Below, one piece after another: positions 1 through 64,000 of a stretch of 64,000 bases of DNA. The stretch's first letter is position 1. Each line of letters opens with the position of its first letter. Source of the stretch: Haloglomus litoreum (GTDB taxonomy: Archaea; Halobacteriota; Halobacteria; Halobacteriales; Haloarculaceae); NCBI RefSeq assembly GCF_029338515.1, contig NZ_CP119988.1, positions 1,302,001-1,366,000 of the forward strand, in the 5' to 3' direction. The position numbers were made by a program, and so were the translations under genes. The notes beneath the pieces were generated by a model. That model ran no database searches, was not told the origin of the DNA, and saw nothing but the letters and a program-made list of their open reading frames with translations.

Positions 1-359
1 CAGTACTCGTGCCGGTCGTCGGCCGTCGGGTAGACAAGGATGAGCAGCGGCACCGCGACCATCGTCCAGACCGTCGGCGAGAGGGTCGGAATCGGGTAGA
101 AGGTCATGTAGAGGTAGATGCCCAGCCCCACGAGCGGCGCGAAGACGACCGTGGGGGCGACCGAGCCCAGTCGCGCCACGGTCGGCGAGCCGTCGAGGCC
201 GTACGTGGCGGTCACGGAGGGCGCCGGCCACTCGATACTGAGCGAGACTGTCTCGGCATATCGCGCGTGGACGACGTAGTGGGCAGCTTCGTGGAGCGCG
301 TAGGCCCCAGCGCACGCGATAAGATAGGCGACGATGAGGGTGAGGAGGTTCCAGACCAT
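1..359 (-). CDS. Membrane protein with HExxH metalloprotease motif (partial)
   Basis: The frame reads leftward from an ATG at 359 and leaves the window, so only the first 119 residues are seen. An N-terminal membrane segment runs straight into HEAAH at residues 23-27. Two further hydrophobic stretches lie near residues 70-90 and 97-112. HExxH inside or next to a membrane helix is typical of site-2-protease-like (M50) and related zinc peptidases, so a membrane metallopeptidase is inferred. The third metal ligand would lie beyond the window and cannot be checked. The HEAAH and the membrane segments are seen directly; activity is inference. Confidence 0.6.
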   Translation of the reverse strand, partial: MVWNLLTLIVAYLIACAGAYALHEAAHYVVHARYAETVSLSIEWPAPSVTATYGLDGSPTVARLGSVAPTVVFAPLVGLGIYLYMTFYPIPTLSPTVWTMVAVPLLILVYPTADDRHEY

Positions 360-454
360 GGATATTCAGGAGGTACGAGGACGCTGCCACAGATTGAACG
401 CTTCTACCGCGGCGGTTTCGACGCCCGTCCCGAGTGGAGGTCTCGGAAGGCTCC

Positions 455-664
455 TCACGGACTCCCCAGCGCAGTGGCATGGCGCCGTGTCAGTACCGCG
501 ACGGCGACAACGCCGAACAGGGCGGCCGCGAGCCGGACGCCGTCGAGACCCTCACAGGCTGACAAAATCGGCGTGGCCGATACAGAGGTTGTAGCCAGCA
601 GGTGATTAGCCGAACGAACACCACAAGTAGTGGCAGCAACTGTCGGAGACATCAAGACGGGCAT
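455..664 (-). CDS. Weak small ORF, possible single-pass membrane peptide
   Basis: The interval 360-671 holds no convincing gene. The best candidate is this 69-codon frame. Its last third, about residues 38-58, is a hydrophobic stretch followed by RR, which could be one membrane segment. The N-terminal part has ordinary composition and no recognisable motif, and the acidic bias of neighbouring proteins is absent. A second ATG lies four codons in. It may be spurious; it is listed so that the gap is described. Confidence 0.2.
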   Translation of the reverse strand: MPVLMSPTVAATTCGVRSANHLLATTSVSATPILSACEGLDGVRLAAALFGVVAVAVLTRRHATALGSP

Positions 665-671
665 TTTGTTG

Positions 672-1592
672 TTAGATCCTTTCTCCGATTATGTTTTGGG
701 CTTTAATCAGAAGTTCGTTAGCAGATATTGATATTATATACAACAGAACCAACCATATCTGATAGGAATGGAACGACCACGATATGAATGAATGGATGCT
801 AGAAAGTAGAAGGGATATGATAGCAAGCCCCGCCAGAACATCTAAAACATTGTCTTCAGACTCATTAGCCACCTCAATTTCACTTTCTGGACTACCAGCA
901 GCTTGCCATTCTTCTCCAGCTAGTTCAATTGGCACCCACCGACCATTTCTGAATTTGTATTCATGATTGCATGAACTACATTTCCCAATTCGAGTGTTGC
1001 TGTCCCAGCCGATCTGCCCATCATGACAATGAGAACATGGTTCGTTCGTATCAATTGACCTTTCAGACCAGCTCCGACCGCCACTAGAGCTGGTGCTATT
1101 GTTGTCTGGATTCCAGACACCCTTCTCGGCTGACTCAACTAGTCGTTTGACTTGCTCGCTCGGGACCTTTTCTTCACTACTAGCCAGTTGTGGTTTTAAA
1201 TCGAGATCCGCGTCCAGAATCAAGTCAATAAGTTTTTGACGATTTATTATATCAACATCAAGATCATTAGCCAATTCTTTTGCTGGTGATGTAGCCGTAC
1301 TCGTTGTAACTATTACGACACGGTCTACGTCGTCCTCCTGTTGATACAGTGTTCGGTATTTTCTAACCTGTCCACTATCGATTTTGTTCTCCTCACTATT
1401 TGCCTTGGCTTGTATCAGTACTTTCTCGTCAAATGGTGTATCTCGTCTGGCCACGACATCGATGCCCTTGTCTCTAGATTCCGGCTTTACTGTAGTCTCA
1501 TAGTCCAATTCTTCCCAAAGGTCCCCAATTAAATCCTCAAAAGATGAGGGATCTATTTGATCAAGAAATTTCTCAATCTCACTCCGGTCCAT
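672..1592 (-). CDS. Mrr-type restriction endonuclease with zinc ribbon and membrane anchor
   Basis: This 306-residue protein starts with an Mrr-like PD-(D/E)XK domain (about residues 10-125). The catalytic signature is GIDVV around residue 43, then LIQAK near residue 60, and a VVIVTT strand near residue 93. A CxxC...CxxC zinc ribbon follows at about 185-210, and the C-terminus (about 245-300) holds two hydrophobic segments. Mrr proteins cut modified or foreign DNA; attachment to the membrane is unusual for the family and hints at action on incoming DNA, which is inference. The gene stands alone with AT-richer codon use than the operon to its right. A second membrane-linked Mrr protein lies at 23268-25220 with the domains in the opposite order. 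Confidence 0.8.
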   Translation of the reverse strand: MDRSEIEKFLDQIDPSSFEDLIGDLWEELDYETTVKPESRDKGIDVVARRDTPFDEKVLIQAKANSEENKIDSGQVRKYRTLYQQEDDVDRVVIVTTSTATSPAKELANDLDVDIINRQKLIDLILDADLDLKPQLASSEEKVPSEQVKRLVESAEKGVWNPDNNSTSSSGGRSWSERSIDTNEPCSHCHDGQIGWDSNTRIGKCSSCNHEYKFRNGRWVPIELAGEEWQAAGSPESEIEVANESEDNVLDVLAGLAIISLLLSSIHSFISWSFHSYQIWLVLLYIISISANELLIKAQNIIGERI

Positions 1593-1714
1593 CTGACTAT
1601 TTGTCTATTTTCCCAGGTATAAATATATTCTCGGAATTGTCAATGTCGGTTGACATTTCATGCCACAAGATGGCATGAATACAGAACTTTGGACAATCGC
1701 TTGAACGAACGATA

Positions 1715-1775
1715 TGCGCCCTGTATGCGGCACAGCAGTCAGAACCTATCACCGATTGAGGATTTCGACAGAGCC
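1715..1775 (+). repeat. Dispersed ~60-bp repeat, copy R1
   Basis: This is one of six copies in the window (R1-R6). The shared layout is a GCGCCCTGTATnCnGCAC block at one end, an AACCTATCACCG-like middle and a GAGGATTTCAACARAGCC-like other end. R1 is in plus orientation in the gap between the Mrr gene and the zinc-finger gene. It resembles the terminal part of an insertion sequence; no transposase is attached. Confidence 0.7.
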
Positions 1776-1828
1776 TCGCACATCCAATTCGAGGGCAATC
1801 GGCAGTGGACGCTGCTCCGACGAGTCGC

Positions 1829-2308
1829 TCACTCTCCCTCACACTCATCTCGGAGGTGCGAACCGAGATCGTCGATGAACTCCTCGCACCGAGGGCATTT
1901 CACCTTCTGTGGCGAGCCTCGCGAGTCGGGGCCTGAATCGCCGGTCGACATCCCGTATTCCTCTTCGAGTACGGTTCGAGCAGCATCGCGCCACGCCGGC
2001 CCGTGGCCGCCGAATCGTCGGACCAGCCCATTCGGGGTCCCGTGCTCGATGAGGTGCTCGTTCGCTTCGAGGAAGGCGTCGATGACGTCGGCCGGTGGGT
2101 GCTCTTCGAGGTGATAGACGACAACGACCTGTTTCCCGAAGCTCGCACCAGCGCCATTTCTCGCCCCCCGAATCGTGAACGAGTGGACGCCGACCGCACG
2201 ATGGCGAGCCGCTACCTCGGTCGGCAGGGCCGACCCTGGGGCTGGGCCATTCGCCTCCAGGTAGTCGATCACCTCGTAGGGCGGTTCCTCGCGCGCGCCG
2301 CTGGTCAT
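1829..2308 (-). CDS. Uncharacterised protein with C-terminal zinc-finger-like motif
   Basis: I do not recognise the family. From the ATG at 2308 the product has 159 residues; a longer frame to 2389 exists, but its extra N-terminal part is basic and unlike the rest. The only clear motif is a CPRC...H..xxC arrangement in the last 25 residues, fitting a C2H2- or C2HC-type zinc site. The middle is mixed alpha/beta with a VVVVYHLEEHPP segment. It lies downstream of, and on the same strand as, the DUF3006/ComEC-like pair, 149 bp away. Confidence 0.55.
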   Translation of the reverse strand: MTSGAREEPPYEVIDYLEANGPAPGSALPTEVAARHRAVGVHSFTIRGARNGAGASFGKQVVVVYHLEEHPPADVIDAFLEANEHLIEHGTPNGLVRRFGGHGPAWRDAARTVLEEEYGMSTGDSGPDSRGSPQKVKCPRCEEFIDDLGSHLRDECEGE

Positions 2309-2457
2309 GGGTGAGGCGATTCGAACGCGTCCATTTGTGTTCTTTGTCTTCGCGAGGATGTGCCTCCGGTGAGCCGCAGTGGTAGCCACGCCGGTCGGCG
2401 GCCGTCGGGGAGACGGGGCCTTGTCAGTAGGTGTGGCCGAAGATGCTCAATCGCCAC

Positions 2458-2739
2458 TCAGGGGTCGTCATCACTCGGTGGGCGCTTCGAAAGCCGATCG
2501 AAGCGGTCCTGTGCGTCGTCGATTCGTTGCTCCGATTCTACGGGTTTGTAGTCCGCATCAACGAGCGCCCCATCAGCAACCTCGATCTCGAGCACCGCAT
2601 CCGCGTGCCGTGCTGGTTGGGGGAGGTCGTGCTGGTCGACGGCCAGTTCATACCGCTCGTCCTCGCCCGAAACCTCCAGTACCGCCAGCTCGTCTTCGAA
2701 GCGATCCAGTACCGCCGTGTAGGTGCCATCGGGAATCAT
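2458..2739 (-). CDS. DUF3006 family protein
   Basis: This 93-residue acidic protein starts MIPDGTYTAVLDRFEDELAV, the layout of DUF3006 proteins (a short N-terminal beta-barrel-like domain reading 'G.Y.AVVDRFE...AVLLLE'). DUF3006 genes are regularly found beside ComEC-like metallo-beta-lactamase genes in bacteria and haloarchaea. Here the start overlaps the stop of the upstream MBL gene by four bases, so the two are translationally coupled. Its biochemical role is unknown; an accessory role to the lipoprotein hydrolase is inferred from the pairing. Confidence 0.8.
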   Translation of the reverse strand: MIPDGTYTAVLDRFEDELAVLEVSGEDERYELAVDQHDLPQPARHADAVLEIEVADGALVDADYKPVESEQRIDDAQDRFDRLSKRPPSDDDP

Positions 2740-4169
2740 GAGTACGCCTCGTTGAGTACCGTTGACCCATCATCGTCCGTGACAATGACCGTATCGCCGC
2801 CGTTGTTCCAGATCGGACTGCCCGACTCCCAGTAGAGGTCCGTCTCCGTATCGGTCCCACTCCCGGTGTGGATCGTGATCGTGGCGCCGGCCGCGAGCGT
2901 AGTCACATCGGGGATGGTGTAGGTGGCGCCGGCTTCGTCGCTGACCGTCCACCCGGAGAGGTCGAGCGGCCCGTCGCCGGTGTTCTCGAGGACGATGTAC
3001 TCGTCGTTGAGATTGTCTCTGTCGCTCCCCTCGGCATCGGCGTGAACCGACGCGAGGGCGAGCTCGCCTGAGCCTGTCCCCGCGTCCGGGCTCGACGTGG
3101 CGGTCCCGCCGTCGGTGGCGACGGCTGAGGCCGTGCCCGTCGCGTCCATGACACCGCCGCCGCTGATGACGGCGCGGCGCTCGACCGCCGTCGTCGTCCC
3201 CAGCTTGACGGGCGACCCATCACGGATGCTCGTCGGCTCCGTCGGGGCCTCCTGCTGGCTTGCGACTGTCACCTCGGTCCCGTCGCTCCGCAGGACGACG
3301 TGGCCCTGCGTTGCTGTCCAGTAGGCCGGGATGTCGCGCTCGGCCAGTCGTTGGAGTGTCTCCTCGTTCGGGTGGCCGTACTGCGAATCGTACGCACTCG
3401 AGATGACGACCGCCTTCGGCTGGGCGGCATCCAGCAGCGCTCCGCTGGTCGAGCTCTTGCTTCCGTGGTGGCCCGCCTTCATTACGGTCGCCCGGAGCTG
3501 GGACCCATACTGGTCGACGAGATACGCCTCCTGGTCGTCCTCGGCGTCACCAGTGAACAGGAAGCTCGTCCCCCCGTAGGTCAGCTTGAGGACGATGCTG
3601 TTCTCGTTGCGGGCCTCGTCTTCGAGATACGGGTCCGGCGGGCCCATCACCTGCACGCTCACGTTCTCGAACGGGATGCGGTCGCCCTCGCGCGTCTCGT
3701 ACAACGTGACGTCGTGGGCTTCGATCGCGTCGAGGTACTCGCTGTAGGTCTGCGTGCCGGCGGCGATACCGGGGTCGTAGACCGCGCCGATGCCGTCGGC
3801 TTCGGTCTCGAAGTAGTTGATGACAGCCGCGTTCCCGCCGATGTGGTCGGCGTCGTTGTGCGACGTAACGAGGTAGTCGATCCGGTCGATATCCTGTTGT
3901 TGCAGGTACTGCAGGACGTACTCGCCGTCGTCGTTGAAGTGCCCGGTGTCGATGAGCATCGTCTCACCTGTCGGGCCGATGACGAGCGTCGAGACGGACT
4001 GGCCGACGTTGATGAAGTGAACCTCTAGGGAGCCATCGGCAGCAGCGTCTCCCCCAGTTGGCTGTGAGGGGTCGCCCCCATCCCCAGCCGGAGCGGCGGG
4101 TGCGCTACAACCGGCCAAGACGACGAGTCCAGCACAGACGAGTATCAGTGTTCGAGAGGAGGTAGCCAC
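2736..4169 (-). CDS. ComEC/Rec2-like metallo-beta-lactamase lipoprotein with lamin-tail domain
   Basis: The 477-residue protein has a lipoprotein signal ending in LAGC (Cys21), then a Gly/Ala/Asp-rich linker. An MBL-fold domain follows at about residues 48-305, with the metal motif SHNDADHIGG (ligands at 104-109) and a later FTGDAEDD and KAGHHGS. The C-terminal 105 residues form a lamin-tail (LTD)-type beta domain (IVLENTGDGPLDLSGW). This is the hydrolase part of ComEC/Rec2 without its membrane channel; such proteins act outside the cell, possibly as nucleases. The protein is presumably lipid-anchored on the outer face. It sits downstream of the membrane-protein operon on the same strand, so it may be co-expressed, but a gap of about 95 bp to the 44-residue gene separates them. 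Confidence 0.85.
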   Translation of the reverse strand: MATSSRTLILVCAGLVVLAGCSAPAAPAGDGGDPSQPTGGDAAADGSLEVHFINVGQSVSTLVIGPTGETMLIDTGHFNDDGEYVLQYLQQQDIDRIDYLVTSHNDADHIGGNAAVINYFETEADGIGAVYDPGIAAGTQTYSEYLDAIEAHDVTLYETREGDRIPFENVSVQVMGPPDPYLEDEARNENSIVLKLTYGGTSFLFTGDAEDDQEAYLVDQYGSQLRATVMKAGHHGSKSSTSGALLDAAQPKAVVISSAYDSQYGHPNEETLQRLAERDIPAYWTATQGHVVLRSDGTEVTVASQQEAPTEPTSIRDGSPVKLGTTTAVERRAVISGGGVMDATGTASAVATDGGTATSSPDAGTGSGELALASVHADAEGSDRDNLNDEYIVLENTGDGPLDLSGWTVSDEAGATYTIPDVTTLAAGATITIHTGSGTDTETDLYWESGSPIWNNGGDTVIVTDDDGSTVLNEAYS

Positions 4170-4264
4170 GTCTTAACAGGGCTTCGTCGGAGTTGGTCAA
4201 GAATCTGTTTACAAGGATGGCAGGGGGCCTCGGTTGCATAGACGCGTAGAAGACACGCGCCCCG

Positions 4265-4399
4265 TCACGGCCCGACCACCACCGCGTGGCCACACCGGAG
4301 ACACCGGACGATGTCCACGCCGTCTCGCTCGACGATCTCCAGCAGCGCGTGGTGCTCACCCAGCTCGGCGACCGTCGTGAGGATGCGGTCGGGCGTCAT
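4265..4399 (-). CDS. Small CxxC protein, 44 residues
   Basis: A short frame starts at ATG 4399, ten bases after the stop of the beta-propeller gene, and ends VRCLRCGHAVVVGP. One CxxC with a following His suggests half of a zinc knuckle, perhaps completed by dimerisation. The sequence is acidic and idiomatic for haloarchaea (LTTVAELGEHHALLEIVERD). It is too short for family assignment. The close spacing makes it the probable last gene of the large operon. Confidence 0.55.
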   Translation of the reverse strand: MTPDRILTTVAELGEHHALLEIVERDGVDIVRCLRCGHAVVVGP

Positions 4400-4409
4400 C
4401 GGCCCAGCA

Positions 4410-7364
4410 TCAGGACCCACCACCCACGAGCGACTGGGCGCGCGAAACCGCCCCCGAGAGGGCCGAACTGATGCGGAAGTCGGTGAACCGGCGGACGAGC
4501 AGGTAGCCCACGCCAGCGGACAGGCCGATGCCGACGACCTGCTGCCCGGGCGTCGCACCGCCCGTGCCGACGCCGCCGCCACGGCCGCCGAGCGGCCCGC
4601 CCAGCAGCGACGACTGCTGGAGCGACTCGGTGTAGTTGAACGTCGTGCCGTTGGCCGTGTAGTTGCCCGTGAGCGCGCCGTCGGCCGCCTCCGAAGCGTT
4701 CCCGGTCACGGCGTCGGCCACACACCACGTCGCGTAGCCGGCGGCCGTGTCGAACTGCCGGTCGCCGCTGTACGAGCTGTCCCCGTGCGAGACGTTGAAC
4801 GTGAGGCTCGTCGTCTCGTAGGACGGGTCCCAGTACTCGATGAGGAGCCCGGTCGTGCCATCCGTGAGGACACACTCGCCGGCGATGCGCGGGCCAAAGC
4901 CGTCCGATGCGGTGTACGTCACTGTCGGGCCGGGCCCATCGTCACTGTCGCCGTCAGGGCAGGACTGGAGGTCCCCGTCGTTGTCCCGGTCGAAGGGGTC
5001 ACATGGTGGGTTGAGTCCATCGGGCCCGGAGACGCTCCCGCCGCTGGTCCCGCCATCGGTCGCGATGGGCGTGGCAGTCGGCGAGGTCGCCGTGCCGGTC
5101 GCGGTCGGCGTGGCCGTGCCGCCCTGGTCGCCGACGCTGATCAGGTAGGGGTCCGGCGCCGACTTGTTCGCGCGCCAGCCCAGCGACTCCCACCGTGTCG
5201 ACCGGCCGCCGCTGGTCGCGACGACCTCGACGCGGTACGGGTCGCCGTTCGCGAGCCGGACGCTCGCTTTGCCGTAGGCGTTGATGTCCTTCTGGGCAAT
5301 CTCGTTCCAGTCGCCGGGGCCGGCCGTGAACGTCGTGCCACCCGGCAGCGGGAACTCGATGGCGCGGTCGAAGCGGTAGACCGTCAGCTCCGACATCGAG
5401 GGTGGGTAGGTCTGCTTGGCGGCCTCGTCGAGCTGGAACTCGCGGACGAACGTCCCGCTCTCGAAGAGTGTCAGGTCAACAGTTCGCGGGGAGCCGCTGA
5501 CGGTGATGGATTTCGAGGCGTTCTGGTAGCCGTCGGCGCTCGCCTGGACCGTGTACTCGCCGTCCGAGACGGCAGAGAAGCTATAACTCCCGTCGCTTGT
5601 CGCCGTGGTAGCTTTGACCACCGAACCAGATTGTCGCAACTCGACGGTCGCATCATTAATGCCGGAGCCGTCGGCCGAGATTGTGCCGGAAACCTCTACA
5701 CCGAGACTGCCAGTTGCGCTGCCCGGGTGCCCCAGCGTCCGGAGCATCGCCCGCGTCCCCGACGAGTCCTTGGTATGGTCTGTGTCTAGCGCATAGACCG
5801 AGTTGTCCACACTCCCGACATAGACCGTCCCGCCCGCGACCGTCGGCGAGGAGTATACGGTGCTCCCAGTCGAGTAGGACCACTTCTCGTTGCCCGTCGA
5901 TGCGTCGAGCGCATAGATCGAGTTGTCGTTGCTCCCGATATAGACCGTCCCGCCCGCGACCGTCGGCGAGGAACGAAAGTCACCCCCCGTCGAGTACGAC
6001 CACTCCTCGTTGCCGGTCGATGCGTCGAGCGCATAGATCGAGTTGTCATCACTCCCGACATAGACCGTCCCGTCCGCGACCGTCGGCGAGGAGCGCACGA
6101 GGTTCCCGGTCGCGTATGACCACTCCTCGTTGCCCGTCGATGCGTCGAGCGCGTAGAGCGAGCCGTCGTTGCTCCCGACATAGACCGTCCCGTCGGATAC
6201 TGTCGGCGAGGAGCGCATGTAGCTCCCCGTCGTGTAGGACCACTCCTCCGTGCCGGTCGATGCGTCGATCGCACGGACTGTGCCGTCGCCGACCGCGACG
6301 TATACCGTCCCGCCCGCGACCGTCGGCGAGGGGTATAAGTCGCCCCCCGCTGCATACGACCACTCCTCGTTGCCCGTCGATGCGTCGAGCGCATAGACCG
6401 AGCCGTCGTTGCTCCCGACGTATACCGTCCCGTCCACGACCGTCGGCGAGGAACGAACGTAACTCCCCGTCGAGTAGGACCACTCCTCGTTGCCCGTCGA
6501 TGCGTCCAGCGCATAGACCGAGTTGTCGTAGCTCGCGACGTATACCGTCCCGTCCGCGACCGTCGGCGAGGAACGAATGTCGTCCCCCGTCGAGTACGAC
6601 CACTCCTCGTTACCCGTCGATGCGTCCAGCGCATGGACCGAGTTGTCGTAGCTCCCGACGTATACCGTCCCGTCCGCGACCGTCGGCGAGGAGTATACGT
6701 TGCTCCCTGTCTCGTACGACCACTCCACGTTCCCAGGCGCGACCGTGGTCGTATTGTCAGCGGCAACAGGTGTGGACCCAATGGCGACTGTGCCGGTGGC
6801 CGAGAGCATTACGAGCGCGACGGCACCTAGCGCCGCAGCCTGCTCCCGCTCGACAGCAGACAGCCGACTGGTAACTCCTCGACCGACCGAGACGAGCTCG
6901 TCGAGGACCAGCTGCGGGTCCGGCCGGACGACCAGGACCAGCGCCAGCAGCGCGACCGCCCCAGCCTCCTGGACGAGGACGGCCCAGCGCAGCGTCTCGG
7001 GCAGGCCCGCGGTCGCGATAGCGTAGACGTTCGCGAGCCCGTCGAGGGCGAGCGCGGACGAGACGAGCGCGCCCAGGTGCCAGTACTGCACGCGGTCACC
7101 GTGCGTCTGGTCGCGGGCGGCCGCGACGCGCAGCGCCCAGAATATCGTCGCGACCAGCAGCGGCGTCCCAGCTGCCCACGTCGCGAGTCCGAGATGCTCG
7201 ATCACGCCCGCGGAGACTGGGTTCACCTCGCGAGCCGCTGCGGCGCCGACCATCACGAGCGTCGTGACGACCGCCAGCCACGAGCCGAGATGGCCCGCTA
7301 TCTCCGCGAGTCGGAGTCGCTCCCGTTCGATTCCGTTACCGTCCGCGTGTTGGATGTCACTCAT
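4410..7364 (-). CDS. Membrane-anchored eight-bladed PQQ-like beta-propeller protein
   Basis: From ATG 7364 the product has 984 residues; the longer frame overlaps the upstream gene out of phase and is rejected. About four hydrophobic segments fill residues 25-160, with a fifth near 190. Residues of about 215-535 hold eight near-identical 40-residue PQQ/YVTN-type blades (SSPTV.DGTVYVGS and ALDASTGNEEWSY). A carboxypeptidase-regulatory-type beta-sandwich follows at about 555-625, then a beta-rich region, Thr/Pro linkers and a Ca-binding-like PFDRDNDGD. A last hydrophobic segment and a short basic tail end the protein. Most of it should lie outside the cell. It could be a receptor, an adhesin or a coat component; the sequence does not decide. 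Confidence 0.8.
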   Translation of the reverse strand: MSDIQHADGNGIERERLRLAEIAGHLGSWLAVVTTLVMVGAAAAREVNPVSAGVIEHLGLATWAAGTPLLVATIFWALRVAAARDQTHGDRVQYWHLGALVSSALALDGLANVYAIATAGLPETLRWAVLVQEAGAVALLALVLVVRPDPQLVLDELVSVGRGVTSRLSAVEREQAAALGAVALVMLSATGTVAIGSTPVAADNTTTVAPGNVEWSYETGSNVYSSPTVADGTVYVGSYDNSVHALDASTGNEEWSYSTGDDIRSSPTVADGTVYVASYDNSVYALDASTGNEEWSYSTGSYVRSSPTVVDGTVYVGSNDGSVYALDASTGNEEWSYAAGGDLYPSPTVAGGTVYVAVGDGTVRAIDASTGTEEWSYTTGSYMRSSPTVSDGTVYVGSNDGSLYALDASTGNEEWSYATGNLVRSSPTVADGTVYVGSDDNSIYALDASTGNEEWSYSTGGDFRSSPTVAGGTVYIGSNDNSIYALDASTGNEKWSYSTGSTVYSSPTVAGGTVYVGSVDNSVYALDTDHTKDSSGTRAMLRTLGHPGSATGSLGVEVSGTISADGSGINDATVELRQSGSVVKATTATSDGSYSFSAVSDGEYTVQASADGYQNASKSITVSGSPRTVDLTLFESGTFVREFQLDEAAKQTYPPSMSELTVYRFDRAIEFPLPGGTTFTAGPGDWNEIAQKDINAYGKASVRLANGDPYRVEVVATSGGRSTRWESLGWRANKSAPDPYLISVGDQGGTATPTATGTATSPTATPIATDGGTSGGSVSGPDGLNPPCDPFDRDNDGDLQSCPDGDSDDGPGPTVTYTASDGFGPRIAGECVLTDGTTGLLIEYWDPSYETTSLTFNVSHGDSSYSGDRQFDTAAGYATWCVADAVTGNASEAADGALTGNYTANGTTFNYTESLQQSSLLGGPLGGRGGGVGTGGATPGQQVVGIGLSAGVGYLLVRRFTDFRISSALSGAVSRAQSLVGGGS
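5785..6735 (-). repeat. Eight tandem ~120-bp repeats encoding propeller blades
   Basis: Eight direct repeats of 120 bp lie head to tail inside the propeller gene, each encoding one 40-residue blade. Conservation is visible at base level, for example CCGTCGATGCGTCGAGCGC recurring every 120 bases. Differences cluster at a few loop codons. Such similarity allows unequal recombination and blade-number change. Confidence 0.9.
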
Positions 7365-7371
7365 GGTTGTG

Positions 7372-7662
7372 TCAGAGGCCGCCCGCCAGCGAACCGAGCA
7401 GTTCCAGAAGCTGTGCGACCACTCCGCTATCGAGCGAGAGCGCGCCCGTCGCGATGCCCGCCACCGCCCCGATGGCGAGTACGCCAGCGACCACGCTCCC
7501 GATGCGGAGCCACCGCGCGCCACCGATGAGCAGCGATGAGAGTTCGCGGCTGTACCAGAGACCAGCCAGCAGCAGCGCCACCGCGCCGACCGAGACACCA
7601 CCGATGCCGAACTGGTCGAACAGGAATCCGACCGCGGCCTCCAGTAGCTCGACGACTACCAC
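7372..7662 (-). CDS. Small two-pass membrane protein
   Basis: The product has 96 residues with a GTG start at 7662, chosen because GAGGGGGGTG lies about eight bases upstream. A longer GTG-started frame reaches 7698. Two hydrophobic stretches (about residues 20-38 and 52-75), separated by a short basic loop, indicate a small helical membrane protein. The stop lies seven bases before the propeller gene, so it is in the same operon. No family is recognised. Confidence 0.65.
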   Translation of the reverse strand: MVVVELLEAAVGFLFDQFGIGGVSVGAVALLLAGLWYSRELSSLLIGGARWLRIGSVVAGVLAIGAVAGIATGALSLDSGVVAQLLELLGSLAGGL

Positions 7663-7776
7663 GAACCAGCACCCCCCTCGGGCTCCCAGGTTAACCACGC
7701 GCGCGTACGGGCCCTGTCAGTGAGCTGGTACGTGGCGCCCTGGCCTCGGCTGTTCAATCCGGGGGTGGCCGCGGCC

Positions 7777-9099
7777 TCAGAGCGCATCGAGCGCCACCTC
7801 GCGTTCCGGGTAGGAGATGGAGATCTCGCCCTCGAACCCGTAGGTTCGGTATGGGTTCGGCCACGAGATCGGGACGAAGTTCATCGAGTTCCACATCACC
7901 GCCTCGCCCTTGCTGAGACCCGAGCTGTAGTTCGGGTAGATGGGGATAGAATCGGGGAGGCCAGTCAGCGAACCCGAGGGGCGGGGCGTCTCGGGCATCG
8001 TCATCCAGAGCCGTTCCTTCTCCCGCACCGTCTCCTCGAACGTCGCCAGCGAGTGCGACATGAAGACACAGGAGAGGTTCTTCTTCCGGGCCTTGCCGAA
8101 CGCCTCGGCGAAGCCCTTCACCTTCGTCTTCGTGTCGTTGGCGTCGTTCTCCGGGCGGATGGGCAGCATGTCGCCCGCCTCGTCGATGACCGCCGTCGTC
8201 GGGTGCAGCGTCACGTCCTTCTTCGCGCGGGCGTGGACGAGCCCGTGCATCCACTCGACGAGGTCCGTGTTCTCCTCGGTGTCCTCGGCCTCCCACGCCG
8301 ATGTGAACGAGGCTTCGACGAGGCGCTCACACCCCCGGAACTTCGGATCCGGGAGCACGCCGTAGATGGCGCCCGGACAGGTCTGCTCCAGCAGGTCGAC
8401 CGGGTCCGTGTACGTCAGCGTATCACGGAACACGTCCGTCGGCTCGATGGCAACCCTGGGCAGGCGGTCGTCGCGAGGGACCGCCTCAACCGTCACCTCG
8501 ACACCGGCCGGCATCGCGAGCGTCGTGAACGGAGCGAGCGGGAGAATCTCGCACTCGTCCAGCGTGAGCTGCCAGAGGACGGTCTCGTTGTTGATCTCCG
8601 TCATCCGCGCGCCGGCCAGGAAGTTCGCCGCGCTCGTCTTGCCCTTCCCCGGCTTCGAGTGGGCGTGCCAGCCGATGCCGCCGTCGTCCATCGCGTCCAG
8701 CACCTCGCGATTCTCCGGTCGCGAGAGCCACTCCATCACGCGCTGGCGGGTCTCCGGTTCGTGGTCGAACCGGCTCAGGTCGCCCCGTTCCAGTGCCCAG
8801 ATGTCCGCGTCCGAGACGTGGATGAGTGCGTTCAGATACGCCGACGGGTAGCGGTACGCCGGGTGGTTCGACGTCTCGGCGCCTTCGAGCACCTTCCAGA
8901 ACGGCTTCGCACCGAAGTGCTGGTAGATGGACTCGCCGTCGTGGTGGCGATTGCCCTGTGCGTCGAGGCCGAACGTGCCGCCGCTGTCGTGGTAGTAGGC
9001 TTGCTTCGAATCGTCGTGCGACTCGAACTCCTGGCGGACCCACTCGCGAACCTCGTCGGGACCGCCGGTACTGTCGATCTGGGTGCGTGCGTGACTCAT
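7777..9099 (-). CDS. P-loop ATPase of the HerA/VirB4-like packaging/conjugation type
   Basis: The 440-residue protein has Walker A HSKPGKGKTS near residue 150 and a Walker B-like AVIDEAGD near residue 305. A 'CVFMSHS' strand near 345 fits sensor/motif III of FtsK/HerA-class ATPases. The first 140 residues are acidic and unassigned. It has no membrane segment and should act at the inner face of the membrane. As the only ATPase in an operon of membrane proteins, it is the likely motor for assembling something or moving DNA through that membrane complex. Pleolipoviruses also carry one ATPase of this size beside their membrane proteins; the comparison is inference. Confidence 0.75.
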   Translation of the reverse strand: MSHARTQIDSTGGPDEVREWVRQEFESHDDSKQAYYHDSGGTFGLDAQGNRHHDGESIYQHFGAKPFWKVLEGAETSNHPAYRYPSAYLNALIHVSDADIWALERGDLSRFDHEPETRQRVMEWLSRPENREVLDAMDDGGIGWHAHSKPGKGKTSAANFLAGARMTEINNETVLWQLTLDECEILPLAPFTTLAMPAGVEVTVEAVPRDDRLPRVAIEPTDVFRDTLTYTDPVDLLEQTCPGAIYGVLPDPKFRGCERLVEASFTSAWEAEDTEENTDLVEWMHGLVHARAKKDVTLHPTTAVIDEAGDMLPIRPENDANDTKTKVKGFAEAFGKARKKNLSCVFMSHSLATFEETVREKERLWMTMPETPRPSGSLTGLPDSIPIYPNYSSGLSKGEAVMWNSMNFVPISWPNPYRTYGFEGEISISYPEREVALDAL

Positions 9100-9101
9100 G
9101 G

Positions 9102-9821
9102 TCAGGTAGAGAGGGGGCCGTGGCTCTCGCTCACGGTCTCGACTGTTTCCTCGGCGCCCGCCTGGAGGGTGCGGACGCCGCGGTTCATGGCCGGCAGCAG
9201 CACCGTCGCGGCGAGATTCTCACGCGCCGTGCGGGCGGGCCCATCATCGGGCGGCGCGACTAGCGGGTCGTACCCCATCGGCGTGTAGCAGCAGTACTCC
9301 AGGAACGATGCCGGCAGGTGGCCCTCGGTAGCCGGCTGGAGGTCATGCACCCACAGCCGGATGGCCTCGCGGTCGGCGAAGCCGTCGAACAGCGCCAGCA
9401 GCGCCTCGCGTTGGGCGCTGTCGGTCGCCGACAACTCGGGCCGCATCGCGATGAACTTCTGGCGCTCCGGATCCGGCGTGCCGTCCTTCTCGTCGGTCTT
9501 CTCCGAGTCCGTGTACTCGTGAACGCGGTCCCGAACCCGGTGGAACGCGGTTCGGAACGCGCGGTGGAGCACCATGTCCCCCAACTGACCGCGCCGGAAC
9601 TGCTCCACCTCGCCGTCGCCGACGAGATCCTCGAGCACGTCGGGCCGCAGTGCCACCGCCCGGAACCAGTCGTCGGGCAGGTAGCCCAGCGACCGCACGG
9701 CGACCTGCTGGAGCCACAGGAGCACGTCCTCGCGGGTATCGAAGCCCGCATGGAGATGCTCGATACACTCGCGCTGGTCGGCGGCGAGCTTCCGGAGCGC
9801 CGGGCGTCGGCTCTCAGTCAT
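9102..9821 (-). CDS. Uncharacterised acidic cytoplasmic protein of the membrane operon
   Basis: Started at ATG 9821, which overlaps the upstream stop by eight bases, the product has 239 residues. It is soluble, helical and highly charged, without cysteines or P-loop motifs except CC near the C-terminus. No family is recognised. It lies between the large anchored protein and the ATPase, two bases from the ATPase gene, so a role as adaptor between motor and membrane complex is possible but unproven. Confidence 0.65.
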   Translation of the reverse strand: MTESRRPALRKLAADQRECIEHLHAGFDTREDVLLWLQQVAVRSLGYLPDDWFRAVALRPDVLEDLVGDGEVEQFRRGQLGDMVLHRAFRTAFHRVRDRVHEYTDSEKTDEKDGTPDPERQKFIAMRPELSATDSAQREALLALFDGFADREAIRLWVHDLQPATEGHLPASFLEYCCYTPMGYDPLVAPPDDGPARTARENLAATVLLPAMNRGVRTLQAGAEETVETVSESHGPLST

Positions 9822-11592
9822 CGGCCGGCACCTCCTCGTCGCTCGTCTCCGGCTCGGTGTCCTGGAACTCCTCGTAGACGTCATGCATCTCGCCGTTGAC
9901 GCCGGCCGAGTAGCCCCGCATCAGGCTCATCGCCTGCTTGATCGGCTGGACGCTGGCCTCGCCGAGCTTCTGCTCCATCTCCTCGAAGGTCTGCGCGTCC
10001 TCGGTCCCCTGCCGCATGGCCACCATCGAGGCGTGGACGCTTTCGAGATGGACCGGCGCGAAGTCCGCCCGCGCGTGGGCGTCATGCTTCGGGCCGAACA
10101 TGCCGACCAGTAGTGCCGTCGTGAGCGCCCCGACACCGACGAGCGGGCTCAGTGCGAGGCCGGCCAGCGCCCCAACGGCAGCAGCGCCGACACATGAGAC
10201 CAGGATACGGTCGACGTTCCAGGCGCGCTCGGTGACTGGCTCGCCGGCCTCGTCGAGCACCGTCTCGCCCTCGTCGGTCGTCTGGACCGTCGAGCGCTTC
10301 CAGGCGAACGTGAAGCCCTCGGGTTCGATATCGAGAAGCTGGTCGGCGTCGGGGGCGAGGTAGATCTTCTCGTCGACGCTGCCCTCGTCGACCTCGACCA
10401 TCGCCGCCCGCTCGTCGTAATTCAGGAAGGTCGCGGGCTGGCCGACCAACCGGGCCAGGAACCGGAGCGGGCCCGTTCCGACGACCGCGTAGCCGCCGTC
10501 CGGGAGCTTGACGACGCGCTTCGTCGTCTCTCGCTCACCGATACGGCCGACGACCTCCTCGCCGCGTGGCGAGGTGGCCTCTTCGACCTTCGGCTGGACG
10601 AAGCGGACGCGCTGGACGTTCTGCTGGAACGTCTCCAGCATGATGAGCCACGCCAGCACCAGCACCCAGAGCGCGATGGCCCACGGATTCGCGACGACGA
10701 AGTTCGCGATGCCGGCGTAATCGATGAACAGCGCCAGGCCGGTGGACACCGACCAGCCGATAATCCAGGGCGTGTACCCCCACTGCGGACCGACGCCGGC
10801 GATGGCCATCGCCTTCCGGATGGACCACCCGCCCGTGATGAGCCCGACCAGGAGGAGCCACCCGAAGTCGAAGATGACCGAGCGCAGGTAGTCGCCCTGC
10901 GAGTCGATGCCCGCCGACTGGGTGGTCGCGACCGAGTGATGGCCGAAGACCCACCGCGTCTCCGGGTTGTCGGCCAGCCACATCGTCACGCGGACTGGGT
11001 CCTCGTGACGCTGCAGCGGGACCTCGATGGTCGGCCGGCCGCGCTGGTACTCCAGGGTCTGCGTGTGGGCGCTGACGTTGGCCGCGTACCGGACCGACTC
11101 CGTAGAGTTGCCCCGTTGGACGGTCTTCGTCCTGGGCTCCCAGTAGGCGATCTTCAGGTCCGCCGAGCCGGACTCGAGGGCGAACGTCCGGAGGTAGACC
11201 TCGTTCTTCTTGACCGTCTGCATCCCCTGGGCGCCGACGTACTTCCAGTTCGAGTTGTCGGGGGCGCCGCCGCTCCCGGCCGGCCACGCAATCAGCCACC
11301 AGAACCGCTCGTCGGCGAGCCGGAGGCTCTGGGCATCCGCGGCGACCGGCTGGCCGCCACGGGACAGCTCCTCGATGGTGGGACCGTCGGACTCAGATTG
11401 GCCCCCGCCCCGGTTCGTCTCGGGCGTCGGCGTCGCCGTCGACGCTGGACTCGCGGTTGGGGTCGAGGTCGCTGGCGTCGCGGTCGGCGTCGACGTGTTC
11501 CGGTCCTCCTGCGGGGCGGCGACGGCGACCGCCGGCGCGACCGACGCGATGAGTGCGAGTGCGGCCAGCGCCGCAGCGACGCGGGCTCGCAC
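9814..11592 (-). CDS. Large secreted/anchored membrane protein with Thr/Pro stalk
   Basis: GTG 11592, two bases after the upstream stop, gives 592 residues. A signal peptide (about residues 1-26) is followed by a Thr/Pro/Ser-rich stretch to about 60. A globular extracellular part to about 235 is rich in Trp and Tyr. Two or three membrane helices lie at about 240-320, an intracellular beta-rich domain at about 330-435, another hydrophobic hairpin at about 455-495, and then an acidic helical tail. The family is unknown. The topology, with a sizeable domain on each side of the membrane, suits a scaffold joining the exterior to the cytoplasmic ATPase; this is inference. Confidence 0.7.
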   Translation of the reverse strand: MRARVAAALAALALIASVAPAVAVAAPQEDRNTSTPTATPATSTPTASPASTATPTPETNRGGGQSESDGPTIEELSRGGQPVAADAQSLRLADERFWWLIAWPAGSGGAPDNSNWKYVGAQGMQTVKKNEVYLRTFALESGSADLKIAYWEPRTKTVQRGNSTESVRYAANVSAHTQTLEYQRGRPTIEVPLQRHEDPVRVTMWLADNPETRWVFGHHSVATTQSAGIDSQGDYLRSVIFDFGWLLLVGLITGGWSIRKAMAIAGVGPQWGYTPWIIGWSVSTGLALFIDYAGIANFVVANPWAIALWVLVLAWLIMLETFQQNVQRVRFVQPKVEEATSPRGEEVVGRIGERETTKRVVKLPDGGYAVVGTGPLRFLARLVGQPATFLNYDERAAMVEVDEGSVDEKIYLAPDADQLLDIEPEGFTFAWKRSTVQTTDEGETVLDEAGEPVTERAWNVDRILVSCVGAAAVGALAGLALSPLVGVGALTTALLVGMFGPKHDAHARADFAPVHLESVHASMVAMRQGTEDAQTFEEMEQKLGEASVQPIKQAMSLMRGYSAGVNGEMHDVYEEFQDTEPETSDEEVPADD

Positions 11593-11594
11593 GG

Positions 11595-11738
11595 TCAGTA
11601 GGCCCCCGTGATGGCCGCCATGAGGCCCGACACCAGCGACTCGACGGCCTCTGGTGCCACGACGACCGCCGTCAGTACCGCGCCGACGATGGTCAGCAGC
11701 ACCGCCGCTCGCGTGTCGATCTGGATAAACGTCGCCAT
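11595..11738 (-). CDS. 47-residue single-pass membrane peptide
   Basis: ATG 11738 abuts the upstream stop in a TGATG arrangement and the frame ends two bases before the next GTG start. The translation (MATFIQIDTRAAVLLTIVGA...) is a short cytoplasmic end, one long hydrophobic helix with two Pro/Glu breaks and a short tail. It is far shorter than the open frame around it, whose upstream part is an Arg-rich shadow. It could be a pilin-like or holin-size subunit. Confidence 0.65.
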   Translation of the reverse strand: MATFIQIDTRAAVLLTIVGAVLTAVVVAPEAVESLVSGLMAAITGAY

Positions 11739-12304
11739 CAGTCGCCAGCACCCCCGTTGGGCGGGCTTGGCTGCGTGCCGTCGATACTGGATGGCGGGTC
11801 GGCTGCCGCCGACCGTGTCACCGAGACCTCCCGTACCGCGGGGTCGGCCTCCTCTGGCCACGTCCACGGCTCGGGGGCTGAGCGACCGTACCGCTGCGCT
11901 GCTGGTGTCGCCTCGGCCGCTGAGGGCTGGCCGAGGATGGACATGATCCACTGGCCGTCTCGTGTCGGGCCCCGCCAGCGGTCCGTTGCGCGTCGGCAGC
12001 GCCGGCACTCGTGGACGTGCGCCGGCGTCCCTTTGCACAGCGTCGTGTCGATCATGAGGCCGAAGCCGACGAGCCCGCCGACGGCGAGGGCGAGTCCGGC
12101 GACCGGTGAGTTGCCGCGGACGCCCAGCGCACCGGCGTAGATGGTCACTGCTGCCAGGAGGAGGTACGTCGCGACCGGAGCGAGGTGTCCGGTCTCGCGG
12201 AGCGCCTCGATAGCGCCCCACGACCGGTCCCAGTCCCGCTCACGAAGCTCCTGTTCGAACGCCGCCGGCACGGCCAGACCAGCGTACTGCGTGCCGTGCG
12301 TCAC
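11738..12304 (-). CDS. Two-pass membrane protein with Cys-rich segment
   Basis: GTG 12304 overlaps the preceding stop by four bases (GTGA). The product has 188 residues with two hydrophobic segments at about 43-60 and 65-85. These are followed by C...HECRRCRR, a potential metal site, and then a Pro/Ala/Glu-rich tail. It is probably a structural membrane subunit of the operon. No family is recognised. Confidence 0.65.
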   Translation of the reverse strand: MTHGTQYAGLAVPAAFEQELRERDWDRSWGAIEALRETGHLAPVATYLLLAAVTIYAGALGVRGNSPVAGLALAVGGLVGFGLMIDTTLCKGTPAHVHECRRCRRATDRWRGPTRDGQWIMSILGQPSAAEATPAAQRYGRSAPEPWTWPEEADPAVREVSVTRSAAADPPSSIDGTQPSPPNGGAGD

Positions 12305-12615
12305 GACTCACGCACCTCCACGATGCCGATGGCCGCAACCAGCGCCAGCGGGATGAGTGCCAGCGCCGGTTGGTCCATGATCTCCGGCGAGAGGGACAGT
12401 ATCCATCCGCCGGCGACGAACGCCGCCGCGGCCACGCCCGTCACGAGGAAGGAGACGTAGCCCTGGCGGCCACCGTACGAGAGCGCGATGCTGGGGTCCT
12501 CGTCCCTCCCGGCGACCGCCCGCCGGTAGGTGTACAGGAGCAGCACTCCCGTTGTGACGAGTGCGATGCCGTACCGCGCGCCATCGACCACGGCTGGGAG
12601 CTGGTCAAGAGGCAT
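12301..12615 (-). CDS. Three-pass small membrane protein
   Basis: The product has 104 residues with hydrophobic segments at about 13-30, 53-73 and 83-98, and a short charged loop (RRAVAGRDEDP) after the first. Both ends overlap neighbouring genes by 4-11 bases, which marks it as an operon member. The family is not recognised. Confidence 0.7.
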   Translation of the reverse strand: MPLDQLPAVVDGARYGIALVTTGVLLLYTYRRAVAGRDEDPSIALSYGGRQGYVSFLVTGVAAAAFVAGGWILSLSPEIMDQPALALIPLALVAAIGIVEVRES

Positions 12616-13024
12616 CGCCGTACACCTCCGAGAGCAGGAAGGTCCCGGCGACCGCCATCAGCGCAATGCCGACGTACTGGTCGACGGTCAGCCGGATGGT
12701 CCCCGAGAGCACGCCGGCCCCGAGCCCGATGCCGGCGAGATTCGAGACGATGAACGGATGGCTACCGATGAACTGGGTGAGCATCGCGACGATGTCGACG
12801 CCCTGGATGATGGCGATGCCACCAGCCGTGATGACGCCGCCAGCGATCATCCCGAGCCACCGAGCGGTTCGGTTGGTTGCCCACTCGAACCGGTCGTCCG
12901 TTGACTCGGGGGCGTTCAGGTACGCCGCGATGTACCGGGCTGCCAGCACCAGGATGGCGCCGCCAAAGATGACGATCAGCAGCGTCACCGCGTCCGTCAC
13001 CTGAATGCCGAAGAGTTCGGCCAT
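12605..13024 (-). CDS. Multi-pass small membrane protein
   Basis: The start is placed at ATG 13024 (MAELFGIQVTDAVTLLIV), giving 139 residues; the longer frame adds an implausible basic leader. There are three to four hydrophobic segments with a charged loop (NAPESTDDRFEWATNRTAR) after the first. The helices are rich in Gly, Ala and Ile, as in its neighbours. No known family is recognised. Confidence 0.7.
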   Translation of the reverse strand: MAELFGIQVTDAVTLLIVIFGGAILVLAARYIAAYLNAPESTDDRFEWATNRTARWLGMIAGGVITAGGIAIIQGVDIVAMLTQFIGSHPFIVSNLAGIGLGAGVLSGTIRLTVDQYVGIALMAVAGTFLLSEVYGDAS

Positions 13025-13097
13025 CAGGTGCCACCTCCGTTGGTTCGGCCGCGCAGAACGGCCGGCGATGCCTCCGGTCGTGAAGTTGTGATGTGTC

Positions 13098-13394
13098 TCA
13101 TCGGTCGTTGAGCCAGGTTTCCGCACGGTCCTTGAGCCGATCCAGCTGCACTGCGACGAAGATGATAGCCGCGCCGAGCAGCGCGGGGCCACCGTACTGG
13201 CCCAGCCCGACTCGCGGGAAGATCTCGCCCGCGCTCACCGCGATGGCCGGGAACCAGTACCCGGACGTAGCCGAGATGAGCGTCCAGACCGGCTCGAACC
13301 AGCCGAAGCTTAGCCCACCCAGCAGGCTCACGAACGCCGAGAGCTGCGTGATAGGGTGGAAGACGGCCTCTTTCGCTTGTTGTGGAACTGTCAT
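13098..13394 (-). CDS. Small membrane protein, 98 residues
   Basis: MTVPQQAKEAVFHPITQ is followed by two or three hydrophobic segments and an amphipathic charged C-terminus (VQLDRLKDRAETWLNDR). The start overlaps the upstream stop by four bases. It is a structural operon member of unknown family. Confidence 0.7.
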   Translation of the reverse strand: MTVPQQAKEAVFHPITQLSAFVSLLGGLSFGWFEPVWTLISATSGYWFPAIAVSAGEIFPRVGLGQYGGPALLGAAIIFVAVQLDRLKDRAETWLNDR

Positions 13395-13864
13395 CGTCCG
13401 AGAAGTGCCATGATGCTGCTGCCGCCCGGGACCAGCGCCAGCCCGGCCACGGTGACTCGATACAGGACGAACAGCGTCACGCCCGCCGCCGCCATCGCGA
13501 CCAGTGGTCCGGCCGGGCCCGCGCTCTCGACCACGGCGACCAGTGACTGTTGGAGCCCGCGCAGCGCGCCGAGGAGGTCGAACCCGACGAACGCGAACGC
13601 GACCACGAGTTGGCGCTGCACCCAGGCCAGCCCGCCGACCAACAGATCGAACGGGAACAGCACCGCGCCGATGAGGAACTCGAAGAACCCGAAGAGCACG
13701 GACACGACGAAGCCCGAAACCACCGAGATGACCAGCGCCGCCGGATTGCTCGCGAAGCGCCGCAGGAAGCGGGCGGTGCCGCTGCTGAACTGCTTCGCGA
13801 CTTCCGTCGAGGTCCCGAGGCCGGGGCCGATGGGAATCAGCGTGATACCGTCGTCGTCAGGCAC
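13391..13864 (-). CDS. Multi-pass membrane protein, 157 residues
   Basis: An acidic start (MPDDDGITLIP) and a basic amphipathic stretch near 30-38 (ARFLRRFA) precede three to four hydrophobic segments between 43 and 150. The gene overlaps both neighbours (eight and four bases). The helix-loop pattern resembles the next two proteins (116 and 153 residues), so the three may be distant paralogues; this rests on visual similarity only. Confidence 0.7.
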   Translation of the reverse strand: MPDDDGITLIPIGPGLGTSTEVAKQFSSGTARFLRRFASNPAALVISVVSGFVVSVLFGFFEFLIGAVLFPFDLLVGGLAWVQRQLVVAFAFVGFDLLGALRGLQQSLVAVVESAGPAGPLVAMAAAGVTLFVLYRVTVAGLALVPGGSSIMALLGR

Positions 13865-14207
13865 GACTGATCACCCAGCGGAAAACGAACACGGCCGTCA
13901 GTCCGATGCCGATGGCTACGACGAGGCTGGCCGGGCCGGCCTCGAGGACGAACATCCAGGCTGCCAGGAAGCCCTCCTGGACCAGGACGCCAGGCAGCCC
14001 GACGAGCAGGCTGACGACGCTCGCGAGGAAGTTGCCGAAGCCGGCCAGTAACGCGAGCGGGACATCGAAGATACCCAGCACCAGGCTGGCCACGCCAGTC
14101 AGGAAGGCCCCGAACGTGGCGCCGATGCCGACCTGTGCGATGCGGCCGAAATCGGGCGTCTGGAAGCCGTTCGGGCCCACACTGAGGAAGTCGCTGACCC
14201 TAACCAC
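13857..14207 (-). CDS. Multi-pass membrane protein, about 116 residues
   Basis: GTG 14207 is chosen because GGGGGTGG lies seven to eight bases upstream; a TTG at 14213 in the same frame is the alternative. Three long hydrophobic stretches rich in Gly, Val and Leu cover most of the protein. It overlaps the next gene by eight bases. No family is recognised. Confidence 0.65.
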   Translation of the reverse strand: MVRVSDFLSVGPNGFQTPDFGRIAQVGIGATFGAFLTGVASLVLGIFDVPLALLAGFGNFLASVVSLLVGLPGVLVQEGFLAAWMFVLEAGPASLVVAIGIGLTAVFVFRWVISRA

Positions 14208-14273
14208 GACCAACCACCCCCGGTTCGCGGGCCGTCATCATCCGGTCGGCACGAGCGGTGGTCGAACGCATCG

Positions 14274-14735
14274 TCACTCCTCCTGTGCCTCCTCGGCGTC
14301 CTCCGCGCCGGGTGTGGGGATATCCAGGCCGCTCCCCACCAGCGGGAAGAAGTTCGTCGTCTCTTCCTCGCTCACGAACGCGATGATGACGTAGCCGCTC
14401 AGCGCGACGATGCCGAACGCGATGGGCAGTGAGAGCGGACTCGCGAACAGGCCGCCGGGGCCGATCGAACGGGCGCTCCCGATGGCCCCGAAGTCGATGA
14501 CGATGCCGAACGATGCCAGGAAGGACTCGGTCAGGCCCGCGGCGCCACTGGCGAACGCCGCCATCGGCTTGATGAAGACGTCCGCGAGCGTGAGAATGCC
14601 CGACGCCAGCGCGCCGCCGATGGCCAGCAGGATGGCGCTTAGGCCCTGGAAGATGACGCCGCCGATGCTTCCGGCGTTCTTCGCCCGGTCGAACAGCCGC
14701 CGGACCCGTGGCCCGCCTGCGCCGGACGCCGACAT
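14274..14735 (-). CDS. Three-pass membrane protein with acidic tail
   Basis: The 153-residue product has a basic N-terminus (PRVRRLFDRAKNAG) and three hydrophobic regions at about 24-52, 60-85 and 100-122. The tail is strongly acidic (EDAEEAQEE). By charge the N-terminus should be inside. It follows the large secreted protein gene by two bases. Confidence 0.7.
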   Translation of the reverse strand: MSASGAGGPRVRRLFDRAKNAGSIGGVIFQGLSAILLAIGGALASGILTLADVFIKPMAAFASGAAGLTESFLASFGIVIDFGAIGSARSIGPGGLFASPLSLPIAFGIVALSGYVIIAFVSEEETTNFFPLVGSGLDIPTPGAEDAEEAQEE

Positions 14736-14737
14736 CG

Positions 14738-16303
14738 TCAGCTCCCGCCTCCGAAGATCTTCCCGAGGCCGAGCGCGGTGATGGCCGCGCCGATGAGGCC
14801 GGTGATCTTCCCGAGCGTCGTGCTCAGGAACCCGCCGGACTTCCCTGTCGGGCCGCCGGCGACGGTGCCGCCCTCCTGGAACACCGCGTCAGCCTCGGAG
14901 CTCGTGTAGACGATCTCCATCCCGACCGCGGCGTCGTGGTCGCTGGACGCCGAGATGTCCGTCGCGAGTTCGACGCGATCACCGATGGCACCGTTGAACT
15001 GGCTGGTGGCGCCGGTCGTCGATGCCTCGGAGTAGTTGCCGGCGTAGCCGGTGGCGTAGTCGACGCTGATGTACTGGCTGCCAGGCTGGCGCTGCTCGGC
15101 CACGAGGTCGAGCGTGCCGTGGGTCACGTCGACCGGTGCCGGGATGTCCCAGACCGCGAGCGGCTGGCCCTCCAGCCGGTCGGAGTAGCTGGCGTAGTCC
15201 TCGGCGTCGGTCATGGTGACGTTCGAGCCGTCAGCCATCGAGAGCGGGTAGTTGACCGTCGCGTCACCCGCCCCGACGACGAGGTCGTGGACGTGGGCGT
15301 CGCCCCAGTGGTCCGCGAGCCCGTCGAGTGAGCGGAAGCGGACGGTGCCGCCGTCGACGTTCGTTCGGGTCTCGGTCTCGTAGCGGTCGTCCGAGTCGGC
15401 CTGATACGCGACCGTGCCGAAGGCCATCGTCTCCTTCGCGGAGACATCCATCCCGGTCAGGGCGAGGTCAGCGTCGGCGTCGGTGACGTTGAGTCGGACC
15501 GTGTCGATCTCCGACAGCGTCCCGTCGCCCGTGCCCTGGACCCCGTTGGCTGAGACCAGCGTGTCCACACGCGTGCTCGCGTAGAAGGCGCCGGTCTCGT
15601 TCGCGAAGGTCTCCTCATCCGCGTCGGCCGCGCTCTCGGCGATGGTCGCATACGCGTAGTCACCGTCCGTGTCGACGATCTCGACGCGGACGGTCGCGCC
15701 GCTGTCGAGCGTGTTCAGCTCGCCCGCCATCGTGACGACGCGCTTGCGGGCGTCGTCGAGCGAGACGTTGTCGCTGTAGCTGAAGAGCACCGTGTCGCCG
15801 GCGGTCATGCTGCCGTCGGTCGCCAGCTGCGTCGGCGCCGCGCGGACGTTGGGCGCGCTGCCCCACTCCGAGACGCTGCCCTTGGCCGACGCCGAGCCGC
15901 TGACCGACCAATCGCCCTCCTCGGCGACGAACGACTGGCCCTCGACGTTGGCCTCGTCGTCGGTGACGGGGCCGTAGAGGTCCGGGTCGTCGATGTACGC
16001 CGGCGACACCTCGATGGGCGCGTCGGCGTCCGAGGTGTTCACCTCGGCCGGGAGGTCGGTGTTGCTGCCGTCATCAGCTTCGTAGGCGAGCGGGTCGGTG
16101 CCGTGCTCGCCCATGCGATGCTCGGCGATGGTCACGTCGGTCTCTTCCACCCAGACGCGCGGGCTCTCGTCGCTGGTCGTATCGATGGGTGGGGCACCGT
16201 TCTCGCGTTCGTCGTGGTCGGCCATCGCGACCGGCGCGACCATCGCGGTCGCGAGGAGGATGGCGATCAGCGCGATGAAGCCCTGCTGGACGAGCCGTCT
16301 CAT
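14738..16303 (-). CDS. Secreted, C-terminally anchored surface protein (spike-like)
   Basis: The 521-residue protein has a signal peptide (MRRLVQQGFIALIAILLATA, cleavage near MADHD). A large acidic beta-rich ectodomain with many Asn/Thr/Ser positions follows, and then a C-terminal hydrophobic segment (about 490-515) flanked by GGF and GGGS. This size and topology match the spike proteins of pleolipoviruses and other archaeal surface spikes, but no sequence signature was recognised, so the match is architectural only. It is the second gene of the operon, overlapping the first by four bases. It would be the main surface-exposed component of whatever the operon builds. Confidence 0.7.
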   Translation of the reverse strand: MRRLVQQGFIALIAILLATAMVAPVAMADHDERENGAPPIDTTSDESPRVWVEETDVTIAEHRMGEHGTDPLAYEADDGSNTDLPAEVNTSDADAPIEVSPAYIDDPDLYGPVTDDEANVEGQSFVAEEGDWSVSGSASAKGSVSEWGSAPNVRAAPTQLATDGSMTAGDTVLFSYSDNVSLDDARKRVVTMAGELNTLDSGATVRVEIVDTDGDYAYATIAESAADADEETFANETGAFYASTRVDTLVSANGVQGTGDGTLSEIDTVRLNVTDADADLALTGMDVSAKETMAFGTVAYQADSDDRYETETRTNVDGGTVRFRSLDGLADHWGDAHVHDLVVGAGDATVNYPLSMADGSNVTMTDAEDYASYSDRLEGQPLAVWDIPAPVDVTHGTLDLVAEQRQPGSQYISVDYATGYAGNYSEASTTGATSQFNGAIGDRVELATDISASSDHDAAVGMEIVYTSSEADAVFQEGGTVAGGPTGKSGGFLSTTLGKITGLIGAAITALGLGKIFGGGS

Positions 16304-16485
16304 CGGCGCTCCTCCACGTCGAACACCGCCTCGATGAGCTCGGGGTCGACCGACGCGAGGTCGCCGACCTCAAGCGTCGAGGCGATGTCGGCCTGCGCTG
16401 TCATGGAATCAGTACTACTGGGTCGTGCCTCCCCGGAAAAGGAGGTCGACGGGGGCTCTCGCCGTCCGTCTGGGGTTGCGCTCAT
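16300..16485 (-). CDS. Small acidic protein at operon head
   Basis: ATG 16485 (MSATPDGRREPP) gives 61 residues, ending with an acidic helical segment (LASVDPELIEAVFDVEERR). Its stop overlaps the start of the surface-protein gene by four bases (ATGA), the strongest sign that it is real. No motif is recognised. As the first gene of the operon, it may be regulatory. Confidence 0.55.
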   Translation of the reverse strand: MSATPDGRREPPSTSFSGEARPSSTDSMTAQADIASTLEVGDLASVDPELIEAVFDVEERR

Positions 16486-16540
16486 GGATTGCGCTCCGCC
16501 CACGGCCCAGGGCCGCGGGCTTCCAGCAATCCAGTGGTGG

Positions 16541-16548
16541 AAAATATG
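16541..16548 (-). promoter_or_regulatory. Possible TATA box of the membrane operon
   Basis: On the minus strand CATATTTT lies 56-63 bases before the ATG of the first operon gene, in the only AT-rich stretch between the two divergent genes. The spacing allows a short leader. The call rests on position and composition only. Confidence 0.35.
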
Positions 16549-16681
16549 TCAACTGTCGGATTATACTGCGCGGATGGCGTGCGAATCCCTCGCGGATACT
16601 GTGCAAATACTGTGCGCTATTCGCCGGCATGCGGTCGTACTGGACGCAGGATTTGTTACGATAGGCCTCTCTGAATATCGT

Positions 16682-17026
16682 ATGTCAGCGCAGAACTGTT
16701 CTATCCGTTCACTGATGTGTCTCGGAACACGTCGGCATGGAGTGACGCTGGACCCTGGGTGGGTGGCCGATGCCGGGCTCTCGGTGGGCGAGACCATCGG
16801 CATCGACCGTGGCGCCGGGAAGTACGCTGAGCGCGGGGCGACGCTTCATCTGGGCGACTACGACGCGGACACGGTCGACTACGAGCGGACACTGGGGGAG
16901 TGTGGGGACTCGGTCGCGGTGACGCTTCCACCTGGAATCCGCGAGTGGCTCGATGCCGAGCTACAGGAATCGCTGTATCTCATGCGGACGGGCGATGGCG
17001 AGGATGTGCTCGTCGAGGCGCCGTAG
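16682..17026 (+). CDS. AbrB-like (swapped-hairpin) transcription regulator candidate
   Basis: From ATG 16682 the product has 114 residues; ATG 16715 is an alternative start. Two segments, GVTLDPGWVADAGLSVGETI and VTLPPGIREWLDAEL, resemble the 'V.LPp.ir..lgl..GD.v' core of SpoVT/AbrB hairpins, so a tandem or degenerate AbrB fold is inferred. It is divergent from the large membrane operon and shares its intergenic region, which suggests that it controls that operon. Confidence 0.5.
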   Translation: MSAQNCSIRSLMCLGTRRHGVTLDPGWVADAGLSVGETIGIDRGAGKYAERGATLHLGDYDADTVDYERTLGECGDSVAVTLPPGIREWLDAELQESLYLMRTGDGEDVLVEAP

Positions 17027-17273
17027 CCTCGATCTCTTATGATGGTTCTGATGAACTTCCCCGTATGTCACACGAACCGCTTGCTGGCTATAGAGGATGG
17101 ATAGAGTACGTGGACTGCGTTCGGTTCAGTCCGATCTAAATGAGACTGTTGTTAGGCTTGGATACAGATTGTCCAATTACATCTTCAATTCTGATATTAT
17201 TTTAGTATTTGCATACAATCTAGTTTAGTATCGCTGCACACACTATATTTTGTTTGGAATTGTAGAATTATCT

Positions 17274-17612
17274 ATGAACAGCGACCCCCCAGAGCGTGAG
17301 CGGTGGGGGGAGATGCCCGAGGCGCTCCCGGACCCGTATCGGCGTCAGCTGCTCGTCGCGCTCCTCCAACACAACCCCCAGGAAGACGATGACCCTGACC
17401 CGCTCAACGTCGTTGCCGACCCCGACGAGGATAGGCAACTCCTCCAGACCGCGATGACGCATAAGCATCTACCAAAACCGGAGGAAATCGGCTTCATTGA
17501 GTGGGACCGCGATAAGAATCGAATCAGGATTGGCCCCCGCTGGGACGATATCGCGCCGCTCCTCCGCCTCATTCAGGACCACCAGAACGAACTCCCCGCG
17601 GGCTGGTTGTAG
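17274..17612 (+). CDS. DUF7344-type winged-helix protein
   Basis: ATG 17274 gives 112 residues. The order LPDPYRRQLLVALLQHNP, a (T)HKHLPKPEEIGFIEWD strand-helix, then RIGPRWDDIAPLLRLI and HQNELPAGW matches the haloarchaeal DUF7344 winged-helix family, which resembles ArsR/HTH regulators. It should bind DNA. It lies 250 bp downstream of the AbrB-like gene; both are typical regulators next to mobile modules. Confidence 0.75.
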   Translation: MNSDPPERERWGEMPEALPDPYRRQLLVALLQHNPQEDDDPDPLNVVADPDEDRQLLQTAMTHKHLPKPEEIGFIEWDRDKNRIRIGPRWDDIAPLLRLIQDHQNELPAGWL

Positions 17613-17694
17613 GCTGCTCTCGCTCCCTGCGATACAGCCAGTGTCTGTCCTTGGTAATTCCGCTCCATAGCTTTCGAACCGGTATCGTGCGAGA

Positions 17695-17758
17695 TACGCG
17701 CTGTAAACTCAGCACGGCAGCGAAATCCTATCCCCGATAGATTATTTCCAACAGTAGC
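17695..17758 (+). repeat. Dispersed ~60-bp repeat, copy R6 (diverged)
   Basis: TACGCGCTGTAAACTCAGCACGG-type start, AATCCTATCCCCGAT-type middle and ATTTCCAACAGTAGC-type end align with R1-R5 at lower identity. It lies in the 445-bp gene-free interval 17613-18057, which otherwise holds only AT-rich sequence and the NCS1 gene promoter. Confidence 0.55.
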
Positions 17759-18020
17759 ATTCGAAACGGTTCGACAACTACCCACAAAAGCAATTGTCGA
17801 ATTTCACCACTCCATAGACCCCATTAAAGTGTGAAGATAATCGAGCGCTTCTCAGAAATATCTCCTCTCTCCTCTGAGCTCGTGGGGCGGCTGAATACTG
17901 CTTCCATGAGCAGGCATCAGAGAACCATTCACCTGACTAGAACCATGGCCACCTATATATTGGATTAATATACGGATTAAGAACCTACATTCAATTTCAT
18001 AGATTGTGAAAGAATCTGAC

Positions 18021-18030
18021 TAGGTATAAG
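18021..18030 (+). promoter_or_regulatory. TATA box of the NCS1 permease gene
   Basis: TAGGTATAAG ends 28 bases before ATG 18058. With an archaeal start site about 25 bases beyond the box, the transcript would be nearly leaderless, as is usual in haloarchaea. A second TATATAT at 17954 is too far away to be the main box. Confidence 0.5.
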
Positions 18031-18057
18031 TACTCTGGCCATGCAGCAAAATTTGCA

Positions 18058-19407
18058 ATGCCAGACAATACCACACTCACCAAATCAGTAAAAGAATTTT
18101 TCGCGTACGATCCAGATAAAGATCAATGGTCGGATGAGCCGGTCCCAGAGGAGGAGCGAATGGGTGTTTGGGGTCCGACGTCAGTTTGGATAGGATTCGC
18201 GATCGCGTATATTGTGGCCTTCATCGGTGCACAAATATATTTCGGGCTAGGAATGCCGGATGCGATTTATGCCATCGTTTTAGGGAACCTCATCTTAGTG
18301 GTGTATTCGGGTGCGCTTGCCTACGCAGCTGCCGAAGGCGGATTGAACTTTCCACTGCAAGTCAAGGAGGCGTTCGGGAGTTTAGGCGCGCTAATTCCGA
18401 TCGCAATAATGGGGCTATTGGTGAACGGCTGGTACGCCTACCAAGCATGGCTCGCCGCAGACGTTATTCGAGCAGCGTGGAGCCCCCCTTGGTTGCTTTT
18501 GGCCGTGGGGATCACCGTCCTCTACGGGATTCCTTCAATTATTGGAATTGAGGCTCTGGAGGAGGTCGTCACTAAACTGGTAATTCCGCTAATGCTAATC
18601 GCAGGGATATACATGCTCGTGGTAAAAGTTCTCCCTGCAGGCGCGAGTATTCTCAATAAGCCGGCCCCGGGGGAGCAGATTCCATTTATGGTGGGTGTCG
18701 GGTTGGCCTGGGGTACATTTGCTGTTAGCGGAACTGCGACGGGTGATATTGTCCGGTTTGCATCAAGTACCAGAAATGCCATCATCGCCACAGTCGTCGC
18801 CTTCCTCATCTGTAACACCGGGATGATGGTTCTTGGGGCACTGGTGGCAGCGACATTGCCGGAGCTCAGTCTCTACTTCGGCATGATTGGTCTTCTAGCG
18901 TCTATCCCGCTTGTGATAGTTGCATTCGTCAGTTGCTTCTCAACCTGCGATGCCTGCCATTATGGCGCCACGATGAGCTACACAAATCTACACGAGAAGA
19001 TCACATGGCGAACAGCTGCAGTGGGCGCCATGTTAATCTCTGTAATTGCTGTCGTATCCGGTATAATTTCTAATCTGTTAGGCTATTTGATCCTAATCGG
19101 TATTGTTGTGCCTCCAATTGGGGCAATCATCCTCAGTGAATTTTTCATCGTTCGGAAGTACCAATCATTCGACATAGTGCGCAAAGAACGGCTCAATATT
19201 CCTGCAATTATTAGTCTGATTCTGGCGATTGGGCTGAACTATTACGTATATAATAATATTCCCGTAATTCCGACTGGGCTAGCAGGGCTACTCTTGGCGT
19301 TCATTCTCTACCCAGTCCTGGACTGGATGAGGGCGAGCATTTCAGGCGAGGATTCGGTACGACAACACCTCGAAGGCCAGGCTGACCCGATCCCAGACGA
19401 CGATTAA
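18058..19407 (+). CDS. NCS1-family permease (cytosine/purine/allantoin type)
   Basis: The 449-residue protein has about twelve hydrophobic segments and a charged N-terminus (FFAYDPDKDQWSDEPVPEEE). The NCS1 features are GVWGPTSVWIGFAIAYIVAF in TM1, an NGWYAYQAW segment in TM3 and GTFAVSGTATGDIVRFASST in TM6. Members import nucleobases, hydantoins or related amides with Na+ or H+. The amidase gene starts 29 bases downstream, so the pair probably takes up and hydrolyses one nitrogen compound; the substrate cannot be told from sequence. Codon use is more AT-rich than in the operon to the left, suggesting separate acquisition. Confidence 0.85.
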   Translation: MPDNTTLTKSVKEFFAYDPDKDQWSDEPVPEEERMGVWGPTSVWIGFAIAYIVAFIGAQIYFGLGMPDAIYAIVLGNLILVVYSGALAYAAAEGGLNFPLQVKEAFGSLGALIPIAIMGLLVNGWYAYQAWLAADVIRAAWSPPWLLLAVGITVLYGIPSIIGIEALEEVVTKLVIPLMLIAGIYMLVVKVLPAGASILNKPAPGEQIPFMVGVGLAWGTFAVSGTATGDIVRFASSTRNAIIATVVAFLICNTGMMVLGALVAATLPELSLYFGMIGLLASIPLVIVAFVSCFSTCDACHYGATMSYTNLHEKITWRTAAVGAMLISVIAVVSGIISNLLGYLILIGIVVPPIGAIILSEFFIVRKYQSFDIVRKERLNIPAIISLILAIGLNYYVYNNIPVIPTGLAGLLLAFILYPVLDWMRASISGEDSVRQHLEGQADPIPDDD

Positions 19408-19436
19408 TATTCAGACCACATCAATCCACATTAACA

Positions 19437-20897
19437 ATGAGCACGCACACACTGGAGGAGATTTGGCAGATGAGCGGCGTCGACCAGGTAAACGCAGTGA
19501 AAGACGGGGAAATCTCGCCACAAGATACCTTAGAAGCATCACTCCAGCGGATAGAGGAGCTCGACGATTCGTTGAATGCGTTCACTGTTGTCGACGAGGA
19601 GGGTGCAAAAACCGCAGCTCGTGACGCTGAAAAAGCCGTTCAGAACGGCGAGGAACTAGGGGCACTTCATGGAGTTCCGGTTGCCATTAAAGATCTCATT
19701 CCTGTGGAAGGAATGCGGACAACATTCGGGTCCGTTCTCTACGAAGACTTTGTCCCTGAACGAGATAGCATTACGGTGACGAGAATCCGTGATGAAGGGG
19801 GCATTATCCTCGGGAAGACCAATGTTCCTGAATTCGGTTTCCAAGGGATTACCGATAATGCCATCTTCGGGAAAACGTTCAATCCCTGGGATGAAAGTAA
19901 GACCCCCGGTGGTTCATCCGGTGGCTCCGGTGTCGCCCTGGCGACGGGGATGGTTCCGTTTGCCCTTGGCTCGGACGGTGGGGGTTCGGTCCGGATCCCA
20001 TCAAGTTTTTGTGGGCTTCACGGGATCAAAGCCTCGTTCGGGCGAGTCCCCCTCTACCCAGAGCACCGTGACCCTTCGCTCCCCGGGACGAACGCATGGG
20101 AGTCGGTGGAGCATATCGGGCCGATGGGGCGGACGGTCGAAGACACGGCACATCTTCTCTCCGTCATTGCAGGCCCGTATGAAATGGATCGCCATTCACT
20201 CCCTGATGATGGGACGGATTATGTTGGAGCTTCAACCGATCCCGATATTTCCGGCCTGGACATTGCTTATAGCCAGGATTGGGGATATGCAGCCGTCGAC
20301 CCTGTCGTGAGGGAGATGACTGAAAATGCAGCCCAGGTCTTCGAGGACGAACTCGATTGTACGGTGACAGCGGATGACCCAGGGTTTCCAGATCCCGAGG
20401 AGGCGTTCACGGCCACAGTCGCCAATAGCACCGATCTGAAAGAACTCAGGAAAGAACTCCACGATCACAAATCGGAAATGGAGCCTGTCCTGGTGGACGT
20501 TCTTGAAACGGAGTGGACCGCGATGGACTTCACTGAAGCATATAAAGTCCGTCAGCAGGTCAACATGAAAATGCGGGAATTCATGCAGGAATACGACTTA
20601 TTGCTTACTCCCACGCTTGCGGCACCCCCGTTCGATGCTGACCTACCGACACCGCCAGACCTCGAAGGACGGGATGTTGGGATATTCCATTGGTTACAGT
20701 TCACCTTCACAATCAATCTCACTGGCCAGCCTGCTGCTACAATCCCCGCAGGGTGGACAGACGATAATCTCCCAATTGGCCTTCAGATAGTCGGAGGACA
20801 TCTGGATGATGAAACAGTGATTGAGGCATCGGCTGCGTATCAGCAGGCCAATCCTTGGCAGGACAAATACTTCCCACCAGACCATCAGGATCACTAA
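19437..20897 (+). CDS. Amidase-signature family amidohydrolase
   Basis: The 486-residue protein shows the whole Ser-cisSer-Lys triad: VAIKD (Lys near residue 82), the PGGSSGGSG loop (cis-Ser near 158) and GGSVRIPSSFCG (nucleophile Ser near 182). Length and order fit bacterial-type amidases and GatA. With no GatB or GatC nearby and an NCS1 permease directly upstream, a catabolic amidase is more likely than a tRNA amidotransferase subunit. It acts in the cytoplasm on an imported amide; the substrate is unknown. Confidence 0.85.
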   Translation: MSTHTLEEIWQMSGVDQVNAVKDGEISPQDTLEASLQRIEELDDSLNAFTVVDEEGAKTAARDAEKAVQNGEELGALHGVPVAIKDLIPVEGMRTTFGSVLYEDFVPERDSITVTRIRDEGGIILGKTNVPEFGFQGITDNAIFGKTFNPWDESKTPGGSSGGSGVALATGMVPFALGSDGGGSVRIPSSFCGLHGIKASFGRVPLYPEHRDPSLPGTNAWESVEHIGPMGRTVEDTAHLLSVIAGPYEMDRHSLPDDGTDYVGASTDPDISGLDIAYSQDWGYAAVDPVVREMTENAAQVFEDELDCTVTADDPGFPDPEEAFTATVANSTDLKELRKELHDHKSEMEPVLVDVLETEWTAMDFTEAYKVRQQVNMKMREFMQEYDLLLTPTLAAPPFDADLPTPPDLEGRDVGIFHWLQFTFTINLTGQPAATIPAGWTDDNLPIGLQIVGGHLDDETVIEASAAYQQANPWQDKYFPPDHQDH

Positions 20898-20977
20898 ACG
20901 GAACCAAAATCGAAACTCCCGTCGATGTGAGCTTTCGGGGTTCTAATCAACGTTACAAGAGATCTGGCTTGCGGGAT

Positions 20978-21039
20978 TCGCGCCCTGTATGCAGCACGTG
21001 CTCGACAAACTATCAGCGGCGGAGGGTTTCAACAAGGCC
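20978..21039 (+). repeat. Dispersed ~60-bp repeat, copy R2
   Basis: Well-preserved copy (CGCGCCCTGTATGCAGCAC ... GAGGGTTTCAACAAGGCC). It overlaps the 3' end of the integrase gene, whose last residues (GLVETLRR) are encoded by the repeat end. R3, in the opposite orientation, lies just beyond the integrase start, so the integrase is bracketed by inverted copies. Confidence 0.75.
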
Positions 21040-21630
21040 GTTCCCCATCACCTCACCAATCCGTGTCTCGGTCGCCTCCATTAGATATGGCTCGATGGCC
21101 GAGTAATCACTCCACCCGCCGATGGACATCATGGTCCGTACATCTCGCCCCTTTTCGACGAGGTGGTAGGTCGCGAACGAGCGCCGGAGATCGTGACTGG
21201 TCACCGACCGCCAGCGCTCCTCGCCCAGCTGGTCGGCGATGGCGTCGGCCGCGGCGTCGACCCATCGGCGCACGGTCGGCGTCGAGCGCGGGACCCACGG
21301 GTCGGTTCGGTCGAGGTCACGTTCCCGTGTGTACTTGTTCAGATCCTCGGCCACCCGGTCGGGCATCCAGGCGTCACGCAGCTTCCGGTCGCCGCCCTCA
21401 GTGTTCTTGCCGCGGATCTCGAAGAGCCAGCATTCACCTTCCTCACTCCACCGGAGGTGCTTGTCGGCTGGATAGGGCACCTCGTGAGCCCGGAGGCCGC
21501 ACCGCCCCATCAGCTGGACCGCGACCTCACGCATCCAGTCCTCGCGACCAGCTTCCCGTTCGAGCCGGGAGAGTTCGTCCTGATCGAGCCAGCACTTCGT
21601 CACATCGCCGGAGTCGTCGACGCGAACCAT
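21013..21630 (-). CDS. Tyrosine recombinase/integrase, catalytic domain
   Basis: ATG 21630 (MVRVDDSG) gives 205 residues; the upstream extension to 21696 is not typical. The catalytic set is visible: GRCGLRAHE (Arg I), SHDLRRSFATY (H-x-x-R), GGWSD and a Tyr in AIEPYL. A haloarchaeal SAM-like N-terminal core-binding domain seems mostly absent, so this is either a short integrase or a truncated one. Its C-terminus is supplied by repeat R2. A decayed relative lies at 38455-38745 and gives the same segments in the same order. It probably mediated site-specific integration of part of this region. Confidence 0.8.
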   Translation of the reverse strand: MVRVDDSGDVTKCWLDQDELSRLEREAGREDWMREVAVQLMGRCGLRAHEVPYPADKHLRWSEEGECWLFEIRGKNTEGGDRKLRDAWMPDRVAEDLNKYTRERDLDRTDPWVPRSTPTVRRWVDAAADAIADQLGEERWRSVTSHDLRRSFATYHLVEKGRDVRTMMSIGGWSDYSAIEPYLMEATETRIGEVMGNGLVETLRR

Positions 21631-21803
21631 AAGCGGATTGTCCAGACTACTCCGGCACAAACACTGGGGTCGGTGTAGTGATCTGGGCCGATTCACCCCC
21701 GAATGGCCCCCTTCGTGAGCGGGTAGTTGAAGAACTCGTTCACTGGTGGGGTGTCCGACCTTCCTCGCAGTTTAGCGCTGATTGTGTCTCAATTCGGCTA
21801 GAA

Positions 21804-21865
21804 GGCTTTGTTAAAACCCTCAACTAATGATATATTGCAGCACCCCTGCTGGATACAGGGCCCGA
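21804..21865 (-). repeat. Dispersed ~60-bp repeat, copy R3
   Basis: In minus orientation: GGCTTTGTTAAAACCCTCAA at the left end and CTGGATACAGGGCCCGA at the right. It is inverted with respect to R2 across the integrase gene and in direct orientation with R4 across the 291-residue membrane protein gene. Confidence 0.7.
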
Positions 21866-21971
21866 ATTGCTCATGAAAACCCAAAAACCACAATACCCGC
21901 AGTCTCTGTCCAACACAGAACCATGAATTGAGTTTATCAGTGCGGAGAGACACCATCCTCAAACAATACCA

Positions 21972-22847
21972 ATGGCGTCTATGAGAAATAGATTCATTAC
22001 AGTAATCCTTTTCACACTCGTTGGTGCATTCATCCTCTGTCTGGGGTATATTGGGGCGAGCTGGGACGCACTTGCCCAATCCACTCGCATCTCCGTCGCA
22101 ACAGCCACACTCGGAGTTATTGGCACGTTATTTCTGGCAGTAGCCACGTTTTGGTCAGTTAGTCAGAATCGCCGGCTCATTGAGGAACGGATACGAGAAC
22201 GAGAGAAAGAAGTGGTCAGAGAAGAACTCAATGCGTTTATCGAACCATCGATAGCAATTGTACAGAGCAATATCAACGTAGTCCGAGAGGCCGAAGCGCG
22301 AGAATGGATCAACAAAACACCAAACAGAATATACGACATTCGTGGCCAGACAGCGATTCTAAAAACCGAGGTTCAGTTGGTTTTCCTTCCGGCAGACCCA
22401 TATCTTCGAGAGCGGATTCCTGCTGAGGATCCAGACGTCGTTGAAGCGATTGAGAAGCACAACCAGATGGTTCAACAGTTTACCCAGCTTCGACAGGATA
22501 TCATTCAGGAGATTGAGAAACCAGTGGAAGATTTCCTGCAAGAGAACGACTATGCTGACGAATTTGAGGAGGATGAACTGGATGTGTTGTTAGATGCGGT
22601 AGTCAAAGAAAACGAGGGGTATAGGGATCATGAGGAGTTCTGGGAATCTGAACAGGATGAATTGATAGCGTTGGCTTACGACGTGGCAGCCGAACCCCTA
22701 AACGAAATTGACCAGAATGTCGACGAGTACCTCTCACTTTGTGAATCCCTTCAACAGCACCTTCGATCCCGAAAAGCACAATTGAAGGAGGAATATGGCA
22801 TCATATCTGAATTTGACTCCGAAGAGGACATGATTACCGCCGTCTGA
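21972..22847 (+). CDS. Two-pass membrane protein with long coiled-coil cytoplasmic domain
   Basis: The 291-residue protein has membrane helices at about 8-28 and 43-60. A basic/acidic coiled coil (IEERIREREKEVVREELNAF) and a mostly helical, very acidic domain follow. No enzyme motif is seen and the family is not recognised. The architecture (two helices then coiled coil) parallels the N-terminal half of the membrane-Mrr protein 420 bp downstream on the same strand. It may be a sensor or partner for that nuclease; this is inference. Direct repeats R3 and R4 bracket the gene. Confidence 0.65.
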   Translation: MASMRNRFITVILFTLVGAFILCLGYIGASWDALAQSTRISVATATLGVIGTLFLAVATFWSVSQNRRLIEERIREREKEVVREELNAFIEPSIAIVQSNINVVREAEAREWINKTPNRIYDIRGQTAILKTEVQLVFLPADPYLRERIPAEDPDVVEAIEKHNQMVQQFTQLRQDIIQEIEKPVEDFLQENDYADEFEEDELDVLLDAVVKENEGYRDHEEFWESEQDELIALAYDVAAEPLNEIDQNVDEYLSLCESLQQHLRSRKAQLKEEYGIISEFDSEEDMITAV

Positions 22848-22854
22848 TTTTTCT

Positions 22855-22916
22855 GGCTCTGGTGAAGCGCTTAGTCGGTGATAGGTTAGGTCATCCGTGC
22901 TGAATACAGGGCGCGA
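22855..22916 (-). repeat. Dispersed ~60-bp repeat, copy R4
   Basis: GGCTCTGGTGAAGCGCTTAG at its left end and GTGCTGAATACAGGGCGCGA at its right. It starts eight bases after the coiled-coil gene and ends exactly where the MITE terminal repeat begins. Confidence 0.75.
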
Positions 22917-23055
22917 GCCTTGTTTAGACGCCCCTGAATAGGTAGGTCGGCAGTTCTGTCGGGCGGGCAGAATCTGTCGATGAATGCCTCTCGGTCTGAT
23001 TTCGGTGTACGGACAATGAGCGGAGCCGGCGATCTCCACCGCGTCTAAACAAGGC
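22917..23055. mobile_element. MITE with 15-bp terminal inverted repeats
   Basis: A 139-bp non-coding segment is bounded by GCCTTGTTTAGACGC (22917-22931) and its exact complement GCGTCTAAACAAGGC (23041-23055). No reading frame fits inside. Size and perfect inverted ends are those of a miniature inverted-repeat element mobilised by an IS transposase elsewhere. No clear target-site duplication was found, since R4 abuts the left end. Confidence 0.65.
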
Positions 23056-23267
23056 CGATGAATTCTATTTTTAGGGGCAATAGCAGAAGCACCTCGCGGC
23101 AATATCAACGAAGACGACTAGTACTCAACAGGGCGATCTCGAAAACTGCCCTGACGAGAGGCACAGGATAATCGAACGAGCGAACTAGTAGGCAGGTTTC
23201 CCTTACAAGTAACACTGCAAAGACTCTAGCGAAAACACTCATTAGATACTGACGAAATCATTGAATA

Positions 23268-25220
23268 GTGCTCGAGTCAGGCAGGACCAATTCGCTCCAA
23301 AAATACTTCGGCAGTAAAGAATCAAAGAGGTTTATTTACCTATCCATACTATTATATTTCTCATTCCTGACCGGTTACATTTCCATATCCAAATATTCTG
23401 GCGTTCTTCAAGGGTTGGATAGAAATGGGCAGGTTTTCCTCGGGATGGTTGAAATAGATTCATTAAATTATGTCTTGCTGAATGAAGTAATCTATTCCGC
23501 ACTTTGGGCTAGCGTAATTACTCTCTCAGTAGCCTACTACAGATTAGGGTGGGCCGATTCTGAGAATCACGGGAAAGTTGTGGGATCCGGATTGGCATTC
23601 GTAGCGGTGGGGGGTATTGTATATGCAGTACTTATGCTATTTCTGGGTCATCTTGTTTCCGCCACCCTTGGAGACGCGATACAAGCCGCTCTCGGTGCTG
23701 GGAGTACTACAAACATAATCACGGGCGCTATATTTGAATTGTTTATTGTCGGATTCGGTGCGTGCTTCCCCGCACTGGTAACAGGGAGGGCGGATGTTGT
23801 ATTTCCAAGTAAAACAACCAATCGGATAGAATCTATAACTACTCTGGCAGCCGGTGCAGAGCAGGAGATCAGGGAGGCAAGAGGTACACTTCAGGATCAG
23901 CATCATATATCTCTGTTTGAATCATTCTCTTCTGTGTATGGCAAATACGCTGAGGCAGAAGCAGAATACCAACCAATCGCTGAAGCGAACCTCTATGTTC
24001 CAGCTGTCGAAAGTCAACTCGGTGCTCTTGAGGCAAGTATTCATGAATTCGGGAAAGATACTCTCAATGAGATTCTCGAGAGGGCCGAAAACCGATTGAA
24101 AGCGGATGAGTATTTTATCGCCGACGAAGTGCTAGTTGCTGCTGAGCATATTGCGAGGAATCTGGACACTTATGACGAGCGGATTGAATTTCTCCGAGAA
24201 GAATTCGAAGAACAGCACAAATCGAGTACTAAAGAGACTGAAGACACTATTGAACAACAAATCTCCTTGGCTGAAGAAGCCACTGACGAAGCGCGATTTA
24301 ACGACGCAAATGATCATCTCAAGAGAGCGAGTCAAGCCCTCGAAAAGTTGGAATCTCTAACAAAAGACGACAACGAACATTTCAAGGATAGAATTACATC
24401 ACGGAGAAAGAACATTGAGGTTGAGAGAAAGCAACATCAAATCAGGGAGGCACGAACCCGGATTTCGATTAGATTCGACATCCCGCTTGATAAAGTTCGA
24501 ATCCATCAAGAAGGAGAGACAGTCAGGGCTTACGGAGATCTGTATGACCTGCTGAAGAAACTCAAACACCCTCCAGGAGGCGACCTGCCCTGGGAAGAAT
24601 TCGAAGCAGAGATCATTTCCCGACTACCATTTATATCACCTCAAGATATCAACCACTTTGATCAAATCGTCTCTACTGTTGCTACAATCGCGGATTTCAT
24701 ACAGGAGACAGACAACGCTCACCCTTCTGTCCATGTAGTTGAGTGGGAAGAAGCGATACAGACAGCTGTTGAGAATCAGAATTACGACATATTGAAGCCC
24801 GTAATCCGACAGGTAGAGAGACTAAATACTGGCCAAATCTGGGACCAATCACTACTTTATGATTTATCTTGGAGGGAATTGGAAAATATCGTGGGGGATT
24901 TGTATTCTGGACAAGGTTACGAAGTCACGGTTACTCAGGGAAGTGCAGATCTCGGTGTAGATGTTTGGGCACGTAAGCGTGACGACCGGCTTGCGATTCA
25001 AGTGAAGCAGGTACGGGGAAACAGCACCGTAGGTCGAGAAACTTTACAAAAGTTAGCGAGCACAATTGCGAAAGGGGATGCAGACAGGGCCGTAGTTGTC
25101 ACAACTGGCGAATTCGCCCGAACTGCAAAACAATATGCTGCGGATTTCGGACCCAATCTTGAATTAATCGATGGGGGCGAGTTAGCAGCCTTACTCAGCG
25201 AATCTGAAAGCCAGAGGTAG
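23268..25220 (+). CDS. Four-pass membrane protein fused to Mrr-type endonuclease
   Basis: GTG 23268 gives 650 residues. Four hydrophobic segments lie at about 22-42, 70-92, 105-130 and 148-172. A long helical/coiled-coil region (about 185-420) follows, and then an Mrr PD-(D/E)XK domain at about 530-645. The catalytic signature is DLGVDVWARKRDDRLAIQVK near 563-582, with VVVTTGEF near 612. Mrr nucleases restrict modified DNA. Here the nuclease would sit at the inner membrane surface at the end of a coiled-coil arm, which suits meeting incoming DNA or sensing membrane change; this is inference. It shares AT-rich composition with the flanking genes. Confidence 0.8.
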   Translation: MLESGRTNSLQKYFGSKESKRFIYLSILLYFSFLTGYISISKYSGVLQGLDRNGQVFLGMVEIDSLNYVLLNEVIYSALWASVITLSVAYYRLGWADSENHGKVVGSGLAFVAVGGIVYAVLMLFLGHLVSATLGDAIQAALGAGSTTNIITGAIFELFIVGFGACFPALVTGRADVVFPSKTTNRIESITTLAAGAEQEIREARGTLQDQHHISLFESFSSVYGKYAEAEAEYQPIAEANLYVPAVESQLGALEASIHEFGKDTLNEILERAENRLKADEYFIADEVLVAAEHIARNLDTYDERIEFLREEFEEQHKSSTKETEDTIEQQISLAEEATDEARFNDANDHLKRASQALEKLESLTKDDNEHFKDRITSRRKNIEVERKQHQIREARTRISIRFDIPLDKVRIHQEGETVRAYGDLYDLLKKLKHPPGGDLPWEEFEAEIISRLPFISPQDINHFDQIVSTVATIADFIQETDNAHPSVHVVEWEEAIQTAVENQNYDILKPVIRQVERLNTGQIWDQSLLYDLSWRELENIVGDLYSGQGYEVTVTQGSADLGVDVWARKRDDRLAIQVKQVRGNSTVGRETLQKLASTIAKGDADRAVVVTTGEFARTAKQYAADFGPNLELIDGGELAALLSESESQR

Positions 25221-25350
25221 ACGGCCTCGGCATCTCTTCATGATGTCCATTCTCTGCCGGGTCGTAATTCGAGAGCTCCGCTGCCACGAGAGAGACGCCC
25301 GCCACAACTGCGAAGATAGCTGTCAGAGGCCATCGAAGATGTCTATCCAT
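25195..25350 (-). CDS. Possible 51-residue single-pass membrane peptide
   Basis: ATG 25350 opens a frame (MDRHLRWPLTAIFAVVAGVS...) with a basic start, one hydrophobic helix and a polar tail. It overlaps the 3' end of the opposite-strand Mrr gene by 26 bases. It is the only coding candidate in the gene-free interval 25221-25650, and support is composition only. Confidence 0.25.
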   Translation of the reverse strand: MDRHLRWPLTAIFAVVAGVSLVAAELSNYDPAENGHHEEMPRPSTSGFQIR

Positions 25351-25493
25351 TTCATTTGAGATGATGACACCGGGATGTCTTATCTATCGATGGTGTTCAG
25401 TGCGTGAAGAAGATATCTTGTCCGGGCTTTCACCCATGCTGAGGCCAGTTCACTCCTGTGCCGGTAAAACGTACACTTATCTCTGCTGAACCT

Positions 25494-25548
25494 ACCCTCT
25501 GTATCTTGCACGTCGCTATTGTCAGCTATTGTGAATTTCAACACAGGC
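25494..25548 (+). repeat. Dispersed ~60-bp repeat, copy R5 (diverged)
   Basis: CCCTCTGTATCTTGCACG ... GTGAATTTCAACACAGGC aligns with the family over its length with several mismatches. It lies between the membrane-Mrr gene and the next operon, at the right edge of the AT-rich patch. Confidence 0.55.
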
Positions 25549-25650
25549 GGTTAGAGGTATTTGTCCACTCTCGAAGGGATCTCCAATTGTAATTGCAATC
25601 ACAGAGCCTTCGACTCAGCCAGAATGTTTTGGCGACCTCCTCTGCAACAT

Positions 25651-26208
25651 TTAGCTCTGCATCGGAACACCGAATTCGTCGCCGAATTCGCCGAAATGCT
25701 CGACGAGCGTTTCGCTAGTATCCTCGATATCCGCTATGGAACTGACGTGCTTGTAGAAGATGACCCTGTACCCGAATGGGTCCTGAGCCGTCTCGAGGTC
25801 CCAATCGCGCGTCTGTTCTTTGACGCGCTGCTCGTCTTCACTCGAGGCGGTTTTGATCTTGTATCCGAATCCCCGTAGAGCTCCCTCCTCGATGTCATCC
25901 CGATTGTACTGCTCAGGCTTGACCCAGTATAGATGGACATTCAGCTTCAGCTGCTTGTTGCTACCCTGATCTCGGACACGCGACAGAGGGTAATCGATTC
26001 GTGCAAAGGCCAACGAAGAACTGGAGTCTCGGCCGGTATTCTCGCTCCCCGCATCATCGGAGGCGAATAGCTCCGGCTTCCTTGCTCGCATCTCCTGCCC
26101 CACCTGCCGAAGTCGACCCTCGATGCTCGTCTCGAACTGGTCGGTGAGCCGGATCGCCTTCAGATAGCGATCCTGCTCGAGACCTTTGCTTAGGAAGTCA
26201 TCGGTCAT
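25651..26208 (-). CDS. Uncharacterised partner of a PD-(D/E)XK protein
   Basis: The 185-residue protein has a helical N-terminus (LTDQFETSIEGRLRQVGQEM) and a beta-rich middle (LKLNVHLYWVKPEQYNRDD). No known motif was seen. Its ATG overlaps the stop of the upstream nuclease-like gene by four bases, so the two are made together and probably work together. Confidence 0.6.
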   Translation of the reverse strand: MTDDFLSKGLEQDRYLKAIRLTDQFETSIEGRLRQVGQEMRARKPELFASDDAGSENTGRDSSSSLAFARIDYPLSRVRDQGSNKQLKLNVHLYWVKPEQYNRDDIEEGALRGFGYKIKTASSEDEQRVKEQTRDWDLETAQDPFGYRVIFYKHVSSIADIEDTSETLVEHFGEFGDEFGVPMQS

Positions 26209-27173
26209 GCTTCTACGGTTTCACGGAGGTATGTTAGCTGTTCCTCCAGTATGTCGGCAATCCTGATCGGCTGGATTGCGTCAACCACGTCTCCGGGATT
26301 TGCCAGTCGGTCTACCACTGGTCGTGGCTGGAAGCCAACACGCTGTTGCTCAGCCACCGTACAGAACAGATACGCGTTCGCGGCCCAGTGGTCGTCTACG
26401 ATGGCGCCACGGAGCAGTAGTGATCGGAGCGCTGCGGTCACGTCCCGCCAGTACATCACCCTGACTGTGCCGGGCCGCTCCCAGTGGACCCTCGGTAAGC
26501 CATCGGAGCTACGCTCAACTGGTGGTTCGACGATCGACTCAAGACGGCCTCGTTTATTCTTGGGAAGAAGCAGGACGTGCGTCCACGCCCGATCCTGATA
26601 CTCCTCCTCGACACGTGCTGCGGTGTCCGAGGTCTTCTCGTAGTTCGTATCGTCCAACTTTACCTCGATTGAGATTCCGTTTTCTGCCCCCAAGAGAAGT
26701 ATATCCGGGCGCCAGTGCCCTCCATCGGTATCGGGAACTCGCTCTTCTCGCAAGACCTCATTCGGGGGCTCCGACATCTCGGAATCGAATAATTCGGAGA
26801 CGAAATCGCCCGACGGATTGAGGAGTCTAGCAAGCCAGTTTGACCATCCGAGCTCGTTGCTTGGCTGGAGCGGCCCCCGGCGAAACCGCTCGTCGGTTAG
26901 ATCGACGCTCAGCGGGTCCGTGTTGAACGGAGCCTCGGATTGTGCCCACTCGTCGTCGGAACGTGCGAGTAGCGTTTTGAGCTCTTTGGCCGTCTCGTCC
27001 CCCTCGGTGTAAACTTCCCACCACTCGTCGATCTCTTCGTGGCACTCAGCCAACCACGTCAGGTCGAATACGCGAGCCTGGCCGGCATTCTCAGTGAGGG
27101 GCTGTGACTGCGCGTAGGCTGCCCACCAGGGGTCCAGGCTTGTCCAATCACGTGGTTCCAGATCCGCGCTCAT
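26205..27173 (-). CDS. PD-(D/E)XK nuclease superfamily protein
   Basis: ATG 27173 (MSADLEPRDW) gives 322 residues. The nuclease core is visible near residues 155-185: RPDILLLG, then GISIEVKLDD, i.e. Asp followed by ExK. The N-terminal 140 residues contain the segment GWSNWLARLLNPSGDF, typical of PD-(D/E)XK proteins of defence islands that start with a 'W..WLa.Ll.' helix. It forms a two-gene operon with the 185-residue protein and lies beside HNH, AddAB-like and McrBC genes. The target is unknown. Confidence 0.7.
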   Translation of the reverse strand: MSADLEPRDWTSLDPWWAAYAQSQPLTENAGQARVFDLTWLAECHEEIDEWWEVYTEGDETAKELKTLLARSDDEWAQSEAPFNTDPLSVDLTDERFRRGPLQPSNELGWSNWLARLLNPSGDFVSELFDSEMSEPPNEVLREERVPDTDGGHWRPDILLLGAENGISIEVKLDDTNYEKTSDTAARVEEEYQDRAWTHVLLLPKNKRGRLESIVEPPVERSSDGLPRVHWERPGTVRVMYWRDVTAALRSLLLRGAIVDDHWAANAYLFCTVAEQQRVGFQPRPVVDRLANPGDVVDAIQPIRIADILEEQLTYLRETVEA

Positions 27174-27350
27174 GTACCAGCACACCGTTGGAGAGGGTGA
27201 AAACCGCTTGGGCGCCAGTAGGTTGGTGAGTTCGACAGGGATTCTCAAGATTGACAAAAATATGAGCTCCGGGTGTCTGTCTTTAGATGCTCCAGATCGT
27301 TCTCACCTCTTGCCAGCTCACTCGGACAAATTCCGGGATTCGATAACCAC

Positions 27351-28340
27351 CTATTCAGCGACCCAGTCCAGCGTCTGATTGTGTTCCCGGAGATACGCTG
27401 GCTCTAGGCCTACGTCACCGAACTGGATCTCCTCGCCATCCCGGGAGATGATCGTCCGCTGCAGGAGGTCACTCTCCGTAGTAAACTCAGGGTTCACCCG
27501 CAGTTCGTATCCAGAACTGATCGTGAACAGTTCGCGGTCGAAGGCTGCATGATGGGTTTTGTTCAGCGGAAGCACGTTCCCGAGATCGGCCCGATGGTCC
27601 GGGTACTCACTCCATGGGAGCACGTGAGCCACATCCAACAGACTAGGATGATCTACCCCTGACACCGGGCATGTGGTATCGTGCCGAGCAAGCACTGTCG
27701 CCCGAAACTCCGGATCAATCGAGCGGGCACGGACTGTCGTCTCGTAGGTCGCTGCGGTCAAGTCGTCTTCTGCCGTGGGTATGGATTCGAAACCAGCCCA
27801 CTCGTCAACGGCTTGGTCGGTGAACTGTCGTCCCTCTTCGGTCAGTCGATAGACGTCGCCATCCTGCTCCGCCAAGCCAAGACTCCGGAGCCAGTTCGCC
27901 CGCTGTTTAGCCATATCAGTCTTCTCAGGATTCCAGCCCAGTTCGGGATGCGTGCTGAGTTGCTGATCGCTCACTTCCTCAATCGTCATCCCACCAGCGG
28001 AGAGCGCATATAGAAGACTGCGTAACCCGACGTTCCGCCGCAGCAGTATCTCGAGGAGCGTCTCCATCGTCCTGTCATCGACGTATCGCTTCCCTTCCGG
28101 CCCGAGCATCCACTCGCCGCCCTCAAGACGGAGCAATCCCACGTCCTCGAGATACTCAACACGCCGGATAATCGACTCACGACTCGAAACGTTGGTGAAA
28201 TTCCCCCGGTGCCACCCTACCAGCTCGTCCGTTGTCGGTTGGTGGACGTCGACGAACGTGAGCACGGCATCCACCGTGTCGACGTAGCTCGTCGCGCCGC
28301 CGAACATCGGCACAATACTCCGAAGGGGCTCGGAGGGCAT
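27351..28340 (-). CDS. HNH endonuclease with N-terminal winged-helix region
   Basis: ATG 28340 (MPSEPLRSIVPMFGG) gives 329 residues; ATG 28352 is equally possible. Frames further upstream run into the divergent gene's promoter. The first 200 residues look like two winged-helix units (TTDELVGWHRGNFTNVSSRE; WLRSLGLAEQDGDVYRLTEE). The HNH motif is C-terminal: CPVSGVDHPSLLDVAHVLPW, then NVLPLNKTHHAAFD, with His pairs at the expected spacing. Such proteins are haloarchaeal restriction-like nucleases. A related but decapitated copy lies at 59984-60421. Confidence 0.75.
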   Translation of the reverse strand: MPSEPLRSIVPMFGGATSYVDTVDAVLTFVDVHQPTTDELVGWHRGNFTNVSSRESIIRRVEYLEDVGLLRLEGGEWMLGPEGKRYVDDRTMETLLEILLRRNVGLRSLLYALSAGGMTIEEVSDQQLSTHPELGWNPEKTDMAKQRANWLRSLGLAEQDGDVYRLTEEGRQFTDQAVDEWAGFESIPTAEDDLTAATYETTVRARSIDPEFRATVLARHDTTCPVSGVDHPSLLDVAHVLPWSEYPDHRADLGNVLPLNKTHHAAFDRELFTISSGYELRVNPEFTTESDLLQRTIISRDGEEIQFGDVGLEPAYLREHNQTLDWVAE

Positions 28341-28453
28341 TGCGTACGGCATCCACTGGGCCGGGTATGATCGTTTCCCCGATCGACGAATCGAGAGTGC
28401 CGACCGACAACCCTGGGCCGTAGTTTCAAGCCCCTGTTCTTGCTTGGTGGAGT

Positions 28454-31048
28454 GTGACACTCCGTGAAGCCAGGTCGATCGATTCTCTCTATCGAGAGAT
28501 TCGTGATACCGACCTCGCCCTGACTGCGGATCCGCCGCTTGCGCTCGCTCTGGACCGGCGCGTTGATCGGCCCCGGATCGGCCGCGTCTGTGCCACTCCT
28601 CGCGGTCACGTATCGAATCAGTTCACGCCGATGGACCGGCGAGACCTGTTCGAGGAACTCGTCACCGAGACGGATCTGACCTGGAAGCAAGCCCACCGTG
28701 GCCTCGATCGCTGTCTTCAGGCGTGGGACCGGACCGCCGACCCTGAGGCGATTCTTGACTATGACGAGTTCGACACGCCAGCCATCCGCACTGCGGTGAA
28801 GCGGATCCGCGACGCCGACAGTAGCTACCGGAAGCTCTCGGATGCCCGCCTTGATGAAGAACTGGACCTAGCCATCGTCGGCGAATCGGCACTGACCAAT
28901 CTCGACAGATCGCTGCTCCCATCCGACCACAAGTCGGTTGACCGATTTACCGGGGCGACGGGGACGCTCCCCACGTTCGAAATCTTTCCGTCGGCGACGG
29001 CGATCGTCGACACACTCATCGAGCAGCTTTCGGCCGAAACCGCCGACTCAGTTGGTGTTGTTCTCGACGAGTCGACCGTATTCAGTCCGCTCGTCGAAGC
29101 CGGGCTCGCGGCGGCTGATATCCCCTTCCAGGGTGGCCCCGGCTTCGTCGACGACCCGGACGTGCGGACCTTCCTGCGGCTCCTGCAAGCCATCTTCACC
29201 GGTAGCGACCTCCGTGTCGCGGATGTCGAACCCTTGCTCGCACCACTCGGCGTCGACGTCCCGCGCACGCTGGGGGAACAGCGTGTGGATGCACTGGGTG
29301 ACGGTACGCTCTCCGAGCTGGCTGTAATCGAGGAGGCAGCCACGACGGGAACGCTGCAGGATGCCATCTCCGCCTACGAATCGCTCGCCGGTTTGCGACT
29401 CCAGACGCTCCGAGACGAGTGTAATCGGCTCGAAATTCTTGAGGAAGCCGTCACCACCGCGCTGCTCGATCGGCTCACGTACTACCTCCAGTCGTTCGAT
29501 GTCCCGGTCGACCAGGACCAGACTGGTGTACTCCTAACGGATGCTGCCTCGACAGCCTACATCGACCGGCCGGTCGTCTTCTACCTCGGCCTCGGCACTG
29601 GTTGGGCGAAAACGCCGCCAGACGTCCCTTGGATCGATACTACAGAGTACGTCCAGCAGGACCTCGACCGGTTCGAGATCTTGCTCCAGAACGGTCGCCA
29701 ACGCCACTACCTCGTGCAGGACACGCGCGCCGGTGAAGACGTGACACCGTGTCTCTACTTCCGGGAGCTATTCGAGCAGTCCTTCGACCGGTTCAGCGAC
29801 CTACCGCATGAACGGTTCGACGGCCACGGCGTCGACCGGGATGCTCCTGGACAACCGTTCGTTGCGCCAGCGGTATCGGAGGAGCCGGAGGAAATTACCG
29901 CCCTGAGCCAGTCGACGCTGAAGCGCCTCGCCAACTGCCCTCGTGAGGAATTCTTCACACGACTGGTCGAGACCCCGACGGCGGACTACATGGCTCGCGG
30001 GACGGTCGTCCATGAGGCGGCTGAACTCTACGTCTCCCATCCGGAGCCGATCCGCGACCAATTCGAGACTGTCGTTGATGCGATGGTCGAGCAGGTTGAA
30101 GCCTACACCACCAACGACCGGCGACCGGTCGAGCGAACTCAACTAGCGATCGCCCTCGAGACGGTGATGGAGTATCTCGACGCGAACCCACCAACTGAGG
30201 CCGAGCACGAGGCATACGCTGACCGCCAGCAGGAAAACGGGCTCGCGAATCGGCTGGACCTACCCTGTGACTCACCGCTCACTGAGCGCTGGTTCGAAGC
30301 TCCCGAGGTTGGCATCCGTGGCTTCGTCGATCTGCTCCATGGGCCCACAGACCTCGTGGACTACAAGACTGGAAGTCAGTCGACAGCCTCGAAACTCCGG
30401 GAGAAGGCTGCAATTGATCCGCCACATGAGGATCCAAACTTTCAGGCAGCATTGTACCTCCTCCAGCATCGCGAGCAAGAACCCGAGGAGCCGCTCTCCA
30501 TTCACTTCGTGCACGCTCTCGAGCAGACGAACCGCATGGTCAGAGGGGAAGCCCCGGACATCGATGATTTGGTCACGACGATTACGTACCTCCCGTGTAC
30601 GTTCAGTGAATTCGTTGCGCGGCGCGAAGTGTTCGACGCGGTCACGGATTATGCCGACAGTAATGCCAAGGTCAAAGCGCTCGAGCCGCTCGGCTACGAG
30701 GCGTATCGGGAGTTCTTCCTCACCCACGACCTGCCACGGGAGGGCGCGGCTCCTGATCAACGAGCGGCTGTGACCACGGCGTTCATCGAATACACACAAG
30801 ATCGCGTCAAGCCTTCGCGGGACCTCCAATACGTCGACGACGGCTGTCGAGACGCCATCGAGGAGATGGACGATGTCGTCGGAACCTACTACCTGAAGCC
30901 GGACCTCGACGCGTTCGCCGACTTCGTCGACGAGCAGCTGGCGAACCTGAACGAGTACCGCCGCGAGGGCTTCCCCGTCCGCATCAGCGAGGACGGTCCC
31001 AACTGGGACCGCGTAGACATGCCGGATCTCATTCTCACCAATGACTGA
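28454..31048 (+). CDS. AddB-like PD-(D/E)XK nuclease/helicase-fold subunit
   Basis: The GTG start gives 864 residues. The N-terminal two thirds look like an inactivated UvrD-type helicase fold without an obvious Walker A. At about 510-720 lies a RecB/AddB nuclease domain, with GIRGFVDLLHGPTDLVDYKT near 620-638 as its GxxD...DYK active site. A Cys at LANCPREEF near 495 sits where AddB has an iron-sulfur ligand; the other three Cys were not confidently found. Its stop overlaps the start of the AddA-like gene by eight bases. Together they should form a two-nuclease helicase for resecting DNA ends, acting in recombination or degradation of linear foreign DNA. Confidence 0.7.
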   Translation: MTLREARSIDSLYREIRDTDLALTADPPLALALDRRVDRPRIGRVCATPRGHVSNQFTPMDRRDLFEELVTETDLTWKQAHRGLDRCLQAWDRTADPEAILDYDEFDTPAIRTAVKRIRDADSSYRKLSDARLDEELDLAIVGESALTNLDRSLLPSDHKSVDRFTGATGTLPTFEIFPSATAIVDTLIEQLSAETADSVGVVLDESTVFSPLVEAGLAAADIPFQGGPGFVDDPDVRTFLRLLQAIFTGSDLRVADVEPLLAPLGVDVPRTLGEQRVDALGDGTLSELAVIEEAATTGTLQDAISAYESLAGLRLQTLRDECNRLEILEEAVTTALLDRLTYYLQSFDVPVDQDQTGVLLTDAASTAYIDRPVVFYLGLGTGWAKTPPDVPWIDTTEYVQQDLDRFEILLQNGRQRHYLVQDTRAGEDVTPCLYFRELFEQSFDRFSDLPHERFDGHGVDRDAPGQPFVAPAVSEEPEEITALSQSTLKRLANCPREEFFTRLVETPTADYMARGTVVHEAAELYVSHPEPIRDQFETVVDAMVEQVEAYTTNDRRPVERTQLAIALETVMEYLDANPPTEAEHEAYADRQQENGLANRLDLPCDSPLTERWFEAPEVGIRGFVDLLHGPTDLVDYKTGSQSTASKLREKAAIDPPHEDPNFQAALYLLQHREQEPEEPLSIHFVHALEQTNRMVRGEAPDIDDLVTTITYLPCTFSEFVARREVFDAVTDYADSNAKVKALEPLGYEAYREFFLTHDLPREGAAPDQRAAVTTAFIEYTQDRVKPSRDLQYVDDGCRDAIEEMDDVVGTYYLKPDLDAFADFVDEQLANLNEYRREGFPVRISEDGPNWDRVDMPDLILTND

Positions 31049-33947
31049 GCCATCACCGAACGACCAGCAGGAGCAGTTGATCACGCAGACCGAGGGCATC
31101 TATCGCGTCAACGCCGGCGCAGGAACTGGAAAGACGTTCGCCGTCACCCGCCGGTACGGCGAAATTCTTGAAACGACCGACGCCACGCCAGACGATATCC
31201 TGCTGGTGACGTTCACGCGGAACGCGGCGGCGGAGATGAAAGATCGGATCGTTCAGCAGACCGACTACGACCTCCGAGAGCTGCAGGACGCACCGATCAG
31301 CACGTTCCACGCCTACTGCTATCAACTGCTCCGCCGGTACGGACACACGATTCCCGAGGCACTGGGCATCGATGACCAGATCCCTGACGGGCTGGACTTG
31401 CTCGAAGACGAGGTCCAGGAACGCCAACACTTCCGGACGTTCATGTCTCGGTTTGCCGACCGGCACCCCGAACACGAGGATCTGCTCCGTATCTTCCGCG
31501 ACCGGCGGACGCTCCGATCGGTGATCCAACAGCTCGCCGCAAAGGGTGTCATTCCACAACGCGAGGGCTGGTATCGCGACACTGCAGCGCCACTTGAGGG
31601 CGACCGAGACGCGTTCCTCGAGACCGTCGCTGAGACCAACGCCCCGAACGAGGGGGCGAATGGACCCAAAAACAGCGATGCCAGGGGTGCTGTGGGTGGC
31701 TGGGACGTCACGGAGTACGCACCAGACGCACCCACGAAGGCCGAACTCCATGACGATCCGCAGGTCAGCGAGGACCTCGTCTTCGACGCGTTCGATGAGG
31801 ATCGCGAGGCGCTCCGGGCCTTCCTCCACGATGTCTATATTGAGTATCTCGAGTTCGCACTCTCTCGAAACTACCTGACTCAGGGGCTGATGCTGGCACT
31901 GGCTTTCGTCATGCTCTGCGAAGACCCTACCGTTCGGACGGCAGTCGGCCACGACTACGTCATGGTGGATGAGTTCCAGGACACTAACGAACTCCAGTTC
32001 AAAATCACGCTCCTGCTCGCATCGGCCAACAACATCTGTGTCGTTGGTGACTGGAAGCAGAGTATCTACGGGTTCCAGTACACCAGCGTCGAGAACATCA
32101 CTGAGTTTGAGAGCCGGCTCCAGCAGTATGCAGACGAGCTCAACAGCGACACTGAACGGATCAGTTACCCGGTCGACGAGGTCGAGCCCATCCCGCTGTT
32201 CCAGAACTACCGTTCGTCAGCATCTATTCTTGATATTGCCGAGCAGAGTCTCTCGATCCCCGCGACGTACTCCGAGGATCTCGACGAAGATCCGCTGGCC
32301 GACGAAGAGCAACTTGAGGCAACAAACTACGTCGACAACGCCCGCATCGATGCCTACCGGGCTGACGACGAGTATGCCCTGATTCTCGACCGGATACAGA
32401 CGATTGTCGATAACGAGGCATACGCTGTCGAGGTTCGAGATGAGCCAGCGTCGACGGCGGAGATGTCTCCCGAAGAACAGCGGGCGGCCGAGCAGGAACG
32501 CCTCGGAGCGCCCTCGTATAGCGATATCGCCGTGTTCACCCGAAAGCGAAAGTTCGCCCGAGAGCTTCTTGACCGGGCGGCCGAGTACGACATCCCTATC
32601 GCCTACGAAGGAGGCGTCGAACTATTTGACACGCCAGAGGCGAAGTTGCTCCTCGCCTGGCTCCGTATCTGTGAGTCCGACGATCCGCGAGGCTGGGCCG
32701 TGGTGCTCGAACGCGCCGGGCACACCTTCGAGCAGACTGAGACGTTGCTCGCCGAGGAGGCATACCCGGACGCGATGGTCGCGTTCCGTGATGAGTTACT
32801 CGAGCTGGAGACACTCGGTGGGCTAGCCCAGCGGGTGTTTGACCGGTACAACATCGCCAACGCGTTCGCCGATGCGCTGCTTGACCACCTAACGAGTGTC
32901 TACGAAGGGACGCTGCTGACCCGGGGCGAGGCGATCACCTACATCACGGACAACCTGGAGAACGGGAGTACGGTCGATATCGATACGAGTCCTGGACAGG
33001 ACGCCGTTACGCTTCAGACAATTCACGGCGCCAAAGGACTCGAGTACCCGATCGTCCTGCTGGGGAATCTAAATTATCGAGCCTTCCCGCACTACGGCCA
33101 GCCACCGTCCTCGCCAGTCGTCTACCAGGAGCCGCTCGGCCTCCGCCAGCGGAAGGTCTTCACCGATACGGGGACACACCCGCACGTCTTCAGCAACTGG
33201 CGCTACGATCTGCTCAGGTCCTGTCTCCCCTCAGAGTACGACGAGGAGCGCCGGCTTCTGTACGTCGCCATGACGCGGGCCCAGCGACACCTGCTGTTCA
33301 CCGCCGGTGAGGAGCCGAGCCTGTTCTTCACCGAGCTACCGGTGGAGGCAGACGAACTCGAGCCGGAACCGAGGACGGTAGATACTAGCACCGAGACGGC
33401 GGCCGACTACGAGGTCACGATTCCGGATGCGAGTGGGCTGCCGCGACGGCACGGTGTCCATGATATCATGGACGACAGCGTATACCAGGAGGTGACGGAG
33501 GGTCGCGGCAAGGAGTTCGGCGATGCCCTCCACGACTTCGCCGAGGCGTACGTCCTCGGCGAGGCCGGCGCGCCAGCGAACGAAGATCAGGAGAACGTGG
33601 CCCGGTTGCTTGATGGACTAGACGGAGAGTGTAGTGCCGAGGAGACGGTGTTGCTCCCGCTCACAACGGACCCGAAGGTGACGCTCACAGGCATCATCGA
33701 TCTGCTGCACATCACACCAGATCGCGTCGAGGTGATCGATTACAAGACCGACCTAAGTCGGGTCGCAGAGTCGGAGTACCAGAAGCAGCTCAGTGCCTAC
33801 TATCACGTCCTCACCACCGTCTATCCGGATCGTGAGGTCCGACTGGCGGTGTTCTACACCGCCGACGATGAACTGGTCACGATCGACCCGATTGCTGAGG
33901 ACGAGTTTACACAGCTTGTCAAAGCGGCACTTATTGAGGACACGTAG
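31041..33947 (+). CDS. AddA-like UvrD-family helicase with RecB nuclease domain
   Basis: The 968-residue protein has the full SF1A set: AGAGTGKT (Walker A, about 28-35), VDEFQDTN (Walker B, about 308), FQNYRS, TIHGAKGLEYPIVLL (about 660) and YVAMTRAQRHL (about 740). A C-terminal RecB nuclease follows, with GIIDLL and VIDYKTD near 885-902. This is the motor and second nuclease of an AddAB-type complex, translationally coupled to the AddB-like gene. Haloarchaea normally resect with Mre11-Rad50/HerA-NurA, so an AddAB-type pair is accessory. Its surroundings suggest defence or plasmid recombination. Confidence 0.85.
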   Translation: MTEPSPNDQQEQLITQTEGIYRVNAGAGTGKTFAVTRRYGEILETTDATPDDILLVTFTRNAAAEMKDRIVQQTDYDLRELQDAPISTFHAYCYQLLRRYGHTIPEALGIDDQIPDGLDLLEDEVQERQHFRTFMSRFADRHPEHEDLLRIFRDRRTLRSVIQQLAAKGVIPQREGWYRDTAAPLEGDRDAFLETVAETNAPNEGANGPKNSDARGAVGGWDVTEYAPDAPTKAELHDDPQVSEDLVFDAFDEDREALRAFLHDVYIEYLEFALSRNYLTQGLMLALAFVMLCEDPTVRTAVGHDYVMVDEFQDTNELQFKITLLLASANNICVVGDWKQSIYGFQYTSVENITEFESRLQQYADELNSDTERISYPVDEVEPIPLFQNYRSSASILDIAEQSLSIPATYSEDLDEDPLADEEQLEATNYVDNARIDAYRADDEYALILDRIQTIVDNEAYAVEVRDEPASTAEMSPEEQRAAEQERLGAPSYSDIAVFTRKRKFARELLDRAAEYDIPIAYEGGVELFDTPEAKLLLAWLRICESDDPRGWAVVLERAGHTFEQTETLLAEEAYPDAMVAFRDELLELETLGGLAQRVFDRYNIANAFADALLDHLTSVYEGTLLTRGEAITYITDNLENGSTVDIDTSPGQDAVTLQTIHGAKGLEYPIVLLGNLNYRAFPHYGQPPSSPVVYQEPLGLRQRKVFTDTGTHPHVFSNWRYDLLRSCLPSEYDEERRLLYVAMTRAQRHLLFTAGEEPSLFFTELPVEADELEPEPRTVDTSTETAADYEVTIPDASGLPRRHGVHDIMDDSVYQEVTEGRGKEFGDALHDFAEAYVLGEAGAPANEDQENVARLLDGLDGECSAEETVLLPLTTDPKVTLTGIIDLLHITPDRVEVIDYKTDLSRVAESEYQKQLSAYYHVLTTVYPDREVRLAVFYTADDELVTIDPIAEDEFTQLVKAALIEDT

Positions 33948-34035
33948 CAGCAGCTTCGCGCTCCTCTCGTTCCATTCCAGTGTCGGCTGAGCATGTCCGA
34001 CACTTTATCAGGGACCAGTCCGCCGCACAAGCCAT

Positions 34036-34683
34036 ATGGGCGGTCCCCGCAGTCTGGTTGGTCGTCTGGCCGAATCGTTCGTCGATGTCATTCACGAGGT
34101 CGACGCCGAAATCGGCGAGAATCGAACCTACGGCGCTGGCATCGGCCCCCACGACGAAGACGACCAGATCGACGCGCTGGTGCAGGCCGTCCGGGAGGAG
34201 GGACTTTTCGACGGGACGATTGCGACCGCGAAGGGCGATGCCGCGGCCGTCCGCTACCCAGGGGGGCAGGCTGCCGACCTGTATCTCGAGCGCGATGGCC
34301 GCGCTGAGTACTGTGAAGCGAAGCTGTTCCGCTTCCAGAAAGCGAACGGGAATCCCTACGCTCAGGAGTTCAGCAAGGTATTCAATCCGTTCCAGGAGCG
34401 GAACCCGCGATCTTTCATCCATGATGTGAACAAGCTCGCGGAAGCCGATATCCGACACCCGAAGACGTTCCTTGGGTTGTACTATCGCCCGGTTGAGGGT
34501 GCCGGCACCGAGATCACGAGCCAGGATATCGCCGATAAGTTCGCCGCCGACGTCGACCTCTGGACGGGCTACTCAATCAGCGTGGACACCATCGCGCACT
34601 TCGACGATCTCCAGCACGAGGTCCACCAACGCGGCGGTATTTTGACCTGGACGCTTGAAGACCAGCCAGAGCAGTTCTTCTGA
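34036..34683 (+). CDS. Putative PD-(D/E)XK nuclease-like protein
   Basis: The 215-residue protein carries QAADLYLERDGRAEYCEAKL near residues 77-96, which fits the Asp ... (E/C)xE-A-K pattern of PD-(D/E)XK folds. This is followed by FRFQKANGNPYAQEFSKVF, a possible substrate-binding helix. The remainder is alpha/beta without further motifs. It lies 88 bp after the AddA-like gene on the same strand. A restriction-type nuclease is inferred from one motif only. Confidence 0.55.
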   Translation: MGGPRSLVGRLAESFVDVIHEVDAEIGENRTYGAGIGPHDEDDQIDALVQAVREEGLFDGTIATAKGDAAAVRYPGGQAADLYLERDGRAEYCEAKLFRFQKANGNPYAQEFSKVFNPFQERNPRSFIHDVNKLAEADIRHPKTFLGLYYRPVEGAGTEITSQDIADKFAADVDLWTGYSISVDTIAHFDDLQHEVHQRGGILTWTLEDQPEQFF

Positions 34684-34891
34684 TACGCTCATTGAGGTTT
34701 ATCTTCGAGACTCAGGGCCTTCTGAAGTCGATCAGGATCGAGAGAGGCATCCAGTCCTCCTGGATTGAGCGTTTCCCGCTTGTATGCGATCACTATGTGT
34801 CAGCTACTTCGCAATGCTCCCAGAGTACCTGCTACCGCCGCAAGGGGAGATCATGACCGGTTTTATTGTAACTTGAGGCATTCTGCCGGTA

Positions 34892-37009
34892 ATGGTCGAA
34901 TTCGGTGACGAAGCTCTCCAGGCGAATTTCAAGCTGTTCCTCGAGGGCCGGAACATCTACAAAGTGGATTGTGGTGACCGTGATGGGTGGCAGCGGTGGA
35001 AACGATTGAATCGGGTAGAATACCCCGAAGAGCCGGATGAGACGCAAGGATATGTGAATACATTCAAAGATATTGAGGTCGGCGATGTCGTTCTTGCCCA
35101 GCACATCGGCGGCGAAGAAGGCACCAAACACACCTTTGGTTTCGGGGTCGTCGCACACGGAGACGAATTCTATGACCCGGAGTCGATTCCCGTTGATCCG
35201 GATACTGGAGACCCACTCGCGTTGTGGGTTTCATGGGTCACAGTAGCGGATAATGGGGAACACATCACCGCCGATGTTCCGGCAGAGTTCCCCGAGGAGC
35301 CGGTGATTGCGGTTTCACAGGAATACTTCGAGGATTTGTTGGAGGGGTTGGGTGGAGAGTCGTACCCACCTGATAATGATGTCCTCATCAATCGTCTAAT
35401 TGCCGCACCGAGCGAGAGTCCGGGATTTGGGCTTGCTGAATGGCTTGCCGAAAGTCTCGACGGAGACTTCGAGTATTTCATCCTCAAGACGGGTGACGAC
35501 GAGTATGATGATGAGCCAGATAGTTCGTACCACTTCAGAGAGAACATCCCTGGCTGTAACCAACTGAATACAGCGGTCCCGGATGTCCGATTCGTTTACC
35601 TCGAGGACGGCGAGTTCTACGCTGTCGGCTCCCTCGGGGAGGTTGAAACCAAAGATCGGGATGGAGTGAGTCATTATTTCGCCGAGGTAACTCAGTACCA
35701 CGAAATCGATCCGATTCCGCGTGAGACTGTCGAAGAGCAGCTTACCATCGATTTTCCGATTCAGTATGGGATCATCAAGATCGAAGAGTCCGACTACGAG
35801 CATATCCTCGGCAGCAACACTGCCCGTGACCCGCGAGCCGCGACCGACGAGCTCCTCGAAGAGGAATCCGGGCAAGCCCACCTCTATCGGCAGGCGCTGG
35901 CTCATCTCGTGGCTGGCAAAAATCTCGTCTTCTATGGCCCACCGGGAACCGGGAAAACGCGGGCAGCTCGGAAGCTTTCAAACGCGATTTGCGCGGGCGA
36001 TTACTCGCTGGTGACGGCGAATGCAGAGTGGTCGAACTACCAGGTTGTCGGCGGGTATGCGCCTTCTGAAGACGGGTTCGAACCGCAGCAAGGATTCCTG
36101 ACAAAGGCGGCCGCTGATTGTCAGCAGACGCTCCAGCAGCCAGCTGACGCCCATCCGACTTGGTTGCTGATCGACGAGCTCAATCGGGCGAATCTCGACG
36201 AGGCCTTCGGTGACGTCTTCACGCTGCTCGATATCGACTACAGAACCTCCCGCAAGCTCTCATACGCACCGAACGCGGACGACGTCCCAGTTCCTCTCTC
36301 GTTCCGGATTCTCGCCACGATGAACACGTATGACCAGGCGCAGCTGTTCTCGCTGGGCTATGCATTCAGGCGGCGCTTTGCCTTCGTCCGGGTCCCCTCG
36401 CTGATGGACAATGGGGGCCAAGCACCCACAACCAGCGAGCCGACTCACGACCCTTCTCCTCCTGATCTGACTCCCGGAAGTGAAACGACAATCGATGTCG
36501 TACGGGATGTGATTCCGGAATATTTCCTCCTTGGAGTTGACGACGGTGTGGGTGTTTCCGCTGCAGACGTTGCAGTGGTGCTGGAAAACCTGGCGACCCC
36601 CACACAGCTCCAGCAAACCATGGAGGCACTAGATGAGCACGAAGAACTCCGGACGGGGGCGCTCGACTGGCTCCAAACGCTCGCCTATTTCGCTCAAGAG
36701 GTGATCAAGCGTGACGTCGTCGAAATCGGACAAGCGCTCCTCATCGACGCCGCGAAATACGTTGTCGCCTATCAACTGCTCTTCCCGGAGCAGCTTGACC
36801 GTAGTGTGCTTGATCAGGCCGTGGTGTCGTATCTCGTCCCGCAATTCGAGCACTTCATGCCGGAGCTCCGCCGTGCAGAAACAATCGATCAGGATAGCCA
36901 CGCAGCTGAGGACTTCCAGGAGATCATTGATCTCGCGAATCAGCTCGGGCTGCCAGAAACCGCGTCTGTCCTGGCTGCGGCGAAAGAAGACAAGCGCGTG
37001 CTCGAGTAG
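34892..37009 (+). CDS. McrB-like AAA+ GTPase with N-terminal EVE/PUA-like domain
   Basis: The 705-residue protein has an N-terminal domain (about 1-120) of EVE/PUA-like layout (RDGWQRW, INT-like FKDIEVGDVVLAQHIG, FGFGVVAHG), a fold used to read modified bases. The middle is unassigned. The AAA+ core starts at GPPGTGKT (about 348), has LLIDELNRANLDEAFGD (about 425) and the McrB-type MNTYDQ (about 476, NxxD guanine-recognition position). An arginine-rich FRRRFAF follows. McrB proteins translocate on DNA with GTP and recruit McrC to cut. TTTTATTG about 30 bases before the ATG suits a near-leaderless promoter. mcrC starts six bases downstream. Confidence 0.85.
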   Translation: MVEFGDEALQANFKLFLEGRNIYKVDCGDRDGWQRWKRLNRVEYPEEPDETQGYVNTFKDIEVGDVVLAQHIGGEEGTKHTFGFGVVAHGDEFYDPESIPVDPDTGDPLALWVSWVTVADNGEHITADVPAEFPEEPVIAVSQEYFEDLLEGLGGESYPPDNDVLINRLIAAPSESPGFGLAEWLAESLDGDFEYFILKTGDDEYDDEPDSSYHFRENIPGCNQLNTAVPDVRFVYLEDGEFYAVGSLGEVETKDRDGVSHYFAEVTQYHEIDPIPRETVEEQLTIDFPIQYGIIKIEESDYEHILGSNTARDPRAATDELLEEESGQAHLYRQALAHLVAGKNLVFYGPPGTGKTRAARKLSNAICAGDYSLVTANAEWSNYQVVGGYAPSEDGFEPQQGFLTKAAADCQQTLQQPADAHPTWLLIDELNRANLDEAFGDVFTLLDIDYRTSRKLSYAPNADDVPVPLSFRILATMNTYDQAQLFSLGYAFRRRFAFVRVPSLMDNGGQAPTTSEPTHDPSPPDLTPGSETTIDVVRDVIPEYFLLGVDDGVGVSAADVAVVLENLATPTQLQQTMEALDEHEELRTGALDWLQTLAYFAQEVIKRDVVEIGQALLIDAAKYVVAYQLLFPEQLDRSVLDQAVVSYLVPQFEHFMPELRRAETIDQDSHAAEDFQEIIDLANQLGLPETASVLAAAKEDKRVLE

Positions 37010-37014
37010 CAAGA

Positions 37015-38376
37015 ATGCCCTACCGGACGTATCAAACCTACTCGCAGGCAGATCTCGGCCTTAGCGATGCGGACTGGGACGGGCTGGTTGCGTATGTCGA
37101 ATCGATCAACAGTGCACTCGCAGAGGCACAATCCGACCGACCCCGCGTAGAGGAAATCGAAGTCCCCCCACCATCAATCAGCGATGATGGATTCTCACCT
37201 GGTGGGTGGGCCGGTCAGTACCCGCCTGATGTGACGGTCAAGCCCGGTCGGTTGGATGATGAGGAATTCGAGTCCCTGCTTGCCGATATCCAGGGCTGGG
37301 CAGAGGTGGTCGGTGCCGATACGATCTCGGCATCACTGCCGCTCTCGAACGAGTTGCTGCTGGATGAGCGAACGCGACTGGCAGGCTACAGTCGAGCGCT
37401 GATCGAGTATACTGAGACTATCTTAGCCCACCGGCTTCCCGTGACGGTCACCCGGACACGAGAACGAGAGCAGTCACCGCAGGGCCGACCCGTGATGTCG
37501 GACACCATCACACAGCGCGCTCAGGGCCGCCGAGACATCGTCACTGAGAACGTCGAGTTCTCGTTTGAGACGCTGCCGAACTATCTGCTCGTCCGGTTCC
37601 ATATCGAGTTAGCAAACCAGATGCGAGCGTTAGCAGACGAGTTCACCTACTACGAGCGCGCATTCCAGCGACAGATCCGGTATCATGAGCAGTTCATCCA
37701 GGAAGGGATTCCGGGCCAACTCGTGGATGATGCACTCGAGACCGACTTCGGTGATCCACGGATTCTCTCGAAGGTTCGACGGGCAGTCAGTGGCGAGATG
37801 GCTGAAGTCGTCGACCTATGGGAAGCGTTCCAGCGGGCGATCAGTATGGAGATCGAACTCGCCTCGAATCTTACGTCGGCTATCAAACCGATGAGCAAGA
37901 TCTACGAACTCTGGTGTCTCAGTCTTCTCGATCGTCTCCTCACCGATATCGTCGGTACCGACGGCACACGTCCCGAGTCGCTGTCGGGGGTGTTCGAATA
38001 CGGATCCTCGGTCAAACTCTACTACAATCGGTCAATCGCCACCCACAGTAACTTCCTCTGGCCCGGGATGGGAATCAGCCCAGGCGCGCCTGATTTTGCG
38101 CTCGAAGCTGATGGCGAGCTCGTCTGGGTCGGTGACGCGAAATACAAGACCTGGCGGACGCTTGACCTGGATGACTACCGACGCTTCATCACGTATCTCG
38201 TGGATCTGGTTCCCGAGGCCGAGACTGGTACGATCCTGTACATCGATGATTCCTCTGGGTCGTTCCGTCGTGAACAGGATTTCCAGGCGTTTTCGATCGA
38301 GCACATAGCTGCGCGTCCGCGGACAAAGTCACAGTCTTCCGGATTCTTGCGCGAGAAATTTGAACGGTTGCTATAG
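37015..38376 (+). CDS. McrC-like nuclease subunit (DUF2357-type)
   Basis: The 453-residue protein begins about six bases after the McrB-like gene. It has the long helical middle of McrC/DUF2357 proteins (LRVRFHIELANQM-like helices; YELWCLSLL). The C-terminal nuclease core is APDFALEADGELVWVGDAKY, near residues 357-376 (Asp ... DAK). McrC supplies the DNA cleavage of McrBC systems. Together with the EVE-domain McrB, this should be a modification-dependent restriction pair acting in the cytoplasm. Confidence 0.8.
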   Translation: MPYRTYQTYSQADLGLSDADWDGLVAYVESINSALAEAQSDRPRVEEIEVPPPSISDDGFSPGGWAGQYPPDVTVKPGRLDDEEFESLLADIQGWAEVVGADTISASLPLSNELLLDERTRLAGYSRALIEYTETILAHRLPVTVTRTREREQSPQGRPVMSDTITQRAQGRRDIVTENVEFSFETLPNYLLVRFHIELANQMRALADEFTYYERAFQRQIRYHEQFIQEGIPGQLVDDALETDFGDPRILSKVRRAVSGEMAEVVDLWEAFQRAISMEIELASNLTSAIKPMSKIYELWCLSLLDRLLTDIVGTDGTRPESLSGVFEYGSSVKLYYNRSIATHSNFLWPGMGISPGAPDFALEADGELVWVGDAKYKTWRTLDLDDYRRFITYLVDLVPEAETGTILYIDDSSGSFRREQDFQAFSIEHIAARPRTKSQSSGFLREKFERLL

Positions 38377-38454
38377 GCCCTCAATTGGAACTTGATGAGA
38401 GAATAGGTCACTATCGGACCGTACCCGGGACTTATCCTGAAGTCTCCATCAGAG

Positions 38455-38745
38455 CTAGCCTCACGAAGTGCTGGCTTGACCGCGAGGAACTCGGCTAGCT
38501 CGAGGAGACTGCCGCCCGGGCGGACTGAGAGCACGAGATCACCATCCAACTCATGGGATGGTGTGGGCTCCGAGCGGACGGGGAACGTATCGAGTCACGA
38601 CCTCCGACGCCCCTGGGCGACGTATCATCTCGTCGAGCGGCGGGCCAATGTCCGGACGATGATAGCCGTCGGTAGGTGATCTGATTACTCTGCTAGCGAG
38701 CCGTATCTCGCAGAGCCGGCCGAGAGTCGAATCGGGAAGGCGCTG
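38455..38745 (+). pseudogene. Decayed tyrosine integrase
   Basis: On the plus strand the sequence gives TKCWLDREEL, a stop, a second stop after about ten codons, then ITIQLMGWCGLRA. After an internal deletion it continues SHDLRRPWATYHLVERRANV, another stop after IAVGR, and EPYLAEPAESRIGKA. Each piece matches the intact integrase at 21013-21630 in the same order. Several nonsense changes and loss of about 80 codons in the middle make it non-functional. It marks an old integration boundary at the right end of the defence island. Confidence 0.85.
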
Positions 38746-39609
38746 TCATCCTGCTTCGGTGTCTTCGTCCTGCTGTATCTGCCACCATTCTCCCTGCTCC
38801 ATCGACGCCGCAGCGCGAAGCGAGATAGTGTCTCTGTTTCCTCTCTCTTTCGTGGTGATATCGGCAAAAGCACCGACCTGGCCGGCGTCTCTTGCATTCT
38901 CGTCAGCCCCCGACTTGAGACCTGGAGCGCCGGGCTCAAAGAATCCCCTTTCGATAAGTTCCGTCTTGACCTTCTGTCCCAGTTTCATCTTCCCGGGAAC
39001 TAGCCCAGCTGCTCGAGAGAGATACTTGAACGTCGGATCCTCAGCCAGCCGGTCCGCCTCTTCGTCCCGACGGCGGTATCGTCGCTCATAGTCGACAATG
39101 ACTTCAATGACCAGAAGCGCAATTCCCTCGATTCGTTTCCGATTCCCGAAGGCAGTCAGATCCAATAACAGCATTCCGCGAACAGCCTCCGCCTGGAGAT
39201 GTCTAGGAATATCCAATTGGCTACAATACGCCTGCGTAATCCGTTTCTTGTCGATATTCGCTAGCCGGGATGCCTGGTTTCCGTCCGACGGATGTCGGCC
39301 TTCCTGATGCAGTGCGAGCCGGGTCTCAGGGACCTTGAAACGGGCAAACTGACTCGACTTCTTCCGTTCCGCCTCTACTCCGATCGATGTCGCTCCGATA
39401 GGTTCGTAGCCGACAGACCATGGACTCAACTCTGTCTCCCACGCCGCCGGTAGCTCACCATCTACACTATCCGACGTGTCCCGGCCCCGGTAGTCCAGAG
39501 TCGGCTGGTCATCATCGGACTCATCTAGCCACTGGATACGGTCGATATCTTCCTCAGGCGCGACTGCTTCGTCTTCATCCAACTGTCGCACCCGAACGAT
39601 CCGACGCAT
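38746..39609 (-). CDS. Cyclin-fold protein resembling RNA polymerase subunit epsilon/TFB
   Basis: The 287-residue acidic protein contains a helical segment around 125-185: KKRITQAYCSQLDIPRHLQA, then LDLTAFGNRKRIEGIALLVI. This resembles the 'kerIthgYC..LgIPr.l...a' cyclin-like helices of haloarchaeal proteins annotated as RNA polymerase subunit epsilon and, more distantly, of TFB. No zinc ribbon is present. It may bind transcription complexes or promoter DNA. The stop abuts the decayed integrase, so the gene may have been carried with it. The call is from memory of the pattern and is moderate. Confidence 0.5.
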   Translation of the reverse strand: MRRIVRVRQLDEDEAVAPEEDIDRIQWLDESDDDQPTLDYRGRDTSDSVDGELPAAWETELSPWSVGYEPIGATSIGVEAERKKSSQFARFKVPETRLALHQEGRHPSDGNQASRLANIDKKRITQAYCSQLDIPRHLQAEAVRGMLLLDLTAFGNRKRIEGIALLVIEVIVDYERRYRRRDEEADRLAEDPTFKYLSRAAGLVPGKMKLGQKVKTELIERGFFEPGAPGLKSGADENARDAGQVGAFADITTKERGNRDTISLRAAASMEQGEWWQIQQDEDTEAG

Positions 39610-40166
39610 CTGAGACGGGGTTCCATACGGGAGCTTATCAGCCTATGTGTGAACGGAAGACCCCTTTTGGCCACGTATATCATTGAGTAACTTACCAAAT
39701 GCTTATTTGATAGTTATTATTTATATGTACTTCCGCAACAATACCATCACGTGAGGGAGGCGGTCGGCGACGGCCAGCGGCCGATGCCGGCTCTGCCAAT
39801 CCGGTGAATCATTCTGATTCGGCTCGTTTCGAACTCCGATTTGACTTGTCGCAATAATGCGACAGATGTTCTGTCCATTGGAATTCGAAGCGACCCTCAT
39901 TCGCTTAGCGTACAGTATCGTACGCGCTCTGCGCCCGGGTGATGTAACCCTTAGGCGCTTCGGAGCAAAGCGGATCGTCCCGACACAATCCGATTCTGAG
40001 TGGTGAGACGTTGATTGCGTCTCTTGCCATACCAGGTCGGCACGGATTTTGGAGTGGCAGGTTGCCTGGAGAATCCTGACCGCTGCCCTCGATTGTAATG
40101 CTCTGTACGGCCGCTGGCGAGTGGCAACGCTGGCCAGCGCTGGCAGGGCATTGGAGAGCCATTACC
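39610..40166. other. Gene-free interval with AT-rich promoter stretch
   Basis: No acceptable frame was found in these 557 bp. Bases 39680-39735 are strongly AT-rich and could drive either the epsilon-like gene or transcripts to the right. Bases 39920-39973 faintly resemble the R1-R6 repeat ends, too weakly to call. A GC-rich run of overlapping CGCTGGC words lies at 40107-40145, just before the next gene. Confidence 0.4.
39847..39864. promoter_or_regulatory. Perfect palindrome, possible operator
   Basis: TGTCGCAATAATGCGACA has perfect 7-bp arms around AATA. It stands in the gene-free interval between divergent genes and is a plausible dimer-binding site. No second copy was found in the window by reading. 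Confidence 0.35.
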
Positions 40167-40535
40167 ATGAGCACAAAGAGCCTCAGTTCTGATCCGAGCC
40201 CGCCGACGATTACAAACCACGCTGCTGACCAGTGGGAAGATCGAGCGCCCGTCGACACCCCTGAGCCGCTGGTAACAGCCATCCACGATGCGTTCGAAGT
40301 AGATAGCCAGGTCAACGGCGATACGGCCTATTATCACCCCGCTTACGACCTGCTGCTGGTCATCAAGTCCTGGCGAGTGGTGACGGTACTGTACGCTGAC
40401 CACGACCGGATGGACACGACAAGCATGCAGGCTTGTGAGTGTGGTTGTCTGACCGATATCTTCGAACACGATGCGTGCCCCCGTTGCGGCGACCCGGTCG
40501 AGAAAACCATCACGATGACCGGGGGGTGGTCCTGA
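40167..40535 (+). CDS. Small protein with C-terminal zinc ribbon
   Basis: ATG 40167 (MSTKSLSSDP) gives 122 residues. The first 80 form a compact alpha/beta unit (NHAADQWEDRAP, then YYHPAYDLLLVIKSWRVVTV) that recalls RelE-like folds, without proof. The end holds CECGC...CPRCG, a four-Cys zinc ribbon. The stop overlaps the next start as TGATG, so it is co-translated with the OB-fold-like protein. It stands at the left edge of the replication region. Confidence 0.6.
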   Translation: MSTKSLSSDPSPPTITNHAADQWEDRAPVDTPEPLVTAIHDAFEVDSQVNGDTAYYHPAYDLLLVIKSWRVVTVLYADHDRMDTTSMQACECGCLTDIFEHDACPRCGDPVEKTITMTGGWS

Positions 40536-40840
40536 TGGCAGTGCGAGAAGGCCGGACGCGTCTCGACGAGATGAACGGTTCAGGTGACAACGTGTTCGTC
40601 ATCGCAACGGTGACCCACATCCAAGATCTGAACAGCGCCAAGCCCTATCAGAAGGGGCTTCTCCGGGATGGATCGATGTCGGCCGGCGATGTCCGGCCGT
40701 TCGTGGTCTACGATCCGGATATCCGGCTTGAGAAGGGGACCCGATACAAGATGAACGGGTTCGATCATCCGTACGAGCCCTACGAGGAGATCCAACTGCT
40801 GCTCGGTGAGGACGCGTACGTGGAGGTCTGCGAGACGTGA
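40535..40840 (+). CDS. OB-fold-like protein, possible ssDNA binder
   Basis: ATG 40535 gives 101 residues with alternating strands: NVFVIATVTHIQDL, VRPFVVYD, GTRYKMNGFDHPYEPYEEIQ. This pattern is seen in single OB folds of RPA/SSB-type proteins. No zinc site is present. Its coupling to the zinc-ribbon protein and its place beside polB and orc genes support a role in replication; the fold call is by eye. Confidence 0.5.
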   Translation: MAVREGRTRLDEMNGSGDNVFVIATVTHIQDLNSAKPYQKGLLRDGSMSAGDVRPFVVYDPDIRLEKGTRYKMNGFDHPYEPYEEIQLLLGEDAYVEVCET

Positions 40841-40887
40841 GGGGTCACTACCCCCCTTTTCGTCAACAATCCGGAGGCGGTCTTGGA

Positions 40888-41021
40888 CTAGCACACAACT
40901 AGGAGCGATAGCCCTAGGACTGAGGAAGCCTAGGAACTGCTCCAAACTAGACTACTGACTTGCTGAGTGGTTTTACTAGGTTGAATTCGTCCTAGACTAG
41001 TTGAACTAGGTAAAGGGCTAG
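40888..41021. repeat. Cluster of ten CTAG boxes, candidate iteron/operator array
   Basis: CTAG, normally a rare tetranucleotide, occurs ten times in 134 bp (40888, 40899, 40914, 40930, 40947, 40976, 40992, 40997, 41006, 41018), mostly as ACTAGG or CCTAGG. The array is non-coding and lies between the OB-fold gene and the PUA-like gene, upstream of the polymerase block. Confidence 0.6.
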
Positions 41022-41110
41022 GCTAAATCTCTCAAACACTGGATGTTCGAAATTTGTTCCAAATTTTACAGAAATATTTATGTCGGTGGGGTTCCGACTT
41101 GGCATCGAGG

Positions 41111-41689
41111 ATGGCGACGAATGCTCACTCCCCCTCGGCCCAGTCCAGCTCGCGACTCATCGACAACGTGGTCGTCTTCAATGCTCGACAGCACAACTGG
41201 CGTCCTTGCGTAGAGGGTCCTACAGACGCCAATGCTCATCGCAGCGTGAATGTTGGTCAGCCTTGGCACGGAATCAAACAGCATGCCATGAACCGAGAAC
41301 TGCACCCTCGGACGATCCCGAAGGGTGCGCTGATTATTGCGCGGCGGACGACACGGGGCGACGGCTCTGCCCCCCACGGGACGCTCGGCCTCTGGAAATA
41401 CCACGGGTATGCCCCAGTCACTGACCAGTCTGAAACACCATGGCCTGAGACCTACGACTACGTCCTTTACGCGCGGGAACTGCAGACTGTCGAGCGGGAG
41501 TTCGCGCGTCCCTTCAACGCGCGCTTCGGTGAGGGTGGCCTGTTCCACCAGGCCAAGCTCATGCGAAGCGTAACGCGCCTAACGCGTGCAGATGCTCGAG
41601 CGTACCTTGGGCAACTCGTCGAGCACAGAGGTATGTCAAAATCCGCACAGCGGTTCCTCGATAAGTTGCTTGAGCGCCAACCGGAGTGA
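41111..41689 (+). CDS. PUA/EVE-like domain protein
   Basis: ATG 41111 (MATNAHSPSAQ) gives 192 residues, with an ATATTTATG box about 35 bases upstream. The segment IDNVVVFNARQHNWRP, followed by ALIIARRTTRG and LGLWKYHGYAPV, suggests a beta-barrel of PUA/EVE type, as in readers of modified bases or RNA. The C-terminal 60 residues are helical and basic. It converges on polB with a gap of 55 bp. The assignment is tentative. Confidence 0.5.
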   Translation: MATNAHSPSAQSSSRLIDNVVVFNARQHNWRPCVEGPTDANAHRSVNVGQPWHGIKQHAMNRELHPRTIPKGALIIARRTTRGDGSAPHGTLGLWKYHGYAPVTDQSETPWPETYDYVLYARELQTVEREFARPFNARFGEGGLFHQAKLMRSVTRLTRADARAYLGQLVEHRGMSKSAQRFLDKLLERQPE

Positions 41690-41744
41690 CTGGTAGGTGC
41701 CGCACCCGCACATCGATTATCGCCGCTAACCGAGATGACAGAGC

Positions 41745-43850
41745 TCAATACGTCCGAAGACTCGCATCCGAGCGGTCCGCCAGGTACGCCTCAATATCTG
41801 ATTCCCGCCATCCCGTCGGGGAGAGGACACTCTCAGCTGCTCGGAGTAGTCGTTCCCGGTAGAACGAGGCATCATATGCGGTCTCGGCAGTGACTTCGAA
41901 CGCCAACCGAACTCGATCGCGCGAATGTGTCGCGTCGTTGGCGACGAGGTACTCGATGGATTCGCCCGGATGGACGCCGATACCCTGAGACTCAGCGCGC
42001 CGCAACGCCGATACCGACCGCGTGCGCTGCTCGTACTCCTCGAGCGGTTTCGAGACTCGCTGGGTGATGAGCAGTTCTCTCGCGTCGACTGCGCCCCGGT
42101 TGAGTTCATCCAGCCGTCGTTGGAGAATGTCGCACACCGCCTGCGGCTCACGGTGTTCCGAGTACGTCTGGATAAATCCACGTTGCACGCGGTCGACGTA
42201 CGCTGAGGTGGAGCGCTGTCGACACTCGATGCCGCGATACTTGTAGCGATCGTTGATACCTGCCTCTTTGCCGAAGTACTTCGTGAGCGCGCCCGCATCC
42301 GAGGTCCGCTGTGGAACGAACGCGATCCAGTCGTACGCCGCCTCGTGTTCGAGGTCGATTGCAATTGCCTCGCTGACTGTCTCGCAAACTTCTTCGAGCG
42401 GTGTCTGCTCGCGGTCGGCCATCGCGGTCACCCAAAGGCTGTCGACGATGCCGTGGACCACACGCCAGCCGTTCGCTTCGAGGAGCTCCTTCGCGTCGAG
42501 GAGGATCTCCCGGGCGACCGCATTGATCGCCTCGTGGCACTCGATACGACCGAACTTGGCGTTGCTGAACCCCTGGTACCCGAAGCAGGAGACGAGGATC
42601 CACTTCAGTGCCGCCGAGCGTCCCTGAAGCGCCTGCTCTCGCTCGAGGTCATCGACGGTCTGTAGTTCGGCCTTGATCGCGGCCCGGTCGTCGATAATCG
42701 GCTTTAGCACATCCGCGAGATAGCCCCGTTCGTCGCAGATCGAATAGTCCAGCCCTGGCACGTCGTCGCTGGTGTGACAGTCACAGCAGACCGTCTCCGG
42801 GCTGATGTTCCGTGTCACCATGATATTCGGATACATCGACGAGAAATCGAGTTCGTGGACGTCCTCGTGGATGCCGACCTCGGGCTCGAAGGTGAACCCG
42901 CCGCGGTCGGCCTCGTGGAGCGTGCGCATCGATTTGAAGAATTCATGTCGCCAGGAGTTCCACGGCACGCGGACGTCCCGCTCGCGCGCCTCGCGAATCT
43001 GGATGGCGGTGAGGATATTCCCGATGGAGGCCCAGCCGAGCTCCTGGAGTGGCTTCCCCGAGCGCTCGACGAGATCGAGACAGCCCGCCAGATTCGTCTC
43101 CGACCACATGAACGAGTGTTGCTCGTTGATGAGAACCCGTCCGGGGACGGAATAGCGGGCTGGTGAGTGGCCGACCTGTCCGTAGCTCGTATAGGTCGAC
43201 CGCCCCGCTCGTTGCTGGTAGCCCGGGCGCCGCCCCAGCTGGAACGACCGATTGCAGACACGGTCGGCCAGCTCGAACAGTCGGGGGACGAGCGCTGCTG
43301 CACTCACGACCAGAATATCCGGGTCGGTCCGGTGGAGGCGTCGGGTAACCGTCTCGATGATGGTGTCGGGGCCCTCAATCACCTGCTCGCCGACGGTCAG
43401 CCGTGGCAACGGGTTGGTCGCCAGGTCGGCCTCGGTCGCGGCCAGCCGGAGGCATTCGAGCTCGCGGGTCTCGGTGGGCGTCGGCTCGGTCCCCGTCTCC
43501 AGACAGTAGCGGAACTCCGGCGAGAGGTCCACGTCGAACAACCGGTAGGCGCCTGGCCGGTCCCACTGTTGGATCTGTCGGGCTACGTCGGTAATCGCTC
43601 CAACGTCGGTCACATCGACGCGGAGCATCGGGGCGGCCTCGTGCCGGAAGCCCGGACGGTGGTGGGTACGGGCGGTCGCTGCAACTTGCGGGTGAGTGCG
43701 AAGATGCGGCCGGATATCGTCTAGGGATCCGCCCTCAGCGTGGACACAGATCGTGGGCGTGTAGTCGGCAACCCGTTCGGCGGTCACGCCGTCGGGGGTG
43801 ACCCGCCAGACCAGCACCGCTCCGTCCTGAAAGTCAATCTTCAGAACCAT
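41745..43850 (-). CDS. polB: B-family DNA polymerase (short, plasmid-type)
   Basis: ATG 43850 gives 701 residues. Motif A is DFSSMYPNIM (about 331), motif B is KWILVSCFGYQGFSNAKFG (about 412) and motif C is HGIVDSLWV (about 465). Motif C keeps the second Asp (VDS) but lacks the first Asp of the usual DTDS. No clear 3'-5' exonuclease DxE motif was found in the first 300 residues, and the protein is about 100 residues shorter than chromosomal PolB. It probably serves replication or repair of this element. The gene is last in a three-gene operon with overlapping starts (17 and 14 bases). Confidence 0.85.
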   Translation of the reverse strand: MVLKIDFQDGAVLVWRVTPDGVTAERVADYTPTICVHAEGGSLDDIRPHLRTHPQVAATARTHHRPGFRHEAAPMLRVDVTDVGAITDVARQIQQWDRPGAYRLFDVDLSPEFRYCLETGTEPTPTETRELECLRLAATEADLATNPLPRLTVGEQVIEGPDTIIETVTRRLHRTDPDILVVSAAALVPRLFELADRVCNRSFQLGRRPGYQQRAGRSTYTSYGQVGHSPARYSVPGRVLINEQHSFMWSETNLAGCLDLVERSGKPLQELGWASIGNILTAIQIREARERDVRVPWNSWRHEFFKSMRTLHEADRGGFTFEPEVGIHEDVHELDFSSMYPNIMVTRNISPETVCCDCHTSDDVPGLDYSICDERGYLADVLKPIIDDRAAIKAELQTVDDLEREQALQGRSAALKWILVSCFGYQGFSNAKFGRIECHEAINAVAREILLDAKELLEANGWRVVHGIVDSLWVTAMADREQTPLEEVCETVSEAIAIDLEHEAAYDWIAFVPQRTSDAGALTKYFGKEAGINDRYKYRGIECRQRSTSAYVDRVQRGFIQTYSEHREPQAVCDILQRRLDELNRGAVDARELLITQRVSKPLEEYEQRTRSVSALRRAESQGIGVHPGESIEYLVANDATHSRDRVRLAFEVTAETAYDASFYRERLLRAAESVLSPTGWRESDIEAYLADRSDASLRTY

Positions 43851-44115
43851 CCTCACCGTGGACCGCTTCCAGGGCGGTGAGCTGCTCTTCGAGGGTTGCG
43901 ATGCGAGCTTGCTGGGCCAGCAGCATCGAGAGGAAGACGGGGAACAGCGGTTCGTCATGATTGAGATAGCCGGCGGCATCGGCGTGCTGTCGGGCGTCCG
44001 CCCACAGCTGGTCGTAGTGGCCCTGCTCCCGGCGGCGGAGCCCCCTTCGATACGGCTGCCAGCGCTCCTCCAGCCCGCGGAGGCGGTCACGGTACGTCGG
44101 ATTAGTACGCCCCAA
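43834..44115 (-). CDS. Small conserved haloarchaeal protein upstream of polB (DUF8156-like)
   Basis: The 93-residue protein reads MGRTNPTYRDRLRGLEERWQ, then HADAAGYLNHDEPLFPVFLS, then a short coiled coil (ARIATLEEQLTAL). The layout matches a small family found beside replication genes in haloarchaea, which I recall as DUF8156; the number is uncertain. It overlaps polB by 17 bases and the RecA-fold gene by 14. A polymerase accessory role is inferred from this coupling. Confidence 0.7.
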   Translation of the reverse strand: MGRTNPTYRDRLRGLEERWQPYRRGLRRREQGHYDQLWADARQHADAAGYLNHDEPLFPVFLSMLLAQQARIATLEEQLTALEAVHGEDGSED

Positions 44116-44788
44116 CGCTCGCCACCTCCGTCGTGTCCGCTACGGCCGTCGCCCGCTCGGCAAGCACCTCGCCCCAGAACGCCAGCGTTGTCTGGAGGTA
44201 CTGACCATCCCGGTAGACCAGCGTCTCGAATCCCGAGCCGGTGAACCGCGGCCCGAACTGCGTCTGCTCGCATGCAATCGTCTCTGCGGCGACATCCGCA
44301 ATCGGTCGAGAAAGTTCGTCGGCGGCCGCTCGTGTGACGAGGACCGGCACGTCGTGGTCTGTCGCGATCGCTGCCAGGTCGTGCGCTACCTCGCGACAGA
44401 GTTCCGCGCCATCCAGGCCCTGAAGGTCCTCAGCGCGGTACTGATGGTCCACGACGGGGACGACGACCAGTGCCACGTCGCCAGCTGCGTCGACAAGCCG
44501 CTCACGAAGCGTCTGGACCAGGCTGTAGTGCTGGTAGGGGGTGAATCCGCGGGCGACACTGATGCGTCCCAAGAGGCGGCGACTCGGAGCCAGCCGCCCG
44601 AGGGCGGCAGTCGTCGCCCGCCCCTTGCTGTCGACCCAGAGGGCCGCTCCATCGGTCACCAGCAGGTGGTCCAGCACGAGCGACTGGAGGGGGCCCGGTG
44701 CAGTGTCGGTCTCGAGTAGTGTGACGCCGGCTTCGAGTGTGGGGAGGGCCGGCGTCTCCGGTGGCTGCGGTGATGGTGCAGACTGCAT
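44102..44788 (-). CDS. RecA/RadA-fold protein lacking Walker A
   Basis: ATG 44788 (MQSAPSPQPPETP) gives 228 residues. The order of strands (VTLLETDTAPGPLQSLVLDH; GAALWVDSKGRATTAALGRL; VALVVVPVVDHQYRAEDL; VPVLVTRAA) follows a RadB/RecA core. The P-loop position reads LETDTAPGPLQS, with no GK(T/S), so ATP binding is unlikely. It might be a mediator or polymerase partner, like RadA paralogues in repair cassettes. It is the first gene of the polB operon. Confidence 0.6.
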   Translation of the reverse strand: MQSAPSPQPPETPALPTLEAGVTLLETDTAPGPLQSLVLDHLLVTDGAALWVDSKGRATTAALGRLAPSRRLLGRISVARGFTPYQHYSLVQTLRERLVDAAGDVALVVVPVVDHQYRAEDLQGLDGAELCREVAHDLAAIATDHDVPVLVTRAAADELSRPIADVAAETIACEQTQFGPRFTGSGFETLVYRDGQYLQTTLAFWGEVLAERATAVADTTEVASVGAY

Positions 44789-44831
44789 ACCACAACGACG
44801 GTGTGGGGGCTGGATAAGCCGTACCGGGGTC

Positions 44832-44926
44832 TTTCCAGGTTTCCAGAAGCTACGGCGACCGCCAGATTTCACCTGTCTCGAGCCCTTCTGGCGTTGCTGT
44901 GGGGGCTTTCCAGAACGGTTTCCAGA
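44832..44926. promoter_or_regulatory. Cluster of TTTCCAGA origin-box-like repeats
   Basis: TTTCCAGG at 44832 and TTTCCAGA at 44840, 44907 and 44919 lie in the 176-bp gap between the polB operon and the first orc gene. The same octamer forms the core of the inverted repeat at 46009-46077. Boxes of this kind next to orc1/cdc6 genes are typical of haloarchaeal origins. They might also regulate the polB operon. Confidence 0.6.
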
Positions 44927-44964
44927 TAGGGCGTGGGGCGAGGCTACTTTCCGTCCCGTGAGGG

Positions 44965-45969
44965 CTACCCGTCTATCAGGTAGGTCCGGGCGCGGCCCTT
45001 GCCCTCGGCCCGGATAAGGTTGTAGTGGGCCATCTTCTGGAGATAGTTCCGGACCGTTCGGTTGGTTCGTGGCTCATCGATACGGTCGCGGTAGGCTTCG
45101 TAGAGAGCTGGGGGCCGGAGCTCTTCTTCCTCGGCGAGAATGTTGTAGAGGATCTGCTGGTGCTCGTTGAGCTTCTCCACCGTCGATTCGGTGATGTTTG
45201 CCTGGGCTCGGGGAATCGCGATGTCGAGGATGTCGTCGGTGATGCGCGGGACCTCCCGCCGCTCAGCTTCACGCGCGGCTGCCCGCAGAATCCCGATTGC
45301 GACCCGCGCGTCACCGGCGGCCGTGTCTGCGATACGTTCCAGTTCCGGCCGTTCGATCGCACCTTCTTCCAGTCCCCAGCGGACTCGGGCCTCGAGAATC
45401 GACACGATTTGCTCGAGACCGTATTTCTCGAAGCGGACGCGGCGGGCACTCTGGAGGCGACTGACGACCCGGTCATCAAGCCGACCGAACAGGTCCTCCT
45501 CCCGATTCGCAATCAGGATCATCGAGAGGCCATCAATCGAATAGAGGTCGTACAGCACCCGCGTGTCCTCGAGCTGGTCGACCTCATCTAGGACGACAAC
45601 GTAGGGCGGGCCGTCGTAGTCCCGGAGCCGTTCAAGTAACTCGTCGTGGGCAGTCGATTGCCGGTGGATATCAAGCGTCTCCCCGATTCCATCGAGGATG
45701 CGGTAGAGGGTCCGGAAGCGGGAGTAATCTTGCCAGCAGTTCACCCGCTGGTACTCGATATCGAGGACAGCCTCCCGGAGTCGCTCGAGCGTGAACTGAG
45801 CACAGCACGTTTTCCCCACGCCCGAGGGTCCAACCAGCAACGCCGTCTCGGCGGGTTCGCCATCGGTTATTGGCTCGAGTGCGTTCGAGAGGGCGTTGAG
45901 TTCCGGGTTCCGATGCTCGACCTCCCGCGGGACCCACTCCGCTTGCAGGACACGAGCATCTTCGATCAT
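44965..45969 (-). CDS. Orc1/Cdc6 replication initiator, copy 1
   Basis: The 334-residue AAA+ protein has Walker A GPSGVGKT (about 46-53), Walker B VVVLDEVDQ (about 125), a sensor segment MILIANREEDL and a C-terminal winged helix (about 260-334, ending ARTYLIDG). It is shorter than chromosomal Orc1 (about 400) but complete, and of the plasmid-type length. It reads away from the inverted origin repeat at 46009-46077 and should bind it. The second copy at 46606 has the same length and reads in the other direction. Confidence 0.9.
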   Translation of the reverse strand: MIEDARVLQAEWVPREVEHRNPELNALSNALEPITDGEPAETALLVGPSGVGKTCCAQFTLERLREAVLDIEYQRVNCWQDYSRFRTLYRILDGIGETLDIHRQSTAHDELLERLRDYDGPPYVVVLDEVDQLEDTRVLYDLYSIDGLSMILIANREEDLFGRLDDRVVSRLQSARRVRFEKYGLEQIVSILEARVRWGLEEGAIERPELERIADTAAGDARVAIGILRAAAREAERREVPRITDDILDIAIPRAQANITESTVEKLNEHQQILYNILAEEEELRPPALYEAYRDRIDEPRTNRTVRNYLQKMAHYNLIRAEGKGRARTYLIDG

Positions 45970-46008
45970 CTACCACGTCCCTCTGACGGGAGCGGGATAA
46001 GTAGAAGG

Positions 46009-46077
46009 GGGTCATTTCCAGAAATTCCACTTGTGACTGGACGGTTGCTCTGGAAGTGGAATTTCTGGAAACGACCC
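46009..46077. promoter_or_regulatory. 24-bp inverted repeat, candidate replication origin boxes
   Basis: Left arm 46009-46032 and right arm 46054-46077 are complementary with one mismatch; their cores are TTTCCAGAAATTCCACTT and its exact complement. The 21-bp spacer is not strikingly AT-rich. The pair lies between divergent genes, orc1 copy 1 and the small HTH gene, 40 bp from the orc1 start. This layout is that of haloarchaeal ORB elements. Confidence 0.7.
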
Positions 46078-46114
46078 TCCTAGGGCCATATGATCGTGGT
46101 TCCTGCCCATCGGT

Positions 46115-46342
46115 ATGGGATCCGTTCAGACAGAACTGGAACGTATCGCCCGGCGCCGCATCCGGCAGGCAGTCGCCCGGACGCCGGCCGGCTGCCAGAC
46201 ACTTCCACTTGACACCCTCGCCGAGGAAGCTGCCCTGGAGCCGTCGGTCGTGGCTGCACTCGTGAGCCGGATGGACCTTGAGGTCAAGATTACGGGTCTC
46301 GCCGCGGACCTCGATTCGAGCCGGCAGGAAGCCGATGCGTGA
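46115..46342 (+). CDS. Small helix-turn-helix-like protein
   Basis: ATG 46115 gives 75 residues. LPLDTLAEEAALEPSVVAAL looks like a winged-helix/HTH recognition region, preceded by a basic helix (ELERIARRRIRQAVART). It lies between the origin repeat and the second orc gene and overlaps the next tiny gene by eight bases. A role in origin control is inferred. Confidence 0.6.
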   Translation: MGSVQTELERIARRRIRQAVARTPAGCQTLPLDTLAEEAALEPSVVAALVSRMDLEVKITGLAADLDSSRQEADA

Positions 46343-46439
46343 GCGCTGTCCGGAGTGTGGGACGCAGCGCCTGGCCCCACAGGAAGGGTGCCAGCGGTGC
46401 CCGGCCTGTGGTTGGAGCGAGTGTGGCGGGGGCCGGTGA
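46335..46439 (+). CDS. 34-residue zinc-ribbon microprotein
   Basis: ATG 46335 opens MRERCPECGTQRLAPQEG followed by CQRCPACGWSECGGGR and TGA 46437. CxxC...CxxCxxC spacing gives a full four-Cys zinc ribbon in 34 residues. Overlap with the upstream stop (eight bases) supports translation. Similar microproteins lie near replication genes in haloarchaea. Function is unknown; it could bind DNA or a partner protein. Confidence 0.6.
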   Translation: MRERCPECGTQRLAPQEGCQRCPACGWSECGGGR

Positions 46440-46544
46440 CACTGAGTTCTCGCGCGACAGGGTCGACGCCCGATAGCGCAGGTCGCTTGCTGTTGTCTTC
46501 CTCGAGCAGCCTGGTCGGTGCGCTGTCTGGCAGGCGTCGGCTCC

Positions 46545-46558
46545 GGAATTTCTGGAAA
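46545..46558. promoter_or_regulatory. Third origin-type box
   Basis: GGAATTTCTGGAAA repeats the core of the right arm at 46054-46077 exactly and lies 48 bases before the start of the second orc gene. It may be an autoregulatory or additional origin site. Confidence 0.55.
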
Positions 46559-46605
46559 GCACCCGACTCTGCCTAAGTACCCGGCCCAGATACCAGTCGG
46601 TCGGC

Positions 46606-47610
46606 ATGATAACCGATGCTCGCGTCCTGGATACGGACTTCGTCCCCAGTGACATCCTCCACCGACATGACGAGCTCAATGCGCTGAGTCAATCGCTGGC
46701 GTTGCCGCTCGAACAGCACTATGGCGATCGCTCGTATGTCTTCGGCCCCTCCGGGTCGGGGAAGACCTGTCTTGCGCGCTACCTCCTGCACACGCTTCGG
46801 GAGACCCATCCGAAGATTTCGACGCAGTATATCAACGCCTGGCACCACCACGCTCCCTTTGCGTTCCTCTTCCAGCTCGTCGACGGCGTTGGACCAACCC
46901 ACGATATCGATGAGCGGTCCACCAGTCATGACGAACTGCTCAATCGAGTTCGGGAACGCGATGAGGAGCTCTACGTGGTCGTCATCGACGAGGCCGACCA
47001 GTTGGACGACCCGCAACTGTTGTATCATCTCAACCGCATGGCACACCTCCATCTCATCTTTGTCGCGAATCAGGAGGAACAGTTCTTCGCGACGCTTGAT
47101 GACCGACTCTTCTCACGCCTCAGCGTCGGTGAGCGGGTTCATCTGGACCGGTATAGCGACGACGAGATTCAGGCGATTCTGGAACGCCGGGCCACAGCCG
47201 GGCTGGAGCTGAACGTGGCCCCGGCCCCGATTCGCGAGCAGATCGCAGCGCTGGCCGACGGCGACGCCCGGTGTGCCATCGAGATGCTGAAAGTGGCCGC
47301 CCGGACAGCGCGGGCGGCCGGTCATACCCAGATTACAACGGGAGATGTGATCCAGGCGGAAACGACGGCTCGTGAGAACCTCCGGCAGAAGACGGTCTCG
47401 AAGTTGACGCGACATCAGCGGGTGCTGTATGAGATCCTGCAGGCAGCTGACGAGCCTGTTCCGATGGGGACAGTCAGTGAGGAGTATCGGCACCGAGTAA
47501 GCAACCCGAAGACTCGGCAGACCCTCAGGCGGTATCTCAAGAAGCTCGCGAGCTACAATCTGGTCACGATCGAGGGCGCGACGAGCGGCCGGACGTACGC
47601 GGCGGTGTAA
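46606..47610 (+). CDS. Orc1/Cdc6 replication initiator, copy 2
   Basis: The 334-residue AAA+ protein has Walker A GPSGSGKT (about 46), Walker B VVVIDEADQ (about 125), LIFVANQEEQF and a C-terminal winged helix ending GRTYAAV. It is clearly homologous to copy 1 along its length but well diverged, so the duplication is not recent. Both proteins face outward from the same set of TTTCCAGA boxes, which makes 44.8-46.6 kb the likely origin. Confidence 0.9.
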   Translation: MITDARVLDTDFVPSDILHRHDELNALSQSLALPLEQHYGDRSYVFGPSGSGKTCLARYLLHTLRETHPKISTQYINAWHHHAPFAFLFQLVDGVGPTHDIDERSTSHDELLNRVRERDEELYVVVIDEADQLDDPQLLYHLNRMAHLHLIFVANQEEQFFATLDDRLFSRLSVGERVHLDRYSDDEIQAILERRATAGLELNVAPAPIREQIAALADGDARCAIEMLKVAARTARAAGHTQITTGDVIQAETTARENLRQKTVSKLTRHQRVLYEILQAADEPVPMGTVSEEYRHRVSNPKTRQTLRRYLKKLASYNLVTIEGATSGRTYAAV

Positions 47611-47652
47611 TCTGGGGGCAATCTTTTCTCGGTTCGGGATGGGAGCTGGGAT

Positions 47653-48120
47653 ATGACGCTCTGGCTCATCCCGGTCGATGAGGCCTCCTACCGGCGCACG
47701 CTTGCCCAACCGGTTGACCTCTCGGATTGGGCGGACCGGCCGCCTGCGTTCCCTGAGTCCGCCCGTGTCTGGGGCGTTCGGACCGATCCCGAACAGGGCT
47801 CCTGGGAGCGCAACAAGCGCAGTCTCGAGCGAATGGCGCCGGGCGACCCGTTGTTGATCTACCGGAACTCGGACAGTCGGTATACTGCGACGGGGCGAAT
47901 CGGGCCGATGACCCACACGGAGTACATCCGGGACATGTACTGGGATGGAGGCCCGGCGCTGGACGTGTTCGTCGTCGAGGACTACGATGACTCGGTTGCT
48001 GTCGCGCCTGAGGCGGTCAATCGACTGCTGGAGTACAAGGACGGGTTCTGGCCGCAGGGGCTCTGGGGGGTAAGTGACGACCGGCCGACTGAGAAGGTGG
48101 TCGAGGAGTTCGATATCTGA
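47653..48120 (+). CDS. EVE/PUA-like domain protein
   Basis: The 155-residue protein follows the EVE layout: MTLWLIPVDEASYRRTL, ARVWGVRTDPEQGSWERN, LERMAPGDPLLIYRNSDSRY, then TATGRIGP. EVE domains bind modified cytosines in DNA or RNA. Standing alone downstream of orc1 copy 2, it may be a base-modification reader or RNA-binding protein. The EVE call is moderate. The N-terminus of the McrB-like protein at 34892 has a related pattern. Confidence 0.6.
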   Translation: MTLWLIPVDEASYRRTLAQPVDLSDWADRPPAFPESARVWGVRTDPEQGSWERNKRSLERMAPGDPLLIYRNSDSRYTATGRIGPMTHTEYIRDMYWDGGPALDVFVVEDYDDSVAVAPEAVNRLLEYKDGFWPQGLWGVSDDRPTEKVVEEFDI

Positions 48121-48278
48121 ACGGAGGCCATCCCCGGATTTCTCCTCGCTACTTGCATCGTCCGGTGCCTAGGGGACGACGCGTCACTCTACACCTACGG
48201 AATCTTTCATCCGGCGACTCGGGAGGCCAGCCAAAGGTAGCCTTTTCCCCGCGCCGCAAATATCTGGAGTAAGCCTGT

Positions 48279-49169
48279 ATGCCGTCTGGTCTACGAAGTG
48301 TTGAGTTGGTGGAAATGGGGGTGGAGAGTCGCGATGCAGACGTGCAACAGGCAGACCACGTCGTCGGCGTTGACGAGTCTGGAAACGGCGGCGGAGGGCC
48401 ATTCGTGATGGTCGCGGTGCAGTGTCCCCGCGAGCGAGGCGAAGATCTGGCAGAACTGCTGATCGACTTGGACCTTCAGCCCTGGAAAAACAAATCCAGC
48501 TCCACCCCACCCGGAATGACCAATGCCGATCTCTCGAGTCGAGTTCGGGACCTAATCGACGCGTTTCGAGAGCTTCCAGTCACGTGGCACGCCGTAGCGG
48601 GCTGGGGCGACTACAACAAAGATCAACGTGGAATGATCGCCTGTATAGTCACCAGTAAGGCGATGACTGGTGGCTCTGATGGCGAGATCCCCGAGTACAC
48701 TGGACCAGCGACACTCCTCCATGACGGGGGGCGGCATATGTATGGGACACAGCAGATCGAACTCCGTAGAGCTGCGGCACGGCAGTTCAGCGGATTCGGT
48801 GACCGAATTACGCCTCTCTATCTCTCGAATCTAAAACGAGGGGATAAGACATATCCCGAGATCACCGCCGCCGACTACATTGCTGGATACCTGAATAGCC
48901 AAATTCCCGAGAGCGGCATCGAGGGGCTTGGATGTGACGTCCAGCGAATTGATAATTCGTGGCGGGCCTCCGATGAAGCCCCGACGACGCTGTACCAGCT
49001 ACGCACTCGGAATCGGCGCCGCCAGCTCACGAAAGAGGACCGTGCTGCCGCCTGGATCGAAGGACGCCGGCCACCTGAGGAGGGGGCGTGGAACGAGCAA
49101 CCGCTCGAGTCGCTGGCGGACAGGCTCTGCTCGGAGACGGTACGGAACTATCTACTGGATGAATTATAG
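48279..49169 (+). CDS. RNase HII-like/DUF3800-like RNase H-fold protein
   Basis: The 296-residue protein contains HVVGVDESGNGGGGPFVMVA near residues 28-47, like the first strand of RNase HII (GxDExG) and of DUF3800 proteins (DESG). A later ITAADYIAGYL supplies a second acidic residue in a helix, as in these folds. It is longer than RNase HII. It could process RNA-DNA hybrids at the origin, or belong to the DUF3800 proteins of mobile elements. Catalysis is inferred from motifs. Confidence 0.55.
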   Translation: MPSGLRSVELVEMGVESRDADVQQADHVVGVDESGNGGGGPFVMVAVQCPRERGEDLAELLIDLDLQPWKNKSSSTPPGMTNADLSSRVRDLIDAFRELPVTWHAVAGWGDYNKDQRGMIACIVTSKAMTGGSDGEIPEYTGPATLLHDGGRHMYGTQQIELRRAAARQFSGFGDRITPLYLSNLKRGDKTYPEITAADYIAGYLNSQIPESGIEGLGCDVQRIDNSWRASDEAPTTLYQLRTRNRRRQLTKEDRAAAWIEGRRPPEEGAWNEQPLESLADRLCSETVRNYLLDEL

Positions 49170-49312
49170 ATAGTGAAAACCTCCGGACGTCGACACACGT
49201 GCGCTGTGACCACACGTGCTTCCCAGGGTAGTCCCCGCCACAAAGGCAAGGGCCTACCCTGCGTCCTCACCCCAACATAGCTCAGCAGCAGGAATAAGTT
49301 TTTACCAGTTTA

Positions 49313-49618
49313 ATCCAGGATGTCCGTGTCCAGTTATCCCGGGATATATGGAACCAGTTAACCTGGTAATAGGGGGAGCCAACAAACCGGGATGACCGGG
49401 ACCCGTAGGACGTGGAGATGTGGGGACGTGGGTGGGCGGAATCTCTTGCGGACAATCGGCAATGGCTGTCTGAAACTAACGATAGCGACTCGTACGTCGG
49501 ATTTCAGAGCATAGATGGACAGAACTGCATGCACGCCGCTCGCTCCTCAAGAAACTCCGGGATCATATGGAACCGCACATCCCAGGATATATGATGTCGG
49601 ATGTCCCGGGATTAATGG
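49313..49618. repeat. Repeated CCCGGGATATATGG-like boxes upstream of a small gene
   Basis: The gap 49170-49631 holds variants of CCCGGGATATATGGAACC: 49338-49355 (preceded by the palindrome ATCCCGGGAT at 49336), 49557-49574, 49579-49593 and 49603-49618. Looser forms lie at 49313 and 49387. Some contain a TATA-like ATATAT. They look like operator sites overlapping promoters, and the last ends 13 bases before the next ATG. Confidence 0.55.
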
Positions 49619-49631
49619 GTGCACTACTTGC

Positions 49632-49940
49632 ATGGAGCCTGAACTGCGACGCGGGGTCGAACTCCGTCTCAAAGGGCATCTCTACGAGATCGGCAAGACG
49701 AATGATGTGGTTCTCGGTGGTCGGCAGGGCTATCCCCGAGCCAAGCAGGGCTATGAGCGCACGCTCCGGGAGGTGGCTGATTGCGCTGATCCAGATACAC
49801 TGGACCGGGTCGCGGCGTATATCAAGGATGAGATGAGTGAAACCGGTGAGCGCCCATCGAATCGAAGCGTTCGCAGGGCTGCTCGACAAATCGTTTCTGA
49901 AGCAGGCTACCCCGCGAGTGCCTATCTCAATCGGGCATAG
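49632..49940 (+). CDS. Small basic helical protein behind an operator array
   Basis: ATG 49632 (MEPELRRGVELRLKGHLYEI) gives 102 residues; the longer frame includes the operator repeats and is rejected. The C-terminus (RPSNRSVRRAARQIVSEAGY) is basic and helical and could bind DNA. No family is recognised. The repeated boxes just upstream suggest autorepression. Confidence 0.55.
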   Translation: MEPELRRGVELRLKGHLYEIGKTNDVVLGGRQGYPRAKQGYERTLREVADCADPDTLDRVAAYIKDEMSETGERPSNRSVRRAARQIVSEAGYPASAYLNRA

Positions 49941-50163
49941 AGCGTTCTCTTCAAATTCTCCGGTGAACTCTCGGTCTGAGCAAGGCCCGAGGGCTGAGCT
50001 AATCACGAACTGAATCACCGCTGATTCGCCCACAACAGTTCGTCGTCAACTGTTGGGTCCGTTCGGTGAACCCACCACCACGGCGTCCTATGTGGTGATA
50101 TATTCAGTTGACGAATGGTGGCAAGGAATATGGTGCCCCAAATCAACAAATGCCACCTGAGCG

Positions 50164-51114
50164 ATGGTCCAGCCAGATGTTCCGAATGATCTCGTCCAAG
50201 ATTTTGCGTCCCAGATCGAAGACCAACTAAAAAACGAGTATGACGAGTACGGACCTGGGACCGAGGAAGAATTCATCGACGATGTCGTCGATCTGCTGGA
50301 CAACATCTGGGCTACAGACGGAACACAGTACCTCATCCATTCGAAAAGCAAGGAACTCCACCAGTCACCATATATCTCATTCTACGGTATCAACAACTTC
50401 CCGAGAAAATACATCGAACTCGGTGATATCCTAGTCATCGTCAATTTTCACCTCGGAAATCGCGTCATTCACCGACAGGGGTTCATTTCTCAAGTCAAAT
50501 GCATCCGGAATTCCGATAAGGGGTATGCGACGTGGGAGGTAGACAAGACCCAGTTCCACTTCGTGAAGGAGCGGCCCAAATTCTGCCTGCAGTTCGACCC
50601 GCAAGCAGGTCCCTACGACCTCTCGGAGACCACGCAAACCTTCCTGAACTGTTCCTTCGTCAGTGATGTCCACCGCCCGTTCCTCTACGCTCCAGCGGAT
50701 ATGGATGAGTTCATGCGAGAGATGGCGAACGAGCACCGATTCAACTACGGTCTCAATCCCCCATCCCCGCAGCGGTATCTTCTAACCACACTGAAGCGCC
50801 TGATCAGGCGCCGATACGGTACCGAATACGAGTCTGCGTCACCAGAATTCGACCTCATCAAGGATATCTACCGATACGGAAATCTCGGCTCCAGTACCAC
50901 GCGGAACAAGATCACCGACGGGGGCCAGGTCAGCGATGATGGTGCTGGCTTCGGAATCATCGAGCTGACCGTTCTCGATGATGATTCACTGGTCTATGAT
51001 GCCGATATTCAGCGGGAGGCTAGCTCGGTGGATCCTGAGGAACGTGCCAACATCGGGTTCCGGGTCGCTGAACTGATCGGCCAGAAGGAGTACGATGGGC
51101 CGACTCTCTATTGA
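50164..51114 (+). CDS. Uncharacterised protein, 316 residues
   Basis: No family is recognised. The protein is acidic, alpha/beta and soluble. A stretch ELGDILVIVNFHLGNR followed by GFISQVKCIR (about residues 82-118) could be the Asp...QVK core of a PD-(D/E)XK fold, in keeping with the many nucleases here, but flanking elements are not convincing. It stands alone between gene-free intervals of about 220 and 80 bp. Confidence 0.55.
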   Translation: MVQPDVPNDLVQDFASQIEDQLKNEYDEYGPGTEEEFIDDVVDLLDNIWATDGTQYLIHSKSKELHQSPYISFYGINNFPRKYIELGDILVIVNFHLGNRVIHRQGFISQVKCIRNSDKGYATWEVDKTQFHFVKERPKFCLQFDPQAGPYDLSETTQTFLNCSFVSDVHRPFLYAPADMDEFMREMANEHRFNYGLNPPSPQRYLLTTLKRLIRRRYGTEYESASPEFDLIKDIYRYGNLGSSTTRNKITDGGQVSDDGAGFGIIELTVLDDDSLVYDADIQREASSVDPEERANIGFRVAELIGQKEYDGPTLY

Positions 51115-51193
51115 GTAAATCTGTGGCTGTGCCATTCGAAAATCTCCTCTGGGAGGACTGCTGGTTACACCTGGCGTGAACTGGCCAATCGTC

Positions 51194-51751
51194 TCACCCC
51201 TCCTCCGTCGGCACGTACACCCGCTTCAACGGTACCATGGCCTTGTACTCCTGGTCGAGGTCGGGGTAGTGCTCTAGGAGGAGCTCGATGAATCCGTCCC
51301 GGTCGCGCAGTGTCACGGTGCGGCTGTGGTTTCTGACCTCGCGTCGGGCGGGCGTGGTGTAGCCGCCGGTCGAGACGTACAGCCCTTTCTCGCCCTCGTT
51401 GATGGTGCCGAGGAACCGTCCGAGCGCTTGATTGCCGACCGCACTCGTCGTGTGTTTGACCTGGACCTTGATCTGGGGTTCCTCGAAGCCCAGCGCATCC
51501 GGGTGGGCGATGACGTCGACGCCGTAGTCCGGGCCCTTCGCGGTCGTCTGTGCGGTGTAGTCCATCGCCCGCAACACGGCGGCGACCAGCTCCTCGAGGT
51601 CGCGGGGATCGATATTGGCGATGATGTCGGAGATGCGCTCCTCCGCACGCGATTCGACCTCCTGGACGGCAGTTGTTGTCGCCCGTCCGGACCATCCACG
51701 CGGTGTCTGGTTACAATCCTCGTCTGAGAATCCTCTTGATGTTCTCCCGTT
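51194..51751 (-). pseudogene. 5'-truncated Mrr-type endonuclease
   Basis: The frame is open from 51751 to the stop at 51194 without an ATG in its first half. It reads DCNQTPRGWSGRATTTAVQE, VESRAEERISDIIANIDPRD, LEELVAAVLRAM, then GPDYGVDVIAHPD, IKVQVKHTTS and LYVSTGGY. These are the linker and complete catalytic domain of a haloarchaeal Mrr protein, with intact Asp and QVK residues. The N-terminal domain and start are missing, and the upstream end overlaps the 3' end of the TRAM gene. A GTG at 51577 could still start a 127-residue catalytic fragment, so residual activity is not excluded. Confidence 0.65.
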
Positions 51752-52124
51752 CTAACTCTCGTTTACTTTTCCGCTCCTTCTTGGATTTCGTTCCCTTCAG
51801 TACTGGGTTGACTCGGGTACCGTCGCGCAACCTGGGTGCGGTGGTGTCGGTCCGATTTGACTCTGTTCCCTTCTGTCTGTTCTCGCGCTCTTCGTCGACC
51901 CATTCGTAGAAGCCATGGAAATAGATGATTTCCTCGCCGTTGATTGGGCTCGAAATATGACTATGACCATTCCCAGCGTAGCGGATTACGACTTTCTCTC
52001 CAGGAACTCCTCCCGGTACATGGACGATTCCGTTCCTCGGAGTGATGGCTAGCGGTCGGCCACTTCTAGAAATCCTATCAATCTTGACTTGAGCAAACTG
52101 TCCTTGGTCGAGCTTCTCGTACAT
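51711..52124 (-). CDS. TRAM-domain protein with basic tail
   Basis: The 137-residue protein starts with a TRAM-like beta-barrel: VKIDRISRSGRPLAI, then GIVHVPGGVPGEKVVIRYAG. The tail is very basic (GTKSKKERKSKRELERENIK). TRAM proteins bind RNA and act as RNA chaperones in archaea. The 3' end runs into the truncated Mrr gene, so its last residues may have been altered by the same rearrangement. Confidence 0.65.
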   Translation of the reverse strand: MYEKLDQGQFAQVKIDRISRSGRPLAITPRNGIVHVPGGVPGEKVVIRYAGNGHSHISSPINGEEIIYFHGFYEWVDEERENRQKGTESNRTDTTAPRLRDGTRVNPVLKGTKSKKERKSKRELERENIKRILRRGL

Positions 52125-52265
52125 TGGCCATGGTACGATGTAACACTATATGGCTATTTCTTACTTCCACAGTATCGGCAGGCTCTCTACCGTCTGGATA
52201 ATCCCTTCGAGAAATGCAACCTTGACCCCCGGCCAGCGGTGCCCAGGTTGCACGCCGCTCAGTCT

Positions 52266-52287
52266 CTCAGCCACGTTAATGGCTGAG
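52266..52287. repeat. Perfect 8-bp-arm hairpin in gene-free gap
   Basis: CTCAGCCA, six spacer bases and TGGCTGAG form a perfect stem-loop in the 284-bp interval 52125-52408. It lacks a T-run. It resembles the subterminal hairpins of IS200/IS605-type elements, but no tnpA or tnpB is attached, so a remnant is only a guess. Confidence 0.35.
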
Positions 52288-52408
52288 GCCCACAGCCTGT
52301 CCAGATTCGATATTCTGTTGCTGAGTGGTTCAGTAGAGCCGCTACATCGAGACTACGATCTTTGGCGAAACGCGGTAAAACGCGACAGAGCCACTCACCC
52401 GGTAGAGA

Positions 52409-55400
52409 TTACATTCCGATTGTAGCCTGCTCCTCCAACCCGCCCCAGTCCCGTGTTTCCTCTTCCGTAATTACCATCCAACAGATGAGTTGGATGTCCT
52501 CCTCGCGAATCCGGGGTTTGGGGTCCGGGCTCTCGAACGGCTCCAGCCCTAGTTCCTCGACCTTCTCGACGAATAGGTTCGACTTCTCCACTGGCCCGAG
52601 CCCATCGTCGTTGTAGATCTCACGGAACTCGCGCTGTTCCCGGCGGCTGAGCGGCGCCCCGACGGACTTGCGGGCCCGTTCGGCACCGTCCAGGTCGGTA
52701 TTGGTCGGCGCGTGCTCGGACAGGTGCTCCTCGACCTCCCGGAGTATCTTCGGGACATCCGGCTGGACGTTCCGTGGGTCGACCTGATGCTGCCACTGGC
52801 TGAAGATGTCCCCGCGGGCTTCCTCCCAGGCATCATAGACGCCACCACGGGCCTCGTCCGGGAGCTGGCGCTCGGTTCCTGGGTCGCATTCGATACGCTT
52901 CAGACAGCCCAGCGTGTCGCGAACCAGCGGGTCGTCCTCCTCGTCGTCGGGTTCGCCCTCGGTGGATTCGTCGTAGTCCGCGGGGACGAACCGCAGGTAG
53001 ATCTCCTCCCCGATTCGGGCGCAGAAGAAGAAGCCAGGATGGTCGCCGTACATCCCGGAGCCTGCTGCCCAGGGGAGTGAGGTCACCCGCTCCTCGTGGT
53101 CAGCGAGCCCGTTCCGGAGTTCCTGGCGGTACTCCTCGCCAGAGTACGCCGCGGCCTCCTTGCCGCCCTGTTCGTACGCGTCAGGGTCCTCGCTCTGCAG
53201 GGCCTCGATATCGGCCTTCTTGTCGGAGTAGTTCCGGTCGACGGTCTCCATGTCGGGGAAGATGCCGCCGTCCTCGCCGATGGTGCGGGCCGCCTGCGTG
53301 AGCTTCTGGCGGACTCGGTGCTCGAGGCCGAGTAGGTCGTCGAGCCGGTCTTCGGGGAAGACGCAGTGTGGGAAGATCTCGTCGTGAGGCGAGTTGACGC
53401 GGTCGATACGGCCGTTGCGCTGGACGACCCGCATCGGGTTCCACGGCAGGTCGTAGTTGATGACGTTCCGGGCGTCCTGCAGGTTGACACCCTGGCCGAG
53501 CACGTCCGTCGCGATGAGGATGTCGTAGTCGTCGGTCGCCCCTTCTGGGGCGTCGGTCGAGCTCGGTGCGAACCCGTGGACAGCATCTTCGCGTGTCACG
53601 CCGTCGACGGAGCCGTCGCCGGTAACGGCCGCGATACGGCCCTCGTAACAGGAGAGCTCCTCATCCTTGGTGACGGCTTCCTGCAGGTAGTCGAGCACCC
53701 ACTGGACGGTGTCTTTGTAGTAGGAGAAAATCAGCACCTTCCGGTTCCGCCGGAAGGCCGCGTCGAACATCGCCTCCTCGGTGGTCCCCGCCCGTGCATC
53801 ATCCCGCGCGTCGGACACGATGTCGTGGAGGGTATCACGGAGTGCGTGGAGCTTCTCGTCGTCATCCCTGGTTACTTCCGCGGCGCGGTCCCGCCAGTAC
53901 CGAAGAATCTCGAGGTCGTTCTCGAGGTCGGCACGGAACTGCTCAGGGTTCGCGTCCTCGTCGGTCAGCTGCCGGGCGTTCACCTCGCCGTCGCCGACGC
54001 TGTCGAACGCCTCCTCGAACCCCTCGTCGCTGTCCATCTCGACCCACTCGTCGATGGCGTCCGCGTCGGGGGCGTACCCCTCCTCCAACAGCCCGAGCGC
54101 GACCTCGTTCTGCGCGACCATCCGCTCGAGTGTGTTCGCGAACGCGTATGACGAGGACTCAAACCGCTTGAGCAGCCCCGTCCGGAGCAGCCCCACCAGC
54201 GACAGCTCGGAGCCGTCGTCTTCTCCTTCGAGATAGTACGAGGGTCGGTAACGAGCCAGCTTCAGCTCGGACTCGTCGATGTCCTCGCCGGCCGCCAGCC
54301 CCTCAGCGATGTCCTGGAAGAAGTCGTCCCCGAACGTGTTGTCGAAGTCATAATCGATGCGACGCGGGCGCTGTTCGGGGAAGTCGACGTAGATGTAGCC
54401 TCCTTCGCCATCCGGGAGCCGTGCCTGGTCGTAGTTGTCCTTGATGAACCGGCGGGTCCGCCGGACAGTCGTCTGGTCGAGTACGTCGAACAGCGACTCC
54501 GGGTTCAGCTCCGAGGGGTCCTCGGACTGGGCGCTCTTGAAGCGGTCGCGGAGGGAGCGAATCCCGTCGTCGGCGAACGCCGCGTCATTCCTGATGAAGT
54601 AGCGCAGCAGGTAGTAGAGGTCCCACAGCGAGTTGTTCACCGGCGTTGCGGTGAGCATCACCACATCTTTCGGCGGCGTCCCGCGCAGGAGTTGTCGGAG
54701 GGCCTGTGACTGCTGCGTGTTCGGATTCCGGAAGGCGTGAGCCTCGTCCAGCACAACCATCTGGTAGTCCTCGATCTTTTGGTCGAGATACACCGAGTCG
54801 CCGCCGAGCTTCTGCTCGTTCCGGAGCTGACTGTACGAGATGACCTCGAAGAAGAAGTTCCACTCCGCCCGCACCCGCTTCCACATCCCGTCCCGGAGGT
54901 ACGCCGGCGCCACGACGAGCGCACGCTGGCGGTTCTGCTGGACGGTCTGTTCCAGCAGCTTCCCGCCGATGTAGGTCTTGCCGAGCCCGACCTCGTCGGC
55001 GACGATGACGCCGCCGCGTTCCTCGAGGAAGCGCTGTGCCCGCAGCTTCCCATCCTCTTGGAAGTTCGCGAGTTCGATCTCTCCGTCTCCGTCGTCGCCC
55101 TCGGCTTTGAGTTCCTCGCCGTAGCGCTCGTAGAGCACCCGGAGGTAGATGATGTACGGGTCGAATGGCTCGAACCGCTCCTCGTACAGCGCGGCGAGGT
55201 CGTAGGGCTCGCTCTCGGCCCAGAGATCCTCGAACCACTCGCTCACGTCCTCGGTCACCTGCGGCTGGTAGGCGCCGAGGTTGAGCTCCAGGTTCGAGTT
55301 CAGCCCCGCACCCGTGAAGTTCGAGGACCCCGCGACGACGCCCTGGTGCCCCTCGTCGAACAGGTACGCCTTCCCGTGGACGAACCCGCCCTCGTGGCGT

Positions 55401-55813
55401 CGCACCTCGACGGCGTCCGAACGGAGCCAGTCCACGAGCTCCCGGAGTCCTTCGTCGACGTTCTCGGAGAACCCGAGCAGGTCCCGGTCCCGCTGGAGGT
55501 CATCGTCCAGCGACTGCAGCACCTCGTCAACCTGTTCCTGGTTGTACTGCTCGTCGTCCAGCGGGTCGCCGGGCTGGCGCCACTCCTCGCGGTCCTCATC
55601 GTTAGGTTGGGCGCCGATGAGCAGGCGCACGTCGCCGACCTCCTCCAGCCCTTCCCGGACGGAGAAGTACCCCCGCGGGTTGAAGTAGCCCGTCACCACG
55701 TCGAGATCCGGTGAATCGCGCAACTCTGCCCCGAGTCCCGACAGGTAGCTGTTTATCGCGGCGGTGAGGGTGTTACCACCACGATTATCGACGAACTGTG
55801 GCCGTTCAGTCAT
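52409..55813 (-). CDS. PLD-nuclease/SNF2 helicase fusion
   Basis: ATG 55813 overlaps the methyltransferase stop by eight bases and gives 1134 residues. Residues 1-190 are a phospholipase-D-like domain with one HKD motif (FVHGKAYLFDEG near 142, then GSSNFTGAGLN). An SF2/SNF2 helicase follows: DEVGLGKT (about 272), LDEAHAFRN (about 355), LTATPVNN (about 390), DVLGQGVNL and QRNGRIDR (about 800-830), then an acidic tail. PLD domains can cut DNA without metal. This is probably the translocating nuclease arm of a defence or restriction system whose methyltransferase is the adjacent gene. DISARM and BREX accessory helicases are the nearest analogues by domain content. Confidence 0.8.
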   Translation of the reverse strand: MTERPQFVDNRGGNTLTAAINSYLSGLGAELRDSPDLDVVTGYFNPRGYFSVREGLEEVGDVRLLIGAQPNDEDREEWRQPGDPLDDEQYNQEQVDEVLQSLDDDLQRDRDLLGFSENVDEGLRELVDWLRSDAVEVRRHEGGFVHGKAYLFDEGHQGVVAGSSNFTGAGLNSNLELNLGAYQPQVTEDVSEWFEDLWAESEPYDLAALYEERFEPFDPYIIYLRVLYERYGEELKAEGDDGDGEIELANFQEDGKLRAQRFLEERGGVIVADEVGLGKTYIGGKLLEQTVQQNRQRALVVAPAYLRDGMWKRVRAEWNFFFEVISYSQLRNEQKLGGDSVYLDQKIEDYQMVVLDEAHAFRNPNTQQSQALRQLLRGTPPKDVVMLTATPVNNSLWDLYYLLRYFIRNDAAFADDGIRSLRDRFKSAQSEDPSELNPESLFDVLDQTTVRRTRRFIKDNYDQARLPDGEGGYIYVDFPEQRPRRIDYDFDNTFGDDFFQDIAEGLAAGEDIDESELKLARYRPSYYLEGEDDGSELSLVGLLRTGLLKRFESSSYAFANTLERMVAQNEVALGLLEEGYAPDADAIDEWVEMDSDEGFEEAFDSVGDGEVNARQLTDEDANPEQFRADLENDLEILRYWRDRAAEVTRDDDEKLHALRDTLHDIVSDARDDARAGTTEEAMFDAAFRRNRKVLIFSYYKDTVQWVLDYLQEAVTKDEELSCYEGRIAAVTGDGSVDGVTREDAVHGFAPSSTDAPEGATDDYDILIATDVLGQGVNLQDARNVINYDLPWNPMRVVQRNGRIDRVNSPHDEIFPHCVFPEDRLDDLLGLEHRVRQKLTQAARTIGEDGGIFPDMETVDRNYSDKKADIEALQSEDPDAYEQGGKEAAAYSGEEYRQELRNGLADHEERVTSLPWAAGSGMYGDHPGFFFCARIGEEIYLRFVPADYDESTEGEPDDEEDDPLVRDTLGCLKRIECDPGTERQLPDEARGGVYDAWEEARGDIFSQWQHQVDPRNVQPDVPKILREVEEHLSEHAPTNTDLDGAERARKSVGAPLSRREQREFREIYNDDGLGPVEKSNLFVEKVEELGLEPFESPDPKPRIREEDIQLICWMVITEEETRDWGGLEEQATIGM

Positions 55814-57173
55814 CGTCTTGTTCTGTGTGAACGACTTCCGCGGAATCACTTGCAGCCAGTTCCCGGATTCGGTCCCGAAGATTTTCCGAGGCCGCATTTT
55901 CTGTGAAGTCACTGAGAACCGTGTCGAGGTCCTCCCGTTCTAGGTCATAACCTTTCGCGACGAGAGCCTCGATTTGGGCACGGATTTCCTCTTCATCAAC
56001 TGAATTATAGCCGGTGTTACTCGGGACGGGCCGCCCTCCAGGAAGTGTTTCTATTCCTCCCCGTTGGGTCAACTCCGCGGCCAATTCCGCCGCCTGCTTG
56101 ATTTCGTCGCCACCCCAGTTCGGGATGGGCAGATTGTTTATCATCGGCGCGTTCATATGTCGGTCGACGATTCGGCGCAGCCACCAGTCGCAAGTGAAGC
56201 TATTAAAGTAAGCTAGTAGAGCGAGCTGTTCCTCAACAGACGTTCCAGACTCGTGTTCGACGGCGTGAATATATCCCTTACAGTAGACGAAACCCCTCTC
56301 GGGGAGCATCGTCGAGATCAGCGTTCTGGTGTTGTCGTTCATCGTGACATAGCGGAACGTCACAGTCGGATGCTCCACCGAGAAACTGATTTCGCCGTCC
56401 GACTTCACCATATCATCCTCCTCCTCATACAGTTCTTCGGGATCCACAAACCGCCGAAATTCCTTCTCCTCGTTTATTTGGAACTGGTCGACGCTTCGGG
56501 TCATGAACACTCTCCAATGGTGGGGCTCTCGTTCGCTGTTTGAGAGATCGCTGTGAGGGCCATATCCGGTAAAATCCCAGCGGGCGTCGTGCTTCCCTTT
56601 GAACCAGCCATCCTCTTGCGAGAGCCGGTGTCGCTGTTCCATTTTCGGGAAGACATCACGCGCACCGCTGTTATCGAACCATGGGACAACCAGCCGATTT
56701 TCGGTCGTCAGGTTCGCTAAGTCGTCGTATGAGAGGTGAATTGAGTTCGAGAGAGATATCTCATCAATTGCCTCTTCCCGTTCGATAGCCGGCCAGACAT
56801 AGGCCCCTGGTTCCTCCTCTTCCGGCGACGTGGTGATGAGGACAATCATATACCGATGTTCCACGTTCTCGAAAATCCATCCGCCACGATTCCTCGCCTG
56901 TAGGACAGTCGCCTCAGCATCTTTGAGAAGGCGTCGCCGTAACTGCTTCCACCCCCCTAGCACGAGACACTGGCGAGGCAGGACATACCCGAGTTCGCCT
57001 TCATCATTCAATAAGTCCGTTGAGCGCTCCACAAACAGCTTGGCGTAATCGTAGTGACCGCGCCCCTGGTCCTTGAACGAACTCCCAACGTACTCTTGAT
57101 ATTGCTCGCGCTGGAGCTGCTCTCGTTCCTCCTCTTTGGCTTGTTGTGGATACTTTTCCCGGAGTTCGTCCAT
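55806..57173 (-). CDS. C-terminal half of Eco57I-type methyltransferase, after an in-frame stop
   Basis: From ATG 57173 the product has 455 residues. It continues the methyltransferase downstream of its NPPW motif: YDYAKLFVERSTDLLNDEGE, GYVLPRQCLVLGGWKQLRRR and a target-recognition region ending GGDEIKQAAELAAEL. It is in the same frame as the 858-residue half upstream; only one TAG (57237-57239) and 21 sense codons separate them, and those codons (QFWVTRHPGLNTIP) read as ordinary protein. It is therefore the second part of one broken, or read-through, gene. Whether it is made from its own ATG is unknown. Confidence 0.75.
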   Translation of the reverse strand: MDELREKYPQQAKEEEREQLQREQYQEYVGSSFKDQGRGHYDYAKLFVERSTDLLNDEGELGYVLPRQCLVLGGWKQLRRRLLKDAEATVLQARNRGGWIFENVEHRYMIVLITTSPEEEEPGAYVWPAIEREEAIDEISLSNSIHLSYDDLANLTTENRLVVPWFDNSGARDVFPKMEQRHRLSQEDGWFKGKHDARWDFTGYGPHSDLSNSEREPHHWRVFMTRSVDQFQINEEKEFRRFVDPEELYEEEDDMVKSDGEISFSVEHPTVTFRYVTMNDNTRTLISTMLPERGFVYCKGYIHAVEHESGTSVEEQLALLAYFNSFTCDWWLRRIVDRHMNAPMINNLPIPNWGGDEIKQAAELAAELTQRGGIETLPGGRPVPSNTGYNSVDEEEIRAQIEALVAKGYDLEREDLDTVLSDFTENAASENLRDRIRELAASDSAEVVHTEQDDD

Positions 57174-57236
57174 GTGGTCCTCGCGGCGCGAGGCAGGGAT
57201 GGTGTTGAGACCGGGATGCCGCGTAACCCAGAACTG

Positions 57237-59813
57237 CTAAGGTTCGAATCGGACTTTGTCCCATGGCGGGTTACCGACAATAGTGTCGAACCCCGAACGA
57301 TTCCCCTCAAACACCTCTGGGAACGCAGTTGGGAAGTGGAACACGTCAAACGGCTCCAGCACATCCTGTGCGTCCTCATGCGTTGATAGGCCCCCTGGGT
57401 CGTCGATGCTCGTGTCAGTGGCGAGTTCCGTGTTAATATCTTCGTCGATGCGAGCCGCGGTAAGGATGTCCAGACGTGCGCGTACGGGGGCAAGCGAATC
57501 GTCGATGCGATCCCGCGTAGCGCGGGCCTCCTGCACCTTCTCCGCGCTCGTGTCCGAGACGTTCTTAGCCTTCTGAATCTCGTCGTCGAGCTCGTCGATG
57601 ATACCGGAACCGCTGTCGAAGTTACCCAGCGTCACCTGGTCCTCTTCCATCCCGAGTTCGTCGCTCACCTCTCCCAGCGTACCGACGCCGACGAGTGCGT
57701 CGCCAGACTGGAGGTTGTAATCGAGGAACGTCAGTGGAAGCCCAGGGACGAACGTGTGGACCCAGAGAGAGAGCCGTGCGAGTTCCGTGGCAAGCTCATT
57801 AATGTCTACGCCGTAGATGCAACGCCGGGCGATTTGCCGCCGGAGGAGCTGACTGCGCTCGATGTCGGGCGTGTATTCCTCGTCCTCGAAGGCGGCCTCG
57901 GCGGCGTTCTTCAGGTTGTCCAGTTCCTCCTCAACGCCGGTGAGAGTGGTCTCCTGCAGGTAGTTCCGGAACGCTTTCTCGATACGGTCGACGGCGCCGA
58001 CGAGGAAGTGGCCAGAACCCATCGCGATGTCCGCAGTGCGGAAGTCAAAGAACGCGTCTGCGGCGGCGGCGTCGCCCTCTTCTTGCCGGATGCGGTCGAT
58101 TCGGTCGAGATGGTCCTCCAGCGCAGGGTCCAGCGAGTAATCGAGGAGGTGCTCGACGAACCGCGTCTTCGTGTAGTACGTGCCGGTGGCCTTTCGCTCG
58201 CCGGACTGGCCGTGGAGGTACACCTGCCCCTCCGCGATGACGACCTCGTCGGCATCCTCGGCCGGGACGTACTGCTCGTTGCCGTCTGCGGTTTCGGTGG
58301 TGAGGTCTTGGTCGGCAACGGAGAGCTCGGACTCCAGCAAGCCCTCGTAGATGACGCCGAACTCGCGGACCCCGACGTTCCGGAAGTCGACCGGGCCCTC
58401 CCAGCCGTCGGGCGTCTCGTCGATGAGGAGGGCTTCGAGGGCGGGCCCGAACTTCGCATCCGTGAGTTCGACTTCCGAGAGCTGGTAGCCGGCTTCGGTC
58501 CAGTCCTTGTTTTTCGAGAGTAGTCGACCATCGTAGGCAGGCAGGCCCATCGTCGAAGACCCCTCGTGGATGGCCGTGGTGAGCGTCATCACCTCGTCCC
58601 AGAGTGTGGTGAGGTTCTCGTCGTACGCCATCCCGTCGTCGATGTCCCGGGCCTTCTGCTTGATCGAGTACTTGTCGTACTGGTTGTTGCGGTAGCGCGG
58701 GAGGAACCGCTCGTCCTCGGCGTAGGCGACGAACAGCAGCCGGTACAGTAGCACCAGCGTCATCCGGTAGGTTTCGTCGAGGTCGTCCTTGTCCGGGTCG
58801 TCGAGGTCGCGGGCCTCGGCCAGTGCCTCGGCCAGTTGCGGGACCACATCGTCGTAGATGCGCTCGCGGAGGCGCTCGCCCAGCCCAGTGGCGTACTCCT
58901 TCGAGTCCTCCATGATTTCGTGGAGGCTGCCACCCTCCTGGAGCGCGTCACCGGAGAAGAGAAGCCAAAGATAGGCCGCCTGCTCGTCGTCGAGGAGGCG
59001 CGTGTTCACCTCAACGTAGGTGTCGGTCTGGCCCCGGGAGCCGAAGCCGGCCTCCGGGTTCGTCGTGTAGAGCCGGAGCTGGTCGCCCGAGCTGCCGATG
59101 ACGTAGTCGAGATTGCGCTGCTCGGCCTGGCGGAGGGCATAGGCAACCGGCGAGTCGCCGACGAAGCGGTCCTGCTTGTGCTCGAACGACTCCTCTTCTT
59201 CGAGGAACACCGCGACGGCAGATTCGCGACCGTCTTCGGTGTGTTTGAGAACGTAGCTGTGGTCGGTGTCGCGCTCGATGGTGTAGTTGAGGCCTTCAAG
59301 CAGCTCGCGGGGGTCGTCCGCCAGGGCGTTCTGGGCGCGCTCGGCGGCGTCGGCCCAGTCGTCCCGATTGGGGACACCCTCGGTCAGTTCGTGCGTCGAG
59401 AGGAGTCCCTGGTTGTGGAGCCCAGCGAGGTCGTCGGAGAGCTGCGGGATGGTGTCTTTCAGGAAGCTCCGGGCCGAACTGCCGCTCGGCTTGTCGAGGG
59501 CTGCCTCGCAGACGCGTTGGGCCTGCCCCGCATCGATATCACGGAACACCATCGGCTCCTCACCACTGGGGCCACAGAGGCCGACCCTGGCACCGCCATA
59601 CTGCGCGACGATGAGCACCGGCGAGACACGGCCATCCCTGCGATCCGTGTACGTCGTCTGGAGGAACTCCATGGTGGGCTCGCCGTCAGATTCCGTGACG
59701 ACGATTTCGAGTCTGTTCCCACTCCCCTCCCCCAGGTAGACTTCACACGCGGCACCCGTGCGATCTGATTCCCACGGGATAGCGTCCCCATCTAATAAAA
59801 ATTCGCCCGACAT
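57237..59813 (-). CDS. N-terminal half of Eco57I-type adenine-N6 methyltransferase, ends at TAG
   Basis: ATG 59813 (MSGEFLLDGDAIPWE) gives 858 residues. A long N-terminal region (about 1-560) resembles the front part of PglX/Eco57I-type enzymes. SAM motif I is ADIAMGSGHFLVGA (about 596) and GVDINELATELARLSLWV follows (about 670). The catalytic NPPW is near 849, with only RFEP before TAG. The stop comes nine codons after the catalytic motif, so this half alone cannot complete the catalytic fold. The combined length with the downstream half is about 1335 residues, normal for the family. The product should protect host DNA or mark it for the PLD-SNF2 protein. Confidence 0.8.
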   Translation of the reverse strand: MSGEFLLDGDAIPWESDRTGAACEVYLGEGSGNRLEIVVTESDGEPTMEFLQTTYTDRRDGRVSPVLIVAQYGGARVGLCGPSGEEPMVFRDIDAGQAQRVCEAALDKPSGSSARSFLKDTIPQLSDDLAGLHNQGLLSTHELTEGVPNRDDWADAAERAQNALADDPRELLEGLNYTIERDTDHSYVLKHTEDGRESAVAVFLEEEESFEHKQDRFVGDSPVAYALRQAEQRNLDYVIGSSGDQLRLYTTNPEAGFGSRGQTDTYVEVNTRLLDDEQAAYLWLLFSGDALQEGGSLHEIMEDSKEYATGLGERLRERIYDDVVPQLAEALAEARDLDDPDKDDLDETYRMTLVLLYRLLFVAYAEDERFLPRYRNNQYDKYSIKQKARDIDDGMAYDENLTTLWDEVMTLTTAIHEGSSTMGLPAYDGRLLSKNKDWTEAGYQLSEVELTDAKFGPALEALLIDETPDGWEGPVDFRNVGVREFGVIYEGLLESELSVADQDLTTETADGNEQYVPAEDADEVVIAEGQVYLHGQSGERKATGTYYTKTRFVEHLLDYSLDPALEDHLDRIDRIRQEEGDAAAADAFFDFRTADIAMGSGHFLVGAVDRIEKAFRNYLQETTLTGVEEELDNLKNAAEAAFEDEEYTPDIERSQLLRRQIARRCIYGVDINELATELARLSLWVHTFVPGLPLTFLDYNLQSGDALVGVGTLGEVSDELGMEEDQVTLGNFDSGSGIIDELDDEIQKAKNVSDTSAEKVQEARATRDRIDDSLAPVRARLDILTAARIDEDINTELATDTSIDDPGGLSTHEDAQDVLEPFDVFHFPTAFPEVFEGNRSGFDTIVGNPPWDKVRFEP

Positions 59814-59983
59814 GAGACGGGCGACGTATTGACTGGACAAATATGTGTGGGTCGGTGGAGTCGTAGTATTGAGATTGAGCGGTAATAGCAAGAGTCTCTG
59901 GCAGCAGTCGGCTTGGCCTTGGTCATACTAACTACAGTTTCAGCTACTCACCTGGTAACCGATTCAGCAGATCCGACTGCCTC

Positions 59984-60421
59984 CTACCGCGGTGGCCACC
60001 AGTCCAGTGCCGCGTTGTGCTGCTCGATATGTTCATCAGCCACCAGAGACAGTTCTTCTACTTTCTCCCCGTGTCGCCCGGTCAAGGAGCGCTGGAGTGA
60101 CTCACTCGCCGTCTCGAATTCCGGGTTGAGCCAGATGCGTCCGGATTCATCGAAGGTCCAGAGGCCGGCGTCAAAGGCCACGTGATGGGTCCAGTCCAGC
60201 AGGACGACGTTCTCGATATCTTCGGCCAGCTGCTGATGGTCTGCCCGGCTGAGGATATGCGAGACGGTAAGCAGGTCCGCGTGTTCGATTCCAGAGAGCG
60301 GGCAGCGGTGCTCGAACCGTTCGAAGACGGCGCGTCTGAACTCGGCGCTCACGTGCACCTGCGTTCGGCGTGATTCCGAGAGCGTTCCCGACGTATCCTC
60401 AGGGTTGTCTCGTTCTGCCCT
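59984..60421 (-). pseudogene. HNH endonuclease remnant lacking its N-terminus
   Basis: An open frame from 60421 has no ATG; GTG 60358 could start a 124-residue product. The translation (SAEFRRAVFERFEHRCPLSG, then LLTVSHILSRADH and LLDWTHHVAFD) matches the C-terminal HNH domain of the protein at 27351-28340 block by block, including its final LDW. The homologous lead-in (EDTSGTLSESRRTQVHV) is present upstream of the GTG, so the winged-helix part has been lost. A short HNH protein might still be made. Confidence 0.6.
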
Positions 60422-60627
60422 TTAGGCGATGTCCAGGAGTCGAACCTTGACGATCCTGGTTGTGGGACGGTATCTGGGTCGGCCGCATATTGGAAGAGCG
60501 CCTCCTTAACCATGGACGGATGTGAAGCAAAGAGTCAGTTCGTGATACCTGCTCAATTCGCACACTGATAGCTCCAGGACTATCATTGAGAAGGTATATG
60601 TTCCTTCCACAACATTTCTCCTCACGC

Positions 60628-61176
60628 ATGGTAACTTATCTCATCTCTGACTTCCACTTCGGTGATAAGTGGATACAATCATGCCGCCGAGATTTTGATA
60701 CAGTAGAGCAGATGAACACCCATCTCAAGTCACGCTGTCTGGCCGTCGTCGACGAATCCGATGAGCTCGTATTTCTCGGCGATATTATCGGCAAAAATGG
60801 AGATGAGAACGAAGCATGGACATGGTGGGGTGAACTTCCAATTGACATCTGGGTAGCAGGCAATCATGACCCGTTCGAACGGTCGGAATTCTCCGACCTT
60901 CCACTTCCGCTACACGCTGAATATTCGTTTGCTGCCAACGGGTTCGAATTCCATTGCTGTCACAAGCCGAGTCAGCTCCCTGATGATTACGAGGGATGGG
61001 GAATCTACGGTCACAAGCACAATGAGAATCCCGAGGAGTATCCGTTCCTGGATCAGGAATCCAGCAGAATCAATCTTTCAGCGTCCATGATTAATTATGA
61101 ACCCGTCTCCATAGATGAAATTATATCGTACATCGAAACGGAAGAAAGCTATACTACTCGACTGGATACCGGCTGA
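60628..61176 (+). CDS. Calcineurin-like metallophosphoesterase
   Basis: ATG 60628 gives 182 residues; TATAT at 60595 lies 33 bases upstream, fitting a near-leaderless transcript and this start. The metal motifs are complete: DFHFGD (about 8), FLGDIIG (about 47), AGNHDPF (about 76) and GIYGHKHN (about 125). Short single-domain members hydrolyse phosphomonoesters or cyclic nucleotides, and some belong to phage or defence cassettes. The substrate is unknown. Confidence 0.85.
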   Translation: MVTYLISDFHFGDKWIQSCRRDFDTVEQMNTHLKSRCLAVVDESDELVFLGDIIGKNGDENEAWTWWGELPIDIWVAGNHDPFERSEFSDLPLPLHAEYSFAANGFEFHCCHKPSQLPDDYEGWGIYGHKHNENPEEYPFLDQESSRINLSASMINYEPVSIDEIISYIETEESYTTRLDTG

Positions 61177-61274
61177 AGTACCCCTCTTGGAGCGGTCGTA
61201 ACCGTATCACTCAGGGGGAGTAGGAATCTATGCCCCATCCAGCATGTATAATCATAGGTACTACTCTCCCCCTG

Positions 61275-62102
61275 CTATTCATCGCCAAGAAATCTTTTTG
61301 TCCCGTTTCCGCGAAGTTCTGTCGTCTCTCGAGGGACATGTTCTAACTCTCCATCTGCATGAATATACCACCATTCTGGGAGCATCGATAGCCCCCCCTG
61401 TGGGTTTGGGCTGAAACACTCTTCCGGAAAGTTAGGTAATCCGTCTATCGCGCCTTCCAAATCATCGGGCCATGATATATCTGCGGAATGTTGGCGCAGA
61501 ATGAGGTAAGTAGCTCCAGCGATATCCATCGGGGGCGTTGGGATTCGTGGCAGATCTGGATAGTCATCGTACAACCGTCCCTGATCAGGAATATCGTAGG
61601 CTTGCTCTAAGATATCTATATCGATAGCACGGGGGGTATGTTGAACGTGAAAGACTGGATGATCTGGTTGTGGTTCCCACTCGAAGTCGAAATGGAAACC
61701 ATGCCGAATCTCTGCAGGAATCTTTCCTGATTCTTGGTCTCGTTCGCCCGTTATCTTGAGATAGGTGATTCGAGCGGTCGACTTTTCGATTACGAATTTC
61801 GGCTCACCTTCTTGATCGGGTTCACGAACTCCCACCTTTTGCTCGAATCGGGCACAGATATGAAGTCGGTGAACGTCGGAATTAGAGGGGTACGCCATAC
61901 CCGTGAATCTGTGAAATGAACCAGGAGGGCTGATTATCTCAACTAAATTTTTCTTCGAATCGAAATCCATATCGACCGGCTCACCACTCCCTGGCACAGA
62001 GGGGCCAACGACATTATCGAGGTTACCGAAATAGGTACTGAAGCAGCTGAAAATCTCGCCAGCGTACCCTTCAGTGGTGGGATCAATTCGAGACCAACTC
62101 AT
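61275..62102 (-). CDS. Uncharacterised third gene of a kinase-receiver operon
   Basis: The 275-residue protein has no confident family. Residues of about 130-210 (HGFHFDFEWEPQPDHPVF; RIPTPPMDIAGATYLIL) form a block faintly like DUF2290-type proteins of defence loci; this is weak. The N-terminus (EGYAGEIFSCFSTYFGN) is helical. It follows the receiver-domain gene by six bases, so it is the likely output or effector of the unit. Confidence 0.55.
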   Translation of the reverse strand: MSWSRIDPTTEGYAGEIFSCFSTYFGNLDNVVGPSVPGSGEPVDMDFDSKKNLVEIISPPGSFHRFTGMAYPSNSDVHRLHICARFEQKVGVREPDQEGEPKFVIEKSTARITYLKITGERDQESGKIPAEIRHGFHFDFEWEPQPDHPVFHVQHTPRAIDIDILEQAYDIPDQGRLYDDYPDLPRIPTPPMDIAGATYLILRQHSADISWPDDLEGAIDGLPNFPEECFSPNPQGGLSMLPEWWYIHADGELEHVPRETTELRGNGTKRFLGDE

Positions 62103-62108
62103 GTTTCT

Positions 62109-63200
62109 CTACTTCATCATCCAGGGTTTGTACTCAGCGTGCTTTGCGACGCTAACCCGGGATCTACTTGCGCCCATCGGGAGCCACCCCCCAGGGTTCT
62201 TGGAGTGTGCCTCACAGACCGGTTCCTCCATCATAACACCGTAGAATCGCGCTTCGTGGTCGCCACCCTTTTCGCGGTCCTGGCATGTTGATTGACTAAT
62301 CTCGTCACACCCGAATCGCTCGAAGAACTCACTTCCATCCGGCAACCCGTCGTCTTCTGGTGTCAAATTGTTCGCTCGAATTTGGTCGATTTTCGGTTTC
62401 CACCACCATTTGCCTGCACCACTGAATGGTCCTTGATAAAGTGCGTCAGTAAGCGGCTCATGATACTGCTCGTCTTCGATGAACGTTTGGTGGTCAACGT
62501 TTAGGTAGGCAGCAGTCGCTATCGGGTTTAATAGAGCGCCAGGGAATTTCAGCAGTTCGTTATAAATCCAATAACCTAGAAGCGTGATAAATCGACGATC
62601 AAACTCGTCTTCTGTGGCATCGGGATCTGCCCCAACGATTGTTCTCGGGTTACCCCAGGCATACTGATCCATCTGTGATCGGACTGTTTCGTCCGCGCGT
62701 AATATCTCTGGAATGGGGGAAGTCGATTCGCTTTCCTTTAGCTCCAAGTACGCATCGCGAATCTCTCTAAATCCTCGGGCAACGTTTGCTGTCTCGCTTG
62801 CCAGCCATTCAATATCCTTACTCGGATCGAATTTGATTACGTCCTCTTCGTATTCTTCGATTCGTCGTTTTGCCTCGTCTTCATCTTTCCGTTCACGGTG
62901 ATAGATACAGAGTGGAATGTTTTCATCACTACACATCTGCCGAACATCTTGTCTCCGGACATCGTGTTCATAATATCCGCGTAGATTCTGATCCAAGACG
63001 ACGAGTAGAGGATAAGTGGGATCTTGGATTTCCTCTTTGAGCGGTTCCAAAACATCAGGTGCTTCAATTAGCGTGTCTGGGTCAAATTCTTCAATTTGAA
63101 GGTCGCTACCCTCCGTTGCAGCCTCAAATCCGGTTTTAAATCTGTCACTCCTCTCTTTCACGTCCTCGAACAAGACGATACGTCTATCGTCAAGCGTCAT
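62109..63200 (-). CDS. Receiver-domain protein with unknown C-terminal domain
   Basis: Residues 1-130 of 363 are a response-regulator receiver: RRIVLFEDVKERSD (acidic pair), LLVVLDQNLRG (phospho-acceptor Asp near 69) and VIKFDP (conserved Lys near 121). The usual Thr/Ser before the Lys reads IYHRE. The C-terminal 200 residues are not a known DNA-binding output. They contain a Trp-rich KWWWKPKID and a C...C...C..H set (FGCDE, STCQD, PVCEAH) that may bind zinc. The ATG overlaps the histidine-kinase stop by four bases, so the pair is coupled. Confidence 0.7.
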   Translation of the reverse strand: MTLDDRRIVLFEDVKERSDRFKTGFEAATEGSDLQIEEFDPDTLIEAPDVLEPLKEEIQDPTYPLLVVLDQNLRGYYEHDVRRQDVRQMCSDENIPLCIYHRERKDEDEAKRRIEEYEEDVIKFDPSKDIEWLASETANVARGFREIRDAYLELKESESTSPIPEILRADETVRSQMDQYAWGNPRTIVGADPDATEDEFDRRFITLLGYWIYNELLKFPGALLNPIATAAYLNVDHQTFIEDEQYHEPLTDALYQGPFSGAGKWWWKPKIDQIRANNLTPEDDGLPDGSEFFERFGCDEISQSTCQDREKGGDHEARFYGVMMEEPVCEAHSKNPGGWLPMGASRSRVSVAKHAEYKPWMMK

Positions 63201-64000
63201 AGTGGATACCGTACCTCGAAGGCCGTGCTATATGCCTCTGGCGCTGCGACCAACTCTATCTCCCCGTCCACATTATCTACGACTCGTTTGACAATGTACA
63301 GGCCTAACCCAGCGCCGACGCTTTCCGGACCTCCTGAATCCGTGGTCGAGTACAGCGGATCGAAAATCCGGTCCTCCTCTTCCTCAGGGATACCAGTTCC
63401 GTTATCGATGACACGTAGCTTATGGGTATCTGAGGTATTCTCAGCTTCGAACCGGATTTTGTTCCCTTCAGGTGGTGCTGATTCTTCGGAGACGGCCTTA
63501 ATCGCGTTCGTCAACAGGTTTGTGAGTACCCCAGAATAGAGTGCCACATTCATTTCTGGTCCGGATAGATCGAATTCAATCTCATTCTCTATTTCGATGT
63601 TATAAGCGGACAATCTCGATTCGAAGCGGTTGACTACGTGTCGTACTTGCGATTTAGGATTAATTTCCGACTCCTCTTGGCTCGAGAGCCTTTCCATGAA
63701 GTTTTCCGCATACCCGAGATGGCTTCTGAAGTCCGACACGAGGCGTTCCGTCTCATCAATTGTCTCTTGCAAATTCTCGCTCCGCTCTTTTTCCGGAATC
63801 GACCTCCACTGACGCAAGAGCTCCTCTGCGTTATCGAGAATATTCGACGACTCATGGCTCATGAAGGCCGTGACCGCACCGAGGAGATTCATCGACTCGA
63901 CCGCTTCACGCGCTTCGCGTTCGGCCTGTACAGACTCGGTGGCAACCTCTTCTATTTCTCTTACCTCAGATACGAGCTCCTCCTTATCATCTGGGTCAAT
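63197..64000 (-). CDS. Sensor histidine kinase (partial, runs off the window)
   Basis: The visible 267 residues stay open to base 64000, so the gene starts outside. A coiled coil leads to MSHESSNILDN, the dimerisation helix with the phospho-acceptor His. The HATPase domain follows: LTNLLTNAIKAV (N box), RVIDNGTGIPEEEEDRIFDP (G1/F boxes), GAGLGLYIVKRVVD (G2). All ATP-binding motifs are present. With the coupled receiver gene it forms a phosphorelay. The sensing domain is not visible. Confidence 0.85.
   Translation of the reverse strand: MDPDDKEELVSEVREIEEVATESVQAEREAREAVESMNLLGAVTAFMSHESSNILDNAEELLRQWRSIPEKERSENLQETIDETERLVSDFRSHLGYAENFMERLSSQEESEINPKSQVRHVVNRFESRLSAYNIEIENEIEFDLSGPEMNVALYSGVLTNLLTNAIKAVSEESAPPEGNKIRFEAENTSDTHKLRVIDNGTGIPEEEEDRIFDPLYSTTDSGGPESVGAGLGLYIVKRVVDNVDGEIELVAAPEAYSTAFEVRYPL

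Follow-up and report, generated by a model that had tools for sequence, protein, structure and literature searches.

A conserved membrane-protein operon at the core of a haloarchaeal integrative plasmid family, a candidate module for capsid-less dissemination

A compact operon occupies positions 16485 to 4265 of the 64,000-nucleotide stretch of Haloglomus litoreum DNA analysed here (the window). ORF calls and inspection of start sites gave 15 minus-strand genes and, ahead of them, one small gene, with junctions ranging from −11 to about +110 bp, most of them overlaps of 1–11 bases or genes that simply touch. An earlier note on this DNA had described a compact membrane-protein operon of about 15 minus-strand genes that encode a spike-like protein, nine small membrane proteins, a hairpin protein, one ATPase, and a propeller protein; the gene calls bear out the operon, and each of these parts is present. 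Searches of Pfam, PHROGs, and NCBIfam recovered no family of known function among the module proteins, except for domains in the 984-aa protein. As for the regulators said to flank the operon, the AbrB-like call has no Pfam match, and the other regulator carries a DUF7344 domain.

The operon is headed by g67 (16300..16485, minus strand, as for every operon gene given below), which encodes a small acidic soluble protein with a 64% identical counterpart in element B, a second element of the same genome; among the loci compared, no relatives were found outside elements A and B. The spike gene (14738..16303) encodes 521 aa comprising a signal peptide, an ectodomain of about 440 aa, a GGG-rich linker, and a hydrophobic C-terminus resembling a weak anchor, and the protein has no family match in Pfam, PHROG, NCBIfam, or the PDB. 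Three integral membrane proteins stand in tandem behind it: T1 (g153, 14274..14735), T2 (g118, 13857..14213), and T3 (g157, 13391..13864). Alignment of their position-specific profiles with hhalign gave probabilities of 97.7% for T1-T2, 89.8% for T2-T3, and 75.0% for T1-T3, against at most 11% for the unrelated small membrane families used as a control. On this profile evidence, T1, T2, and T3 are ancient paralogues; the count of nine small membrane proteins thus stands, yet three of the nine appear to descend from one tandem family. Also encoded are g98, a small conserved membrane protein (13098..13394), the four-pass g137 (139 aa, 12605..13024), the membrane protein g104 (12301..12615), the two-pass g188 with its cytoplasmic-looking tail (11738..12304), the hydrophobic 47-aa g47 (11595..11738), called as an ORF and copied in element B, and g108 (96–108 aa, 7372..7662).

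BIG (9814..11592, 592 aa) combines a signal peptide and a beta-rich ectodomain with two hairpin regions in the membrane and with cytoplasmic domains, although its structural model is of low confidence overall. Between BIG and the ATPase lies g260 (9102..9821), a soluble protein of 239 aa. The P-loop ATPase (7777..9099, 440 aa) is devoid of membrane segments and possesses a GKT Walker A and a DEAGD Walker B motif. Profile searches of the PDB returned HerA chains at a sub-significant E = 0.04–0.07, and the match to Zot was likewise sub-significant (E 0.1 for the window ATPase, 0.0098 for the best family member). AlphaFold models built from six sequences each were poor, with a pLDDT of 35 for the ATPase and 38 for BIG. 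Because the superfamily signals (HerA-, FtsK-, or Zot-like) are all sub-significant, the HerA/VirB4-like label previously attached to this enzyme is a lead rather than a result; the P-loop motifs are present, and a HerA/VirB4-like ATPase is plausible.

The large surface protein (4410..7364, 984 aa) consists of an N-terminal membrane block, an outer domain, a CarboxypepD_reg domain, and a C-terminal anchor, with Pfam recognizing a PQQ/BamB-type beta-propeller in addition to CarboxypepD_reg. The element A and element B versions agree in the N-terminal membrane block and the CarboxypepD domain, and their C-termini are 84% identical. Their outer domains differ, being a PQQ propeller in element A and lectin-like in element B, where "lectin-like" is a reading from sequence that has no Pfam match. 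Across loci, the slot after the ATPase is occupied by a surface protein of 600–1540 aa, in most cases with a signal peptide, an ectodomain, and several (3–5) C-terminal membrane helices; the window holds the propeller type. That the outer domain is swapped and the remainder of the protein conserved points to a role in recognizing targets. A 44-aa CxxC protein (4265..4399), 93% identical in element B, ends the operon. Directly after it in element A, window positions 2736–4169 encode a secreted, lipoprotein-like protein with metallo-beta-lactamase and Lamin Tail Domain, which is absent from element B.

The window belongs to element A, a 99,739-bp unit present as two identical tandem copies (C1:1185736-1385227). 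Three copies of a 14-bp att repeat, CCCCCTACCGGCTT, bound it, the first of them being the 3′ terminus of a tRNA-Thr(CGT) gene. Some 50 bp separate the att repeat from the end of a tyrosine integrase gene, the arrangement of a tRNA-targeting integrative element. When same-genus genomes were probed for the empty site, the tRNA-Thr gene and left flank were found conserved at 85–89%, and the right flank had no match. Element B, of about 42.4 kb, is inserted at tRNA-Val(GAC), likewise as two tandem copies (99.99% identical; C1:3229934-3314715) and with its own end integrase. One host genome therefore carries the same operon on both elements, with four copies of the module ATPase in all. Besides the operon, A and B share a resolvase, a second tyrosine recombinase that lies beside the module in both (21013..21696, minus strand; PF00589; 84% nucleotide identity to the element B copy), and little else. 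Element A further encodes a family B DNA polymerase (PolB; 41745..44147, minus strand; PF00136) and two Orc1/Cdc6 replication initiators recognized by Cdc6_lid (44965..45969, minus strand; 46606..47610, plus strand). The tandem arrays may be real, or integrated and circular forms may have been mixed in the assembly; excision or circular intermediates are implied in both cases.

To place the operon among other haloarchaea, relatives of the ATPase were retrieved by profile from 70 of 392 haloarchaeal genomes, distributed over 24 of 86 genera, and synteny was counted over 46 non-redundant loci. The recurring order is spike, three tandem T paralogues, g98, g137, BIG, g260, ATPase, large surface protein, and g108. 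BIG and g260 each occur in 44 of the 46 loci, the T family (usually as three copies in a row) and g98 in 43, the spike and g137 in 34, and g108 in 24, with order and strand constant; g104 and g188 are confined to 10 and 6 loci, respectively. The synteny check proposed in the earlier note thus came out clearly, with an order kept in some 46 non-redundant loci, far beyond chance. Several loci harbor an MCM helicase inside the operon. In a phylum-wide sample of 197 genomes, BIG was found only in genomes of the window's order, all of them haloarchaea, and in the BIG tree the host families are interleaved, with 13 family-label changes against a minimum of 5.

The module also resides on free replicons. 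Haloarcula marismortui pNG300, a free circular plasmid of 39.5 kb whose sequence has been public for years, encodes T proteins, g98, BIG, g260, the ATPase, and g108, and the module is found on a Haloarcula taiwanensis plasmid as well. A Halosegnis marinus plasmid (NZ_CP119803; L001, L002) bears two diverged copies, one adjoining PolB and Cdc6. The spike and small membrane protein genes of these copies are identical, and BIG and the downstream genes have diverged, which suggests that two related plasmids fused into a co-integrate or that the module recombined internally. In L093 and L001, BIG is divided between two ORFs, possibly a decaying or a naturally split copy. The ATPase alone, with the other module genes absent, occurs on pNG100 and in Haloarcula sp. 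GH36 (L004 19285-20832, L003 14638-15888).

Absence of the operon as a mobile unit elsewhere had been named as an outcome that would tell against the original proposal. The operon is a mobile unit in other genomes too, and it is linked to replication genes, as seen from tRNA integration, free plasmids, PolB, and the two Orc1/Cdc6 proteins. From element to element the module persists and the remainder varies. The elements integrate at tRNA genes, occur in tandem arrays and as free plasmids, and bring their own replication genes. They constitute a widespread, self-inserting plasmid family of haloarchaea with the operon as its common core, and neither the family nor the module is described in the part of the literature covered by our search. 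Phage records and IMG/VR contained no module member, and therefore no particle-fraction sequence of the module in those sets.

Three capsid-less or membrane-bound systems have a comparable layout. The pR1SE-type plasmids (apHPV, PMC10818511), which are transferred in vesicles, are likewise integrating haloarchaeal plasmids with syntenic signal-peptide surface proteins, small membrane proteins, and a protein combining signal peptide, beta region, and membrane hairpin, followed by an ATPase, with MCM or Orc1 nearby; about half of them have a WD40-bearing large protein with a variable part, which can be likened to the large surface protein of the module. The pT26-2 family (PMC6972569) comprises tRNA-integrating plasmids with about 12 mostly membrane proteins and one ATPase, in addition to a carboxypeptidase-regulatory surface protein and MCM (pMEFER01), and its conserved block has been proposed to be a DNA/protein transfer system. 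Pleolipoviridae (HRPV-1, HRPV-2, and His2) share a spike, small membrane proteins, and one ATPase, and His2 also carries PolB, but their genomes of 7–16 kb compare with module elements of 40–100 kb.

Families were rebuilt for eight pR1SE-type proteins (ORF8, 9, 17, and 21-25; 21–25 sequences each), nine conserved pT26-2 proteins (two or three members each), and five pleolipovirus proteins. Positive controls performed well under hhalign, with 99.9% for the HRPV-1 and His2 spikes, 98.2% for the ATPases, and 98.9–99.9% for module subfamilies. With these working controls, no homology was detected between the module families and those of the three systems. The best match of the ATPase reached 24.8%, in the P-loop region only; g260, T, g98, g137, and g108 scored near zero, and BIG and the spike matched through signal peptides only. 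Module HMMs at E 0.01 likewise found nothing in pR1SE, pHTUR05, the pT26-2-family plasmids (L169, L174, L175), or pleolipoviruses. The spike had been a candidate relative of pR1SE ORF9 at 88.6%, a value that fell to 7.6% once the signal peptide was removed; one column-shuffle control in this test gave a high value that is unexplained and was left out.

Membership of each system was assessed in the same terms. The order of the genes, with a surface protein ahead of small membrane proteins, a hairpin protein, and an ATPase, made a pR1SE-type plasmid likely, and all profile tests spoke against it: where at least five of ORF6, 8, 17, 21, 23, and 24 are expected to match by profile, only signal peptides did among the families compared (ORF8, 17, 21, 23, and 24 of these six). 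The module differs further in its three paralogous T proteins and in an ATPase, g260, BIG, spike, and T that lack homology to ORF25/24/23/22/21/17/9/8, and Pfam found no peptidase family in the window operon corresponding to the S8 subtilisin-like protease ORF7. Against the pT26-2 core proteins t26-5, 6, 7, 11, 13, 14, and 15, hhalign reached at most 21.8%, in the P-loop only, and that family has another gene order and inhabits Thermococcales and Methanococcales. No homology to the pleolipovirus VP4-type spike, VP3, ORF6, ORF7, or ATPase exceeded 24.8%, in the P-loop motif region. The view that pR1SE and pleolipoviruses are the nearest concepts therefore survives as a likeness of layout, and homology to VP3/VP4/VP8 or the pR1SE core proteins was not borne out by hhalign or HMMs. 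As judged by profiles, the module resembles all three systems in plan and not in sequence, much as pT26-2 and pR1SE are alike in plan without direct sequence conservation (PMC6972569). Homology of the module to known systems may lie below the reach of profiles. Such a relationship, visible by fold, has reportedly been found between pR1SE ORF25 and t26-14p.

By analogy with these systems, we give an even chance to the reading that the operon is the conserved core, or dissemination module, of haloarchaeal integrative plasmids, whose products would form a capsid-less apparatus moving the element between cells. T1–T3, g98, and g137 would form a membrane scaffold, BIG would link the outside to the cytoplasm, and g260 and the ATPase would load or pump the double-stranded DNA of the element. 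Recognition of the target cell would fall to the spike and to the large surface protein, whose propeller or lectin-like domain is exchangeable. Budding of membrane vesicles or particles that carry the spike, the route of pR1SE and the pleolipoviruses, would be a slightly better fit than a pore at cell contacts, since neither a relaxase nor a coupling protein was seen and the best analogues with data bud membrane particles. Both DNA transfer by the module and the vesicle format are inferred.

The strongest rival, improbable in our estimate yet a real contender, is a contact-dependent conduit. Here T1–T3, g98, and g137 would make up the pore, BIG would cross the envelope, and the ATPase would pump dsDNA from cell to cell in the style of FtsK-like TraB or the crenarchaeal Ced importer, with the spike and the large protein serving as adhesins for mating. 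The many small multi-pass proteins and the three paralogues are well suited to a pore of hetero-oligomeric type, an ATPase is present without a capsid, the swap of outer domains is adhesin-like, and haloarchaea are known to mate through bridges of fused membrane (discussed in PMC9259645). Type IV secretion, conjugation, and crenarchaeal Ced systems also combine small membrane proteins with a motor ATPase. Yet the coupling protein PF02534 is absent from the whole host genome, a Pfam scan revealed no VirB4, VirD4, or relaxase family in the module proteins, and PDB searches, which were not exhaustive, produced no profile link to VirB or Ced. Homologues in a known secretion or respiratory complex, also named beforehand as contrary evidence, were not found, and family searches agreed with the earlier note in recognizing no capsid, terminase, or relaxase in the operon.

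The elements encoding the fusexin Fsx1 (PMC9259645) invite comparison here, being haloarchaeal, integrated, larger than 50 kb, and equipped with XerC/D recombinases, HerA-type ATPases, and a large ectodomain protein with several C-terminal membrane segments. Unlike the module, they carry VirB4 and TraG/VirD4 homologues. The layout of the large surface protein suggested a fusexin, and neither its profile nor that of the spike matched Fsx1 (7P4L) in PDB searches; the fusexin-bearing elements could nonetheless overlap with the module family.

A surface or secretion system for cell-cell conflict, recognition, or superinfection exclusion, which would benefit host and element instead of transferring DNA, seems unlikely to us. 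The variable surface domains, the defence cargo of the elements, and the persistence of the operon in chromosomally integrated copies would suit it; across the 46 loci, however, the module has no conserved gene for a toxin, for immunity, or for a nuclease, and it usually sits on mobile elements that replicate and retains a motor ATPase and, in many cases, MCM. Proviruses of an unrecognized family with an undetected capsid are a very improbable source, for although the spike-like protein, tRNA integration, and PolB all have parallels among archaeal viruses (spike, ATPase, and PolB occur together in His2), ten module proteins have no PHROG match, no phage or IMG/VR relative, terminase, or capsid family was found, and pleolipovirus homology was absent under controls scoring 98–99.9%.

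The dissemination reading can be taken further, if tentatively and with a little less than even confidence: the operon would be a third, independently evolved machinery for capsid-less plasmid spread, unrelated in sequence to pR1SE and pT26-2, built on a three-paralogue scaffold with swappable recognition domains, and moving defence-bearing elements of 40–100 kb. The module is commoner than the pR1SE type in the same hosts (70 vs 27 of 392 genomes, with one genome, G009, on both lists). Gene exchange among haloarchaea is frequent, and its machinery is mostly unknown. Present on integrative elements in roughly one sixth of the sampled haloarchaeal genomes, crossing host families, and accompanied here by defence genes, the module has a strong claim to be a main route of transfer, and its recurrence in several cultured species makes the question directly testable. 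The operon probably lets these plasmids pass from cell to cell with no viral shell, and a capsid-less self-transfer module of a third kind, beside pR1SE and pT26-2, is the most likely identity. If so, archaea would have at least three unrelated solutions on one plan, in which surface proteins and small membrane proteins are joined by a single ATPase.

Several further genes were observed on the elements. DndF- and DndH-like genes of phosphorothioate restriction lie on element A to the left of the window (G000:C1:1190927-1200097; PADLOC E 5e-37 and 2e-94). Further probable defence cargo lies at window positions 28454–38376 and 52409–59891, where a PD-(D/E)XK nuclease and a UvrD helicase are accompanied by a possible McrB/McrC-like pair and by an SNF2/HKD helicase with a type IIG restriction-methyltransferase-like protein. 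On element B, three tandem type IV pilin genes (G000:C1:3237170-3238876; Pilin_N confirmed for one) are near the operon yet outside it. In many loci, and in element B as well, DUF7845 proteins of 550–680 aa, some with a winged-helix part, are encoded near the module on the other strand (for example L053 14070-16037, L086 14874-16535, and L013 7130-9166); they are candidates for a replication initiator or regulator of the plasmid family.
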